From Vicinamibacteraceae bacterium (GTDB lineage Bacteria; Planctomycetota; Phycisphaerae; Phycisphaerales; UBA5793), in assembly GCA_011525805.1 (NCBI GenBank), contig WYBR01000097.1:1-53233 (forward strand): a stretch of 53,233 bases of DNA, read 5' to 3'. This document shows, in pieces, positions 1 through 53,233 of the stretch (position 1 is the stretch's first letter; every line of letters starts with the position of its first letter). The notes under the pieces are model-generated. The model was given only the letters and a program-made list of their open reading frames with translations, was not told where the DNA came from and ran no database searches. The translations under genes were made by a program, and so were the position numbers.

Positions 1-164
1 CCATCGGCCTGCAGATCCTCGACGCGGCCGCGGGCCAGGGCCTGCAGGCGGACTTCTCGATCACCAACTTCAGCCGCAGCGAGGCCCTCGAGGAGGCCAT
101 CACGGTGTCGGTGACGGCGAAGGTGACCTACTCGACCACGGCGCCCTCATGGATCGGCAGCTAA
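1..164 (+). CDS. Phage tail tube protein, C-terminal end (partial)
   Basis: This is the last 54 codons of a gene cut by the window edge, read from position 3 to the stop at 162-164. The visible end (SITNFSRSEALEEAITVSVT, then VTYSTTAPSWIGS) has the beta-rich, alternating pattern of long-tailed phage tail tube (major tail) proteins. Its position directly before a tail assembly chaperone and tape measure gene is the standard siphovirus order tube - chaperone - tape measure. The protein would polymerise into the tail tube. Family assignment rests mainly on context because the N-terminal part is missing. Confidence 0.6.
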   Translation, partial: IGLQILDAAAGQGLQADFSITNFSRSEALEEAITVSVTAKVTYSTTAPSWIGS

Positions 165-178
165 GCACGGAGGCACGG

Positions 179-694
179 ATGCGGCAGTTCAAGGACAACG
201 CGGGTCGGACCTGGACGGTGGACATCAACGTCGCCACGCTTAAACGCGTGCGCGGGCTCACGGGCGTCGACCTCATGCAGGTCATCGAGGGGACGCTCAT
301 CGAGAAGCTCATCCGCGACCCGGTGCTGCTGTGCGATGTGGTCTACGCCGTCTGCAAGCCCGAGGCAGACGCCGCCAAGGTCTCCGATGAGGAGTTCGGC
401 AAGGCGATGGCGGGCGACGCCATTGAGGCCGCGACGGGCGCGGTGCTGGATGAACTCATCAGTTTCTGCCCGAGCCCGAGGGACCGGGCCAACCTCGGGC
501 GGGTGCTCCAGGCCACCAACCGGGTACTGGACAAGGCCCGCGACCTGACGGAGAAGCGGATCCAGACGCTGACCAGCGAGAGCGAGCTGGACAAGCTCGT
601 GAACCGGATGGTTCCGCTTCCACAAGAGCCGCCGACGTCTGGAAGTTCATCTACCAGTGTGCCGGAGCCCTTGGCATCGACCCCGGGCCCCTGA
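179..694 (+). CDS. Phage tail assembly chaperone (gpG-like, short product)
   Basis: The protein is 171 aa from ATG 179; an in-frame start at 149 would lie inside the tail tube gene and is less likely. It begins MRQFKDNAGRTWTVDIN, a form common to chaperones of long-tailed phages in which the tail component is addressed as 'F.D..GR.W.l.i...'. It is acidic and helical, lies between tail tube and tape measure genes, and runs in frame 2. From about 625 the +1 register (relative -1 shift) encodes the sequence expected as the long chaperone form, so the last 23 codons of this frame (PPTSGSSSTSVPEPLASTPGP end) are low-complexity read-through. Chaperones of this class coat the tape measure protein before tube polymerisation. 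Family call by position and sequence style. Confidence 0.7.
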   Translation: MRQFKDNAGRTWTVDINVATLKRVRGLTGVDLMQVIEGTLIEKLIRDPVLLCDVVYAVCKPEADAAKVSDEEFGKAMAGDAIEAATGAVLDELISFCPSPRDRANLGRVLQATNRVLDKARDLTEKRIQTLTSESELDKLVNRMVPLPQEPPTSGSSSTSVPEPLASTPGP

Positions 695-936
695 CGCTGC
701 GGGAACTGGTCGCCATGCTCGACGGTCGCCAGCGCCACGACTGGTCGATCGCCGCCGCCGTCATGTCCGTGGTGGCGAACACCGCCCGCGATCCCAAGCG
801 ATCCCGCCTGCTCAAGCCCGCCGACTTCGATCCCTTCAACAAGCCCGCCCGACCCGTCAAGGTTGACGTGTCGGTCCTCAAAGACGTGTTCATCGACCGC
901 CGCATGCCGGAGGTCGCCAAGGAGACTCGCGCATGA
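625..936 (+). CDS. Tail assembly chaperone frameshift extension (gpT-like)
   Basis: This reading frame is open from 454 to 936 but has no ATG, GTG or TTG before the internal ATG at 715, although recognisable protein starts near 625 (ADVWKFIYQCAGALGIDPGP, then LTLRELVAMLDGRQRHDW and ANTARDPKRSRLLKPADFDP). The arrangement is what a -1 translational frameshift from the preceding chaperone would need, giving a fused long form as in lambda gpG-GT. I see no canonical X-XXY-YYZ slippery heptamer in the overlap, so the slip site is unknown. Alternatives are a sequencing error or independent initiation at 715. The end overlaps the next gene by 4 bases. Confidence 0.6.
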   Translation, partial: RAADVWKFIYQCAGALGIDPGPLTLRELVAMLDGRQRHDWSIAAAVMSVVANTARDPKRSRLLKPADFDPFNKPARPVKVDVSVLKDVFIDRRMPEVAKETRA

Positions 937-1424
937 AGAGCCTTTCGACCCGCCACTACGTCTACATCGGTGCCCTGATCCTGCTGGCGCTCGTGCTCGC
1001 GTCATGCGCCGGCCTCGACCTTGGCGACATCGTCAAGGTCAAGACGCCCAACACGATCCAGCAGACCACCGGCCTGCCGTCGACGCTGAGCCTCAACGAG
1101 GCCGAGGTTGAGTACCAGAACTGGTTCAACCTCACGCAGACGACCGGGGCGCAATGGAAAGGCAACATCGAGAAGGCCGGCGAGATCCGAGGGCTGCTCG
1201 GCCAACTCACGCTCTCGGCCCTCGACACCGTGGGCCCGACCGTCGCGGGCCTGCCCGTGCTCGGGCCGGCGCTGCCCGCGCTCACCGGCATCGTCGGACT
1301 GTTCATCGGGTCGGGCCGTCTCCGCAAGGAGAAGGAAGCGTCGTTCAACAAGGGTCTGGAGAAGGGCAGCGGCCTCGCTGGCACCGGCGGCGGGACCGGC
1401 GGTCCAGCGGGGAGTGGTGCGTGA
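933..1424 (+). CDS. Small phage-encoded lipoprotein
   Basis: A 163-aa protein whose ATG overlaps the preceding stop. The N-terminus has positive residues, a hydrophobic stretch (residues 10-22) and the lipobox L-A-S-C at about 22-25, predicting a signal peptidase II substrate. A second hydrophobic stretch (LPVLGPALPALTGIVGLFIG, about residues 103-122) is followed by basic residues and a Gly-rich tail. I do not recognise a family. A lipoprotein between the chaperone and gp10-like genes is unusual; phage lipoproteins can act in superinfection exclusion or in spanin complexes, but nothing here decides between these. Confidence 0.65.
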   Translation: MKSLSTRHYVYIGALILLALVLASCAGLDLGDIVKVKTPNTIQQTTGLPSTLSLNEAEVEYQNWFNLTQTTGAQWKGNIEKAGEIRGLLGQLTLSALDTVGPTVAGLPVLGPALPALTGIVGLFIGSGRLRKEKEASFNKGLEKGSGLAGTGGGTGGPAGSGA

Positions 1425-1858
1425 TCACCATGCGGATCAAGGACATGTTCTTCGACCGCCACGTCGTCATGGCGGCGGTCGACAACGCCAAGCGGAAGGT
1501 GCTCAGCAAGGCCGGCGCGTTCATCCGCACGGCGGCGAAGACGAGCATCCGCAAACGCAAGGGGTCGGCTCCTCCCGGGGCCCCGCCCCATTCGCACGAG
1601 GGCAGCCTGCGTCGGCTGATCCTCTTCGGGTACGACAAGCCCAACGACTCGGTCGTCGTCGGGCCGGTGGGATTCAAGAAGAGCGAGGCACCGAATGTCC
1701 TGGAGTACGGCGGCGACACCGTCGTGTTCCGCCGGCGCGGCGGCAAGCTCACATCGCAGAAGGTCAAGATCGCGCCGCGGCCCTACATGGCCCCGGCGCT
1801 GGAGAAGGAGCGGCCCAACCTGCCGCTCCTGTGGCGGAACTCGATCAAGAAAGGGTGA
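1421..1858 (+). CDS. HK97 gp10-like tail completion / minor tail protein
   Basis: 145 aa from GTG 1421 (overlapping the previous stop) or 142 aa from ATG 1430. It has a basic helical N-terminal half (NAKRKVLSKAGAFIRTAAKT), a middle with APPGAPPHSHEGSLRRLI and a C-terminal APRPYMAPALEKE. The 'AP..RPfm.PAl....' ending is typical of the HK97 gp10 / minor tail protein Z group that joins tail to head or completes the tail. Placement immediately before the tape measure gene is compatible. The annotation is by motif and context only. Confidence 0.6.
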   Translation: MITMRIKDMFFDRHVVMAAVDNAKRKVLSKAGAFIRTAAKTSIRKRKGSAPPGAPPHSHEGSLRRLILFGYDKPNDSVVVGPVGFKKSEAPNVLEYGGDTVVFRRRGGKLTSQKVKIAPRPYMAPALEKERPNLPLLWRNSIKKG

Positions 1859-3859
1859 TTGAACGTGGCCGACACGCGGGGCATCCGAGCCGGGCGAGCC
1901 TTCGTTGAGCTGGGCGTCAGCGACAAGCTGTCGGCTGGCCTGAAGGCGGCACAGAAGAAGCTCGAAGCCTTCGGCGCTGGGCTGCGGTCCATCGGCACCA
2001 AGATGGCGGGCATCGGTGTCGCAGCAATCACGGCGCTGCTCGGCACCGCGAAGGTGTTCAGCGACTCGGGCGATGCGCTCGACAAGATGAGCGCCCGCAC
2101 GGGCGTGAGCGTTGAGGCCCTGAGCGAGCTCGGCTACGCGGCGGACCTCTCCGGCACGGACATGGAGACGCTTGAGAACGGTCTGCGTGCCATGCAGAAG
2201 ACGCTGACGGAGGCGTCACAAGGGTCCAAGGGTGCGAACGAGGCTCTCACGCGGCTGGGGCTGACGGTGCAGGACCTCGCCAAGCTCTCGCCCGACGAGC
2301 AGTTCAAGCTCCTGGCCGATCGGATCTCACAGATCCAAGACCCGGCGCTCCGGGCCGCGATGGCGATGGAGCTCTTCGGCAAGGCGGGAACGAAGCTCCT
2401 GCCGCTCATGGCCGACGGGGCAGCAGGCATCAACGAGATGCAGGAACAGGCTCGCAAACTCGGGCTGACCGTGAGTACCGAAACCGCTCGCGACGCGGCC
2501 GAACTCAACGACGCGCTGGGCACGCTCTGGAAGGTCCTCAAGCAGGGTGTCTTCACGATCGGCGGGGCGCTCGCACCCACGATCAAGGAACTGACCGAGC
2601 GCATCACGCGGATTGTCGTCAGCGCCACCGCATGGGTGAAGGCGAACAAGGAAACGGTGGTCTGGGCGCTCAAGGTCGCGGCCGCCGTGGCGGTCGCGGG
2701 GATCGCGATTGTCGGCCTGGGCTATATCATCTCTGGCATCGGCGCGGCGCTCGGCATCGTGGCCGCCGTCATCGGCGGGATCGGCGCGGCGTTCAGCCTG
2801 ATCGGGGCCGCGATCGGCGCTGTGCTCACGCCAGTGGGCCTGACGATCGCCGCGATCGTGGCGCTGGGCGGGACGCTGCTGGTCGTCACCGGCGCGGGCG
2901 GAGAGGCCCTGTCGTGGCTCGCGGAGAAGTTCACCGAGCTGCGTGATTGGGTCGGCAAGGTGGTCGGCGGCATCTCCGACGCCTTGGCAGCCGGTGACAT
3001 TGCCTTGGCCGCCGAGATTCTGTGGCTGTCGCTGAAGGTCATCTGGCAGCAAGGCGTCGCGGCGCTCAACAAGGCATGGCTGGGCGCGAAGGAGTTCTTC
3101 GTCTCCACGGCCTACTCGATGTGGTACGGGGCGCTTGCCGCCGCGGAGATCGTCTTCCACGCTCTCGAGGTCGCGTGGATCGAGACCACCGCATTCCTCT
3201 CCAAGACCTGGACCAACTTCGCCACCGGCTTCCAGATGATCTGGGAGGAAGCTTCGTCGTGGGTCGCCAAGCGAATGCTGGAGATCCAAGGGCTGTTCGA
3301 CGATGGGCTCGATGTCGAAGCCGCGAAGAAGGCGGTCGATCAGCAACTCGAGTCCCGCCTCGTCGAACTGGAGAACGCTGCCCAGCAGTCGGTAACCGCA
3401 CGCGACAAGGAACGGGAGGCGCAGCGGCGGGACGCCGCCGCGCTGCACGAGGCGACACTCGCGGGCATCGGCCAGGACTTCGAGAACGCGCAGGAGGCCC
3501 TGCGCAAGGACACGGCCGCAGGACTCGCCGAATCGCAGGCTGCGCTGGACGCCGCCAAGCAGAAACTCGCCGCCGCGATCGAGGAGGCCCGCAAGAAGCG
3601 CGAGGCGGCAGACGCCGAGAAGGGACCAGGTCGCCCGCAGCGGGATCTGATGGCCGACTTCGAGGACCGGCTCTCGGGACTCGGCGCGGCCATCGGCAAG
3701 GGCATCAGCGTCACCGGCACGTTCAGTTCCGCGGCCGTCTCGGGGCTTGGCACCGGTGGCGACGCCGCCGAACGCACAGCCACCGCGACGGAGGCGACGG
3801 CCAAGAACACCAAGCGTCTGCTGGATGCCAGCGTGGACAACGGAATGCGGTTCGCCTGA
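1859..3859 (+). CDS. Phage tail tape measure protein
   Basis: 666 aa starting at TTG 1859 (directly after the previous TGA) or GTG 1865. The N-terminal part matches the TP901-type tape measure pattern: an amphipathic start, then the SGDALDKMSARTGVSVEALS and FGKAGTKLLPLM segments. Hydrophobic Gly/Ala/Ile-rich membrane segments occupy roughly residues 260-350, and a long charged coiled coil about residues 480-600. The protein sets tail length and is ejected with DNA. At 666 aa it is on the short side for this family, predicting a relatively short tail. The run of transmembrane-like segments is the usual membrane-penetration region. Confidence 0.9.
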   Translation: MNVADTRGIRAGRAFVELGVSDKLSAGLKAAQKKLEAFGAGLRSIGTKMAGIGVAAITALLGTAKVFSDSGDALDKMSARTGVSVEALSELGYAADLSGTDMETLENGLRAMQKTLTEASQGSKGANEALTRLGLTVQDLAKLSPDEQFKLLADRISQIQDPALRAAMAMELFGKAGTKLLPLMADGAAGINEMQEQARKLGLTVSTETARDAAELNDALGTLWKVLKQGVFTIGGALAPTIKELTERITRIVVSATAWVKANKETVVWALKVAAAVAVAGIAIVGLGYIISGIGAALGIVAAVIGGIGAAFSLIGAAIGAVLTPVGLTIAAIVALGGTLLVVTGAGGEALSWLAEKFTELRDWVGKVVGGISDALAAGDIALAAEILWLSLKVIWQQGVAALNKAWLGAKEFFVSTAYSMWYGALAAAEIVFHALEVAWIETTAFLSKTWTNFATGFQMIWEEASSWVAKRMLEIQGLFDDGLDVEAAKKAVDQQLESRLVELENAAQQSVTARDKEREAQRRDAAALHEATLAGIGQDFENAQEALRKDTAAGLAESQAALDAAKQKLAAAIEEARKKREAADAEKGPGRPQRDLMADFEDRLSGLGAAIGKGISVTGTFSSAAVSGLGTGGDAAERTATATEATAKNTKRLLDASVDNGMRFA

Positions 3860-3863
3860 TCAG

Positions 3864-3870
3864 AAAGGAG
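3864..3870 (+). promoter_or_regulatory. Strong Shine-Dalgarno before GTG start at 3881
   Basis: AAAGGAG lies 10 bases before GTG 3881. It supports the GTG as the start, since no ATG is available nearby. Confidence 0.6.
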
Positions 3871-3880
3871 ATCATCGCTC

Positions 3881-4699
3881 GTGCCGGTTGAGATCTTTGA
3901 GAAGTTCGAGAGCCGCCGCTCCACCAAGGCGAACCAAGTCTCGCAGTCCTCTGCGGAGCTCGGGTACATCGTGCGCGGCACCGCGGATGATCTCGTGGCC
4001 CGCAACGCGGCGCAGACCGCCTCGCCCGCGACCTACGACAGTCTGGCTCGGCAGAACGTGCAGATCGAACCGCTCGGTCCGCAACTGTGGGACGTGACCG
4101 TCCGCTATGGCTCCAGCGACAGCGGCGGGACCCCCACGCCCAGCGAGGCTTCATTCAACTTTGAGACCGGCGGCGGCACGCAGCACATCACCCAGAGCAA
4201 GGACACGGTGCAGGCACGGGCCGCGTCCGGATCGACCGCGCCGGACTTTGGCGGCGCGATCGGCGTGACCGCCGACGGCGTGGACGGCGTGGACATCACC
4301 GTGCCCGTGTACCAGTTCTCTGAGACGCACTACTTCACCGATGCGCAGGTGACCGCGTCGTACAAGGGGGCGATCTTCAGTTGCACTGGCAAGACCAATG
4401 CTGGCGGCTTCAAGGGCTTCGCTCCCGGCGAGGTGTTGTTTCTCGGTGCGACCGGCTCGAAGCGCGGGGACGGCCCCGACGACGACTGGGAGATCACCTT
4501 CCGGTTCGCCGCCAGCCCCAATGAAACCGGCCTCTCGGTCGGCTCCATCACGGGCATCAACAAGAAGGGGTGGGAGTACCTGTGGGTCCGCTACGCCGAC
4601 GCGGAGGACACGGGGTCCGGCGCGATCATCAAAAAGCCCATCGCCGCCTATGTCGAGCGTGTGTACGACGACGCCAACTTCGGAGCACTGGGGATCTGA
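3881..4699 (+). CDS. Unrecognised phage virion-type protein
   Basis: 272 aa beginning MPVEIFEKFESRRSTK from GTG 3881 with a strong ribosome binding site. Composition is beta-rich with many Thr, Gly and Asp and no signal peptide or membrane segment. It follows the tape measure gene, where distal tail (Dit) and tail-associated proteins normally lie, and the internal segment WEYLWVRYADAEDTGSG reads like a structural protein. I cannot assign it to a Dit, Tal or fibre family from sequence alone. Its likely role is a tail tip component. Confidence 0.6.
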   Translation: MPVEIFEKFESRRSTKANQVSQSSAELGYIVRGTADDLVARNAAQTASPATYDSLARQNVQIEPLGPQLWDVTVRYGSSDSGGTPTPSEASFNFETGGGTQHITQSKDTVQARAASGSTAPDFGGAIGVTADGVDGVDITVPVYQFSETHYFTDAQVTASYKGAIFSCTGKTNAGGFKGFAPGEVLFLGATGSKRGDGPDDDWEITFRFAASPNETGLSVGSITGINKKGWEYLWVRYADAEDTGSGAIIKKPIAAYVERVYDDANFGALGI

Positions 4700-4711
4700 G
4701 TCCCTTCAATC

Positions 4712-5746
4712 ATGCCTGACGACCTGCGCAAAGTCCGATCCGGTGATCCACTCCGCCTCCCCGCGGGCGCGTACAACGCGTTTGTCGATGCTGCGGTTGA
4801 TCTGCGCCGGCGTCAGGGACGCGGCGAGGCCGTCGCCGGCCCGCTCGTCGAGTCGGTCCAGCGCGGGATCGTGCTGGTGCGCAACGACTCGGGCGAAGAG
4901 ATCGAGCCGTACCACGCGCTGGCGATCACCGGCGTGCTCGTCGAACCCGGCGAGGACGACCAGGAACGAACATTCCAAAGCCGCACGCCGCTGACGGGCG
5001 ACATCGCCACGGAGGAAACCGCCGGTCCCGCTTTCGTTGTCGCGCTCCAGCCCATCAAGCCCAACAAGCTCGGGCGCTGCGTGCTCACCGGCGTGACGGT
5101 GGCGCGGGTCTTCATCACCAACGAGACCGACACCACCTGCGAGCTCGTGGCCGACGAGACGGTATTGGCCAGCACGCCCATGGGTGGCATCCCGATCCTC
5201 TGGAAAGAAGATGGCACCGGCGAGAAGTGGGCGGTCCTTGAACTTGGCCGCCCGTCGCCCGGGCGGGTGACGGCGATCCTCGGCGCGGCTCAGGCGATCC
5301 CCACCGAACGCAACCGCTGGCGCTACCCGTGGGTGGAAGCCCAGATCGACGGCAACCCCGGCAGCGAGACCTATCTCCGGTATGTGGCCATCGAGGGTGG
5401 CCTGTCGTCCCAGCTCGCAAGCGGCGGTGAAGATCCCACGCGGCTGGCGCTCAACCGGTTCGAGGCCCACCACATGAATGACTCCGAGCCCGGGTCTGGG
5501 TTCGGCGGCCTGCTCGGGCTCGGCCCGGTGTGCGAGTTGCCGGGAGTGCTCCCCAAGTGCCCGCCCGCACGGTCGCTCAAACCCAAGCTCGTGCCGATCC
5601 CCGAGGGCGTGTGCGTGCAGCTCACCTGCGAGCGCAACAGCAAGGGCAAGCCGGTGTGGGTTTTTGAGGCCATGAGCCTGATCGAAATCGCCGACCCCGC
5701 CGACGAAGACCGCAAGTTCAACCTCTACATCGGAGGTGCCGAATGA
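4712..5746 (+). CDS. Unrecognised phage virion-type protein (tail tip region)
   Basis: 344 aa. No catalytic motif, signal peptide or membrane segment is visible. The N-terminal half resembles capsid- or fibre-decoration sequences (GIVLVRNDSGEEIEPYHALA), with beta-strand periodicity and a cysteine-containing central part (GPVCELPGVLPKCPP, CVQLTCE). It is followed by the methyltransferase gene with a 4-base ATGA overlap, so the downstream cassette is translationally coupled to it. I infer a tail tip or baseplate-associated protein; no family recognised. Confidence 0.55.
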   Translation: MPDDLRKVRSGDPLRLPAGAYNAFVDAAVDLRRRQGRGEAVAGPLVESVQRGIVLVRNDSGEEIEPYHALAITGVLVEPGEDDQERTFQSRTPLTGDIATEETAGPAFVVALQPIKPNKLGRCVLTGVTVARVFITNETDTTCELVADETVLASTPMGGIPILWKEDGTGEKWAVLELGRPSPGRVTAILGAAQAIPTERNRWRYPWVEAQIDGNPGSETYLRYVAIEGGLSSQLASGGEDPTRLALNRFEAHHMNDSEPGSGFGGLLGLGPVCELPGVLPKCPPARSLKPKLVPIPEGVCVQLTCERNSKGKPVWVFEAMSLIEIADPADEDRKFNLYIGGAE

Positions 5747-6336
5747 CCACCCCCCCGTCCCCAACCACACTCGACACACGCCGCGAGAAGGAGCGGGCCA
5801 AATACGTGGCGCTGGCCGCCAAACCTGGCTCGACGTACGGCTCGACCAACCACGGCAAGCTTGCCGTCCCGATCATCCAGAAGTTCAAGCCGAGGTTTGT
5901 CGCGGACTTCGGATGCGGACGCAACGACCTCGTGCGTGATCTGCGCCGGCTGGGGATCGACGGCCTGGGTGTAGACTTCGCGTTCCCGGATGCCGACCTC
6001 GTGCGTCCGATGCACAAGACCGCGCTGCACGCGGGCGTTGCGGACGTCGTCACGAGCTTCGACGCACTCGAGCATCTGCTCCCCGAGGACGTGGACCCGG
6101 TGCTCGCGGAGATGCGCCGTGTCGCCAAGCCGCGCGGCCACTTCGTCTTCTCGATCTGCACCCGGCCCAGCAAGACCACCGTCGCCGGCGAAGGTTTGCA
6201 CCCGACGGTGCGTCAGTTGGATTGGTGGCTCGACCGCATCGGGCGTGTCGCCACAGTGATCAACCCGCGGGCTGAGCGGCGGTTCATCGTCGGGCGGTTC
6301 AAGGGCGGAAGTGATGGGGGGTGCTGCGGTGCGTGA
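5743..6336 (+). CDS. Class I SAM-dependent methyltransferase
   Basis: 197 aa. Motif I (VADFGCGRNDL, about residues 50-60) and the acidic strand after it (GLGVDFAFPDAD), then DVVTSFDALEHLLPEDVD at about 100-117, are those of the Rossmann-fold methyltransferases with a 'DALEH' post-motif. It transfers a methyl group from SAM to an unknown acceptor. There is no NPPY-type motif, so DNA methylation is not indicated. Co-location with glycosyltransferases and a repeat-rich surface-type protein suggests protein or glycan modification (inference). It ends 26 bases after the next gene's first possible start. Confidence 0.8.
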   Translation: MTTPPSPTTLDTRREKERAKYVALAAKPGSTYGSTNHGKLAVPIIQKFKPRFVADFGCGRNDLVRDLRRLGIDGLGVDFAFPDADLVRPMHKTALHAGVADVVTSFDALEHLLPEDVDPVLAEMRRVAKPRGHFVFSICTRPSKTTVAGEGLHPTVRQLDWWLDRIGRVATVINPRAERRFIVGRFKGGSDGGCCGA

Positions 6337-7225
6337 GAACCAGTCAGACATCGCGGCGCTCCAGGCCGGGCTGAAGGCGCGTAAGCCGGCGCGTGATGGC
6401 CTGCGCCTCTACACCGCCGACTTCGACTCCGTGTCGCTCGGCGGGTTTTACCGCGGACGTTCGGCATTCCTGATCCTGTCGGGGCCTTCGCTCACGCAGA
6501 TCGACCTCACCGCGCTCAACAAGCGTGGCATCGTCACGATGGCAGTCAACAACGCGTGGGCGGTGCATCGCCCGACGCTGTGGACCTGCGTTGACGATCC
6601 CGGCCGCTTCATCGATACCGGCTGGAAGGACCCGGGCATTCTGAAGTTCGTGCCCACGTGCATGTGGGACAAGCGGCTCCGCATCCAGGGCGCTGACGGC
6701 GTGATGCGCAACAGTGCTTTCAGGGTCCGCCAGATGCCCAGCGTCATGTTCTTCCGTCGCGCGGATCACTTCGACCATGAGCGGTTCCTGACTGGAGACA
6801 GCGTCCCGTGGGGCAACGACGCCAAGAACCCCGACTCTTTGGGCATCACCGGCAAGCGCTCGGTCATGCTTGTCGCACTCCGCCTCCTGCACTACCTCGG
6901 GTTCTCGACGGTGTACCTGCTGGGCTGCGACTTCAAGATGGCCGAGGACCGCAAGTACGCCTTCGCCGAGAACCGGGCCGCCAACGCAATCCGGCACAAC
7001 AACGTGCTGTATGACTCGCTGGCCCGGCGGTTCGAAGCCCTCAAGCCGCACTTCGAGAAGCACCGCTTCCGCGTGGTGAACTGCTCGCCCGGCAGCGAAC
7101 TGCAGGTGTTTGAGCGCATGGAGTTCGCCGACGCCGTCGCGGCCGCGTCTGCCGAGTGCGGCAAGCCCGTGAACACGCAGGGGTGGTACGAACCGAATCC
7201 CACGCCCCAGGAGGCCGCACGATGA
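6311..7225 (+). CDS. MptE-like / DUF115 family protein
   Basis: About 300 aa. Starts are possible at GTG 6311, ATG 6314 or GTG 6329; the last gives the shortest overlap with the methyltransferase and is preceded by a G-rich stretch. The segment FLILSGPSLTQIDLTALNKR, followed by AVNNAWAVHRPT and later TVYLLGCDFKM, is the GPSL nucleotide-binding signature of the DUF115 (6-hydroxymethylpterin diphosphokinase MptE-like) group. Proteins of this group also occur beside flagellin and surface-glycan modification genes. Exact substrate unknown. It overlaps the next gene by 4 bases. Confidence 0.65.
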   Translation: MMGGAAVRENQSDIAALQAGLKARKPARDGLRLYTADFDSVSLGGFYRGRSAFLILSGPSLTQIDLTALNKRGIVTMAVNNAWAVHRPTLWTCVDDPGRFIDTGWKDPGILKFVPTCMWDKRLRIQGADGVMRNSAFRVRQMPSVMFFRRADHFDHERFLTGDSVPWGNDAKNPDSLGITGKRSVMLVALRLLHYLGFSTVYLLGCDFKMAEDRKYAFAENRAANAIRHNNVLYDSLARRFEALKPHFEKHRFRVVNCSPGSELQVFERMEFADAVAAASAECGKPVNTQGWYEPNPTPQEAAR

Positions 7226-8742
7226 GCGACGGCCCCACGCGCTACTACCTCTATATCCCGGTCTGGGCGACGGGCCGCGCCCCACAGGGCGGCGGCTCGA
7301 GCAACTACTCGACGCCGTCGGAGTCGCCGGATTCGTCGTATAGCACGTACTCAACGCCCACCAGCACACCGAGCATGCCGCCGAGTTACTCGACGACCGG
7401 CGATGTGATCTACACGACCGGCCCGGGCGGGACGCCGACGCTGACGTTCTACACCACCGATGCGTTCACCAGCAACACGCCGGGCACGACGCACACGCCA
7501 TCGAGCACGCCGAGCGATACGCCGTCGAGCAGCGGTGGCATGTCGTCCTCGGGAATGTCGAGCAGCGCAGGCTCCAGCGGCATGAGCAGCTCCGGCGGCG
7601 GCAGTTCCTCTGGCATGAGTTCTTCGGGCGCTTCGTCGGGCATGAGTTCCGGGGCGTCCAGCGGCATGTCGTCGGGGGCGAGTTCGGGCATGTCCTCGGG
7701 CGGGTCCTCTGGAGGGTCGTCCGGAGGGGGCAGTTCAGGCGGCGGCTCGTCGGGCGGGGGCGGGTCGAGTGGCGGCGGGAGCGGCCCGGGCGGCTCTGGT
7801 CCCGGCGGCTCCGGCCCTGGCGGTTCTGGGCCGGGAGGGTCGGGCCCTGGGGGAAGCGGGCCGGGCGGATCTGGCCCCGGTGGCTCGGGACCCGGTTCAA
7901 ACTGCGTGCTGGCCGGGACGCCGGTGCGTCTGGCCTCCGGGCAGACCGTGCCGATTGAGGATCTGAAACCGGGCGACCGCATCGCGGCACTCGACGTGGC
8001 GGGCCTCGACCGCGATGTACCGTGGCGGGCTCAGTACCAGTGGCTCCGCCAGCGGGCCGAAGCGGTGCTCACGCCGGTCACCGGTTCCGTGGCCAGCGTG
8101 AAGGTCGGCACGCACGACGGATTCATCACCATCAACGGTCGCCTGCGGCTCACGCCCGAGCACCCGGTGCTCCTGCGCCGCGGCGAAGAGGTCGGGTTCG
8201 TGTCGGCGGAGTTCGTGCTCGTCGGCGATTATCTCGTGCGGCACGACCTCAGCGAAGAGCGCGTCGAGACGATCAGCCGCGCCGGCGATCGCGTGACCAC
8301 GGTCGCGGTGCATGTACCCGGTCTGAACGTCTTCCTGGCCGACGGCGTGTGGGTCCACAACGACATGCCCGCGACGCAGGCAACGGGATCGGGATCGGCT
8401 TCTGGTTCGGGCTCCGGTTCGGGCTCCGGTTCTGGCTCGGGATCAGGCTCCTCGAGCGGCAGCGGGTCGGGTTCCGGCAGCGGCAAGTCCAGCGGCTCGT
8501 CCATGTCGAGTTCTGGAAGCTCGTCGGGATCTGGCAGTTCGTCTGGTTCCTCGAGCAGCAGCGGGAGCGAAAGCGGCTCCGGCCCGCCCGGTTCCGGCTC
8601 AGGCTCCGGCAGCGCCCAGCAGTCGGTGGCGCTCGGCGAGGGCGCGTCGTCGTTCATCGAGGGCGGCATGGAGGGCGTGCCGCCCGCGAAGTGGCAGCAG
8701 AGTGGATTGAGCAGTGGCATCGAAGAGGAGGTGAAGGCGTGA
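7222..8742 (+). CDS. Ser/Gly-repeat virion-type protein with internal Hint (intein-like) domain
   Basis: 506 aa from ATG 7222 (an earlier start would lie in the upstream gene). Residues 1-120 are Ser/Thr/Pro/Tyr-rich; about 121-190 is a Ser/Gly/Met stretch with GASSGMSS units; about 190-226 is seven GPGGS units. A Hint domain follows, from Cys228 (CVLAGTPVRLASG, IEDLKPGDRI) through TPEHPVLL to VWVHN at Asn380, and then a 90-residue Ser-Gly tail. Hint domains self-cleave or splice at these Cys and Asn positions. Here the residue after HN is Asp, not Cys/Ser/Thr, so cleavage is more likely than canonical splicing. Presumed exposed tail or fibre component; function unknown. Confidence 0.75.
   Translation: MSDGPTRYYLYIPVWATGRAPQGGGSSNYSTPSESPDSSYSTYSTPTSTPSMPPSYSTTGDVIYTTGPGGTPTLTFYTTDAFTSNTPGTTHTPSSTPSDTPSSSGGMSSSGMSSSAGSSGMSSSGGGSSSGMSSSGASSGMSSGASSGMSSGASSGMSSGGSSGGSSGGGSSGGGSSGGGGSSGGGSGPGGSGPGGSGPGGSGPGGSGPGGSGPGGSGPGGSGPGSNCVLAGTPVRLASGQTVPIEDLKPGDRIAALDVAGLDRDVPWRAQYQWLRQRAEAVLTPVTGSVASVKVGTHDGFITINGRLRLTPEHPVLLRRGEEVGFVSAEFVLVGDYLVRHDLSEERVETISRAGDRVTTVAVHVPGLNVFLADGVWVHNDMPATQATGSGSASGSGSGSGSGSGSGSGSSSGSGSGSGSGKSSGSSMSSSGSSSGSGSSSGSSSSSGSESGSGPPGSGSGSGSAQQSVALGEGASSFIEGGMEGVPPAKWQQSGLSSGIEEEVKA
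7783..7896 (+). repeat. GPGGS pentapeptide repeat region
   Basis: Seven successive GPGGS units plus a final GPGS are encoded here. The Ser codons alternate among TCT, TCC, TCG and AGC and the Pro codons among CCC, CCT and CCG, so the repeat is conserved at the protein level but scrambled at the nucleotide level. Confidence 0.85.
7903..8361 (+). other. Hint domain, Cys228 to Asn380
   Basis: Domain boundaries within the 7222-8742 gene. Block A is CVLAGTPVRLASG with the nucleophile Cys at 7903-7905; block B is LRLTPEHPVLL (T-x-x-H); the C-terminal block is VFLADGVWVHN, ending with His-Asn at 8356-8361 and followed by Asp. The size of 153 aa equals a mini-Hint or bacterial intein-like domain without a homing endonuclease. 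Confidence 0.85.
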
Positions 8743-9362
8743 TCCCGAAGGTCATCTACACGGCCGACTTGTCCGAGTCCCCCGACCGTCAGCGGCTTGC
8801 CGCGTGGAAGCACGCATGGCAGACGCTGCTCCCCGAGTGGGACGTCGTCACATTTACGCTGGAGACCAGGCCGCCGATCCTGAACCACGATCAGTGGCAG
8901 CAGACGCTCGACCTCAGCGAGCCCGCGGCGTCGGCGGCGCGGCTGAACCTTCTGCGCTACGAAGTGCTGGCCCGGGAAGGCGGCGTGTTCGTCGATCCTG
9001 ATCGTCTGCCGCTGCGCCCGCTCGATGAACTCGTCGTTGGGGTCGGCGCGTTCTGTTCCACGATCGCCAGCCACGGTGCGAGCCGTCCGCACATGCTCTC
9101 GCCGTCGGTGCTCGGTGCGACACGTAACCACCCGATGCTCTGGCACGCGATCCGTGACCTGCCGCACTCGGTGCTGGTCTATCGCGGTGTGTGGGACCAG
9201 AGCGGGCCGGGCTTCCTCACCCGTGTGGTCCGCGACCACGGACACTTCCGCGACGTTGTGCCGTTCCACTGGGCTCTGTTCGAGCAGGGCGAGGAAGCCG
9301 CCAAGGCCCACGGCGGGGCGTTCGGATTCGTGACCGGCAAGGCGAGGGAGGTCGCGGCTTGA
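8739..9362 (+). CDS. DXD-type glycosyltransferase (Gly_transf_sug / GT32-like)
   Basis: 207 aa from GTG 8739, overlapping the previous stop. It begins IPKVIYTADLSESPDR, has AARLNLLRYEVLAREGG and then VFVDPDRLPLRPLDEL, in which D-P-D is the metal-binding DXD of sugar transferases resembling Och1 and the TcdA/TcdB catalytic core. The usual first block 'IPKvIHq.W' is modified to IPKVIYTADL. It would transfer a sugar from a nucleotide donor to an acceptor; the adjacent Ser/Gly-rich protein is a plausible acceptor by context only. A related but divergent gene follows immediately. Confidence 0.75.
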   Translation: MIPKVIYTADLSESPDRQRLAAWKHAWQTLLPEWDVVTFTLETRPPILNHDQWQQTLDLSEPAASAARLNLLRYEVLAREGGVFVDPDRLPLRPLDELVVGVGAFCSTIASHGASRPHMLSPSVLGATRNHPMLWHAIRDLPHSVLVYRGVWDQSGPGFLTRVVRDHGHFRDVVPFHWALFEQGEEAAKAHGGAFGFVTGKAREVAA

Positions 9363-10039
9363 GCACCACCACAAGCGCCACCCCGATCCCGCGGGTCCTG
9401 CACCAGATCTGGCTGGGCAAGGGGGAGATGCCCCTGCACCAGCGGCGCTGGCGTCGCCGCTTCGCCGAGATGAACCCGCACTGGGAGATGCGGCTGTGGA
9501 CCGACGATATCCTGCCGCCGATCCTCAACCGCAATGCATGGGAAGCCTGTGGCCACGTCGGTGGAACGCCGGGCTGTGTGATGCGCTCCGACATCCTGCG
9601 CCTCGAACTCCTGGCCCGCTTCGGAGGCGTCTATCTCGACACCGACGTGAAGCCGATCCGTCCCCTCGACGAGATGTGCCCGCCCGAGGTTCGAGCCTGG
9701 GCCGCATGCGAGCAACTCGACATCGTCTCCAACGCGGCGATGGGATTCCCGCCCAATCACCCGGCGATGTGGCACATGGTGGCGGTGATCGAAGAGTCGT
9801 TCTTCGAGCGCCGGTACGTTGGCGATCAAGCCGGACCGGGACTGCTCGCGCGCGTGGTCACCCAGTACGACGACGTGGCTCTCTACCCGCCCGCGTACTT
9901 CCACCCGACCGTCGGCGAATCGAAGTCCAATCCTGACGCGAAGGGGTTCCTCCTCGGCGCACACCTCTTCGCTGGCACCTGGGTTGAGGAAAACCGTCCC
10001 CGACACAATCGACTGTGGCTTGCGAACGCCGGTCACTGA
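9359..10039 (+). CDS. DXD-type glycosyltransferase (Gly_transf_sug / GT32-like)
   Basis: 226 aa from TTG 9359, chosen because the conserved block IPRVLHQIWLGKGEMP starts only 9 residues later; the next ATG (9429) would cut that block. Also seen are SDILRLELLARFGGVYLDTD (about residues 78-97), with the DXD at the end, and VKPIRPLDEM. These are the hallmark blocks of Och1/TcdA-type sugar transferases. It overlaps its upstream paralogue by 4 bases. Its stop TGA (10037-10039) overlaps the convergent metal operon's last gene by 7 bases. It is the last gene of the phage-type operon. Confidence 0.85.
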   Translation: MSTTTSATPIPRVLHQIWLGKGEMPLHQRRWRRRFAEMNPHWEMRLWTDDILPPILNRNAWEACGHVGGTPGCVMRSDILRLELLARFGGVYLDTDVKPIRPLDEMCPPEVRAWAACEQLDIVSNAAMGFPPNHPAMWHMVAVIEESFFERRYVGDQAGPGLLARVVTQYDDVALYPPAYFHPTVGESKSNPDAKGFLLGAHLFAGTWVEENRPRHNRLWLANAGH

Positions 10040-11004
10040 GCAGCATGGACCGCCGTCGCGTTGATTACCACCGCCTTGCCATCCGCCGACGCGACCTTGC
10101 CGACCACGACCATCTCGGAGAGTTCCTTCAGCCCGCGGCGGCCCTTCATGTCTGTGCGGAGGATCTGCCCCTTCGCGTCCACGACCTGCACGGTCACGGA
10201 GTTGGCAAGGATGTCCTCCTTGGTCTCGCAGCAGTAGTCCCAAGGCTTGGAGCACTTGTCGTCGGGATTCTCATTGCAAGCCTTGAGGCCGCGGCCCATG
10301 AGCGTGAAGACCGCGCGGCCCGCGACGAACGGCTCCTTGCTGCCGCCGATTCGGCCTCGCAGCACGACCTCATCGCCCACCTTGAGCGTGCCCGCTTTCC
10401 GGGCCTCCGACACGTCCTTGGCATTCTCCGGCTGCTTGTCAACGAAGAAGCCTGTCGGCAGCGGGGCCTTGGGCACATGCATCGACACCACGGTCAGCAC
10501 CAGCGCGTCAGTGCCGTTGGCGGTCTCGACCTTGCCGGTCACGAACACTTCCGCGCCGGGCTTGAGGCCGTGCTCGCCGTTCAGCCCCGCCCGCAGCGGC
10601 TTGCCGTTGGTGCCGACGATCTGCACCGTCGCGCGTCCCTCCGCCGGAATGTCGCACGCGGTGTCGGGCAGCTTGTCCGAGGGCGGGCAGCAGCCCTTGC
10701 GGGTCGTTTCGTCCACCAGCGTGAACATCGAGCGGTTCTCGACGAAGGCGTCCTTCGACATCGCCACGTTGCCGCGCACGGTGATAGTTTCGCCCACCTT
10801 GGCGGACTTCATCGCGGCCGTGATCTCCATCGCATTCGCGGGGAGTTCGGGCTTGATGAGCGTCTTCACGTCCGCCACGCTCTTGACCTGAGCCAGCGCC
10901 GCCGCGGGCGTCAGCACGCCCAGCCCCGCCGCGCCCACGATCAGCATCGCGGCCAGCGTCATCATCTTGATCGAACCCGTCATCCGCGTCATCGTCGTCT
11001 TCAT
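10033..11004 (-). CDS. Secreted Cys-rich protein with two tandem OB-like domains
   Basis: 323 aa from ATG 11004, preceded by AAGGAGT; an upstream in-frame start at 11049 lacks this. Residues 1-38 form a signal peptide ending AAALA-Q. Two homologous halves follow (about 70-178 and 208-321), each with GE(D)...V..RG.(I/V)..SK.(A/P)FV, a Cys-rich insert (Cys105, 106, 117 and Cys243, 251, 258, 259) and a final beta block GKV..A.G.A(L/V)V. The pattern resembles OB-fold 'nucleotide/metal-binding' periplasmic domains. Last gene of the ABC efflux operon, so a periplasmic metal ligand is inferred. No exact family recognised. Confidence 0.7.
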   Translation of the reverse strand: MKTTMTRMTGSIKMMTLAAMLIVGAAGLGVLTPAAALAQVKSVADVKTLIKPELPANAMEITAAMKSAKVGETITVRGNVAMSKDAFVENRSMFTLVDETTRKGCCPPSDKLPDTACDIPAEGRATVQIVGTNGKPLRAGLNGEHGLKPGAEVFVTGKVETANGTDALVLTVVSMHVPKAPLPTGFFVDKQPENAKDVSEARKAGTLKVGDEVVLRGRIGGSKEPFVAGRAVFTLMGRGLKACNENPDDKCSKPWDYCCETKEDILANSVTVQVVDAKGQILRTDMKGRRGLKELSEMVVVGKVASADGKAVVINATAVHAAQ

Positions 11005-11079
11005 ATCGAAACTCCTTGCATGAAATCCTACACGTTCGACTCTCCGCAACGGAAACCGTGCCGTTGCTCATAGACACCA

Positions 11080-12363
11080 TCACACCGCCTTGAGCGCGAC
11101 GGGGATCGTTGGCTTCAGGCATCGAATCGCCGGGGGCAACGCGCCCACGACGCCCAGGGCCAGGCCTGTCAGCAAACCCAGCCCGATCACCGTTTCGTCG
11201 ATCATCAGCCCAAACGCCCCCATCGAGAACCGCACCGCCAGCCCATCGAGCACGAACACGCCGATCGCGCACGCGATCAGCCCGCCCGCCGCCGTCGCCA
11301 GCGTTGATTCCTGGATCATCGACCACACGATCGCCATCCGCCGATAGCCGATGGATTGCAGCGTGCCGAGTTCGCGGATGCGCGACGCGAACGCGGCGTA
11401 CATCGTGTTCAGCCCGCCAAACAGCCCGCCCACGGCGATCAGCCCCGCCGTCACCCACGCGACGATCTTGATCGGCCCGAAGAAGTTGGCGAGTTTGCCG
11501 TAGTACTCGCGCTCGGTCATGGGCACGAGTTCCAGGTCGGGGCGCGTCTTGGTGAAGGCCGCGACATCGCTGAAGTCGGCCCCTTCGCCGGTCTCTTCGT
11601 TGTACGGATCGAGCGTGAGGACGACGCACGAGATGGTTTCGCGCTTGGTCGCCGTCATGAGGTCCGCCAGCGGCAGCCACACCTCGGCCTCGACGACGGT
11701 GCCGGGCGCGCTGAAGCGCCCGACGATGGTCCACGGGCGACCGTCCAGTGTGAGCGTCTTCCCCACCGCAACCTCGCTCTCGCTCACGCCCAGCACGGTC
11801 GCGGCCATGCGCCCAACCATCATCTCGTCGGCCCCGTTCACCGGCCAGCGGCCCTCGGTCAGCGACACCGACTCGTGGACGAGCGCCGCGGCGGGCGTCA
11901 CGCCGCGCAGCATGACCTGGCGGTGATTCGCCTTGCTCGCGGGCGCGGCGGCGGACGATCCCATCCCCATCGCGGCGTGGGCCGCGCTCGCCGCGTCGAC
12001 GCCGCGCGGGTCGCCCTTCACGCCCGCGTCCGCTCCCACGCCGATGGGGAGCATGACGTGGACCTCCGCCGACACATACGACACGCCCGCCCGCGTCCGC
12101 ACGCCCGCGACGCTGGCCGCGATCACCCCCGGCGTCGCCAGCGGGATCTCGGAGCGCTCGACGCTCTCCTCGCTCCCCGCGCCCAAAAGGATGATGTTGT
12201 GCGCCCCGCCGGTGGCCTTGAGCGCCCGGCTCATGCCGCGCACGAACCCGCCCGCGACGAGGATCAGCAGCACCACCATCGCCGCCCCGGCCACGGACAG
12301 GAACAGCCGCGAGGGCGAGCGGCCCAGATTTCGGACGGCGTATGCAAATGGAAGCAATCTCAT
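11080..12363 (-). CDS. ABC transporter permease, FtsX/MacB type (second)
   Basis: 427 aa starting MRLLPFAYAVRNLGRSPSRL; that ATG at 12363 fits better than an in-frame start inside the upstream permease. An N-terminal membrane helix (about 18-45) is followed by a large periplasmic domain and three C-terminal helices (about 305-425) containing GGLNTMYAAFASRIRELGTL and IGYRRMAIVWSM, the conserved FtsX cytoplasmic loop. It lies 11 bases after the upstream permease gene and would form a heterodimeric permease driven by the ATPase at 13542-14303. MacB/LolCDE-like transporters move lipoproteins, peptides or toxins; substrate here unknown, metal context suggests stress or efflux. Confidence 0.88.
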   Translation of the reverse strand: MRLLPFAYAVRNLGRSPSRLFLSVAGAAMVVLLILVAGGFVRGMSRALKATGGAHNIILLGAGSEESVERSEIPLATPGVIAASVAGVRTRAGVSYVSAEVHVMLPIGVGADAGVKGDPRGVDAASAAHAAMGMGSSAAAPASKANHRQVMLRGVTPAAALVHESVSLTEGRWPVNGADEMMVGRMAATVLGVSESEVAVGKTLTLDGRPWTIVGRFSAPGTVVEAEVWLPLADLMTATKRETISCVVLTLDPYNEETGEGADFSDVAAFTKTRPDLELVPMTEREYYGKLANFFGPIKIVAWVTAGLIAVGGLFGGLNTMYAAFASRIRELGTLQSIGYRRMAIVWSMIQESTLATAAGGLIACAIGVFVLDGLAVRFSMGAFGLMIDETVIGLGLLTGLALGVVGALPPAIRCLKPTIPVALKAV

Positions 12364-12374
12364 AGGTTCCTCTT

Positions 12375-13538
12375 TCACACCGCCCGGAAGCATGATGCAA
12401 TCTCGCGGCGTCCAGCCCGCCACGCGGGAACGAGGCCCGCGACGATCCCTACGCCCGCCGAGATGATGAGGCCCCAGACCAAGACGCTCCACGATGCGCT
12501 CACGCTGATCGACAGACCCTCTTGCGAGAGGCTGAAGTTGCCGAAGTGGACCACCGCCAGAGCGATGCCCGTGCCGAGCGTGCCTCCGAGCAGGCCGATG
12601 AGCATGCCTTCGCTGACGATCAGGCGGGCGATGAGGCCGGAGCGGAAGCCGAGGGTTTGCAGCACGGCGTGTTCCTTGATGCGGTCCTGCACGCTGAGCA
12701 CGATGGCGTTAGCGACCAGCGCGAGCACGGCCGCGAGGCAGCCCCAGCCCAGCCACTGAGTGAACTTCACGATCTCCACGATGTCGGCCCCGGCCTGCGC
12801 GACGAAGGCTTTCTCGGGGCTGGTCATCGTCGGGTCGGCCTCGGCGCGGAACTCCGCATCGATGGCCTCGGCCACCTGCTCCATCTTCGCCGGGTCATCG
12901 ACGCGGACGGTGAACTGCGTCACGCTGCCCAAACCGCCGCCCTTGCCCGCGGCCTGCTGGAGGAAGTCGAGGTGGACATAAGCGACGTTCTGGTCCTGCG
13001 CCTCCGGAGAACGGATGATCCCCGCGACCGTGACGGTGATCCCCGAAGCGTCGAATGACTCGCCAACCTTGAAGCCGCGCCGCGCGGCGAGGGTTTCGCC
13101 GACGAGAGCGGAGTCGGATCGCTTCTCCCACTCGGCGACGGACCCGGCGATGAGTTGCCACTTGCTCGCCCATCCGCTGGGACCGGCGAGGTCTTCGCGC
13201 GGCACGCCGCGGAACGTGACAACGTCGAGCGAGGCCCGGCAGTTGTTGACCACGATCTTGACCGGCACCGCCGAAACCACGCCGGGAATCTTCTCGATGC
13301 GATCCGTGTAGAACTGCGGCAGGCGGCTGGCGGCGGGGCAGAAGCGGTTCTCGCGGTAGACCACCAGCGTGGTGTCGCCCGCGGCGGCTTGCGTGGATTG
13401 CCGCACGCCTTCTTGCAGCGTCTGCACGGCGATGAAGAGGAACATGGCGATGGCGACGCCCGACAGCGTGAGCACGCTGCGGACGCGGTGCCGCCAGAGC
13501 TGCTTGAAGACGACGGGCATGAACTTGGGTGCGATCAT
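12375..13538 (-). CDS. ABC transporter permease, FtsX/MacB type (first)
   Basis: 387 aa. It begins MIAPKFMPVVFKQLWRHRVR with a membrane helix at about 22-40, a periplasmic domain of about 230 residues (with DRIEKIPGVVSAVPVKIV) and C-terminal helices around QDRIKEHAVLQTLGFRSGLI, the FtsX loop. It differs in sequence from the second permease, so the two likely form a heterodimer. It starts 3 bases after the ATPase gene stop, showing tight coupling in the operon MFP - ATPase - permease - permease - OB protein. Confidence 0.88.
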   Translation of the reverse strand: MIAPKFMPVVFKQLWRHRVRSVLTLSGVAIAMFLFIAVQTLQEGVRQSTQAAAGDTTLVVYRENRFCPAASRLPQFYTDRIEKIPGVVSAVPVKIVVNNCRASLDVVTFRGVPREDLAGPSGWASKWQLIAGSVAEWEKRSDSALVGETLAARRGFKVGESFDASGITVTVAGIIRSPEAQDQNVAYVHLDFLQQAAGKGGGLGSVTQFTVRVDDPAKMEQVAEAIDAEFRAEADPTMTSPEKAFVAQAGADIVEIVKFTQWLGWGCLAAVLALVANAIVLSVQDRIKEHAVLQTLGFRSGLIARLIVSEGMLIGLLGGTLGTGIALAVVHFGNFSLSQEGLSISVSASWSVLVWGLIISAGVGIVAGLVPAWRAGRREIASCFRAV

Positions 13539-13541
13539 GGG

Positions 13542-14303
13542 TTATGCCTCCTGCGGGACAAGGTTGGAGCGGCGGGCGGCGAGGTCGGCGGCTTCGATGA
13601 GGCGACCCTTCTCCAGGTGCAGCGTCCGCTTGGCGTAGGCCGCACTCTTGGCGTCGTGGGTGACGATGATGAGGGTCTTGCCCAAGTCCTCGCAGAGCCG
13701 CACCATGAGGTCCATGATGGCCTGCGCCGACTCCTGGTCGAGGTCGCCGGTGGGCTCATCGCCGACGATGATGGTGGGGTCGGTGACGATCGCGCGTGCG
13801 ATGGCGACGCGCTGCTCCTGGCCGCCCGAGAGTTGCCGCGGGTAATGGTCGTGGCGATCGGCGATGCCGACGAGTTGGAGCGCGGTCTGGACCTTCTCGT
13901 GCCGCTCGCGGGCGGACATGCTGTGGAGCAAGAGCGGCAACTCGACGTTCTCATAGGCCGTGAGCACGGGCACGAGGTTGTAGAGTTGGAAGACGTAACC
14001 GACGTTCACGCTCCGCCAGTCGGCGAGCTTGGACCGCGAGAGCGTGGCGATGTCGGTGCCGCCGATGATCAGTTGCCCGCCGCTGGGGCGGTCGATTCCG
14101 GCGATCAGATTGAGCAGCGTGGTCTTGCCGCTGCCCGAGGGGCCCATGAGCGCGAGGAAGTCGCCCGAGGGAACATCGAGGTCGAGTTCCTGCAAGGGCG
14201 TGATGGTGTTGTCGCCCTTTTTGTAGGTCTTGGTGAGGCGGCGGCACTGGATCAGCGGCGGGCCGGAGGGCGTGGTTCGCGCGTGCGTGTGGTTCGTGGT
14301 CAT
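13542..14303 (-). CDS. ABC transporter ATPase, MacB/LolD type
   Basis: 253 aa. Walker A is GPSGSGKT (about residues 55-62), the Q-loop QLYNLVPVLTAYENVELP, the signature LSGGQEQRVAIARA, Walker B IIVGDEPTGDLD and the H-loop VTHDA. These are all the features of a LolD/MacB-type ATPase that powers FtsX-like permeases from the cytoplasm. The His/Thr-rich N-terminal 15 residues (NHTHARTTPSG) precede the first strand. It sits between the adaptor and the two permeases. Confidence 0.93.
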   Translation of the reverse strand: MTTNHTHARTTPSGPPLIQCRRLTKTYKKGDNTITPLQELDLDVPSGDFLALMGPSGSGKTTLLNLIAGIDRPSGGQLIIGGTDIATLSRSKLADWRSVNVGYVFQLYNLVPVLTAYENVELPLLLHSMSARERHEKVQTALQLVGIADRHDHYPRQLSGGQEQRVAIARAIVTDPTIIVGDEPTGDLDQESAQAIMDLMVRLCEDLGKTLIIVTHDAKSAAYAKRTLHLEKGRLIEAADLAARRSNLVPQEA

Positions 14304-14357
14304 GGTCGTTCTCTTTTGTGCGGCGAGTGAGTCGCCGGTGTGATCGTGAGTGGTGCG

Positions 14358-15920
14358 TTACGGTGTGGTGGGGGCTGCGTTGTTCGTGGTGCTGGTGCGT
14401 TCGCCGAGGACCTTGAGCCGCGTGCCGTCCTTGATCGCGGGTGGCGCGGGCGGATCGAGGACAACACGATCCGTCAGCCGTAGGCCGCTCGTCACGGAGA
14501 TGAAACCTTCGTCTGCGGATGGCGCGGTTGCGATGTCGCGGCGGCGAGCGACGGGGCTTCCGCCACTGGTGTCCACGACCCAGACCTGACCCTTGTCGTC
14601 GCCGAGCGAAGTCACGGCGGCGGAGGGCACCAACAGGGTCATGTCGCCGCTGTCTCCGTCACCGGAAACCGAACTCCCTGTGACGCCGCTGCGGCCCTGC
14701 CGCGATGCCGACGCTGACGCGTGCAGCTTGACGCGGGTGAGCATCTCGGGCTTGAGCACCGGGGAGGGGGCATCGAGCGCGACCTTGAACTGGACGGTGT
14801 TCCGCTGGATGTTGGCCTCGTGAACGACCCGCGACACCACACCGCTGAAGGTCTGATCGGGGAGCGCCTCGGTGCTCACGGTGGCCCGCGTGCCGATGCT
14901 CACCTTCGCGGCGTCGGCTAGGGGCACGTCCACGCGCACCTGCAACTTCGCCGGGTCGTAGACGCGGACGACCGCGCCCATCATGTTCCCGCCCGCGCCC
15001 CCTTCTCCGCCCTTGCCGCTCATGCTGATGCGCGATCCGGGCTCGACAAGGCGCGCGAGCACCACACCCGCGACCGGCGATCGCACCTCCATGCGTGCCA
15101 GCCGCAGTGCAGCCTCGTCGTGCATCACGTGGGCTGCCGCGTGAGCCGATTCGGCTTGCGCGAGAACGGCGCGAGCCTCGGCCACCATCTTCTCGGCCGT
15201 TGCAACCTTCGCCTCCAACCCGCCCAAGCGGATTTCCATGCGGCGGAACGTCCCTTCTGTCAGCCCGCCCGCGGCCACAAGGTCTCGCTTGCGCGAAACT
15301 TCGTCGCGGAGTTCGGTGACGGCGGCCCGCTCGACCTCGACCTGCGACTCGGCGGTCGCGAGTGCTGCGCGAGCTCGCGCGACGTCCGTGTCACGCTCCG
15401 CGACCGCTGCGTCGGCAGCCCGCAGCGCGAGCCGTGCATCGTCGTCGATGAACCGTGCAATCACCTGCCCCGCCTCGATGCGCTCGCCCTCCAGCACCAG
15501 CACCTCTTTGACCACGCCCTCCGCCAGCGCGGGCACGCTTACCGCGTAGGGCGCGGGCTCGATCCACCCCGGAGCCTGCACGGCGACGGGGCCGAGCGGC
15601 GCATCGGTGGGACTGTCCTCGATCGGGTCCGACGCGGCAGCTCTTGCGGTGGTCGCTGGGGCCGCCTTACTTTCCTTCGGGATCGCCGCGGCGACATAAA
15701 CCTCCAGCCGCGGCTGGAGTGCATCGCGGGCGGCATATGCGAGCAGGCCGCCGGTGGCGAGCAGCACGGCGGCGGGGACGAGGAGCCGCGTCGCCCATCG
15801 TGCCTTGGGGCGGGCAATGATCGCGGTGTTTCCCGCCGAAGCGGGCGAGGGGGATGATGTCTGGTCTGTGGCTCGCGGGGCTCGGCGAAGCGCCCGCAGG
15901 TCGGTCGGCGTGCTGGTCAT
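14358..15920 (-). CDS. HlyD-like membrane fusion (adaptor) protein of ABC efflux system
   Basis: 520 aa from ATG 15920, which follows GCAGGAACCACCC. It has one N-terminal membrane helix (about 50-70), a lipoyl-like half (PGWIEPAPYAVSVPALAEGV), a long Ala-rich coiled-coil hairpin (about 170-290), then the returning lipoyl half (RMEVRSPVAGVVLARLVEPG) and beta-barrel domains. The adaptor would bridge the inner-membrane MacB-type transporter encoded just downstream to an outer-membrane channel. No TolC-like gene lies in this operon; the one at 25337-26833 could serve, but that is speculation. Confidence 0.85.
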   Translation of the reverse strand: MTSTPTDLRALRRAPRATDQTSSPSPASAGNTAIIARPKARWATRLLVPAAVLLATGGLLAYAARDALQPRLEVYVAAAIPKESKAAPATTARAAASDPIEDSPTDAPLGPVAVQAPGWIEPAPYAVSVPALAEGVVKEVLVLEGERIEAGQVIARFIDDDARLALRAADAAVAERDTDVARARAALATAESQVEVERAAVTELRDEVSRKRDLVAAGGLTEGTFRRMEIRLGGLEAKVATAEKMVAEARAVLAQAESAHAAAHVMHDEAALRLARMEVRSPVAGVVLARLVEPGSRISMSGKGGEGGAGGNMMGAVVRVYDPAKLQVRVDVPLADAAKVSIGTRATVSTEALPDQTFSGVVSRVVHEANIQRNTVQFKVALDAPSPVLKPEMLTRVKLHASASASRQGRSGVTGSSVSGDGDSGDMTLLVPSAAVTSLGDDKGQVWVVDTSGGSPVARRRDIATAPSADEGFISVTSGLRLTDRVVLDPPAPPAIKDGTRLKVLGERTSTTNNAAPTTP

Positions 15921-16040
15921 GGGTGGTTCCTGCAACGCGCTCAGGAAGAGCGCAGAAATAGGGCACGAACCCCGAGCGTGCGACACGAGATCGCTCGCGC
16001 GAGGACGGTGCGGACGGCGGCCGTCCGTTGCAGGAATGAA

Positions 16041-16499
16041 CTACACCAGCAGCGCGCAGTGCCAACGCAGCGCTTCGCGGTTGGCCTTCAGGAAGGGCGG
16101 GTCGGACGCCCAGCCGGGCAAAGACGGTGCTGCCCGTGCGTCGAGCGTCGGAAGCTCCCACAACACCGCGAGGGCGATTGTCGCCAACGCGTGCAACTGC
16201 TGGTCGAGCACCTGAACTCTGGCCTCGAACTTGACGGCCGTGCCGACCGCCGTGCCCTGGCACGATGGACAGGATGGGCACTTGCGCGGAGCGTGCTCAT
16301 TGCCGTCGCTCGGGGTCTGTTGCTCGTCGCTCGACACTGGGTCGCCGGAGCACCCTTGGCAGCAGGATTCAGACGCCGTCGCAACCTCGTGCCTCCCGCC
16401 GCACACGCTTCCGGTCAGCCCCATGACCTGGCAACAGCACAGCGGCGCGATGACGCCGATGAGCAGGGCGACCAGGATGCGGAGCAGGGGATGACGCAT
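16041..16499 (-). CDS. Small secreted Cys-rich protein
   Basis: 152 aa from ATG 16499. A signal peptide or anchor (MRHPLLRILVALLIGVIAPL) leads directly into CCCQVMG. A cysteine-rich part with ESCCQGC and RKCPSCPSCQ follows, giving several CxxC-type pairs, and the rest is plain helical. The layout suggests a periplasmic thiol metal-ligand protein; no family is recognised. It begins 55 bases after the P-type ATPase gene stop. The intervening gap contains a GATA-N3-TATCGGT palindrome-like element, so it may have its own promoter. Confidence 0.6.
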   Translation of the reverse strand: MRHPLLRILVALLIGVIAPLCCCQVMGLTGSVCGGRHEVATASESCCQGCSGDPVSSDEQQTPSDGNEHAPRKCPSCPSCQGTAVGTAVKFEARVQVLDQQLHALATIALAVLWELPTLDARAAPSLPGWASDPPFLKANREALRWHCALLV

Positions 16500-16502
16500 G
16501 GA

Positions 16503-16520
16503 GCACGATAGTATATCGGT
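16503..16520 (-). promoter_or_regulatory. Inverted repeat CGATA-N3-TATCG upstream of the Cys-rich gene
   Basis: On the minus strand this reads ACCGATATACTATCG. It contains a 5-3-5 palindrome and the -10-like hexamer TATACT, 7 to 20 bases before ATG 16499. A closely similar ACCGATA-N4-TATCA lies before the other small Cys-rich gene (27511). Candidate promoter/operator; no clear -35 box. Confidence 0.3.
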
Positions 16521-16553
16521 CAAAGGCAGGCCGGATTCATTCTACGGGTAGGT

Positions 16554-18725
16554 TCAGGGTGTGTTCGCCGCCTTGGGGGATTGCAGCCCCGCTTTCCTCC
16601 CCAATAACCGGAGGCCGTTCCCGACTACCAGGAGGCTCGCCCCCACATCGGCGATGACCGCCATCCACATCGTCCCCACCCCGGCGATCGTCAGCGCGAA
16701 GAAGACCACCTTGATGCCGATGGCCAGCGTGATGTTCTGAGTCAGGATCGCCCCGGTGCGGCGGGAGAGGCGGATGAACTCGGGCACGCCGCGCAGGTCG
16801 TCCTGCATGAGGGCCACGTCGGCGGTTTCGAGGGCGGTGTCGGTGCCCGCCGCGCCCATCGCAAAGCCGATGGTGCTCTTGGCGAGGGCCGGGGCGTCGT
16901 TGACGCCGTCGCCGACCATGCCGATCGCGTCCCCGTGCTGCTTCGTGAGTCGCTCGATCTCGGCAAGTTTGTCCTCGGGGAGCATCCCGCCCTTGGCCTC
17001 GTCGATGCCGACGATCTTGGCGATGGCCGACGCGGTGGTCTGGTTGTCGCCCGAGAGCATGAGCGTCTTGATGCCCATGTCGTGCAATGACTTGATGGCT
17101 TCGACGCTGCTCTCGCGTGGCGTGTCGGCGACCGCGATGACGCCCAGCACCTTGCTCTCCGACGCGACCACCACCGTCGTCTTGCCCTGCACCTCGAAGT
17201 GTCCAAGCACCGCCTCAACTTCTAGCGAGCAGACCGTTCGCTCCTCGGCGAGACGATGGTTGCCGACGAAGTACGCCGCGCCGCCGATACGGCCCTCGAC
17301 GCCCCGGCCCGTGAGCGACTTGAAGTTCTCGACGCTCGCCCGCTCGCCCTTCCACGCCGCCACCACCGCGAGCGCGACCGGGTGATGCGAGAGCGCATCC
17401 AGACTCGCCGCGATCCGCAGCACCTCGTCCTTGCTCGTGGCTCCGATGGGCTGCACGTCTGTCACTCTGGGCTTGCCCTCGGTGATCGTCCCGGTCTTGT
17501 CCATCGCGACGACCTTGAGTTTGCGGCCATTCTCCAGGTGAACGCCGCCCTTGATGAGGATGCCGCGGCGCGCCGCCGCCGTCAGGCCGCTGACGACCGT
17601 CACGGGCGTCGAGATCACCAGGGCGCACGGGCACGCGATCACCAGCAGCACCAGCGCCTTGTAGAGCCACGGGTAGAACGGCTGCCCGAACGCGAGCCAC
17701 GGCACCACGGCGATGAGCACCGGGACGATGCAGACGATCGGCGTGTAGACCCGGGCGAAGTTGTCCACGAACCGCTGCGTCGGCGCTCGGCTTCCCTGCG
17801 CTTCCTGCACCGTCCTGATGATCTTGGCGAGCGTGGTCTGGTCCTTGCCGCCGGTAGTCTTGAACTCCAGCACGCCCGACTCGTTGATGGTCCCCGCGAA
17901 GACCTTGTCGCCGATCTTCTTGTCCACCGGCACGCTTTCGCCCGTCACCGGGGCCTGATTCACGCTCGATTCGCCCTCGACCACGATGCCGTCGAGCGCG
18001 AGCCGCTCGCCGGGCTTCACCTGTACGACCGCGCCCACGACGACCTCGCCCGCGCGCGTCACCATCCACGAGCCGTCCGGCTGCTTCACGCTCGCCTCAT
18101 CAGGAGCCATCGCCATCAGGCCCTTGACGGCGTTGCGGGCGCGGTCCAGAGCCTTTTTCTCGATCAGTTCGGCGAGGGCGAACAGGAACGTGACGAGCGC
18201 GATCTCCGGCCACGCGCCGATCACCGCCCCGCCGATGATCGCCACCGTCATCAGGAAGTTGATGTTGAGCGTGAAGGTCTTGAGCGCGACCCAGCCCTTC
18301 TTCAAGGTCGGCAGGCCGCCGAGAAGGATCGACACGACCGACGCCGCGATCACCGGCCACGAGGTCTCCTTCATGCCCGCGAAGTACATCGCCTCCGCGC
18401 TGCCCGCGAGCAGCCCCGCCAAGCAAAACGCCCCTGATCGCCAAAGCCGCATGGACTGAGAAGGTCCCGGTATCCCGGAGATTGGGAAGGTACAGTCTTC
18501 CTCGCGATCGGCCGCCGAGGCAACTATTCCGGGCAGACCGATGGCGCTCAGTTCTGACAGAATCCGGCTCGTTTCGATTGAATCGGCGTGCTTGACTGCT
18601 ACGCGGCGAAGCATCAACTCGCAGCGGACGTCAGTCACGCCGTCAATACCGAGCAACGCCCGGCGGATGACGGTTTCCTCGGTCGGGCAGTCCATCCCCG
18701 AAACATGGATCCTGGTGAGTCTCAT
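16554..18725 (-). CDS. P1B-type metal ATPase, Zn/Cd type
   Basis: 723 aa. An N-terminal HMA-like domain has GMDCPTEE (about residues 10-17); the P-type hallmarks are TGES (261-264), the transmembrane metal site C-P-C (365-367), DKTGT with phosphorylated Asp409, and MVGDGVNDAPAL in the hinge. The GMDC(P/A)xEE form and CPC are those of ZntA/CadA-type exporters of Zn2+, Cd2+, Pb2+ or Co2+, rather than the GMTCxxC of copper pumps. It overlaps the lipoprotein gene by 4 bases. It would pump metal from cytoplasm to periplasm, complementing the RND system that clears the periplasm. Confidence 0.92.
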   Translation of the reverse strand: MRLTRIHVSGMDCPTEETVIRRALLGIDGVTDVRCELMLRRVAVKHADSIETSRILSELSAIGLPGIVASAADREEDCTFPISGIPGPSQSMRLWRSGAFCLAGLLAGSAEAMYFAGMKETSWPVIAASVVSILLGGLPTLKKGWVALKTFTLNINFLMTVAIIGGAVIGAWPEIALVTFLFALAELIEKKALDRARNAVKGLMAMAPDEASVKQPDGSWMVTRAGEVVVGAVVQVKPGERLALDGIVVEGESSVNQAPVTGESVPVDKKIGDKVFAGTINESGVLEFKTTGGKDQTTLAKIIRTVQEAQGSRAPTQRFVDNFARVYTPIVCIVPVLIAVVPWLAFGQPFYPWLYKALVLLVIACPCALVISTPVTVVSGLTAAARRGILIKGGVHLENGRKLKVVAMDKTGTITEGKPRVTDVQPIGATSKDEVLRIAASLDALSHHPVALAVVAAWKGERASVENFKSLTGRGVEGRIGGAAYFVGNHRLAEERTVCSLEVEAVLGHFEVQGKTTVVVASESKVLGVIAVADTPRESSVEAIKSLHDMGIKTLMLSGDNQTTASAIAKIVGIDEAKGGMLPEDKLAEIERLTKQHGDAIGMVGDGVNDAPALAKSTIGFAMGAAGTDTALETADVALMQDDLRGVPEFIRLSRRTGAILTQNITLAIGIKVVFFALTIAGVGTMWMAVIADVGASLLVVGNGLRLLGRKAGLQSPKAANTP

Positions 18726-19177
18726 CGGGGCGTCGCGGAATTCTCGTGTGCTCCTTGCTCGAGCCGCACCCGGACTTTCGACCCCGCGGGCGGCAACCCG
18801 GGGAATCGCACGGAGAACTTGGCATGCTTCGGGCCTGCCTGCACTCGACGCGACGCACCTCGGGGGCCGAGTTGCGTGGAGTGAGATGTAGAAGCCCGGC
18901 CATAGTTCACGATCGCATCGTGGACCACAACGCCGTCGGAGGTCGTGACGGTGATGTCAAGGTGCCCCCCGGCGACGGCTTCCTCCTCGTCGAGTTGCCC
19001 GCTAACGAGCAAGTCTCCATCAGCGCTTTCCACGGTGGGTGTGTGAGCCAGCGGCTGCGTTGACGCCGATTCAATCGTTATGTCACCTGTTGACACTAAG
19101 TCCGAGCGTGGGGTTGCACATCCGCCGAGGAGCGTGAGACCAGAAATCAAGACGAGGCAGAGAATGATATTTTGCAT
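18722..19177 (-). CDS. Small lipoprotein heading the P-type ATPase operon
   Basis: 151 aa with a signal peptide and lipobox L-G-G-C at about residues 17-20 (GGCATPRSDL). The mature part contains GGHLDITVTTSDGVVVHDAI and PGLPPAGSKVRVRLE, which echo the ordering of the C-terminal domains of the two His-rich proteins at 19343-19975 and 20078-20638 (HLDI..., then P.P..(A/S)KLW(I/V)E). A divergent homologue of that domain without the His-rich insert is my inference. ATG overlap of 4 bases with the ATPase gene. It starts after the hairpin that ends the upstream operon. Confidence 0.6.
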   Translation of the reverse strand: MQNIILCLVLISGLTLLGGCATPRSDLVSTGDITIESASTQPLAHTPTVESADGDLLVSGQLDEEEAVAGGHLDITVTTSDGVVVHDAIVNYGRASTSHSTQLGPRGASRRVQAGPKHAKFSVRFPGLPPAGSKVRVRLEQGAHENSATPR

Positions 19178-19298
19178 GAATGAAACCCTCTAGACATAGT
19201 CAAGACGTTGTGCACATGTGCTGGGATCGACAGGCCGCCCGGGAACGAAAGTCTCGCAGTCCGCCGTGTCGCTGTTCATCGTACGTGACGACTTGCCC

Positions 19299-19332
19299 GA
19301 GCCCGGCGCGGGGCCTTCACCGCGCCGGGCTC
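19299..19332 (-). terminator. Strong hairpin ending the RND operon
   Basis: GAGCCCGGCGCGG (19299-19311) pairs perfectly with CCGCGCCGGGCTC (19320-19332), a 13-bp stem with an 8-base loop. It lies 11 bases past the stop of the His-rich gene. There is no clear T-run on the minus strand, so it may act by blocking or stabilising the transcript end. It separates the two minus-strand operons. Confidence 0.6.
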
Positions 19333-19342
19333 GCTCCAGCTC

Positions 19343-19975
19343 TTACCTTGAGATTGCGAGCCCCCCGACGGACTTACTCCCCTTGCCGTCATCGATCTCG
19401 ATCCAGAGTTTGGCGTTCGCCGGGATGGGGTTGGGCACATCCACGTGGGCGTGGTACTCGGGGCCCGCGCCGTCGGCCTTGCCCTTCATCGCGCCCTTGC
19501 CGTCCTGAGCGCCGACCCAGAAGCGGATCGCGGAGGCCTTGGCCGTGCTGCCGGAGAGTTTGATATCCAGGTGGGCTTCCGCGCCCGCCTTGATCTCGCC
19601 CGAAACCGTCACGGTCCACGCGCCGATGGTGGCCGTGCCGATCGCGCCGCCCTCGCCGTGACCGTGGTCGCCGTGGTCGCCTCCGGCCTTGCCCGCAGGC
19701 GATGCCGTTGCGGGCTTGGCGTGGTCATGCCCGTCGCCCTCTTCGTGATCGTGGCCGTCCTTGCATTCGGCGCACGCGCCATGCGCAACCATCTTGAGGG
19801 TGTTGCCCTCGCGCAGCCAGAGGTGGGCCTCGCCGTCGTCGGCGGTGACGAAGTACTGCGTGTCGGCGGGGCCGCCTTGCGCGGCTCCTTGCCCCATCAT
19901 CGCGGCGGCGGCGACAGTCAATGCAGCGCCCGCGACAAGACCAAGAACGATGGACGAACGATTCGGACTCTTCAT
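19343..19975 (-). CDS. His-rich periplasmic protein, paralogue A
   Basis: 210 aa with a signal peptide (about residues 1-34). The mature protein has an AECKDGHDHEEGDGHDHAKP stretch and a second HGDHGHGEGG, which are His/Asp metal-ligand clusters. A C-terminal domain follows (AIRFWVGAQDGKGAMKGKAD, then YHAHVDVP, PANAKLWIEID) that is clearly homologous to the neighbour at 20078-20638. It probably buffers Zn or related ions in the periplasm for the CzcCBA-like pump. Last gene before the hairpin. Confidence 0.65.
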   Translation of the reverse strand: MKSPNRSSIVLGLVAGAALTVAAAAMMGQGAAQGGPADTQYFVTADDGEAHLWLREGNTLKMVAHGACAECKDGHDHEEGDGHDHAKPATASPAGKAGGDHGDHGHGEGGAIGTATIGAWTVTVSGEIKAGAEAHLDIKLSGSTAKASAIRFWVGAQDGKGAMKGKADGAGPEYHAHVDVPNPIPANAKLWIEIDDGKGSKSVGGLAISR

Positions 19976-20077
19976 GGTGATGCTCCAAAGCGAGGCGGTC
20001 GGACGCGGGCCGCCGGGATGTATCGTGTGAATGCCGCCCGGCCGCGCCGCCGGGAGAACGTGCGCTCCGCGCTCGGT

Positions 20078-20638
20078 TTACGACTTGAGATCAAACCCGA
20101 CGATGTGCTTCTCACCCTTGGCCGTCTCGACTTCGACCCAGAGTTTGCTGCCAGCGGGCAGCGGACTGGGCACTTCGGCGTGGGCGTGCCAACCGTCGCC
20201 CTCGGCCTCGGCCTTGCCTTTGACCGAGCCCTTGCCGTCCTGCGTGCCGACCCACGCGCGAACCGCCGCGGGCTTGCCGGCGCCGCCGGTGACGCTGATG
20301 TCGAACGTCGCTTCCTTCCCGGCCTCCACGCCGCCCTCGCGAGCGGCGACGATGGTCATGCCCCCCGCCGACTGGCTGCCCAGTTCAGTCTTGGGTCCGT
20401 GCCCGTGTCCGTCCTTGTGGTCGTGGTCGTCCCCATCCTTATGGTCGTGCTTCTCGCCCGCCTTATGGTCGTGCCCGTCGCCGTCCTTGTGGTCGTGGCC
20501 GTCGGACTTCGCGGCTCCGGTTGACCCGGCGGCGGGCTTGGTGGGGGTCTCGGCCTTCTTCTCGCACGCCGTCATCGAGAGGGCGAGCGCGAGGGCGGGC
20601 AGGGCAAACGTGAGCGTGAGCGAACGAACTGTCTTCAT
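20078..20638 (-). CDS. His-rich lipoprotein, paralogue B
   Basis: 186 aa. Lipobox S-M-T-A-C at about residues 21-25, then a repetitive His/Asp/Lys stretch with four HDHKDGD-like units (about 46-80). The C-terminal domain (AVRAWVGTQDGKGSVKGKAE, WHAHAEVP, PAGSKLWVEVE) is the same as in paralogue A. The operon position, 15 bases after the RND pump gene, suggests a periplasmic metal-binding accessory anchored by lipid. The repeats use mixed codons. Confidence 0.65.
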   Translation of the reverse strand: MKTVRSLTLTFALPALALALSMTACEKKAETPTKPAAGSTGAAKSDGHDHKDGDGHDHKAGEKHDHKDGDDHDHKDGHGHGPKTELGSQSAGGMTIVAAREGGVEAGKEATFDISVTGGAGKPAAVRAWVGTQDGKGSVKGKAEAEGDGWHAHAEVPSPLPAGSKLWVEVETAKGEKHIVGFDLKS

Positions 20639-20653
20639 GATGCGGACTCCTTA

Positions 20654-23600
20654 TTACAGGTTGGTGGACACGGGCTTGTTGGGTGAGCGACGCAGCAGGC
20701 GGGCGAAGAGCCCCGGACTGTTCCGGGCTTCACGCTTCACCTTGAACGCCAGCGCGTAACCCGCGGGGACGACGAACAGGTTGAGGAACGTAGATGAAAC
20801 GAGCCCGCCCAGCACGACGATGGCCAGTGGGGCGAGCAGTTCGCTGCCGGGTTTGCCCTTGGCAAGCGCCAGCGGCACCAGCCCGAGCGCGGCGGCGAGG
20901 GCCGTCATCAGGATCGGCACCAGCCGCTCCAGCGATCCTTGAATGATCGACTCGCCGATGGACTTGCCCTCGTGCTGCTGGAGGTGATCGTAGTGGTTGA
21001 CGAGCAGGATGCCGTTGCGGACGGCGATGCCGAAGAGGGTCACAAAACCCACCATGCTGGCGATGGAGATGACCGGCGCGATGTAGCGGCTCGAAGACAG
21101 CCCAAAGAGCGCCAGCGTGTTGCCGATGAGCGCCGGGCTCTCGGTCAGATAGATGGCCGCGATGCCGCCGATGAGCGCCAGCGGCAGGTTGAGCATGACG
21201 AGCAAGGCCACTCGGGCCTTGCCCGTCGACAGTTGCAAGAGCAGGAACATGAAGACCGCCACGCCCGCCCCCATGATGAGGATCGTGCGGCTGGCGGATT
21301 GCTGGGCCTCAAACTGCCCGCCGTAGTGGACGGTGTACCCGGCCTTCTGCACGATCGGGTCCACCTTGGCCTGCACCTGTGCGACGAGCTGCCCGAGGTT
21401 GTAGCCGTCGGCGACGTTGGTTGAGATGACGGCCTTGCGCTGGGCATTCTCGCGGGCGATCAAGTTACTGGTCTTCTCCGGCCCGATGTCGGCCACTTCG
21501 CGCAATCGCACAATCGCCCCGCCCACGCCCCGCAGTTGCAGGTCCATGATCTGGTCGATCCGCTCCCGCTCGCTCTCGGCCAGACGCACGACCATCTCGT
21601 ATCGGCGCACGCCCTGGTTCACCTCAGCGACGGTCTCGCCGTAGAGGGCTTGCTGCACCTGCTCGGCGGCCGCGCCGGGCGAAAGCCCCGCGGCGACCAG
21701 GTCCTGCGGGCGGTAGCGGATGGGCAGCGAGGTGATCATGATCTCGCGGTTGGCCGCGACATCGCGCGTGCCGGGGATGGGCTTGATCGCCGCCTCGATC
21801 TCCTTGGCGAGCGAGCGCAGGACGTTGAGGTCGTCGCCGTAGACGTTGATCGCGATGGCCGCGGGCGTGCCCGAGAGGACGTGGGAGAGACGGTGCTCGA
21901 TGGGCTGGCCCACCATCGTGGTAATGCCCGGGATGTTGGCGATGATGCGATCGATCTCGGCCCTGACGCTGTTCTGGTCCACGCCCGCCTTGATCGTCAC
22001 CTCGACCTCGGAACTGCTCACCGGCTCGGCGTGCTCGTCGCGCTCGGCGCGGCCCGTACGCCGCGTCACGCTCGACACACCCTCGATCTTGGAGAGTTGC
22101 GCCTCGACGCCCAGGGCTAGGCGGTTGCTCTCGACGAGCGACGTGCCCGGGGGTGCGAGCAGGAAGACCGTGAACGTGCCCTCCTTGAACGCGGGCAGGA
22201 ACGACGTGCCGAAGGTGGACATGAGCACCAGCGACAGGGCCGTCAGCAGTCCCGCGCCGCCCAGCACCACGCCCCGGTTGCGGACGCTGGCGCGGAGGGT
22301 CGGCTCGTAGCCCCGCTTGAGTTTGCGAACCAGCCACCCGTCATGTTCGCCATGTCCCCCCGCTGCGTGCCCGTCCTTGTTCTTCTTGCCGAACGATCCC
22401 GCGAAGAGCCACTTGCACAGCGCGGGCGTGACGGTCAGTGCCACGATGAGCGACGCCATGATCGAGATGATGTACGCGATGCCCAAGGGCTGGAAGAAGC
22501 GGCCTTCAAGCCCCTGCAGGAAGAGCAGCGGCACGAAGACCATACAAATGATGATCGTCGCGAACACCACCGACGAGCGGATCTCGTTGCTGGCGTTGTA
22601 GATGATCTCCACCAGCCCCTTGCGCTCGCCTTCGGGCAGTCCTTCGTTCTCATTCAGCCGCCGCAGCACGTTTTCCACGTCGATGATGGCGTCGTCCACC
22701 AGTTCGCCGATGGCCACCGCCAGGCCGCCCAGCGTCATGACGTTGATCGACAGCCCCCATGCCCAGAGCAGCAGCACCGCCACCGCGAGCGAGAGCGGTA
22801 ACGCCGTGAGCGTCACGATTGTTGCCCGCACGTTGAGCAAAAAGAGGATGAGGATGACCGCCACGATGATCGACGCCTCGATCAAGACCTTGACGACGTT
22901 GTTGATCGACCGCTCGATAAACCGCGCGGCCCGGAAGGGGTCGCGGTTCAGGACCATCCCCTTGGGCATGGCCTTCTCCATCTGGTCCAGCACGCCGTCG
23001 ATCTGCGTGGTCATGTTGAGCGTGTTGGTGCCCGGGCTTTTCTGCACGCTGACGACCACGCCCGGCATCGCCCGGTCGGTTGCGGTGCCGCGCTTGGGCG
23101 AGGGGCCCAGTTGCACATCGGCCACTTGCCCGATCGTGACCGCCGCGCCGTTGTGGTAGCGCACCAGCGTGTTCTTGATGTCCTCGGCGCTGGTCACGCG
23201 GGCGGTCTGGCGGATGGGCAGTTCCTGGTTCTCCCAGTTGGGAACGTACCCCGCGCTGGCCGTCGAGTGCGCGCCCTTGGCCGCCTCGACCACGTCGCTG
23301 ATCGTCAGCCCGTAGAGGGCGAGTTGGTCCTGCCTGACGTTGATCTGATACTGCGGCAACTCCCCGCCGATGGCGACCACCTGGGCCACGCCCGGGACCG
23401 CGAGGAGTTTGTTCCGCAGGTCAAACTCCGCGAACGAGCGCATGTCCAGCGGGCTGACCGAGCCGTCGGGCGAGGACAAGGCCATGAGCATGATCTCGCC
23501 GGTGATGCTGGTCACGGGCGTGATCTCGGCGTGCGTGTCGGGCGGGAGCGACTCACGCACCGCCGACAGCCGCTCGGAGACGAGCTGCCGCGCGCGGTAG

Positions 23601-23908
23601 ATGTCGGTGCCCCAATCAAACTCGACCCACACGATCGAAAGACTCGTCGCCGAGGCACTCCGGACCCGCCGCGTCCCCGGCAGGCCGTTGACCGCCGTCT
23701 CGATCGGGAAGGTGACGTTGAGCTCCACCTCGTCAGCCGCAAGCCCGCCCGCCTCGGTCATCACGACCACCGTGGGCGCGTTGAGTTCCGGGAAGACATC
23801 CACCGGCATGTCCTTGACCTTGATCCCGGCGAAGACGAGCAGCACCCCCGCCAGCACGACGACGAGAGACGACTGCCGCAGAGAGAACGCGATGAGTTTG
23901 GCGAGCAT
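20654..23908 (-). CDS. RND heavy-metal efflux pump, CzcA/CusA family
   Basis: 1084 aa with two halves of six membrane helices and the periplasmic porter domains typical of HME-RND pumps. It begins MLAKLIAFSLRQSSLVVVLA. The helix-4 signature is AIGELVDDAIIDVENV (about residues 399-414). This keeps the D..D..E framework but differs from the DFGxxVDGAV form of Co/Zn/Cd pumps and from AIGAMVDAAI of CusA, so the substrate cannot be read from it. A His-rich cytoplasmic-loop segment (KDGHAAGGHGEHDG) lies near residue 525. It starts 3 bases after the adaptor gene. Confidence 0.92.
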   Translation of the reverse strand: MLAKLIAFSLRQSSLVVVLAGVLLVFAGIKVKDMPVDVFPELNAPTVVVMTEAGGLAADEVELNVTFPIETAVNGLPGTRRVRSASATSLSIVWVEFDWGTDIYRARQLVSERLSAVRESLPPDTHAEITPVTSITGEIMLMALSSPDGSVSPLDMRSFAEFDLRNKLLAVPGVAQVVAIGGELPQYQINVRQDQLALYGLTISDVVEAAKGAHSTASAGYVPNWENQELPIRQTARVTSAEDIKNTLVRYHNGAAVTIGQVADVQLGPSPKRGTATDRAMPGVVVSVQKSPGTNTLNMTTQIDGVLDQMEKAMPKGMVLNRDPFRAARFIERSINNVVKVLIEASIIVAVILILFLLNVRATIVTLTALPLSLAVAVLLLWAWGLSINVMTLGGLAVAIGELVDDAIIDVENVLRRLNENEGLPEGERKGLVEIIYNASNEIRSSVVFATIIICMVFVPLLFLQGLEGRFFQPLGIAYIISIMASLIVALTVTPALCKWLFAGSFGKKNKDGHAAGGHGEHDGWLVRKLKRGYEPTLRASVRNRGVVLGGAGLLTALSLVLMSTFGTSFLPAFKEGTFTVFLLAPPGTSLVESNRLALGVEAQLSKIEGVSSVTRRTGRAERDEHAEPVSSSEVEVTIKAGVDQNSVRAEIDRIIANIPGITTMVGQPIEHRLSHVLSGTPAAIAINVYGDDLNVLRSLAKEIEAAIKPIPGTRDVAANREIMITSLPIRYRPQDLVAAGLSPGAAAEQVQQALYGETVAEVNQGVRRYEMVVRLAESERERIDQIMDLQLRGVGGAIVRLREVADIGPEKTSNLIARENAQRKAVISTNVADGYNLGQLVAQVQAKVDPIVQKAGYTVHYGGQFEAQQSASRTILIMGAGVAVFMFLLLQLSTGKARVALLVMLNLPLALIGGIAAIYLTESPALIGNTLALFGLSSSRYIAPVISIASMVGFVTLFGIAVRNGILLVNHYDHLQQHEGKSIGESIIQGSLERLVPILMTALAAALGLVPLALAKGKPGSELLAPLAIVVLGGLVSSTFLNLFVVPAGYALAFKVKREARNSPGLFARLLRRSPNKPVSTNL

Positions 23909-23911
23909 GGG

Positions 23912-25312
23912 TTAGTGACTCCCCTTGTGGAAGGTCCCGTCGGAGTGGAAGTGCCCGGCCTTTTCCGTGCTGCCGCTGGTCGCCAGCATCAACTGGAAGT
24001 TGCCGCCCAGCACGATCTCGTCGCCTTCCTTGACGCCACTGGCGATCACCACCCAGCGGCCGTCGGAGAGGCCCACGTCCGCTTCCATGCGGATCGCCTT
24101 GTCGGGGTCCGCCGGGTCGCGGCGGAAGATGATGGCCCGCGCCCCATCGCGCACGACCGCTGATTGCGGGACGGCGAGTTCCTCCGTCCCGCCCGCCAAC
24201 GTGACCTCCATGTGCGCCGACACACCCGCGCGGGCCCAGCCCGCCAGCGATTCGGGCGTGACCAGAAGGTCGATGGTCCGCTCGTCGGCCTCCGCCCCCA
24301 GGCCCAGTTGCAGCTGCCCCGTCATCGCGTCCTGGAGGTCCACGCTCCCTCCCTGCGGGGGGGCGATCCGTGCGGGCAGCCCGGCGCGCAAGCGGCCTAG
24401 GTCGGCCTGCAAGCCCCGCGCGTGGAAGCGGATCTTCTCCGGCTGCACCAACGTCAGCACAAGCCCGTTCTCCTCGGCCAGCGCGCCGGGCGTGAGTCCG
24501 ATGGTCTCGACGATCCCCGGCTCCACCGCGCAGACCGTGTAGATCGAATCGGGAGCAGCGGCGTTGTGCCCGTCGAGGCAGCCCGCGCCACGCGTCATCA
24601 CGTCGTGCCGGGCCGTGAGGCTCCGCAGGTCCGACTCGGCCTGCGACCGCTGCGCCGCCAGCTCCGCGCTGCGACCCCTGGCCACCGCGAGTTCGCTCTG
24701 GCTCGCGTTGAGCGTCGCCCGCGCCTCGATGACCTGAGTGGCGCTCCCACCTCCCGCGCCGCGGAGTTCGTCGAGTTGCTTCAGGCGGTCTTGCCAGAGC
24801 GTCACCTTCTCTGCCAGGCTCTTCTCGTGGTCGGCCTGGGCCGCCAGAAGCGGGACCATCGACTCCGTCCGCGCCCGCGTCGCGGCGATCTGCTCGTGCA
24901 GGTCGCGCCAGGCCGAGGCGTCCACGCGGTAGAGCGGCGTGCCCGGCTCGACCTTCTGGTACTGGCTCACGAGCAGTTCCACACGGCCCGACAAGGGTGT
25001 GCGATACTCGCGCCGGGCCGTGGGCAGCAACTCGAAGCGCCCCGGCACGCGGAGCGTCTTGGCGACGTTCCGGGATTCGACCTTGGCGAAGGTGATGCCG
25101 AGGTTTTGACGCACCGACGCGGGGATGTCCACGCGGTTGGAAGGCCCGGCCTCGCTCTTTTCTCCCGCGCCGCCTCCTTCGGCCCCGTGGTCGTGCCCAT
25201 CGCCTTCGGCGTGGGCGTCGGGCTTCTTGTCGCAGCCGGTCATCGTGAACGCGAGTGGCATGGCGAGAGCCAAGCCGCATATGAGCAGGGTGTGAGTCGT
25301 GGTCTTGTGCAT
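23912..25312 (-). CDS. RND efflux adaptor (membrane fusion) lipoprotein, CzcB-like
   Basis: 466 aa. A lipobox T-M-T-G-C at about residues 23-27 is followed by a His-rich segment (HAEGDGHDHGAEGG). The adaptor layout follows: an alpha-hairpin at about 140-235 and beta-barrel and membrane-proximal domains. The region GRAIIFRRD does not decide metal type. It bridges the inner-membrane pump (20654-23908) and the outer-membrane factor (25337-26833). A C-terminal HFHSDGTFHKGSH tail gives another His cluster, which fits a periplasmic metal delivery role. Confidence 0.9.
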   Translation of the reverse strand: MHKTTTHTLLICGLALAMPLAFTMTGCDKKPDAHAEGDGHDHGAEGGGAGEKSEAGPSNRVDIPASVRQNLGITFAKVESRNVAKTLRVPGRFELLPTARREYRTPLSGRVELLVSQYQKVEPGTPLYRVDASAWRDLHEQIAATRARTESMVPLLAAQADHEKSLAEKVTLWQDRLKQLDELRGAGGGSATQVIEARATLNASQSELAVARGRSAELAAQRSQAESDLRSLTARHDVMTRGAGCLDGHNAAAPDSIYTVCAVEPGIVETIGLTPGALAEENGLVLTLVQPEKIRFHARGLQADLGRLRAGLPARIAPPQGGSVDLQDAMTGQLQLGLGAEADERTIDLLVTPESLAGWARAGVSAHMEVTLAGGTEELAVPQSAVVRDGARAIIFRRDPADPDKAIRMEADVGLSDGRWVVIASGVKEGDEIVLGGNFQLMLATSGSTEKAGHFHSDGTFHKGSH

Positions 25313-25336
25313 GGGTGATTCCGTGCGAGAGGCCGA

Positions 25337-26833
25337 TCAGCGGGGTGCGCTACCGGTGGCAGGGGGATTTGTCGTGGAAGGATCGGACGCGGGCGTTGCG
25401 TTGGAGGGCTGGGTGGTGCCGGTAGGCACGCCGGGCAGGGAGAGGGGCGGGCCGACGAGTTCGTCCACGTCGCTGGCAGCAATCGCCTCGTCGCGCGCCG
25501 CCTCGACGAGCCCGATCTTGGCCTCCTGTTGGCGTGTCAGGCTCTCCAGAAGCACGAGCGTGTTGACCTCGCCGAGCCTGGCCACTTGCCTCGCGTCGCT
25601 GTACTGAGCATCGACCAAGGGGACGACTTCCGTTTCGAGGGTTTGACGCCGCCGTGTCGCCGCTGCGAGCCTGACCTCCGCTGCCCGCATGGCGGCAATA
25701 GTCTGCTCGAGCGTTGTCTCAGCTCCGGCTTGCGCCAGTTCCCTACGGGCTCGTGCCTCGGCGATCCCCTGCCGATTGGCGTTCAGAATCGGGATCGGCA
25801 CGGACAGTCCCAGGAGCACTTGGTTCTGGCCATCCTCATTGCCATAGCCAGGCCCGATGTGCAGATCCGGGTACTGCTTGCGGACTTCGAGTTCGAGCGC
25901 CTTCTCGGCGGCCTCGTACTCCGCCGCGGCGACCAGCATCGCCGGGCTTCGGCGCTCCAGTTCGGCGGCGTCCGCGTTGGCTGTGGTGCTTGCCCGCGTC
26001 GGCCCGATGCCAGCCGCCTGGAACCGCAGCGGCGCATCAGGCGACATGCCCATGAGTTGCCGAAGGCGCAGTTCGGCCTCGCGTGCTCGTGATTCCAGCG
26101 TTGCAAGGTCCGAGGCCTTCGTCGCTTTCTCGATGCGGAAGAGTCTCGCCTCGGTGCGGGCCATCTCGCCCGCCTGTTCCATCTTGTCCACGACAACGAG
26201 GATCTGGTCGACACGGGAGAGGAACTCTCGCGTCGCCGCGAGTTGTGCATCCAGCGCCGACCATTCGCTCCACGCACGCCGAACCGCAATTCGAACAGAC
26301 CACTCGCGTTGGGCGACACGAGCAAGCTCCGCCGCGTGCTCGACCCCGGCCCGCTGTTTCTCGATCTCAAGCCGTCCAGAGATCGGGATCGTGATGCCGA
26401 CGCTGGTGAACACCTTCCACGGCTCGGGCGTGCTCTCGATAATGCGCGTGAGGTCAACACCGATCGTCGGGTCTTCCCAGAGGCCGGCGTTTTCCGCCGT
26501 GGCTCGCGTGACGCCCGCTCGCAGCCGGGCGAGCCGCAGGTCCGCGTTGAATACCAGCGCGAGAATCTCCGCTTCGGCGCATGTGATGCCGTCTGTGGAA
26601 TTGAACCCGTTGGTGCCCGGCGAACGTGCTGCGAGGCCTTCCGCGAACGCCCTTACCTCGGGGCTTTCGGGCGTACGCGCGAGGAACGCGGCTTGGTGGC
26701 CCGCCATGTCCAACGGGCGGCGCTCGTAGGACTGACAGCCGCCGGCCACCAAGGCAATCAGTAGGGCTACTAAGAGGCCCCCGGGCCGCAGTCGCGACTG
26801 ACCTTGGGCGATATTGTCGAACGATCGATGCAT
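25337..26833 (-). CDS. Outer-membrane efflux factor lipoprotein, CzcC/TolC-like
   Basis: 498 aa. Lipobox V-A-G-G-C at about residues 29-33, a long alpha-helical body with two homologous coiled-coil halves, and the VGITIPISGRLEIEKQRAGV and LGLSVPIPILNANRQGIAEA segments that mark the two outer-membrane strand regions of OMF proteins. It is the channel of the tripartite RND pump. The gene order OMF - adaptor - pump is that of czcCBA. The distance to the upstream small Cys/His-rich gene is about 213 bases. Confidence 0.9.
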   Translation of the reverse strand: MHRSFDNIAQGQSRLRPGGLLVALLIALVAGGCQSYERRPLDMAGHQAAFLARTPESPEVRAFAEGLAARSPGTNGFNSTDGITCAEAEILALVFNADLRLARLRAGVTRATAENAGLWEDPTIGVDLTRIIESTPEPWKVFTSVGITIPISGRLEIEKQRAGVEHAAELARVAQREWSVRIAVRRAWSEWSALDAQLAATREFLSRVDQILVVVDKMEQAGEMARTEARLFRIEKATKASDLATLESRAREAELRLRQLMGMSPDAPLRFQAAGIGPTRASTTANADAAELERRSPAMLVAAAEYEAAEKALELEVRKQYPDLHIGPGYGNEDGQNQVLLGLSVPIPILNANRQGIAEARARRELAQAGAETTLEQTIAAMRAAEVRLAAATRRRQTLETEVVPLVDAQYSDARQVARLGEVNTLVLLESLTRQQEAKIGLVEAARDEAIAASDVDELVGPPLSLPGVPTGTTQPSNATPASDPSTTNPPATGSAPR

Positions 26834-27046
26834 GTGGAACTCCGAACGAGTGAGCGATCAGTCGCGATGTCGGGGTTGCAACGCCGGGACGCGTTGAAAC
26901 AACGCGGAACGCGATCCGATCCTTGTTGTGATTGGAATCAACGCCAAGAACCCGCTGCACAAGCCAGGCGGCTCGCATCAGGCAAAAACGACATCGCCCG
27001 GTGCTCGGGACAACTTTCCCCAAGGCGGCAGGCGGAAACGTCGGCG

Positions 27047-27511
27047 CTAGATAAGGAGGCGGGTGGTCTTCAGCGCGAGCACCTGATCAGAGGTGCTGAA
27101 ATCAGGCGGTTGAACTCGCGCTGCAACCGCTACGGGGGGATCGAAATCCCAAGCCAAGACTACGGCGACCACGAAGGGGATAAAGAACGTCCTAGAGTCG
27201 GGACCGTCGCCCTTTGGATTGCTAGGAACCTGTCCTTCGTCCGGAACCGGCACATGCAGATGGCAGCCGCACTCGTCTTGCGGGTGGAACACTGTGCTGA
27301 ATGGACCATGCTCTTGGCCCGAACCGCCTTTGCCACCGCCTACTGCCGAACTCCCGTGGGATTCGCAGTGGTCACACGCCGCGAGAACTTCCGATTCGTG
27401 TTTTCCGCAGTCTCGAATGGGGATGCACAGCACCCGCCCGGGAGCCAACGCGATCACCCCCTGCACCACGAGCAGGAGGATGGCAACGAGTTTGACGATC
27501 GCAGGGGGCAT
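27047..27511 (-). CDS. Small secreted Cys/His-rich protein heading the RND operon
   Basis: 154 aa with an N-terminal signal-like helix (MPPAIVKLVAILLLVVQGVI), then CIPIRDCGKHESEVLAACDH, CESHG and ECGCHLHVPVPDEG, a set of Cys/His pairs suited to metal binding. A second hydrophobic stretch (FFIPFVVAVVLAWDF) lies near residue 110. I recognise no family. It is the first gene of the operon and its ATG has no evident ribosome binding site; the region just upstream shows ACCGATA-N4-TATC, so a leaderless or very short-leader transcript is possible. Confidence 0.5.
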   Translation of the reverse strand: MPPAIVKLVAILLLVVQGVIALAPGRVLCIPIRDCGKHESEVLAACDHCESHGSSAVGGGKGGSGQEHGPFSTVFHPQDECGCHLHVPVPDEGQVPSNPKGDGPDSRTFFIPFVVAVVLAWDFDPPVAVAARVQPPDFSTSDQVLALKTTRLLI

Positions 27512-27528
27512 CTGATAATGCTATCGGT
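27512..27528 (-). promoter_or_regulatory. ACCGATA-N4-TATC element before RND operon
   Basis: On the minus strand ACCGATAGCATTATCAG ends 1 base before ATG 27511. It matches the element at 16503-16520 (ACCGATA-N3-TATC) in both half-sites. Candidate operator or -10 region; no -35 match found. Confidence 0.3.
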
Positions 27529-27825
27529 TCGGCAGTGTATACCGCTCCAGTCCTGTTTGGGTTCGTTCTGGAACCTGGCCGAGTCGCGCGTAAACCGATC
27601 TGTTTGGTATATGTTTGCAATTAGGGATGGAGCATCGGTTCGTGAGAGTTGCGGATACGGACGCTCAACTCATCACATGCGGTCGCATGACCGCAGCGGG
27701 TGAGACGCGCCAGTTCCTCCGATCCTGGCGGCGACGGGCGTTAGCGGCGGAGCCCCGTTCGATCCCCGCTGTCTATCCTCTATTGCCGGGCCGGTTGCAA
27801 ACGCAGCCGGCCCTGTGGTTTAACG

Positions 27826-27856
27826 AAAGCGCCGCCGAGAGACCTCGGCGGCGTTC
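27826..27856. terminator. Terminator-like hairpin
   Basis: CGCCGCCGAG and CTCGGCGGCG form a perfect 10-bp stem with an AGAC loop (27830-27853). It is flanked by AAAG on the left and TTCGCGTTT on the right, so it could terminate in either direction. No gene in the window ends here, which is odd because both neighbouring genes are transcribed away from it. Confidence 0.45.
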
Positions 27857-28024
27857 GCGTTTGCAGGCCACTGTTCCGCAAGGACTTGGCGAAGGCAGCG
27901 ATGTCGGGCCGTGTCTCTGGCCGCGCCGAGGTCATAACCGATGGGCGCGGCCGGAGCCGCCCGGAGCGCCCGTTTGGGCCAAAAGTCTCTCCGAGTCTCT
28001 GTTTCGAAGGGTACGGGGTTATGA

Positions 28025-28058
28025 GGGGGTTGTCTCCCCTATAGGGAGCGCAACCCCC
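28025..28058. other. Two-part inverted repeat GGGGGTTG ... CAACCCCC
   Basis: GGGGGTTG (28025-28032) pairs with CAACCCCC (28051-28058), enclosing a second stem CTCCC/GGGAG around CTATA. It lies about 65 bases before the island's first gene. Candidate operator or recombination site. Confidence 0.4.
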
Positions 28059-28122
28059 ACTGTCGCGCTCGGTGAGCGGGCGCAACAGTTATCATGATGG
28101 AACTACAGAACGGAGTCGCCGC

Positions 28123-29340
28123 GTGTTCATGCCATCAGCCAGGGTCTGGAACGAGATGATGCACGAGCCAAACGGCTTCTGGCCCGTTCCGATCAACGGG
28201 GGAGACGAGTTCGCGTTTCTCCTGAAGGCGCCGATGACGGTTATCAAGGCAGCGTTTCGGTCGTGCCCGATTTCGCTTGCCGTCTCCATCACCGCAACGC
28301 AGATAGGGTCTGTGCTCTCGACCGTCTGCTGTGTCGCCGACGATCCGGCTGCGGCGTTCACGATCTCGGGGTTTCATCGCTACGCCGAAGAAGCGCGAGC
28401 GCTAGAGCAGGTGCTTCTCAAAGGAAAGGCGGTCTTCGTGTTCTTCGACGAACTCAGTCGGCCAGTGCTACGGGCACTGTGTGAACTCGATCCGACTGAA
28501 AGCGAGAAGGCTCGGGAGATGCTGTGCGGAAGTGATCCGAAGTATGTGGGTAAGCACAACCAGATTCTCGAAGACGTGCTCGACGCTGTTCAGGGACTCG
28601 TCGATCCACTTTTGGCAGTGGCTTCGGACTACTCTCCACGCCTAGCGACCATCCCAATGAAGCTGTCGGGTTTCCAGTCTCCACACATCGCGGCCGTCGG
28701 CGAACAGGAAGTTCGAGAGTTTCAGCTTGAAGACGTGGATGAAGGCTATGTGCTTGAGCATGCTGCATGGCACGTGATGGAAAACCTGTTCGGCGGGAGC
28801 ATCTTCCATGCTCCCCTTGTGACCGATGGTGCCGAGACTCGCGAATTGACCGACATCTTTGCCTTCTGCGACTACGGCCTCTGCTTTGTGGAGGCGAAGG
28901 TCGCTGCGATCCTCTCGACTCGATTGGATCGCAGCACTGAGCGCCGGGCGAGCAATGTTCACAAGCAGATCGAGAAAGGGCTCTCTCAGTTGACGGGGGC
29001 GATGCGCAGTGTGGCGAGAGGCCTCCCGTTGAAAAGTAGAGATGGCGAGCCCATCCGACTTCCGCCCGACGCGGGATGCCAACGGCTCGGGATTATCATG
29101 GTTTCGGAACTCCTGCCAAGCGTCGACTGGACGGCCGTGTGGCAGCAACTTGAGGATGCTTCCTCGAGTACGAACTCGATGTTCCAGGTGCTCGACCCGG
29201 CAGAGATGAGGCTGCATGTCAGTGTAAGCCAGAACAACCCGAACCAGTTCCTGTCTCAGCTCGCGCGCCGATTCCTGGTGGTGAGAGAGCACGGGTCAGC
29301 GTATGTGCGGACTCGAATAAAGGGTCCACCGCTGCCGTAG
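28123..29340 (+). CDS. Putative PD-(D/E)XK nuclease-like protein at island edge
   Basis: 405 aa from GTG 28123 (MFMPSARVWNEMM) or 403 aa from ATG 28129; the frame also extends to 28072. The central-C-terminal segment ELTDIFAFCDYGLCFVEAKV (about residues 245-264) has the D-x(10+)-E-A-K spacing of restriction-endonuclease-fold proteins such as NERD/Mrr relatives. The rest is unrecognised; a hydrophobic-rich N-terminal half (SLAVSITATQIGSVLS) carries no signal. It lies just before the recombinase module and is followed by a small CTCTC/GAGAG hairpin. Nuclease role is inferred from one motif only. Confidence 0.5.
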   Translation: MFMPSARVWNEMMHEPNGFWPVPINGGDEFAFLLKAPMTVIKAAFRSCPISLAVSITATQIGSVLSTVCCVADDPAAAFTISGFHRYAEEARALEQVLLKGKAVFVFFDELSRPVLRALCELDPTESEKAREMLCGSDPKYVGKHNQILEDVLDAVQGLVDPLLAVASDYSPRLATIPMKLSGFQSPHIAAVGEQEVREFQLEDVDEGYVLEHAAWHVMENLFGGSIFHAPLVTDGAETRELTDIFAFCDYGLCFVEAKVAAILSTRLDRSTERRASNVHKQIEKGLSQLTGAMRSVARGLPLKSRDGEPIRLPPDAGCQRLGIIMVSELLPSVDWTAVWQQLEDASSSTNSMFQVLDPAEMRLHVSVSQNNPNQFLSQLARRFLVVREHGSAYVRTRIKGPPLP

Positions 29341-29454
29341 GGCTCTCTTCATTAGCGAGAGTCTCGTGTGCGCATGTGCTCTCTTCCCGGCATAGGTAAC
29401 CCATGACGGCGCTCTTCGTCGAGCGCCGCTTCATGTGCTTTGCCGGAGACCGCC

Positions 29455-29664
29455 GTGACCGCCATCACCGATCCCTCCACCATGTCCGCCGCCGAGCGGC
29501 GAGCCGAGGTCGCCCGCACACTCGCATGCGGCCTTGTCCGCTGCGTCCGGGCCGCCCGGACGCGAGCATCTTCGCCGCCCGCGGAATCCGCAGATTCCGG
29601 CGACATCGCACTTGAACTCGGCGAGCCTTCGCGCCTCACTGTGGTGAACCGGCCCCGCGGTTAG
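29455..29664 (+). CDS. Small conserved protein of the DUF2924-recombinase module
   Basis: 69 aa from GTG 29455, which has GGAG 6 bases upstream (29445-29448); TTG 29440 would add 5 residues. The segment MSAAERRAEVARTLACGLVR is the style of the short ORF commonly found directly before DUF2924 and large serine recombinase genes. An 8-bp hairpin (CGGCGCTC/GAGCGCCG, 29407-29428) precedes it. Function unknown; probably part of the island's core. Confidence 0.55.
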   Translation: MTAITDPSTMSAAERRAEVARTLACGLVRCVRAARTRASSPPAESADSGDIALELGEPSRLTVVNRPRG

Positions 29665-29695
29665 GGCCGGTCTCCATGCCGAAAGGAGCCGCCAC

Positions 29696-30198
29696 ATGCC
29701 AACGACCATCGAACGCGAGATCGACGCCCTGCAACGGATGACGACGAGCGAACTCGTCGAGCGCTACGAGGAGCTGTGCAACCAGCCCTGCCGCACGCGG
29801 CACCGCGCGTACCTCATCCGCAAGATCGCCTGGCGCATGCAGGCCAACGCCGAGGGCGACCTTTCCGAGCGTGCCCGCCGCCGCGCGGCAGAACTGGCCG
29901 ACGACGCCGAGGTGCGTGTCATGGCGCCGCGCACGCAGATCCACCCGCCCCAACCAGACGCCCCTCCCTCTGCGACGCGCGCGGTCTCGACCGCCGAGCC
30001 GCGCGACCCGCGCCTCCCGCCGCCCGGATCGGCCATCGTCCGCAAGTACAAAGGCCGCACAATTCGCGTCGTCGTTCTCGACGATGGGCAGGGCTTCGAG
30101 TGGGATGGTCAACGCTACCGCACGCTCACCGCGATCGCCAAGAAGGTCACCGGCAGCCACCTCAATGGGTTTCGCTTCTTCCAATTAGAGGCGAAACC

Positions 30199-30202
<4 letters not shown>
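29696..30202 (+). CDS. DUF2924 domain protein
   Basis: 168 aa, ATG preceded by GAAAGGAG. Residues 1-70 (REIDALQRMTTSELVERYEE, RHRAYLIRKIAWRMQA) and 115-168 (RKYKGRTIRVVVLDDGQGFE, TLTAIAKKVTGSHLNGFRFF) are the two conserved parts of DUF2924, with a variable Pro-rich linker between. DUF2924 proteins are near-obligate neighbours of certain large serine recombinases in mobile islands and prophages; a DNA-binding or directionality role is suspected but unproven. It overlaps the recombinase GTG by 4 bases. Confidence 0.88.
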
Positions 30203-31787
<1,585 letters not shown>

Positions 31788-31791
<4 letters not shown>

Positions 31792-32180
31792 CGACCGTCA
31801 CCCGAGATATTCACTTCACGGTCAAGGGCAACCGCAAGCGCGCCATCACCGGCCCGGCGCCGCAGAAGCCGGAGCCGAAGGGTCGCATCCCGCGAATCTC
31901 CAAACTGATGGCCCTGGCGATCCGCTTCGACCAACTCCTCAAGAACGGCGTCGTCGCCAACCAGTCCGAACTCGCCCGCCTCGCCCACGTCACCCAGCCG
32001 CGGATGACGCAGATCATGAACCTACGCAATCTGGCGCCGGACATTCAGGAAAAGATACTGTTTCTCCCGATCGTCGAACGGGGCCGAGACCCAATCCACG
32101 AGCGCATGATGCGCAACTTGACGCACGCCATGATGTGGCGCGAGCAGCGTCGGCGTTGGGGCGCGATTCGTGACCGCTGA
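31788..32180 (+). CDS. HTH-like protein following the recombinase
   Basis: 130 aa from ATG 31788. N-terminal TRDIHFTVKGNRKRAITG is typical of the third gene in DUF2924-recombinase modules. The middle (ALAIRFDQLLKNGVVANQSE then LARLAHVTQPRMTQIMNLRN) is a helix-turn-helix with the 'ELARLAHVTQPRMTQIM' recognition pattern. Possibly a DNA-binding partner or directionality factor for the recombinase. It could also regulate the island; no binding site is known. Confidence 0.65.
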
Positions 32181-32184
32181 CCGG

Positions 32185-32346
32185 CTATTTCTTCCTCTTG
32201 TCGTCGTACCGACCAGCGTCGCCGTGCCCCTTCTTGGGCGTGATCTCGACCGACGAGTTCGTCGGATCGGCCTTCGCCTGAGCCACTGACTTCAGACGGC
32301 CCGTGTCATCGTCGCGCCCGATCTTGAATCCCTTTGACTTCGACAT
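32185..32346 (-). CDS. Small conserved hypothetical protein
   Basis: 53 aa from ATG 32346, with GGGAG 9 bases upstream. Basic and hydrophilic (MSKSKGFKIGRDDDTGRLKS, ending KKGHGDAGRYDDKRKK). No domain recognised. It lies convergent to the recombinase module and divergent from the RecD-like helicase, so the bidirectional promoter element at 32412-32467 may also transcribe it. Confidence 0.55.
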   Translation of the reverse strand: MSKSKGFKIGRDDDTGRLKSVAQAKADPTNSSVEITPKKGHGDAGRYDDKRKK

Positions 32347-32411
32347 TGCTGGTGCTCCCGAATGGGATTGGTACATTGCGCCGGTCTAGCGGCTTGCCCG
32401 AAGCCGCCGGC

Positions 32412-32467
32412 TTGCTCTCAGGTGACCCACAGGTTATGATCGCGTTAACTGTTTGGCAAACGCGGAC
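32412..32467. promoter_or_regulatory. Bidirectional promoter/operator cassette, copy 1
   Basis: Rightward: TTGCTC (32412-32417), 17-base spacer, TATGAT (32435-32440), then palindrome GTTTGGCAAAC (32451-32461) 10 bases downstream. On the minus strand, TTGCCA within the palindrome, 17 bases, then TAACCT form a leftward promoter. The 56-bp element is 49/56 identical to 41327-41382, with the palindrome and next 6 bases invariant. It precedes the RecD-like helicase and the small gene at 32185-32346. Confidence 0.75.
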
Positions 32468-32520
32468 AGTGAGAAGATTTTGGAACGGGTCGATGCGGGG
32501 CGTCGCCCGCAGCAACAAAG

Positions 32521-35500
32521 ATGGGGAACGGTGTCATGGAGCCCCCGCTTCGGCACATCTCGATTCGCGTTCCGTGGCACGATACGGCCTGGGACGGGCG
32601 CGTGTGCGCCAAGCCTGCCCTCAACGGTGCTTGTCTTCGTTTGAAGGGCATCGGATTGGCTCGGGATGACAAGGCGGAAGACGCCGTCGCCACGATGTCG
32701 CTGAATGTTCTCCCTCGTGAGCAATGGCCCTGCTGTGTAGGGGAGCGGGCAACGTTCATGGCCCCCTTCGAACTGGTGCAATCGAAAGTTCATCCGTACA
32801 GCTGGAAAGACGATGGAAAACACGCTCACTTTGTGCCGACGCCGCTCCGGCATCCCCCATACTCCGCTCCAGCTGTGCCGTTCTCGTGGATGCTGGCCGA
32901 ATCGGCGGAGCAACTGGCAGCGGAGCACGCGCTTGACGTACTGCCTGATCGTGAACCCGACCTCGGCTTCAAGACGCAGTGGCTGCAGCACCGTGAGAAC
33001 CAAAAGGCACTGTCCGACTGTTTCTGCGCCCATATCAAGCCCAACGAGTCGTTGGTGTTCTTCTATGCCAAGCACGTTCCATTCGTCGAGGACACCGCGG
33101 GGCGACGCGTAATCATCGGCGTGGGTCGGGTGCTTCACGTCGGGCCCTGCGTCGAGTACGAGTACAACACCAAAGACCTGAAGGACAAGCTCCGGTCCAT
33201 GCTCTGGGAGCGGCTGGTGCAGCACTCGATTCGGCCCGATTTCAGGGACGGCTTCATCCTTCCCTATCACGCTGCCCTCGAGAAGGCGGCCACCGACCCT
33301 GACTTCGACCCGACCACGATCGCGGCGTTTTCGCCTGAGGACCGGCTCCTTGAGTTCTCCCATGCATCGCAACTCGTCACTCACGACGCCGCCATCGCCG
33401 GTCTCCTCGCCTGCGCCGATTCACTGCGAAAGGTGAAGACTTACCTGCCGGGCAAGTGGGACCAGTGCCTGCAGTGGATCGACGATCGCCTCGGCGAGCT
33501 GTGGAAGGCTCGTGGTCCGTGCCCAGGCCTTGGTGCTGCCCTCTCGGCCTTCGGCGTCGAGCAAGGGAACTTCCTCGCCCGCGCCATCGCCGAAAAGGCC
33601 GGGGAGAACGCCGACCCGTGGCCACTTGTCGATCGGGCGTTCGCAGATCCCAAGAAATACTTGCCGGGACCACTTGCGGAAAAGATCGGCAAGACGATGG
33701 CCGCGAAGTGGGCCAAGCTGCCGGCGGAGCGGCGCGCCATGCTGTGCCTCCTCAGCCGGTTTGAGATCTCCCTCGATCAGGCCAAGCTGCTCTACGTTCA
33801 GGAGGAGCGAGCGGAGGCGGGCATCAACAGCACGGACGCGGACATCCTGGCTAATCCATATCTGCTCTACGAGTTGACCCGCCTGAGCGACGACCCGATG
33901 AGCATGTGGACCATCGATCGCGGTGTCTTCCCGGACGAGGTTGTGCGGAACGCCCACCCGTTGCCTGAGCCTACGGCGCTCGACGCGGGCACCGATGCGC
34001 GGCGCGTTCGTGCGCTGACGGTTTCCGTACTAGAAGAGGCCGCCGCAAGCGGAAACTCGCTCCTGCCGCAGGACCAGGTCGTGCTCAGGGTCCGCGATCT
34101 CACACTTGATCCGCCGTGCCAGGTCGATGCCGACCTCATGACGGTTGCAAAGGAGGCCTTCGGCGACGCCGTGGTGGAGGTCCCGCTGGCCACTGGCGCG
34201 CCGGCCCTGCAACTCGGCAGGCTGGCGGAGATGGGAGGAGTCATCCGCACCTCCATCACCAAGCGGTCCTGTGGGAAACGGCTGGAAGTGAAGGCGGATT
34301 GGCGGAAGCTTCTCGACGCACACTTGGCAACCAAAGGAGCGGGGAAGCCTGATGAACTCGAAGAACGGGCGCGGGTTGAGAAGACCGCGGCGCTCAAGGA
34401 GTTGGCCGAGTCTCGTGTCTCGGTGCTCATCGGCCCCGCGGGCACGGGCAAGACGACGTTGCTCTCCGTGCTGTGCGGCCACCCGGACGTTGCCTCGGGC
34501 GACATCCTGCTCTTGGCACCGACCGGCAAGGCCCGCGTGCGCATGGAGCAATCTACCAAGGAGCTTCGGCTCAAGGGTTACACGATCGCGCAGTTCCTGA
34601 GCCCGGATCGGTACGAGGGCAGCACGGGTCGCTATCGCCTCTCAGACCAGCCGCCGGACGATTGTCCGCGCACGGTGATTATCGATGAATCGTCGATGCT
34701 CACCGAAGAGATGCTGGCCGCGCTCCTTCAAGCGCTCAAGGGCGTGCATCGCCTGATCTTTATCGGCGACCCGCGCCAGTTACCGCCCATAGGCACCGGC
34801 CGCCCGTTCGTGGACATCATCAACCATCTCGCGCCCGCCGGCGTGACAGAGATGTTCCCCCGCGTCGCGCCCGGCTTTGCGGAGTTGACCATCCGCCGTC
34901 GGCAGGCCGGAGAAGAACGTGAAGACCTCCAACTCGCTGAGTGGTTCAGCGGTGCTCCTATCGCTCCCGGCGAGGACGATGTGTTTGACAAGGTGATCGC
35001 CACGGGAACGAGCAAGCACGTGCGGTTCGCGCCGTGGGAAACGGCGGAGGATCTTCGCACGGCCCTGACTGACACGCTCGTTGGCGAGTTGGCCTTGTCC
35101 GGTCCCGACGACACTGTCGGATTCGACGCTACGCTCGGCGGAGTGCCCTGGAACGACATCCGCTTCTTCAACCCCCGGCGCGACGACACGCCGACAGGTC
35201 GGGGCGCGGCCGAAGTCTCCGAAGGTTGGCAGATTCTGTCCCCCGTGCGTGCCGGCGCACATGGTGTGCCCGACCTCAACCGCCTCATTCATGAGACCTT
35301 TCGCCAGACGATGGTGAAATCGTCCTCGGAGCGCGGCCACCAGACCCCTAAACCCAAGGGGCCAGAGAAGATTGTCTACGGCGACAAGGTCATCAACCTC
35401 ATCAACACTGACCCCGCCCACCCCCGCTACCGCCATCGCAGGGTCTACCCCGCGAAGGACACGCCCTACATCGCCAATGGCGAGATTGGCATGACAGTGG

Positions 35501-36297
35501 GGTTTTTCTGGCGGGGCCGCGCCGAGAATACCAAGCGGTATCGCGAGAACCTGGAGGTGGAGTTCTCGTCACAGCCCGGTTTCAAGTACACCTACACCGA
35601 GCGCGACTTCGGAGAGGAGGGGAACCCAGTTCTGGAGCTCGCCTACGCCCTTACAGTACACAAATCGCAAGGGAGTGAGTTCGGCACCGTCATCCTCGTG
35701 CTGCCCAACCCCTGCCGACTTCTTTCGCGCGAGATGCTCTATACCGCCCTGACGCGCCAGCGGAACCGAATCATTATCCTCCACCAAGGGGACCGCGCCG
35801 GGCTGCGCAAATACTCAACCGACAACAACTCCGAGACGGCCCGGCGGCTCACCAACATCTTCGAGGCGCCGAGGCCGATCCTGATCGAAGGACGCATCTT
35901 CGAAGAGGGGCTGATCCACCGCAGCACCGCCGACATCATGGTCCGCTCTAAGTCGGAGGTGATCATCGCCGATCACCTCGAGCGGCTGCGCAAGGAGACG
36001 GGCGTCGAGTACTCCTACGAGCGCCCGCTCACGCTCGGTGGTGTCACGAAGTACCCGGACTTCACGATCGAGGACATGGAGTCCGGCATCACGGTGTACT
36101 GGGAACACTGCGGCATGCTGCACGTCCCCTCGTACCGCCTGCGTTGGGAGGAGAAGCTGGCGTGGTATCGGGCGAGTGGCATTCTCCCCCACGAGGAGGG
36201 AGGGGGCGAGAGGGGCAAGCTGGTGGTAACGCGCGATGAGCCAAATGGCAGCATCGATTCGGCGAAGATCACGAGCGTGCTGAAGAGCCTCTTCTGA
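32521..36297 (+). CDS. RecD/PIF1-like SF1 helicase with C-terminal nuclease-like domain
   Basis: 1258 aa from ATG 32521 (ATG 32536 also possible). An unrecognised N-terminal half (1-620) precedes the SF1B motor: Walker A GPAGTGKT (about 638), IIDESSMLTEEM, FIGDPRQLPPIGTG, and the UvrD_C_2 part AYALTVHKSQGSEFGTVILV with LYTALTRQRNRI (about 1040-1090). Residues about 1140-1225 (IADHLERLRKETGVEYSYER, TKYPDFTIED, YWEHCGM) match the restriction-endonuclease-like tail seen in several defence helicases. Probably an ATP-driven DNA or RNA translocase with cleavage. It shares its promoter with the UvrD-like gene at 41444. Confidence 0.8.
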   Translation: MGNGVMEPPLRHISIRVPWHDTAWDGRVCAKPALNGACLRLKGIGLARDDKAEDAVATMSLNVLPREQWPCCVGERATFMAPFELVQSKVHPYSWKDDGKHAHFVPTPLRHPPYSAPAVPFSWMLAESAEQLAAEHALDVLPDREPDLGFKTQWLQHRENQKALSDCFCAHIKPNESLVFFYAKHVPFVEDTAGRRVIIGVGRVLHVGPCVEYEYNTKDLKDKLRSMLWERLVQHSIRPDFRDGFILPYHAALEKAATDPDFDPTTIAAFSPEDRLLEFSHASQLVTHDAAIAGLLACADSLRKVKTYLPGKWDQCLQWIDDRLGELWKARGPCPGLGAALSAFGVEQGNFLARAIAEKAGENADPWPLVDRAFADPKKYLPGPLAEKIGKTMAAKWAKLPAERRAMLCLLSRFEISLDQAKLLYVQEERAEAGINSTDADILANPYLLYELTRLSDDPMSMWTIDRGVFPDEVVRNAHPLPEPTALDAGTDARRVRALTVSVLEEAAASGNSLLPQDQVVLRVRDLTLDPPCQVDADLMTVAKEAFGDAVVEVPLATGAPALQLGRLAEMGGVIRTSITKRSCGKRLEVKADWRKLLDAHLATKGAGKPDELEERARVEKTAALKELAESRVSVLIGPAGTGKTTLLSVLCGHPDVASGDILLLAPTGKARVRMEQSTKELRLKGYTIAQFLSPDRYEGSTGRYRLSDQPPDDCPRTVIIDESSMLTEEMLAALLQALKGVHRLIFIGDPRQLPPIGTGRPFVDIINHLAPAGVTEMFPRVAPGFAELTIRRRQAGEEREDLQLAEWFSGAPIAPGEDDVFDKVIATGTSKHVRFAPWETAEDLRTALTDTLVGELALSGPDDTVGFDATLGGVPWNDIRFFNPRRDDTPTGRGAAEVSEGWQILSPVRAGAHGVPDLNRLIHETFRQTMVKSSSERGHQTPKPKGPEKIVYGDKVINLINTDPAHPRYRHRRVYPAKDTPYIANGEIGMTVGFFWRGRAENTKRYRENLEVEFSSQPGFKYTYTERDFGEEGNPVLELAYALTVHKSQGSEFGTVILVLPNPCRLLSREMLYTALTRQRNRIIILHQGDRAGLRKYSTDNNSETARRLTNIFEAPRPILIEGRIFEEGLIHRSTADIMVRSKSEVIIADHLERLRKETGVEYSYERPLTLGGVTKYPDFTIEDMESGITVYWEHCGMLHVPSYRLRWEEKLAWYRASGILPHEEGGGERGKLVVTRDEPNGSIDSAKITSVLKSLF

Positions 36298-36333
36298 CCC
36301 AACCGAGCCGGTTCGTGGTGTGTGGACGGCGAT

Positions 36334-37857
36334 CTATCGCGATGCAGCCGTAATGCGCTTCATGTTCTTTTCGTACACGTCGTCGATGACTGGTGCGAGG
36401 GTCAAGTACACACCTTGCTCGTCGCGGAACGTGCGGTCCGGATCGCCTCGAAAGGACAACCAGTTGAAGCTGGACACGACACAGAAGGCTCGATCAACCA
36501 CCAGTACCTTTGCGTGCGTGTCTCCGAGCCGCACGAAGCGGAACTTGTCTTGGAACTGTGCGGCGATCTGTTCCAATTCCCGAACTACGGCACGGTTTCG
36601 AGGGCGCTGCATTTGGCGATCGGCATCGGGGTCACCGATGCCCCAGCCGATGGTCACACGACAGCCGCGGATGAGCAGGACTTGCAGGCGGCGGACCATA
36701 GATCGATCCACAACCTCCGCACTAATCCACGGTGAAATGATGAGCAGTCGCTCAGTGGCCTTCAGAAACGCTCGCTCCAGGAGGGGCGGATGATCCGGCG
36801 TGTAGATGTGCCGGACAGGAAGTTCATCCAGGCGCGCCTCAGCGCTCTCCAACTGCTGCTCAGCAGCGACAACCTCAGGCGCGGGGGCCGCCGGGGCGAG
36901 ATCATTTGATGGCGGAGCCCCTGTTCGCTCCTTGGCGGCTACAACCGCTTGCTTGGCGGCGGCTACATCCTGCTCTCGCTTGAGCACCTCGTCGGGCGCC
37001 GCGAGGGGTGGTAGATTGATCCCTAACTCCTCGACGGCAATGCGACTCGCAGCATCTGCATCCACGACCTCCTTCACGATGCCCAGTCGCACCGCCGCCT
37101 TGCTCTTGGCGAACGCTGCTGAATAGTCCTCACGAGTGCGACCGTCCTGGATCAGAACCACCTGAACATCGTCCGATCGGCCGCGACGAAACACCAGCGC
37201 GACACCTGGACGATACAGGCGCTTCGTCCGTCCCACCGATCTCACCGCGAGGACCTCGCGGATCTGTGTTCGCCCCTTCCGCAACTGTTGGGCGATTCTC
37301 TCGACGGCCGCCACCGGCACTTCCTTGGGAACCGGCGGCCGCGCGGGGCAGGCGGGTATCTCTGGTATGTCGAGATCGCGCAGGTCCTTGGGGAACAGCA
37401 GGGCTTCATTCATGACGGTGATGACCTCGCGTGACAGTCCGTCGTACTTGACGACCACGTCGAAGTCCTGAGGCATCGACAGCGTGGCCAACGAGAGCGT
37501 GCGCTTCCCCTTTTGGGTCAGAGCCAGGTATTGATGACCTTGGGTCGCGGTGGCTGCGAGGTGGACGTCTTCCGTGCGTGTGAGATCTGACAGCACACGT
37601 CGAACGGATCGGTGGCCGAGCCCGAGGAACGATGCGACGTGATCTGGGTGCCCGAGCCCTTCATCAACCGCCTTCATCGCGAACTCTTGCAGCGGCGGAA
37701 TCGGCCGCACTTCTTGCACGAGCAGTGTGAGCGGCAACTCGTAAACAGGAAGGCCGACAAGACAGGCGTTCACCAGCCTCATGCCCGGCTTGCTAAAGGC
37801 GAAGCGATCGGCGATCGATTTCACGTCGATCCCGAATGGGTGCTGCTCATCGTTCAC
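36334..37857 (-). CDS. mkoB: PLD-family nuclease, MkoB-like (type I Mokosh)
   Basis: 507 aa from GTG 37857, overlapping the kinase-helicase stop by 4 bases. The C-terminal part (about 380-505) has LLIISPWISAEVVDRSMVRR and the HxK motif T-H-A-K-V-L-V-V-D (His448) followed by VSSFNWLSFRG, the HKD half of phospholipase D/endonuclease proteins; a single motif implies dimerisation. The N-terminal part has winged-helix-like and unassigned regions. In type I Mokosh a PLD protein partners a kinase-COG1112 helicase and both are needed for anti-phage defence (established). The pairing here is direct and coupled. Confidence 0.75.
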   Translation of the reverse strand: MNDEQHPFGIDVKSIADRFAFSKPGMRLVNACLVGLPVYELPLTLLVQEVRPIPPLQEFAMKAVDEGLGHPDHVASFLGLGHRSVRRVLSDLTRTEDVHLAATATQGHQYLALTQKGKRTLSLATLSMPQDFDVVVKYDGLSREVITVMNEALLFPKDLRDLDIPEIPACPARPPVPKEVPVAAVERIAQQLRKGRTQIREVLAVRSVGRTKRLYRPGVALVFRRGRSDDVQVVLIQDGRTREDYSAAFAKSKAAVRLGIVKEVVDADAASRIAVEELGINLPPLAAPDEVLKREQDVAAAKQAVVAAKERTGAPPSNDLAPAAPAPEVVAAEQQLESAEARLDELPVRHIYTPDHPPLLERAFLKATERLLIISPWISAEVVDRSMVRRLQVLLIRGCRVTIGWGIGDPDADRQMQRPRNRAVVRELEQIAAQFQDKFRFVRLGDTHAKVLVVDRAFCVVSSFNWLSFRGDPDRTFRDEQGVYLTLAPVIDDVYEKNMKRITAASR

Positions 37858-40800
37858 GCAACACCTCCCGCCAACACGATCGCATCGGTCGGATTGCGGT
37901 CGACGTAGTCCACCACGGTCCGCATAGGTGTCGTGCCATCGAGCCTTCTACAAAAGGCTTCGTCTCCGACAATGATGAGGGAGTCCTTTCCGCGGGACAT
38001 GGCGACATTGATCCGTTCTTGATCGCCGAGGAACCCAGCTTGACCGCCTTCGTTTGATCGAACAACGCTGAAGATGCAGACGTCCGCCTCTCGCCCCTGC
38101 GCGGCATCAACGGTGTTCACTTCGACCTCCAAGGACGCCCATTCCGCGACGCGGGTTCGAATCGCCTCAACCAGCCTCGTGCGCTGCTCCAGATACCCGG
38201 TGAGGACCAGCACACGCTTGTGCACTCCGGCCGCGGCGCAGTGACGGTGTAGACGGGATAGCGCGGTTGATAGCACGGCGAGCTCCGCCGCATTCCCAAA
38301 GCTGGTTCCGGCGCGGTATTCACGCCTGTCCGCGCGGGCACCGGTGGAGACCCACGCCACTGCCTTACCGAATGCGGACAAAATCACTGGATCGAGGTCC
38401 GCCCGACTGCTCTCGAGTTCACCGCCATAAAAGCAATGACTGACAAGGTCGCCGATCGCCTTGGTCATCCGGTACTGCTTCTTCAGTTTCACGACGCACG
38501 GTGTCGGACCGTGCGCGGCGAGCCTGCCGAACAGCGTTTCCTCTATATCCTCGCGCGACAGCTGGTACTTGTCCAACAGGGCGGCCTCGTGCAGGATCTC
38601 ACCGTGGAACGGCGGGAGCTGTCGCTCATCGCCAACGAGTACGCACTTGGTGGCTCGGCTCAGTGGAATCATCACCTCGGTCGCTGTGGCCTTCGATGCC
38701 TCGTCGACGATGCAGAGATCGAACTCCAACTCGCGAAAGCCAGAAAGGCCGGCCAGGCCCACACATGTTGACGCGACCACCTGGAACTCGGCCAGAATTG
38801 TCGGCCGAAGGTCCTTTGGGTTTGCCAACCGCTGGGCCCAGTCCTCGTGTACCTTGAGCAGGCGGAATAGCTGCTTGCTGATGTCCGACGGTGGGAGCAG
38901 GGATTGGAGGCGTTCGGTGAGCTCCGCCTCGCCAAGTTCAGCAAGGCGAGCACCACGGTCGTCCATGCGGATGAGTGCTTCCTCAGCGGACTTTCGCTCG
39001 CGCCTTGCGCGCTCGAGTGCAGGCTTGATCTCCTCGATTTGCCCTACCAGTTCCTCCTCAGTGAGCTTCGCCTTGGCGTCAGCGTCGATGGGGTCACCTC
39101 CGCGGAGCGCCCGCTCCGCAGCATTCAACCGATCGGCGAGAGTGCGGGCCCGGACACGCGACGCCAGAAGCCGGCGGGCCCCGATGGCGAGTTGGGCGAC
39201 CTTCCTTTCGAGACCCCGTTCAGCGGCCCATGACTCCAAGAACTTCTCGCCCTCGGACACCACGCGCTCGATCCAAGGCTCTAGCTGTGCCTCCAGCAAC
39301 AATGAGCGGCTGAACGGCATTACTCGATCAGGATCGGCGGCAAGGCGAACGACTCGAACCTCCTTAGAGGCCTCAAGCAGCCGTTCAATCGCGTTGTCGA
39401 TGGCGATGTGGGTCTGCGAAGTCAGGAGTACTCGACTGTCCGGCTTTGTCCTCAGTTGCTGAAGCACGAGTTCTGCAATGAACGCGGTCTTACCGGCACC
39501 TGGAGGACCGTGGACCACGAGGAAGTCATCGCAGCCCAGAGCGGCGGCCACCGCTTGGCGCTTGTCCTCATCCAGATTCTTGATGAAGAAATCAGGGATC
39601 GATGCCGGCGCTGGCGCGTGCGCTGCATCTGGGCGCGTCAAGAATCGGCCGAGGTCCGATCGAAGGGAACGTCCATGCCGAATGTCCTCGAGCGCCCGGC
39701 GTTGGCGGACCAGCGGCTCCTCAGCGGCGCGAGTGTCAAATCGCACCACACCCTTGCGCGGCAAGGGAATTGACTCGGCGCCCGGCTGATAGAGCGTCAA
39801 CGATCTGCCGTCGAAGTCGTCAAGTTCCCCACGGAACGCTGAGTCATCGACCCTCCAAAGCCCTTCTGTGAGGCCCACCTCGGCGGGCGAAGTGAGCCGG
39901 AACGTGACGCGACTACCGCGGACGTCGATCCCGTCGTACTGAACCGGGCGAAGCCGATTGCGTTCGACGTCGGTCTTGGCGTTCAGAATGCTGATCCACC
40001 GTTCATACAGCCGTTTCGCCTCGATCTGTTCCTTCGAGAGTCGGCGACCGTCGAGATGGTCCGCCAGTCCCACCTCGAAGGCGTTCAGGATGTCTACTCC
40101 GTGCTCGCGCGTCGCAGGACGGCCGAACTTGAAGGCGAATGGTGCCGGCCATGCGCTTTCTCGCAACCGTTCCAGTAGGGCTGGAGGCAGTCGACGCACG
40201 GACTCAACCGCAAACTGATCCGGCATGTTTGGTCCAACGACCAGGTGAATAGCGAGTGTCGGCGTGAGGAGCTCGTACTCGTTGTCGACGTCTGTTCCAC
40301 CGAGCTGGTCGGGCAGGCGCCGGCGCTGCACTCCGCACACCTCCCTGATTTCGTCGAGGAGCAGCCCCTGCACCTGCTGAACGTCATGGAGGCCGAACAG
40401 GTCAACGCACCTCCGTGCGGCGTTCTGCGCCAGATGGAGGAAGCACACCCGTTCCTTTAGCCAGTGCTGCCGTCGATCTCGTTGAATCGTCTCCAGCTCT
40501 TCCAGCAACTGGCCCGCGTTGCGAGGCCGTTCTGCAGGATCGCGCGCAATCGCCCTCTTCAGCAGCGCATGAACCTCGGGGGCTACGTCGCACTCGTCTT
40601 CAAGGGCCCTTACCACCGCCGCGTAATCGTCCAGGGGCCGTGCAAGAAGGCACCGCACCGACAACACCGCAAACGCAAAGACATCCCGCGTCTCGGTGTA
40701 CTCGCCGTGGTCATCCTCGGGAGGCGCGTACGGGCGCGTCATGAACTGGGCGAGTGTGATGCCCGGATCCAGCAACTTCTTGAGACGTGCAATCCCGAAG

Positions 40801-41303
40801 TCAGCCAGCTTCGGCGTACCGTCAGGACCGACAAGTATGTTCTGCGGCTTGATGTCACGGTGAATGCAGCGGCGTTGGTGGGCGAAGTCCAATGCTCGAA
40901 GAACCGGGAGGCCAATGCGTTCGACGTACCCATCCCACCCCCACACCTCGGGGTCGTCACGGTTCAGACTCCCGACATGCTCGTCGAGATTGCGATCGAT
41001 CCACTCCAGCGCCAGGAAGTTCCGGTCGGTGGCTTCGTCGTGACCGAAGTCAAAGAGCTGCACAATGTTCGGGTGTTTGAGCTCCTGCAGCGCCGCCGAT
41101 TCGCGCCGAAAGCTCTCCTGAACGAAGTCCTGGCTCAATCCACCGGCGCGGAACAGTTTGAGGGCCACGTCCCGCTCGGCGACGAGGTCGCGTGCCTTGT
41201 ACACGTCGGACATTCCACCGGCTCTGACCTTGGGGGTCAGGGCGTATCGTCCTCCGATGATCCGTGGCTGCTCCAACGGCGCGCCCTCCGCGACGCGGAG
41301 CAT
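37854..41303 (-). CDS. mkoA: Ser/Thr kinase fused to COG1112-type SF1 helicase, MkoA-like (type I Mokosh)
   Basis: 1149 aa. The kinase domain (about 15-275) has RAGGMSDVYKARD, catalytic Lys49, HRD (148-150) with DIKPQN, and DFG (168-170), so it looks active. A linker and unassigned part (280-560) precede an SF1 Upf1-like helicase: Walker A GPPGAGKT (599-606), IVDEASKAT, LVGDERQLPPF, KKQYRMTKAIGDL and VNTVDAAQGREADVCIFSVV. This fusion is the MkoA architecture. It would sense or process phage RNA/DNA and pass a signal to the PLD nuclease (mechanism inferred). Translation is coupled to the PLD gene. Confidence 0.85.
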   Translation of the reverse strand: MLRVAEGAPLEQPRIIGGRYALTPKVRAGGMSDVYKARDLVAERDVALKLFRAGGLSQDFVQESFRRESAALQELKHPNIVQLFDFGHDEATDRNFLALEWIDRNLDEHVGSLNRDDPEVWGWDGYVERIGLPVLRALDFAHQRRCIHRDIKPQNILVGPDGTPKLADFGIARLKKLLDPGITLAQFMTRPYAPPEDDHGEYTETRDVFAFAVLSVRCLLARPLDDYAAVVRALEDECDVAPEVHALLKRAIARDPAERPRNAGQLLEELETIQRDRRQHWLKERVCFLHLAQNAARRCVDLFGLHDVQQVQGLLLDEIREVCGVQRRRLPDQLGGTDVDNEYELLTPTLAIHLVVGPNMPDQFAVESVRRLPPALLERLRESAWPAPFAFKFGRPATREHGVDILNAFEVGLADHLDGRRLSKEQIEAKRLYERWISILNAKTDVERNRLRPVQYDGIDVRGSRVTFRLTSPAEVGLTEGLWRVDDSAFRGELDDFDGRSLTLYQPGAESIPLPRKGVVRFDTRAAEEPLVRQRRALEDIRHGRSLRSDLGRFLTRPDAAHAPAPASIPDFFIKNLDEDKRQAVAAALGCDDFLVVHGPPGAGKTAFIAELVLQQLRTKPDSRVLLTSQTHIAIDNAIERLLEASKEVRVVRLAADPDRVMPFSRSLLLEAQLEPWIERVVSEGEKFLESWAAERGLERKVAQLAIGARRLLASRVRARTLADRLNAAERALRGGDPIDADAKAKLTEEELVGQIEEIKPALERARRERKSAEEALIRMDDRGARLAELGEAELTERLQSLLPPSDISKQLFRLLKVHEDWAQRLANPKDLRPTILAEFQVVASTCVGLAGLSGFRELEFDLCIVDEASKATATEVMIPLSRATKCVLVGDERQLPPFHGEILHEAALLDKYQLSREDIEETLFGRLAAHGPTPCVVKLKKQYRMTKAIGDLVSHCFYGGELESSRADLDPVILSAFGKAVAWVSTGARADRREYRAGTSFGNAAELAVLSTALSRLHRHCAAAGVHKRVLVLTGYLEQRTRLVEAIRTRVAEWASLEVEVNTVDAAQGREADVCIFSVVRSNEGGQAGFLGDQERINVAMSRGKDSLIIVGDEAFCRRLDGTTPMRTVVDYVDRNPTDAIVLAGGVA

Positions 41304-41326
41304 CGGCGGGCTCGGGACGGCCCGGT

Positions 41327-41382
41327 TTGCACTCCGCTGACCCGCAGGTTATCATCCCGTCAACTGTTTGGCAAACGCGGAC
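41327..41382. promoter_or_regulatory. Bidirectional promoter/operator cassette, copy 2
   Basis: Rightward TTGCAC (41327-41332), 17 bases, TATCAT (41350-41355), then GTTTGGCAAAC (41366-41376), driving the UvrD-like gene. Leftward TTGCCA-N17-TAACCT, with the -35 inside the palindrome, points at the kinase-helicase gene (start 41303). A repressor at the palindrome would cover both. It matches copy 1 with identical spacing throughout. Confidence 0.78.
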
Positions 41383-41443
41383 GACGCGCCCCTCGTGGGG
41401 CTCAGCCCTCCGTGTCCTCGCGATCCTCGGCGGGCCCCGCCAT

Positions 41444-44206
41444 ATGAAGCTCACTCCCTCGCAAGCCAGTGCGATTGACAGCCCGATGGGCAATCTTCAA
41501 CTGATCGCGTGCGCCGGCTCCGGGAAGACCGAGGTTGTCGCCCAGCGGGTGGTTCAGTTGCTCACGCCCAAGCCCGAGGGGACGTTGTCGCCGCGGAACA
41601 TCGTCGCCTTCACCTTCACGGAGAAAGCCGCGGCGGAGCTCAAGGAGCGGATCACGACGCGCTGCCGCGCCGCCCTGGGCGACATCCCCGGCCTCGCGGA
41701 GATGTTCGTTGGGACGATCCACGCGTTCTGCCTCGAGTTGATCAAGTCGGAGGTGCCGAAATACCTCAAGTACGAAGTGCTGAACGACGTGCAGCAGGGC
41801 CTGTTCGTGGATCGGCACAGCAAGCAGAGCGGGCTGACCTCTTCCAAGGACATCGCCGGCGCGCCCTTGTCGAGGTACAAGGACACCCAGCATTACATCA
41901 ACGCGCTGGCGATCCTGCGCGAGGCGGACCTCGACGACGCTGCCCTGAATGGCTGTTCCATAGTGGATGGTTTGGGGGCCTACTGCGATCTGATCAACGA
42001 CCGGAGCTACCTGGACTACTCTGAGATCCTCACAGCCGGCGTCGAGGCGATCACCAATGAGGCCGATCTGCGGAGTCGCTTGGCAGATAGAGTGCGATAT
42101 GTGATCGTCGATGAGTATCAGGACGTGAACCCGATTCAGGAGGCGATCGTCTGGTCGCTTCACGATCTGGGCGCGAAGGTCTGCGTGGTCGGAGATGACG
42201 ACCAGACTGTCTACCAGTGGCGCGGGAGCGACGTCGAGAACATCCTGACCTTCGCCAAGCGGTATCCGGGTGTCACGCAGATCCCGCTCGAAGAGAACTT
42301 CCGCTCAAGCGACGGCGTGGTGGAGACGGCTCGCGACTTTATCAACCAGAACGCCGGCCGACTCGCGAAGGCGATGAAGCCCACCGCGGCTCAAGCCTAC
42401 GAGGTCGGCGATATCACTGCGCTGTCGTTCGCCGACCCTAACGCCGAAGGTCAGTTCATCGCGCAGGCGTGTGGGGCCTCCCGCGGCCTTGTAATACGCG
42501 ACGATGACAAAGATCGCGGCATTTCGTGGTCCGACATGGCCGTCCTTCTCCGAAGCGTGAAGAAAGACGCAGCACCGATCATGCGGGCGCTCGACACAGC
42601 CGGCATCCCATTTGTCGTCGTCGGCATGAACAACCTGTTCGGCACCGCGGAGGCAGAGGCCGCCCGACAACTCTTCTACTTCATGGCATCGCGGCCCGGC
42701 GTAGACGAGACCGTCGTGGAGGCCGCCTGGGTCAACGCCGACCTTGGACTTGATGTTCCCACGCTGCGCCAGGCGATCAAGAACGCCGCGGCGGCACGAG
42801 CTGCACTGGTCGATCCTGACCAGAAGCGCTGGGGCTTCTACTCCATCCAGCGTGTGTTCCTCAACTTCCTGGAGAGCGCCGGTGTGCGGGAAGAAGCCGT
42901 TCCAAACGGGCGGGGCGAGGTGGTGTTTTACAACATGGGGAAATTCAGCCAGCTGATCTCGGACTATGAGACGATCCACTATCACTCGAAGCCCGCCGAG
43001 AAGTACGAGTCCTTCGGCAACTTCCTGCAGTTCCGTGCGGAGGAAGCGTATCCAGAGGGATGGCAGGACAACCAGTACGCCAACCCCGATGCGGTTCGCA
43101 TCATGACCGTGCACCAGTCGAAGGGGATGCAGTGGCCGGTCGTGTTCATTCCGGCGTTACGGAAGAACCGGTTCCCTGCCCGGAAGCCCGGTGGTCGGAC
43201 TGTGTGGCATCTGCTGCCACGCGCGGGGGTTCGTGGTCAGGCTCGCTACGAAGGGACCATCGAGGACGAGCGCCGGCTGTTCTACGTCGCCATGACGCGG
43301 AGCCAGAAGTTCCTCCACATGTCGTGGGCTCCGATCCCGGGCAATCAGCAAGCACAGAGGGTGTCGGAGTTTTGGAATGACGTCCTGGTTTCGAAGTGGG
43401 TCAAGCGCCGTCCCCCTGACTACACGACGCGGACGAGGCTGACGCCGGCCGCGCGGACTGGCGTCGCGAATGTCGTGTTCTCGTTCTCCAACCTGAAGTA
43501 CTTCTTCGAGTGCCCGTACCAGTTCAAGCTCCGCGTTCTGTACGGATTCAACGCCCCAATCCACGAAGGGCTCGGGTACGGCAAGTCCCTGCATGACGCC
43601 CTGGCAGAGGTACATGCCAAGGCCATCCAAGGCGAGGTGTACGGTGCCGGCGAGGCGGCGCGCCTCATACAGACCCACATGCATACTCCGTACGCCTATC
43701 CGGCGCTGAAGCAAAAGCTCGCGGGAGCCGCCGAGCGCGTGGTGCGGGACTACCTCAATGACAACCAGACGGACTTCAAGAATCTGGAGTTCTCGGAGAA
43801 GCTGATCGAGATCAACCTCGGGCACGGGGTCAGCGTCATGGGCCGCATCGACCTGGTCCGCCGGCGCGACACAAACCAGACCACGATTGTGGATCTGAAG
43901 TCCAACGACCGCGCCCAGCCCGAGGATGTCACCGAGACCCAGTTGCACATCTATGCGCTCGGCTACCAGCATCTCACCGGCAGACGGCCCGACTATGTGG
44001 AAATATACGCGCTTGACGAGAGAAAGAAGAAGCCTAGGTCCGTGGATGACGAATTCCTAAGAGATGTGAAACTCGATGTTCTGAGCGCGGCAGACGCGCT
44101 TCGGAGGGGCGTACTCCCGGCTGCACCCGTCGCCACCAAATGCGCCAAATGCGACTATCTGGGTATGTGCACCGCCGGATCGGCTGTCGCTGCAAAGGCT
44201 AAGTGA
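41444..44206 (+). CDS. UvrD-like SF1A helicase with C-terminal PD-(D/E)XK/Fe-S nuclease (AddB/Cas4-like)
   Basis: 920 aa from ATG 41444 (MKLTPSQASAIDSPMGNLQL), preferred to an in-frame 41264 start that would run across the promoter cassette. Motor motifs: ACAGSGKTEVV (about 23-33), IVDEYQDVNPIQE, VGDDDQTVYQWRG, VHQSKGMQWPVVF and YVAMTRSQKFL. The C-terminal nuclease has GRIDLVRR ... IVDLKSND, and four cysteines, one in FFECPYQFK and three in CAKCDYLGMC, matching the iron-sulphur pattern of AddB and Cas4. Likely an exonuclease-helicase acting on DNA ends. Co-regulated with the RecD-like gene. Confidence 0.88.
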   Translation: MKLTPSQASAIDSPMGNLQLIACAGSGKTEVVAQRVVQLLTPKPEGTLSPRNIVAFTFTEKAAAELKERITTRCRAALGDIPGLAEMFVGTIHAFCLELIKSEVPKYLKYEVLNDVQQGLFVDRHSKQSGLTSSKDIAGAPLSRYKDTQHYINALAILREADLDDAALNGCSIVDGLGAYCDLINDRSYLDYSEILTAGVEAITNEADLRSRLADRVRYVIVDEYQDVNPIQEAIVWSLHDLGAKVCVVGDDDQTVYQWRGSDVENILTFAKRYPGVTQIPLEENFRSSDGVVETARDFINQNAGRLAKAMKPTAAQAYEVGDITALSFADPNAEGQFIAQACGASRGLVIRDDDKDRGISWSDMAVLLRSVKKDAAPIMRALDTAGIPFVVVGMNNLFGTAEAEAARQLFYFMASRPGVDETVVEAAWVNADLGLDVPTLRQAIKNAAAARAALVDPDQKRWGFYSIQRVFLNFLESAGVREEAVPNGRGEVVFYNMGKFSQLISDYETIHYHSKPAEKYESFGNFLQFRAEEAYPEGWQDNQYANPDAVRIMTVHQSKGMQWPVVFIPALRKNRFPARKPGGRTVWHLLPRAGVRGQARYEGTIEDERRLFYVAMTRSQKFLHMSWAPIPGNQQAQRVSEFWNDVLVSKWVKRRPPDYTTRTRLTPAARTGVANVVFSFSNLKYFFECPYQFKLRVLYGFNAPIHEGLGYGKSLHDALAEVHAKAIQGEVYGAGEAARLIQTHMHTPYAYPALKQKLAGAAERVVRDYLNDNQTDFKNLEFSEKLIEINLGHGVSVMGRIDLVRRRDTNQTTIVDLKSNDRAQPEDVTETQLHIYALGYQHLTGRRPDYVEIYALDERKKKPRSVDDEFLRDVKLDVLSAADALRRGVLPAAPVATKCAKCDYLGMCTAGSAVAAKAK

Positions 44207-44317
44207 TGATCGCGCTGCACGAATTCTCACTGGCGGGCTCTCCCGTATCGCAACACCCGCCGCTGTTTCTCGGGGACAGCCTCATTCCCGTGCGTTTCCG
44301 CAGAATGGAGTGACCGT

Positions 44318-46453
44318 GTGAATCACTTTGGCGAAAGGATCTCGTTCATCTGGAGCGTGGCGGATCTCATCCGTGGGCCCTACAAGCCGAACCAGTACGG
44401 CAAGGTCATTCTTCCGCTCACCGTGCTTCGCCGAATGGATTGCCTCCTCAGTGCAACACGGGACAAGGTGCTGCGCAAAGCGGATGAGCTGAAGCGCAAG
44501 GGAATGTCGCCTCAAGCCATCGAGCCGATTCTCAATCGAACGGCCGCTCCAGCTGACTGGCCAAGGGACCGGCCCTTCCTCATCCACAACACTTCGAAGT
44601 TCGACTTCAGCCGGCTCAAGGACGATCCGAACCACATCGCCCGAAACCTCACGCACTTCATCAAGGGCTTCTCCTCCAAGGCCCGCGAGATCTTCGAGCA
44701 CTTCGGCTTCGCTGAGCAGATCGAAAAGCTCGACAAGACCAATCGCCTCTATCTGGTTGTTTCCCGGTTCGCAGACATCGATCTCCATCCCGCATCGGTC
44801 CCGAACACGGAGATGGGCTACATCTTCGAAGAACTCATCCGGAAGTTCAGCGAGGCAGCGAACGAGACCGCCGGCGATCACTTTACGCCGCGCGAGGTCA
44901 TTCGCCTGATGGTGAACATCCTCTTCGACCCCGACGATGAAATCCTCCGGCGCCGCGGGATCGTCCGCACCATGCTGGACCCGGCCTGCGGAACGGGCGG
45001 CATGCTCTCCGTTGCCGAAGAGTACGTCGCTGAACTCAACCCGGATGCGAAGCTCGAAGTCTTCGGCCAGGACTACAACGACGAGTCCTACGCCATTTGC
45101 GGCTCGGACATGCTCATCAAAGGCCAGAACATTGAGCACATCGTCTTCGGCAACTCGTTTACAGAAGACGGCTTTCCCGGCGAGTCTTTCGACTACATGC
45201 TGGCCAATCCACCGTTCGGCGTCGAGTGGAAGCCGGAGGAAGATTTCGTCCGCCAGGAGCACGATCGCAAGGGTGGCCGGTTTGACGCTGGGTTGCCCCG
45301 CATCAACGACGGCTCCCTGCTGTTCCTCCAGCACATGATCTCGAAGATGAAGCCCATCGACCCGAAGAAGTCCAACGGCGGCAGCCGCATCGGGATCGTT
45401 TTCAATGGCTCGCCCCTCTTCACCGGCGACGCTGGCTCCGGCGAGTCGAACATCCGGCGCTGGATTATCGAGAATGACTGGCTCGAGGCGATCATCGCGC
45501 TGCCCGATCAACTCTTCTACAACACCGGCATCTACACGTACATCTGGATTGTCACGAACCGCAAGACCCCGCAGCGGCGCGGAAAAGTGCAACTCATCAA
45601 CGCCGTGCACTTCTACCGCAAGATGCGAAAGAGCCTCGGCAACAAGCGGAACGAGATCGGCGACGGCAAAGACGGGCGACCGGACCACATTGGTGAACTG
45701 ACCCGCATCTACGGGGCATTCAAGCACAACGACGCGCGCGAACTGGACGTCGACGGTGAGCGCCAGCGGGTCACCGTCAGCAAGATCTTCGACAACGAGG
45801 ACTTTGGCTTCCGCAAGGTCACGATCGAACGGCCACTTCGGCTGAAGTTTCAGGCCCTCCCGGAGCGGATCGATTCCCTGCGCGAGGCGACGCCGTTCCA
45901 GAACCTGGCCAAATCGAAGAAGAAGCCGGGCAGCAAGGCGGCCCAGCAGGAAGAAGAAGCGGGTCGGCAACAGCAGGAAGCGATCCTTGATCTGCTGCGA
46001 TCATTCGATTCAGCAAAAGTCTGGATGAGCCGGGATCGGTTCCTCGCCGACCTGGACGTTGCCGCCGAGGGGTCGGGAGTGAAGCTCCCGGCACCGATCA
46101 AAAAAGCGATCGTCGCTGCGCTTGGCGAGCGCGACGAGTGCGCCGAGATCTGCCGCGACAAAGACGGCAACGTCGAGCCCGACCCTGAGTTGCGCGACTA
46201 CGAGAATGTACCGCTCAAGCAGGATGTGTACGAGTACTTCGAACGGGAAGTGAAGCCGCACGTTCTTGATGCGTGGATTGACGAGGGTGTCGTTGACGAG
46301 CGGGACGGGAAGGTCGGGAAGGTCGGCTACGAGATCCCCCTCAACCGGCACTTCTACGTCTACAAGCCACCTCGGCCGTTGGGCGAGATTGAGGGAGACA
46401 TTGCGTCGCTTGAGAAGGACATCGTTCGCATGCTCGCGGAGGTGACGCGGTGA
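44318..46453 (+). CDS. hsdM: Type I restriction-modification methyltransferase, HsdM
   Basis: 711 aa from GTG 44318. HsdM_N-like start (FIWSVADLIRGPYKPNQYGK), then the N6-DNA methylase domain with DPACGTGGML (221-230) for SAM binding and NPPF (297-300) as catalytic motif. It methylates adenine in the recognition sequence set by HsdS to protect host DNA. The C-terminal 150 residues carry charged helices. Length is somewhat above a minimal HsdM. No promoter found in the 110-base gap from the UvrD-like gene; co-transcription is possible. Confidence 0.95.
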   Translation: MNHFGERISFIWSVADLIRGPYKPNQYGKVILPLTVLRRMDCLLSATRDKVLRKADELKRKGMSPQAIEPILNRTAAPADWPRDRPFLIHNTSKFDFSRLKDDPNHIARNLTHFIKGFSSKAREIFEHFGFAEQIEKLDKTNRLYLVVSRFADIDLHPASVPNTEMGYIFEELIRKFSEAANETAGDHFTPREVIRLMVNILFDPDDEILRRRGIVRTMLDPACGTGGMLSVAEEYVAELNPDAKLEVFGQDYNDESYAICGSDMLIKGQNIEHIVFGNSFTEDGFPGESFDYMLANPPFGVEWKPEEDFVRQEHDRKGGRFDAGLPRINDGSLLFLQHMISKMKPIDPKKSNGGSRIGIVFNGSPLFTGDAGSGESNIRRWIIENDWLEAIIALPDQLFYNTGIYTYIWIVTNRKTPQRRGKVQLINAVHFYRKMRKSLGNKRNEIGDGKDGRPDHIGELTRIYGAFKHNDARELDVDGERQRVTVSKIFDNEDFGFRKVTIERPLRLKFQALPERIDSLREATPFQNLAKSKKKPGSKAAQQEEEAGRQQQEAILDLLRSFDSAKVWMSRDRFLADLDVAAEGSGVKLPAPIKKAIVAALGERDECAEICRDKDGNVEPDPELRDYENVPLKQDVYEYFEREVKPHVLDAWIDEGVVDERDGKVGKVGYEIPLNRHFYVYKPPRPLGEIEGDIASLEKDIVRMLAEVTR

Positions 46454-47661
46454 TACCTATTGCCATCGATGACATCACTGCGGACCACATCCGGGCACTC
46501 ATTACCAACGGAGTACGCGAGGGCCGCACGATTGAGTACAAGCAATCGCTGCCGCGCCGAAATGACAAGGAGACGAAAGAGTTCCTGGCGGATGTCTCCT
46601 CCTTCGCCAATGCGAGTGGCGGGGATCTCGTGTACGGAATCGCCGCGGCGAACGGTGTCCCGATGAGTGCCGTCGGTCTCCAAGCAGCAAATCTGGATCA
46701 GGAGATGCTTCGTCTTGACGGCATCATCCGAAATGCCATCGCGCCGCGCATCCTCGGATTTCGAATGCGGCCGATCGCGGGACTGGATAACGGCCCGGTG
46801 TTGCTGCTGCGAGTTCCGCGCAGCTGGGCCGGGCCGCACATGGTCACATTTGGCGGGTCTTCACGATTCTCCACGCGGAGCAGTGCGGGCAAGTTTCCGA
46901 TGGACGTCGATGAGCTGCGGTCAGCGTTCGCACTTGCAGGTGATCTTCCGCAGCGCATAAGGATGTGGCGAGATGAGCGATTGAGTCGGATACTTGCAAA
47001 CGAGACACCGATTCCATTGCACGATCCGTCGCTTCTGGTTTTGCATCTGGTTCCAGTTCAGTCGATGCATTCGGCTCCCACGCTGGCTGTCATCGACCTT
47101 GTATCGAAGTCGGGCCAACTCGGCCCGATTGGCGTGGGCGGAGGGAACAGACGCATCAACCTGGATGGGCTGGCGATGTGCACCGAGAGTCATGATCGCC
47201 GCCTGCGGTTTGCCGGCTACGCCCAAACCTTCAGGTCGGGCTGCATCGAATCAGTATTCAGTGGACTCGCCCAAAGCGAAGAGAAGGGTCGCCCGCCATC
47301 CATACCCATTCAGGAATGCGAGAAGTGGACTCTCGAGGCTGTCGCGCGCTATGTCCGAACCCTCAACGAACTCTCGATCGGCTTCCCGATGGTCGTCATG
47401 CTCTCAATGATGGGAGTCAAAGGCGCCGTATTCGCGATTGGGCGGGGTATAGACGCGCATGCACAGCCGATCGATCGCGACCCGCTCTTGCTGCCGGAGA
47501 TCGTCATTGAAGAAGCGCCAAGAGACCTTCCCCGACTGATGCGTCCAATGTTCGACGCTGCCTGGAATGCGGGAGGACTCTATCACTCGTTCAACTACGA
47601 CGGAAAGGACAATTGGAAGGCCGGTTCGCTCTCGGGAGTCCCGATGGAGGTGGTCAAGTGA
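46450..47661 (+). CDS. AlbA_2/Schlafen-type domain protein inside the RM operon
   Basis: 403 aa from GTG 46450 overlapping hsdM's stop. Residues about 10-75 (EGRTIEYKQSLPRRNDKETK, EFLADVSSFANASGGDLVYG) are the AlbA_2 domain of Schlafen-like and HATPase-associated regulators, with the E.KQS and FANASGG blocks intact. The remainder (to 403) has no GHKL ATPase motif and is unassigned; AlbA_2 domains act in nucleic acid binding or tRNA/RNA cleavage in some families. It sits between hsdM and hsdS with coupled start/stop codons, so it is integrated into the operon. Confidence 0.78.
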   Translation: MIPIAIDDITADHIRALITNGVREGRTIEYKQSLPRRNDKETKEFLADVSSFANASGGDLVYGIAAANGVPMSAVGLQAANLDQEMLRLDGIIRNAIAPRILGFRMRPIAGLDNGPVLLLRVPRSWAGPHMVTFGGSSRFSTRSSAGKFPMDVDELRSAFALAGDLPQRIRMWRDERLSRILANETPIPLHDPSLLVLHLVPVQSMHSAPTLAVIDLVSKSGQLGPIGVGGGNRRINLDGLAMCTESHDRRLRFAGYAQTFRSGCIESVFSGLAQSEEKGRPPSIPIQECEKWTLEAVARYVRTLNELSIGFPMVVMLSMMGVKGAVFAIGRGIDAHAQPIDRDPLLLPEIVIEEAPRDLPRLMRPMFDAAWNAGGLYHSFNYDGKDNWKAGSLSGVPMEVVK

Positions 47662-49076
47662 ACCGCGCACCGCTGGCAAGTATTCCGGTCGAGCAGGTAG
47701 AGTGGCTGGAGGTCGTGACCGGTGGACGACGGTGGAAGCCGTATCCGGAATACCGGGAGAGCAATATCGAGTGGTTGGGACGGGTGCCGGTCGGCTGGAC
47801 CATCGACCGTCTGAAATGGACGACAGCCGGCTCTCGGAACGGGATCTGGGGCAGCGAGCCGGATGCCCAGAACGACATCATCTGCGTTCGCGTCGCCGAC
47901 TTCGATCGCACCGGCTTCTCGGTTTGGATCGACGATCCAACGGTGCGCGCCGTGCTGCCAAACGAGAGGCGCGGCAGGGTCCTTCAGCGGGGAGACCTTC
48001 TGATCGAGAAATCCGGCGGTGGCGACCTCCAGCCGGTGGGCGTGGTTGTTCAGTTCGACCACGATGAGCCGGCGGTCTGCTCCAACTTCGTCGCCCGGGT
48101 TCTGGTTCCGCCGGCTTTCGACTCGAGGTATCTCGTGTATCTCCACGCGCATCTGTACGCGGGGCGCGTCAACACGCGATCGATCAAGCAGACAACTGGC
48201 ATTCAGAACCTTGATGCCACGGCCTACTTTGACGAAGGCGTTGCTTGGCCGCCCCTTCCCGAACAGCGGGCGATCGGGGCGTTTCTGGATGGCAAGACGC
48301 GGCAGATCGGTGAACTGATCGAGAAGAAGCGGCGGCTGATCGAACTGCTCCAGGAGAAGCGCACCGCCCTAATCTCTCACGCCGTCACCAAGGGCCTCAA
48401 CCCCGACGCCCCGATGAAGCCTTCCGGGATCATCTGGCTTGGCGATGTGCCAGAGCATTGGGCGGTCGCCCCGTTATATGCAAAGTACTCTGTTGAACTC
48501 GGGAAGATGCTCGATGCGAAGCGGATCACCGGCGAGCACTTGGTCCCATACCTGCGCAATGTGGACGTCCGGTGGGACAGCGTGCGCGTGGACGATTTGC
48601 CGGAGATGGACATCGAGCCGCGCGAGTATCCCCGGTTCATTCTTGAAGCGGGTGACATGGTCGTATGCGAGGGCGGCGAAGTTGGTCGCGCGGCGTTCTG
48701 GCGCGGTGAACTACCTCTTTGCGCGTACCAGAAGGCCATACACCGGATCCGGCCATCGGACGCGACGCGGGACTACCCGCGGTTCCTGTACTACGTCATG
48801 TATGCGGCGTCCAAGGTTGGTGTCTTCATTTCAGGCGGCAACCCAAACACGATCCCTCACCTGACGGGCGAGGCGCTTCGCGTCTATCGGTTTGCGTTCC
48901 CGCCCCTCGCGGAACAGCGAGCCATCGTCGCCCATCTCGACTCGGCGTGCGCCAGGTTCGAGGCCCTCACCGCCACCGCCGAGGCCGCCACCGTCCGGCT
49001 GACCGAGTACCGCCAAGCCCTGATCTCCGCGGCGGTGACGGGCAAGATCGACGTTCGAATGGAGGAGCTGGCATGA
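47658..49076 (+). CDS. hsdS: Type I restriction-modification specificity subunit, HsdS
   Basis: 472 aa from GTG 47658 (overlapping the previous stop). Two target recognition domains, each followed by a conserved coiled coil: PLPEQRAIGAFLDGKTRQIG (about 205) and PPLAEQRAIVAHLDSACARF (about 415). Each is preceded by 'WLG.VP..W' (SNIEWLGRVPVGW, IIWLGDVPEHW). This is the complete two-TRD HsdS that sets the split DNA target. The N-terminal 35 residues before the first WLG block are extra. It overlaps the helicase gene by 4 bases. Confidence 0.93.
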   Translation: MNRAPLASIPVEQVEWLEVVTGGRRWKPYPEYRESNIEWLGRVPVGWTIDRLKWTTAGSRNGIWGSEPDAQNDIICVRVADFDRTGFSVWIDDPTVRAVLPNERRGRVLQRGDLLIEKSGGGDLQPVGVVVQFDHDEPAVCSNFVARVLVPPAFDSRYLVYLHAHLYAGRVNTRSIKQTTGIQNLDATAYFDEGVAWPPLPEQRAIGAFLDGKTRQIGELIEKKRRLIELLQEKRTALISHAVTKGLNPDAPMKPSGIIWLGDVPEHWAVAPLYAKYSVELGKMLDAKRITGEHLVPYLRNVDVRWDSVRVDDLPEMDIEPREYPRFILEAGDMVVCEGGEVGRAAFWRGELPLCAYQKAIHRIRPSDATRDYPRFLYYVMYAASKVGVFISGGNPNTIPHLTGEALRVYRFAFPPLAEQRAIVAHLDSACARFEALTATAEAATVRLTEYRQALISAAVTGKIDVRMEELA

Positions 49077-51184
49077 ACTGGCTGACTGATCTCGACGTCG
49101 TTCACGGCAGCAGCCACCACAATCCGGCCGTGCTAAACGGGATCACCAAGATCCTGAGGCAGGCCAAGATCCAGGGAACGTTCTACATCGGATATCCCGT
49201 GATGGCATCGTCGGATTCGAGTCTGACTGTCGATGCATTGCTGGTGTCACAGACGCCTGGCTTCGTCGCATTCCACGTCGTTGAACCGGGGCAGGACTAT
49301 CGCGAACATCAGGATCGGCTCTACTACGTACTGGAGGCGACACTTAAGCGGCACGAGTCCCTTCGCTCGGGCCGAGATCTCGGAGTGCCGATCAACATCG
49401 TTTCACTCTTTCCTGAAGGTGATGTTCCTCACGATGCGAATGCGCAGTATCCGGCAGCGTCCATCAGTACTCTTACGGAAGTCCTTCACGCGGCGGCGGC
49501 TCTACCTGACGAGACGCTCTACAGAAAGCTCTCAGCTGCCATACAGCGCGTCACGACAATCAAGCCGACAAAGAAGCGAGCCAATATTACACGCGCTGAT
49601 TCGAAGGGTGCGATTCTTCGCACAATCGAAAAGGAGATCGCTAATCTCGATCGATGGCAAAAGGCCGCCGCTATTGAAACTCCAGAAGGACCTCAGCGGA
49701 TCAGGGGGCTCGCCGGCTCTGGGAAAACCGTCGTCCTTGCACTGAAGGCCGCCTACTTGCACACGCAGCATCCTGATTGGAAGATCGCGGTCACATTCCA
49801 CACTCGATCGCTCTACCAGCAATTCAAGGATTTGATCGAGCGTTTCACGCTCGAGCATATGGGCGACAAGCCGGATTGGCAGCAGCTTCAGATCGTGCAC
49901 TCATGGGGTTCTTCAGCGCAGGAGGGCATATACTCGATCGCGTGTAATGCAGTCAACCTGCTACCAACGAACTATTTGACCGCCAAGTCCCGGTATGGGT
50001 CCCTGCGCGCATTCGCTGGTGTGTGCGATGAGTTGGCCGCTGCTGTAAAGGGGACTCCGCTTGATCTTTTTGACGCTGTGCTCATCGATGAGGCGCAGGA
50101 CCTTCCGCCGTCATTCTTCCGGATCATCGATGCGCTGACTAAGCAGCCCAAGCGGATCATCTGGGCCTACGACGAGCTTCAGAATCTGACCGAGACGGGA
50201 ATGGCATCGCCGCCTGAGCTGTTCGACCGGGACATCACGCTAACGAACTCCCCGGATGCCCCACATCAGGACATCATCCTTCCTGTTTGCTATCGCAATA
50301 CGCCGTGGGCGCTGACATTGGCGCATTCATTGGGATTCGGACTGTTCCGCGAGGCCGGAATCGTTCAACACTTCGATGAGCCGTCCATGTGGGCGGAGAT
50401 AGGCTACATGGCGGAGAGCGGCGTATTGGATGCTGGACGCGAGGTCACGCTCGTGCGCGCTCCTCGATCTTATCCGCAGTTTTTCAGCGACCTGCTGTCG
50501 CCTAGTGAGGCAGTAGCGTCGCACGCATTTGAATCGCGCGACGAGCAATATGCCTGGATCGCCAAAGCGATCAAGCGGAACATTGAGGAGGACGAGCTCG
50601 ATCCGGATGACATCATGGTGGTGCTCACGGAGCCGATCACGCAGAAGTCGGAATATTACCAGCTTCGCAGGCACCTTGATGCGATGGACATCGCGTCAGA
50701 GTTGGCAGGCATCACCAACGACCGCGACGCGTTTCTTCAGCCGGGTTCAGTGACTGTTTCCGGCATCTACCGCGCGAAAGGGAACGAGGCACCGATGGTG
50801 TACATCGCCAATGCGGATGATTGCGCTATCGGCCATGAACTGATTCGCTTGAGGAACATTCTGTTCACCGGTATCACGCGATCTCGCGCGTGGGTTCGAG
50901 TGTGTGGCGTGGGGCGAGGGATGGCGGCGCTCCAGACGGAGATTGATCGGGTTGTGAACAACGGATTCAAACTGACGTTCACTGTTCCCACCTCGGACGA
51001 GTTGGAGCGGATGCGCCGAATCAACCGCGATCGCACCAAGCAGGAAAAAGGTCAGATCAGGAGAGCGGAGAAGAGCATCGAGGAGGTGCTGGAGTTGCTG
51101 CGCCAAGGCGTGATTTCGGCGGATGCGATGCCGCAGCTTCAAGAACTCATCAATGAAATGCAGAAGCGCAAGGCGGAAGAGTGA
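49073..51184 (+). CDS. SF1 helicase of helicase-DUF2290 defence pair
   Basis: 703 aa from ATG 49073 (a longer frame overlaps hsdS and is not used). The N-terminal 190 residues resemble a nuclease-related or unassigned domain; then Walker A GLAGSGKTVVLALK (about 214), LIDEAQDLPPSFFRII, YDELQNL, ASELAGITNDRD, and a UvrD_C_2 end (SGIYRAKGNEAPMVYIANAD, LFTGITRSRAWV). A helicase of this layout next to a DUF2290 protein is a known two-gene anti-phage pair (Gao et al. type screen). Inserted between hsdS and hsdR in the same coupled operon. Confidence 0.82.
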   Translation: MNWLTDLDVVHGSSHHNPAVLNGITKILRQAKIQGTFYIGYPVMASSDSSLTVDALLVSQTPGFVAFHVVEPGQDYREHQDRLYYVLEATLKRHESLRSGRDLGVPINIVSLFPEGDVPHDANAQYPAASISTLTEVLHAAAALPDETLYRKLSAAIQRVTTIKPTKKRANITRADSKGAILRTIEKEIANLDRWQKAAAIETPEGPQRIRGLAGSGKTVVLALKAAYLHTQHPDWKIAVTFHTRSLYQQFKDLIERFTLEHMGDKPDWQQLQIVHSWGSSAQEGIYSIACNAVNLLPTNYLTAKSRYGSLRAFAGVCDELAAAVKGTPLDLFDAVLIDEAQDLPPSFFRIIDALTKQPKRIIWAYDELQNLTETGMASPPELFDRDITLTNSPDAPHQDIILPVCYRNTPWALTLAHSLGFGLFREAGIVQHFDEPSMWAEIGYMAESGVLDAGREVTLVRAPRSYPQFFSDLLSPSEAVASHAFESRDEQYAWIAKAIKRNIEEDELDPDDIMVVLTEPITQKSEYYQLRRHLDAMDIASELAGITNDRDAFLQPGSVTVSGIYRAKGNEAPMVYIANADDCAIGHELIRLRNILFTGITRSRAWVRVCGVGRGMAALQTEIDRVVNNGFKLTFTVPTSDELERMRRINRDRTKQEKGQIRRAEKSIEEVLELLRQGVISADAMPQLQELINEMQKRKAEE

Positions 51185-51855
51185 ACGCAAAGCAAACTGC
51201 TGCAGTCATCGCCAATACGTGCCGAGACCTCTTCTCAATGGGGATCGTGTCATTTCACAATCATCCGCGCCTTATCGCCGGAAGTGGTCGGGATCTAGTT
51301 TCGTGGCCCACGCGCGGAACAAGTGACGCAAGCATGCACGAGTTCGGAACACTAGATCAGTATCTCGCATGGGTCCGGGATGGAGCCTTTACCTGCCTGC
51401 TGAGTGATTTCTCGCTCATCCGCGCTTCGTATGAGTGCATGGGGAGCGCAACCATCGGGCACAGTCTTCTCTACTGGCCTTGCCCGATCGACTTTCGGGA
51501 AGGTTTGGAGGACTTGGATGAGTTGTGTGACGGCATCGCGATGTGCATTGAGTCCGTGCACCGATCGCGCGAGATCTGCAGTCTGACCATGCGAGCGCCA
51601 ATGCGGTTCGATTTCGATCCATCGAGGGAGAGTGACGATCATCCGCTCGTTCATCTGCACACTCAATTCGAAGACGCACGGATCAGTGTGCAACAGGCCA
51701 TGTGCTTTCCCGGATTCATGAAGCGGGTACTTCGGACCTTTTATCGTAACCGTTGGCAATTGTCAGAAATCGACAGCATCCATGAACCGGGTCTTCGGCA
51801 TCAGGACGGCCAATGCGAACCACCGACTAGGTGCTTTCAGATCACTTGGAGTTGA
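51181..51855 (+). CDS. DUF2290 protein, partner of the helicase
   Basis: 224 aa from GTG 51181, overlapping the helicase stop. Segments DFSLIRASYECMG, SLLYWPCPIDF, MRFDFDPSRESDDHPLVHLH and FPGFMKRVLRTFYRNRW are the conserved blocks of DUF2290, a family named in defence pairs. The function of the family is not known; no classic catalytic motif is visible. Tight coupling to the helicase supports a two-component system. It is followed after about 80 bases by hsdR. Confidence 0.8.
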   Translation: MNAKQTAAVIANTCRDLFSMGIVSFHNHPRLIAGSGRDLVSWPTRGTSDASMHEFGTLDQYLAWVRDGAFTCLLSDFSLIRASYECMGSATIGHSLLYWPCPIDFREGLEDLDELCDGIAMCIESVHRSREICSLTMRAPMRFDFDPSRESDDHPLVHLHTQFEDARISVQQAMCFPGFMKRVLRTFYRNRWQLSEIDSIHEPGLRHQDGQCEPPTRCFQITWS

Positions 51856-51936
51856 AGGGAAGGGAAGTGTCCGACTTGGAATGCCTGCACGACGTATATT
51901 GCGCCGCGAAGTCGCACGACTTACAGGAGATCGCGC

Positions 51937-53233
51937 ATGCCCGCTGACCATCGCGAGAAGGCATTTGAGACGGCCATTGAGGATGTACTTCTCGGCAAAG
52001 GTTACGCGAAGGGTGATTCGCGCGACTATCACGGAACAATAGCGACGGACGGGTACAACAGAGAATTGGCCCTGTTCCCGGGTGTATTCGTCGACTTCAT
52101 CAAGTCATCGCAGCCGGAGACATGGAAGGCGCTGGAGAAGCTGCACGCGGGAAACACAGCCGAGGTCGTGGTCAGTGAACTCGTCAAGAACCTTGATTCC
52201 CGTGGGTGCCTGGACGTCCTGCGGCACGGCTTCAAGTGCTATGGGAAGCAGATCGACGCTGCGTTCTTCAGACCGTCGCACGGGCTCAACCCTGATACTC
52301 AGCGGCTCTACGGCACGAATCGGCTCACAGTCACGCGCCAGGTGCATTTCTGCCCTGACAGCGAGAAGTCAATCGATCTGATGATCACGCTCAACGGGCT
52401 GCCGATCGTCACGGCCGAGCTGAAGAACCCGATGTCCGGGCAGACGGTTGAGGATGCCAAGCGGCAGTACATGAACGACCGCGACCCGCGGGAGCTGGTG
52501 TTCCAGTTCAAGAAGCGATCGCTCGTGCACTTCGCCGTCGATCCTGACCTGGTGTTCATGACCACGCAACTCAAGGGCCGAGAGACGGCGTTCCTGCCAT
52601 TCAATCGGGGGGATGGGAACGGCGCCGGCAACCCGGACAATCCCGCTGGGCACAAGACGTCGTATCTGTGGGAGGAAGTGTGGCAACGGGACTCGATGCT
52701 GGACATCGTGGCGCGATTTCTGCACCTCCAGACGGAAGAGCGGCGCATCGGGGGCCGACGCATTCGCAAGGAGCGGATGATCTTCCCGCGGTATCACCAG
52801 TTGAACGCGGTGCGGCGGATGGAAATGCATGCTCGCGCCAAAGGCGCCGGGAACAATTACCTGATCCAGCACTCAGCCGGGAGCGGGAAGAGCAACTCGA
52901 TCGGCTGGCTGGCGCACCGCCTAGCCAGCCTGCACAACGACCGGGATGAGAAGGTTTTCCACTCAGTGGTGGTCATCACCGATCGAGTTGTGCTCGACCA
53001 GCAGTTGCAGGAGACGATCTATCAGTTCGAGCACAAGCATGGCGTTGTCCAGAAGATCGACGAGAACTCGACGCAGTTGGCAGAGGCTCTCAAGACCGGC
53101 GTGCCGATCATCATCACGACGCTTCAGAAGTTTCCGTTCGTTACGGACAAGATCGGTGACCTGCCAGAGCGGCGATACGCCGTCATCGTCGATGAAGCAC
53201 ACAGCAGCCAGGCGGGGGAGACGGCCGCGGAGC
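51937..53233 (+). CDS. hsdR: Type I restriction enzyme subunit, HsdR (partial)
   Basis: 432 aa visible; it runs off the right edge. ATG 51937 follows AGGAG at 51924-51928. The N-terminal nuclease domain has IDLMITLNGLPIVTAELKNP (D-x-E-L-K, about 146-165), then the SF2 motor with AGSGKS Walker A (about 311-316) and VIVDEAHSSQ (about 416-425). It cleaves unmodified DNA after ATP-driven translocation, together with HsdM and HsdS. hsdM and hsdR are separated by three inserted or co-opted genes plus hsdS. Confidence 0.95.
   Translation, partial: MPADHREKAFETAIEDVLLGKGYAKGDSRDYHGTIATDGYNRELALFPGVFVDFIKSSQPETWKALEKLHAGNTAEVVVSELVKNLDSRGCLDVLRHGFKCYGKQIDAAFFRPSHGLNPDTQRLYGTNRLTVTRQVHFCPDSEKSIDLMITLNGLPIVTAELKNPMSGQTVEDAKRQYMNDRDPRELVFQFKKRSLVHFAVDPDLVFMTTQLKGRETAFLPFNRGDGNGAGNPDNPAGHKTSYLWEEVWQRDSMLDIVARFLHLQTEERRIGGRRIRKERMIFPRYHQLNAVRRMEMHARAKGAGNNYLIQHSAGSGKSNSIGWLAHRLASLHNDRDEKVFHSVVVITDRVVLDQQLQETIYQFEHKHGVVQKIDENSTQLAEALKTGVPIIITTLQKFPFVTDKIGDLPERRYAVIVDEAHSSQAGETAAE

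Follow-up and report, generated by a model that had tools for sequence, protein, structure and literature searches.

A duplicated promoter-operator element in a Phycisphaerae defence island points to joint control by a CapH-like repressor

CapH and CapP, an XRE repressor and an ssDNA-activated M78 protease, control immune operons, CBASS among them (Lau et al. 2022, cited in PMC13373217 and PMC12255303). RptR represses type I restriction-modification (R-M) defence islands, and its binding sites are TAGCTA direct repeats within a single promoter (PMC12255303), while the RDRM motif of DdrO has been reported only from Deinococcus (PMC10904395). Joint control of the defence systems stacked within one island is largely an open question. 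Here we analysed a window of 53,233 nucleotides (the whole stretch of DNA under study, contig WYBR01000097.1) that carries two copies, E1 and E2, of one promoter-like element. Judged from sequence, E1 and E2 are predicted start sites of antiviral genes, and the docking site in each appears to be owned by one CapH/CapP-like pair that recurs in a family of mobile defence islands and that is presumably cut off here by the contig end.

Genes and paired elements of the island

The original prediction spoke of four defence genes at this locus, but more are present: Mokosh MkoA and MkoB, PDC-S68 and UvrD-PDDEXK, followed by HsdM, Schlafen, HsdS, a helicase, DUF2290 and a partial HsdR, within which the window contig terminates (Table 1). 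PADLOC returned strong matches to its MkoA, MkoB, PDC-S68 and MTase_I models, and, as in type I Mokosh, the MkoA kinase-helicase gene adjoins the MkoB PLD gene, here with a 4-bp overlap. The type I R-M genes are probably read from E2. Homologues of the small lysine-rich ORF occur in L032, L047, L147 and L151-L154, and the RecD-like gene has an earlier in-frame ATG at 32521.

Table 1. Coordinates of genes and predicted promoter and operator features in the window.
Feature	Position	Strand	Remarks
Large serine recombinase (LSR), island start	29776..31791	+	Pfam Resolvase, Recombinase, Zn_ribbon_recom
Small HTH protein, recombinase partner	31788..32180	+	recognition segment HVTQPRMTQ
Small conserved lysine-rich ORF (MSKSKGFKIGRD...), 53 codons	32185-32346	-	divergent from E1
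E1, predicted promoter and operator before RecD-like gene	32407..32467	+	49/56 identity to E2; conserved before L032/L047 orthologue
E1 -35-like hexamer TTGCTC	32412-32417	+	
E1 -10-like hexamer TATGAT	32435-32440	+	
E1 predicted operator GTTAACTGTTTGGCAAACGCGGAC	32444..32467	+	matrix rank 2 of 106,422 positions
RecD-like helicase, PADLOC candidate PDC-S68	32536..36297	+	downstream of E1
MkoB-like PLD protein (Mokosh)	36334..37857	-	PADLOC MkoB 4.2e-65
MkoA-like kinase-helicase (Mokosh type I)	37854..41303	-	divergent from E2; PADLOC MkoA 1.6e-209
E2, predicted promoter and operator, mkoA / UvrD-PDDEXK intergenic	41322..41382	+	repeat identity; same place conserved in L032
E2 -35-like hexamer TTGCAC	41327-41332	+	
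E2 -10-like hexamer TATCAT	41350-41355	+	
E2 predicted operator GTCAACTGTTTGGCAAACGCGGAC	41359..41382	+	palindrome 41366-41376; matrix rank 1 of 106,422 positions
UvrD helicase + PD-(D/E)XK nuclease domain	41444..44206	+	first gene past E2
HsdM, Schlafen, HsdS, helicase, DUF2290, truncated HsdR (type I R-M)	44318..53233	+	

The original description of a near-identical 56-bp pair was exact on recount: aligning 32412-32467 with 41327-41382 gives 49 identical positions out of 56, with the -10-like hexamer 10 bp ahead of the palindrome and the -35-like hexamer 17 bp ahead of the -10. The repeat reaches 61 bp (53 identical), both copies lie on the + strand, and about 1e-11 pairs of 56-mers this alike are expected by chance in the window. 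The palindrome GTTTGGCAAAC, at 32451-32461 in E1 and 41366-41376 in E2, has no further exact copy within the window, and a genome-wide search with the form AACTGTTTGGCAAAC found no other exact copy in the 4.5-Mb genome. As read from the sequence, the element is a predicted sigma-70-like promoter with a dyad operator immediately past the -10, with rightward starts expected near 32447 and 41362; counted from the predicted E1 start, the palindrome spans about +4 to +14. The -35 hexamers of both copies are weak, and a promoter-consensus scan made no call for E1. The second copy lies, as described, between the divergent kinase-helicase (mkoA) and UvrD-like genes; the first indeed precedes the RecD-like gene, but it too lies between divergent genes, the other being the minus-strand ORF at 32185-32346.

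Conservation of the element and its linkage to an XRE-M78 pair

An orthologous island, L032 (HBSAPP03), from another Phycisphaerae genome has the same LSR-HTH-RecD-MkoB-MkoA-UvrD order, and its cargo proteins are 85-91% identical to those of the window. Loss of the palindrome from orthologous loci that keep the genes had been named as evidence against a shared repressor; L032 retains both element copies, in the same two positions and with each palindrome intact, and its element blocks match the window at 17-20 of 20 bp, versus 3-14 of 20 in most flanking blocks. E1 is also conserved before the RecD-like orthologue in L047, and a variant precedes a paralogue on contig C1. Judged by overall identity, the orthologous copies do not pair up according to position (first copy with first copy). 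An exact and near-exact search with the whole element (IMG/VR, plasmids, 294 genomes of the phylum) found nothing outside the source genome, and relatives were recovered by a protein route and a sequence model; weak model matches with no LSR, HTH or XRE nearby (L150, L155-L161) were counted as chance. About a dozen LSR-HTH-family islands have related elements ahead of differing defence genes (RecD, HsdR, HsdM, SNF2-helicase and UvrD genes), and across these the operator sequence varies by island lineage while the promoter core is constant.

Each island with an element and an assembled downstream end has one pair of XRE and M78 protease, and the pair is absent from element islands only where the contig ends. 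Eleven of the 12 XRE matches lie on the element contig, 5-17 kb downstream of the element, and one (G325) on another contig; the XRE family occurs in 25 of 397 genomes of the class versus 10 of the 12 element genomes (hypergeometric 8e-12). In nearly all islands examined, the XRE gene adjoins the M78/IrrE-like protease gene (Pfam HTH_3 2.4e-12 and Peptidase_M78 1.1e-10 in L032); the HBSAPP03 XRE gene occupies L337:5949-6311 on the minus strand. The XRE matches PADLOC capH (5.5e-10) and PDB 7t5u (1.1e-6), and the protease matches PADLOC capP (2.7e-16 / 8.2e-22) and, as its sole PDB match, 7t5t (4.5e-8), all moderate, family-level similarities; the XRE match to DdrO is weak (4e-4). The HExxH zinc motif is present in 30 of 30 proteases checked, nearly all of which also have the downstream glutamate motif ExQAxxxAxxLLMP.

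The same operator recurs in the spacer between the protease gene and the next gene, G3, of other islands. An operator matrix built solely from five such post-protease sites of other islands ranked E2 first and E1 second of 106,422 positions, and with leave-one-out matrices the pre-cargo site was the best non-own site in eight of 10 islands. All seven XREs with SPTYLSHVEQ pair with CAAAC right arms; since these XREs form one lineage, this joint change of repressor and operator type is not independent covariation. The G394 XRE (SPTYISHVEQ) goes with the other operator type. Several XRE islands have no detectable pre-cargo element, among them G635, which carries Mokosh (86/83%), so this operator does not govern Mokosh everywhere.

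No XRE-protease pair lies in the window, and the only two pairs found in the source genome belong to other islands, so the repressor of E1 and E2 is a predicted one. In the same-genus island L316, however, hsdR is followed by the XRE-protease pair, and the HsdM and Schlafen proteins of the window are 81% and 78% identical to those of L316. From this synteny we infer that a CapH-like XRE and a CapP-like protease would lie past the truncated hsdR, beyond the contig end. Conservation in L032, the XRE-M78 linkage of the islands, the matrix ranks and the L316 synteny together make one repressor for both promoters well supported, and this central claim of the original prediction is supported: the orthologous locus keeps the duplicated element, and the sites of other islands predict it independently.

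Competing explanations for the element

The original candidate for the repressor acting through both palindromes was the small HTH protein co-encoded with the recombinase. Its gene lies directly upstream of E1 and, together with the LSR gene, stands ahead of almost every element whose upstream sequence is intact. However, its HVTQPRMTQ segment is almost invariant in LSR-HTH modules with or without the element (L200, whose HTH is 79% identical to that of the window, has no element), and HTH similarity does not predict operator type: the C1 HTH is 75% identical, yet the C1 operator differs. Furthermore, among fetched LSR-HTH loci of clear status the element is confined to the XRE-bearing minority (5/15 versus 0/61; one-sided P about 1.6e-4, calculated by hand), and the operator also occurs past the protease gene, a long way from the gene for the HTH protein. 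The HTH protein has no match in Pfam, PADLOC or NCBIfam, and solved structures gave ParB only (E = 0.6), which assigns it to no family. This protein is an improbable repressor, and the putative CapH-like XRE and CapP-like protease pair beyond the contig end is the better candidate. It is very unlikely that the element is instead a genuinely bidirectional promoter, chiefly for divergent transcription, whose palindrome is conserved as supplier of a leftward -35. The proposed leftward strings, TTGCCA-N17-TAACCT, are present, and they are kept in E1 and E2 of the window and of L032, in L047 and in L147, all between divergent genes, and absent from C1, which has no divergent gene. Nevertheless, a promoter there, with putative starts near 32423 and 41338, is unproven: the leftward -35 is restricted to GTTTGGCAAAC-type operators and is missing from L151-L154, where the divergent small ORF is kept, and the palindrome also follows the protease gene, at a place that lacks any divergently read gene. 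Since the strings overlap the operator and the rightward -10, from which the motif is inseparable, their presence is not independent promoter evidence. Bidirectional transcription can be partly true together with the proposed repression by the XRE.

Direct repeats next to an LSR could also be attL/attR-like attachment or recombination sites with no regulatory function, and the L032, L047 and C1 islands lie near tRNA-Met genes. An attachment pair would lie at the two ends of the mobile element, whereas these sites, one to three per island, are internal and at promoters: E2 and the post-protease sites fall between cargo genes, the elements always face a defence gene at promoter distance, many islands have a single copy, and the operator sequence shifts with island lineage while the promoter core does not. 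This origin is highly improbable. Genes for tRNA-Met matched the element core with two mismatches, the -10 region being similar to the tRNA-Met anticodon arm read in reverse complement; this possible sign of an att site was discounted, as a scan of the 11 model-hit loci revealed no tRNA gene. The motif further resembles TGTTC-type LexA boxes of related phyla, and the nearby defence genes and UvrD-like helicase would suit an island in the host SOS regulon. Such a regulon would have the same box before lexA and other SOS genes, but the single lexA of the genome (on C102) has no GTTYNNNRAAC upstream, and TGTTYNNNRAACA elsewhere in the genome falls only in three terminator-like hairpins and one further site that looks coding. 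We regard LexA control as extremely unlikely. Scarcely credible, too, is a recent passive duplication through Mokosh insertion, with a palindrome of no regulatory role. The same sequence does flank RecD-Mokosh on both sides, but L032 keeps both copies and palindromes while the flanks diverge, and the same operator was found independently behind the protease gene of other islands and before other cargo; this reading is largely refuted.

Proposed control and relation to described systems

E1 and E2 are thus quite probably one regulated promoter in two copies, under the CapH-like XRE of the island and freed by its CapP-like protease. The dyad operator would lie over the transcription start of the sigma-70-like promoter. 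In the resting state, the XRE, encoded near the far end of the island, would occupy the operators and keep the RecD-like operon and the UvrD operon, probably with the R-M genes, low; Mokosh may join through a leftward start. Once activated, the CapP/IrrE-like M78 metalloprotease would cleave the repressor and all island operators would be released together. The trigger may be single-stranded DNA, by analogy with the known relatives. More broadly, we lean slightly towards a reading in which a family of mobile defence islands in Phycisphaerae carries a standard promoter, itself regulated, that works like a plug-in socket: captured defence operons come to lie behind the island's own operator, and a single protease event induces them all together as one regulon. 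Such islands would have the LSR-HTH module at one end and the CapH/CapP-like pair with the uncharacterised gene G3 toward the other, and the regulon would join systems as unrelated as Mokosh, PDC-S68, type I R-M and the SNF2 helicase. This suggests that some islands may bring their control system within the mobile element, whatever the cargo. The family offers a concrete case in which repressor, protease, operator sequence and, over many genomes, the target promoters can all be named as predictions, and in which one predicted switch would serve Mokosh, PDC-S68 and type I R-M alike.

Type I Mokosh, PDC-S68 and type I R-M are cargo here, and the finding is their shared control, of which we found no report in the literature searched. 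As with CapH/CapP, the island XRE gene adjoins an IrrE-like protease gene in defence loci, the best PADLOC matches are capH and capP, the PDB matches include CapH and CapP, the protease has HExxH, and a dyad found here by independent matrices marks predicted repressor sites at immune promoters. Unlike CapH/CapP, the pair is encoded towards the distal end of an island that holds several operons and is carried by a recombinase, with two or three operators per island over unrelated cargo; to our knowledge, this distal placement of a CapH repressor in a multi-operon island departs from the CapHP layout published so far. DdrO/IrrE (PprI) of Deinococcus and ImmR/ImmA of ICEBs1-type elements likewise combine an XRE repressor with an M78/IrrE-type protease, and ImmR/ImmA is also carried on a mobile element, but the operators here lie on defence cargo rather than on repair or transfer genes. 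Like RptR, one small predicted repressor would act on a type I R-M-based defence island through repeated operator sites; unlike RptR, the sites are dyads of another sequence, each promoter having its own, and a protease accompanies the predicted repressor.

The duplicated element and its setting

As first described, the two 56-bp copies are identical at 49 of 56 positions and lie on the same (+) strand. Each contains GTTTGGCAAAC, preceded at 10 bp by a TATNAT hexamer, which is itself preceded at 17 bp by a hexamer of TTG type. The repeat extends to 61 bp (E1 and E2; 53/61 identical), and the chance expectation for a 56-mer pair this alike is ~1e-11 at the base composition of the window. No further exact GTTTGGCAAAC was found in the whole window, nor was AACTGTTTGGCAAAC found elsewhere in the 4.54 Mb of genome searched; the promoter core has one additional genome site, on contig C1, where it precedes a RecD-like paralogue.

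The window is a single contig of a Planctomycetota genome, assigned to the class Phycisphaerae from its named relatives, and from 29.8 kb onward it is a defence island. The island order is LSR (large serine recombinase), HTH (its small partner), a 53-codon minus-strand ORF, E1, the RecD-like helicase PDC-S68, MkoB and MkoA (Mokosh, both minus) and E2, followed by UvrD-PDDEXK, HsdM, Schlafen, HsdS, a helicase, DUF2290 and a truncated HsdR. The copies are placed as first described, except that E1, flanked by the minus-strand ORF on its left and the RecD-like gene on its right, therefore lies between divergent genes too, which had been missed.

Coordinates of the features discussed
Feature	Location	Strand
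LSR	window 29776..31791	+
HTH	window 31788..32180	+
E1	window 32407..32467	+
E2	window 41322..41382	+
Stretch compared with L316	window 41444-51855	
Variant hsdM element	L316, about 1850-1900	
Isolated operator-like match	window 19271-19288	
Terminator-like hairpins	L165:1495, L166:1, L167:1495 (contigs C12, C49, C95)	
tRNA-Met genes	L032:6400-6475, L047:6451-6526, L017:10274-10349	
G3, examples	L018:10580-11836, L337:3998-5176	

Conservation and spread of the element

Searched at the protein level, the RecD-like gene led to an orthologous locus, L032 (Phycisphaerae bacterium HBSAPP03), with the window order LSR-HTH-RecD-MkoB-MkoA-UvrD. The original prediction was to fall if orthologous loci lacked the palindrome; L032 keeps both elements at the same places with intact palindromes, and thus no such absence is seen. 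The promoter/operator matches the window at 17-20/20 positions per 20-bp block, versus 3-14/20 in most flanking blocks. E1 is present in locus L047 too. The cargo proteins of L032, the closest to those of the window, are 85-91% identical, while LSR/HTH are only 62-69% identical; for the window LSR/HTH, another island in this genome (L017/L018) gives 87%/75% identity. These identities point to recombination between the recombinase module and the cargo. Since tRNA-Met genes precede the recombinase in three islands, 0.7-5.7 kb upstream, they suggest entry of this island family near tRNA-Met; no tRNA gene was found in the window itself.

Related elements were sought in Phycisphaerae islands with a sequence-only model of six copies and then a second alignment. 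They were found upstream of an SNF2-like helicase (L147), HsdR (L149, L148, L205), HsdM (L151-L154, L213, L215), RecD (C1, L046) and other genes. In 80 fetched LSR-HTH loci, every significant match (E < 1e-4) was on the coding strand directly behind the HTH gene. The family combines a stable promoter core, TTG-N8-TGACCC..GGTTATNAT, with a variable dyad of GTTY-NNN-RAAC-like forms. HsdM-Schlafen-HsdS of the window match same-genus L316, in which hsdM comes with a variant element of its own; in the window hsdM lies instead behind UvrD and E2.

Copies of the GTTTGGCAAAC type contain the sequence of the predicted leftward promoter, TTGCCA-N17-TAACCT, whose -35 is the operator in reverse and whose -10 overlaps the rightward -10. 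In L151-L154 the divergent small ORF is retained and the leftward motif is missing; C1 has neither. A consensus promoter scan called the rightward promoter at E2 and no other there, and at E1 it called nothing. Leftward initiation towards mkoA is nevertheless plausible, because the 140-bp gap upstream of mkoA holds little else. In L309 (G635:C4), an island of the same family, the Mokosh genes (86/83% identical) adjoin the HTH gene and no pre-cargo operator is detectable there; control by this site is thus not a general feature of Mokosh.

Candidate regulators

The HTH protein, the repressor first proposed, is disfavoured: its recognition segment HVTQPRMTQ is nearly invariant in LSR-HTH modules with and without the element, and HTH similarity does not track operator type. 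By hand count over fetched HTH loci of clear status, the element is present in 5/15 loci with the XRE protein described below versus 0/61 without. LexA was rejected: the lexA promoter lacks the motif, and in the genome TGTTYNNNRAACA is confined to terminator-like hairpins and a single site that is probably coding. These hairpins, near-identical at three genome sites (AAGCCCATGTTC-NNN-GAACATGGGCTT), are possibly a dispersed repeat terminator.

When all ORFs were compared, one pair besides LSR/HTH was common to element-bearing islands, consisting of an XRE protein with an M78 protease; in most of them a third gene, G3, comes next. Searching the 12 element genomes with this XRE gave 12 matches. 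Of these, 11 share a contig with an element and lie 5-17 kb downstream of it; the remaining one (G325) is on a different contig. Islands that a contig end truncates close to the element (window, G629, G538) gave no match. XRE is present in 10/12 element genomes versus 25/397 class genomes (hypergeometric 8e-12). The window lacks the pair because its contig ends inside hsdR; L316 aligns with this stretch and then runs hsdR-XRE-protease-G3. XRE matches PADLOC capH (5.5e-10), and, in the PDB, the immunity repressor 8bny (4e-9), CapH 7t5u (1.1e-6) and DdrO (4e-4). The protease matches PADLOC capP (2.7e-16 and 8.2e-22), Pfam Peptidase_M78 and, as its sole PDB match, CapP 7t5t (4.5e-8), with HExxH in 30/30 proteases. 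G3 is a conserved ~390-aa protein (MAKPFDPRKILKQIANPLLREFF...) with its own operator behind the protease in most islands, and had no match in Pfam, PADLOC or NCBIfam.

A dyad of this kind also lies in the protease-G3 spacer of most islands. A matrix from five such sites of other islands, including no E1 or E2 sequence, ranked E2 first and E1 second of 106,422 window positions (both strands). In a second, leave-one-out set from the other operator class, the pre-cargo site was the best besides the island's own post-protease site in 8/10 islands; the test failed for G661, and for G111 it returned a weaker, overlapping match only. On the window this set placed E1 and E2 joint second, after the isolated match outside the island (17.1 bits, Q/L-type matrix), which lies between minus ORFs of unknown function and is perhaps due to chance.

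Proposed control and known systems

The promoter-dyads are duplicated and conserved, they recur with a CapH/CapP-like pair, and sites at separate promoters predict each other. Published work describes CapP as a protease that ssDNA activates and that cuts CapH (PMC13373217, PMC10904395). By analogy, XRE would bind the dyads and repress the promoters, and the protease would cleave XRE when signalled, for instance by ssDNA, so that several operons would be induced together. XRE lineage and operator type vary together, a joint change that could be explained by lineage alone.

In the open-licence papers searched we found no report of such regulation of Mokosh or PDC-S68, nor of a CapH/CapP-like pair acting on multiple promoters in a family of recombinase-carried islands whose cargo is interchangeable. 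What is already known is that CapH/CapP governs an adjacent operon.
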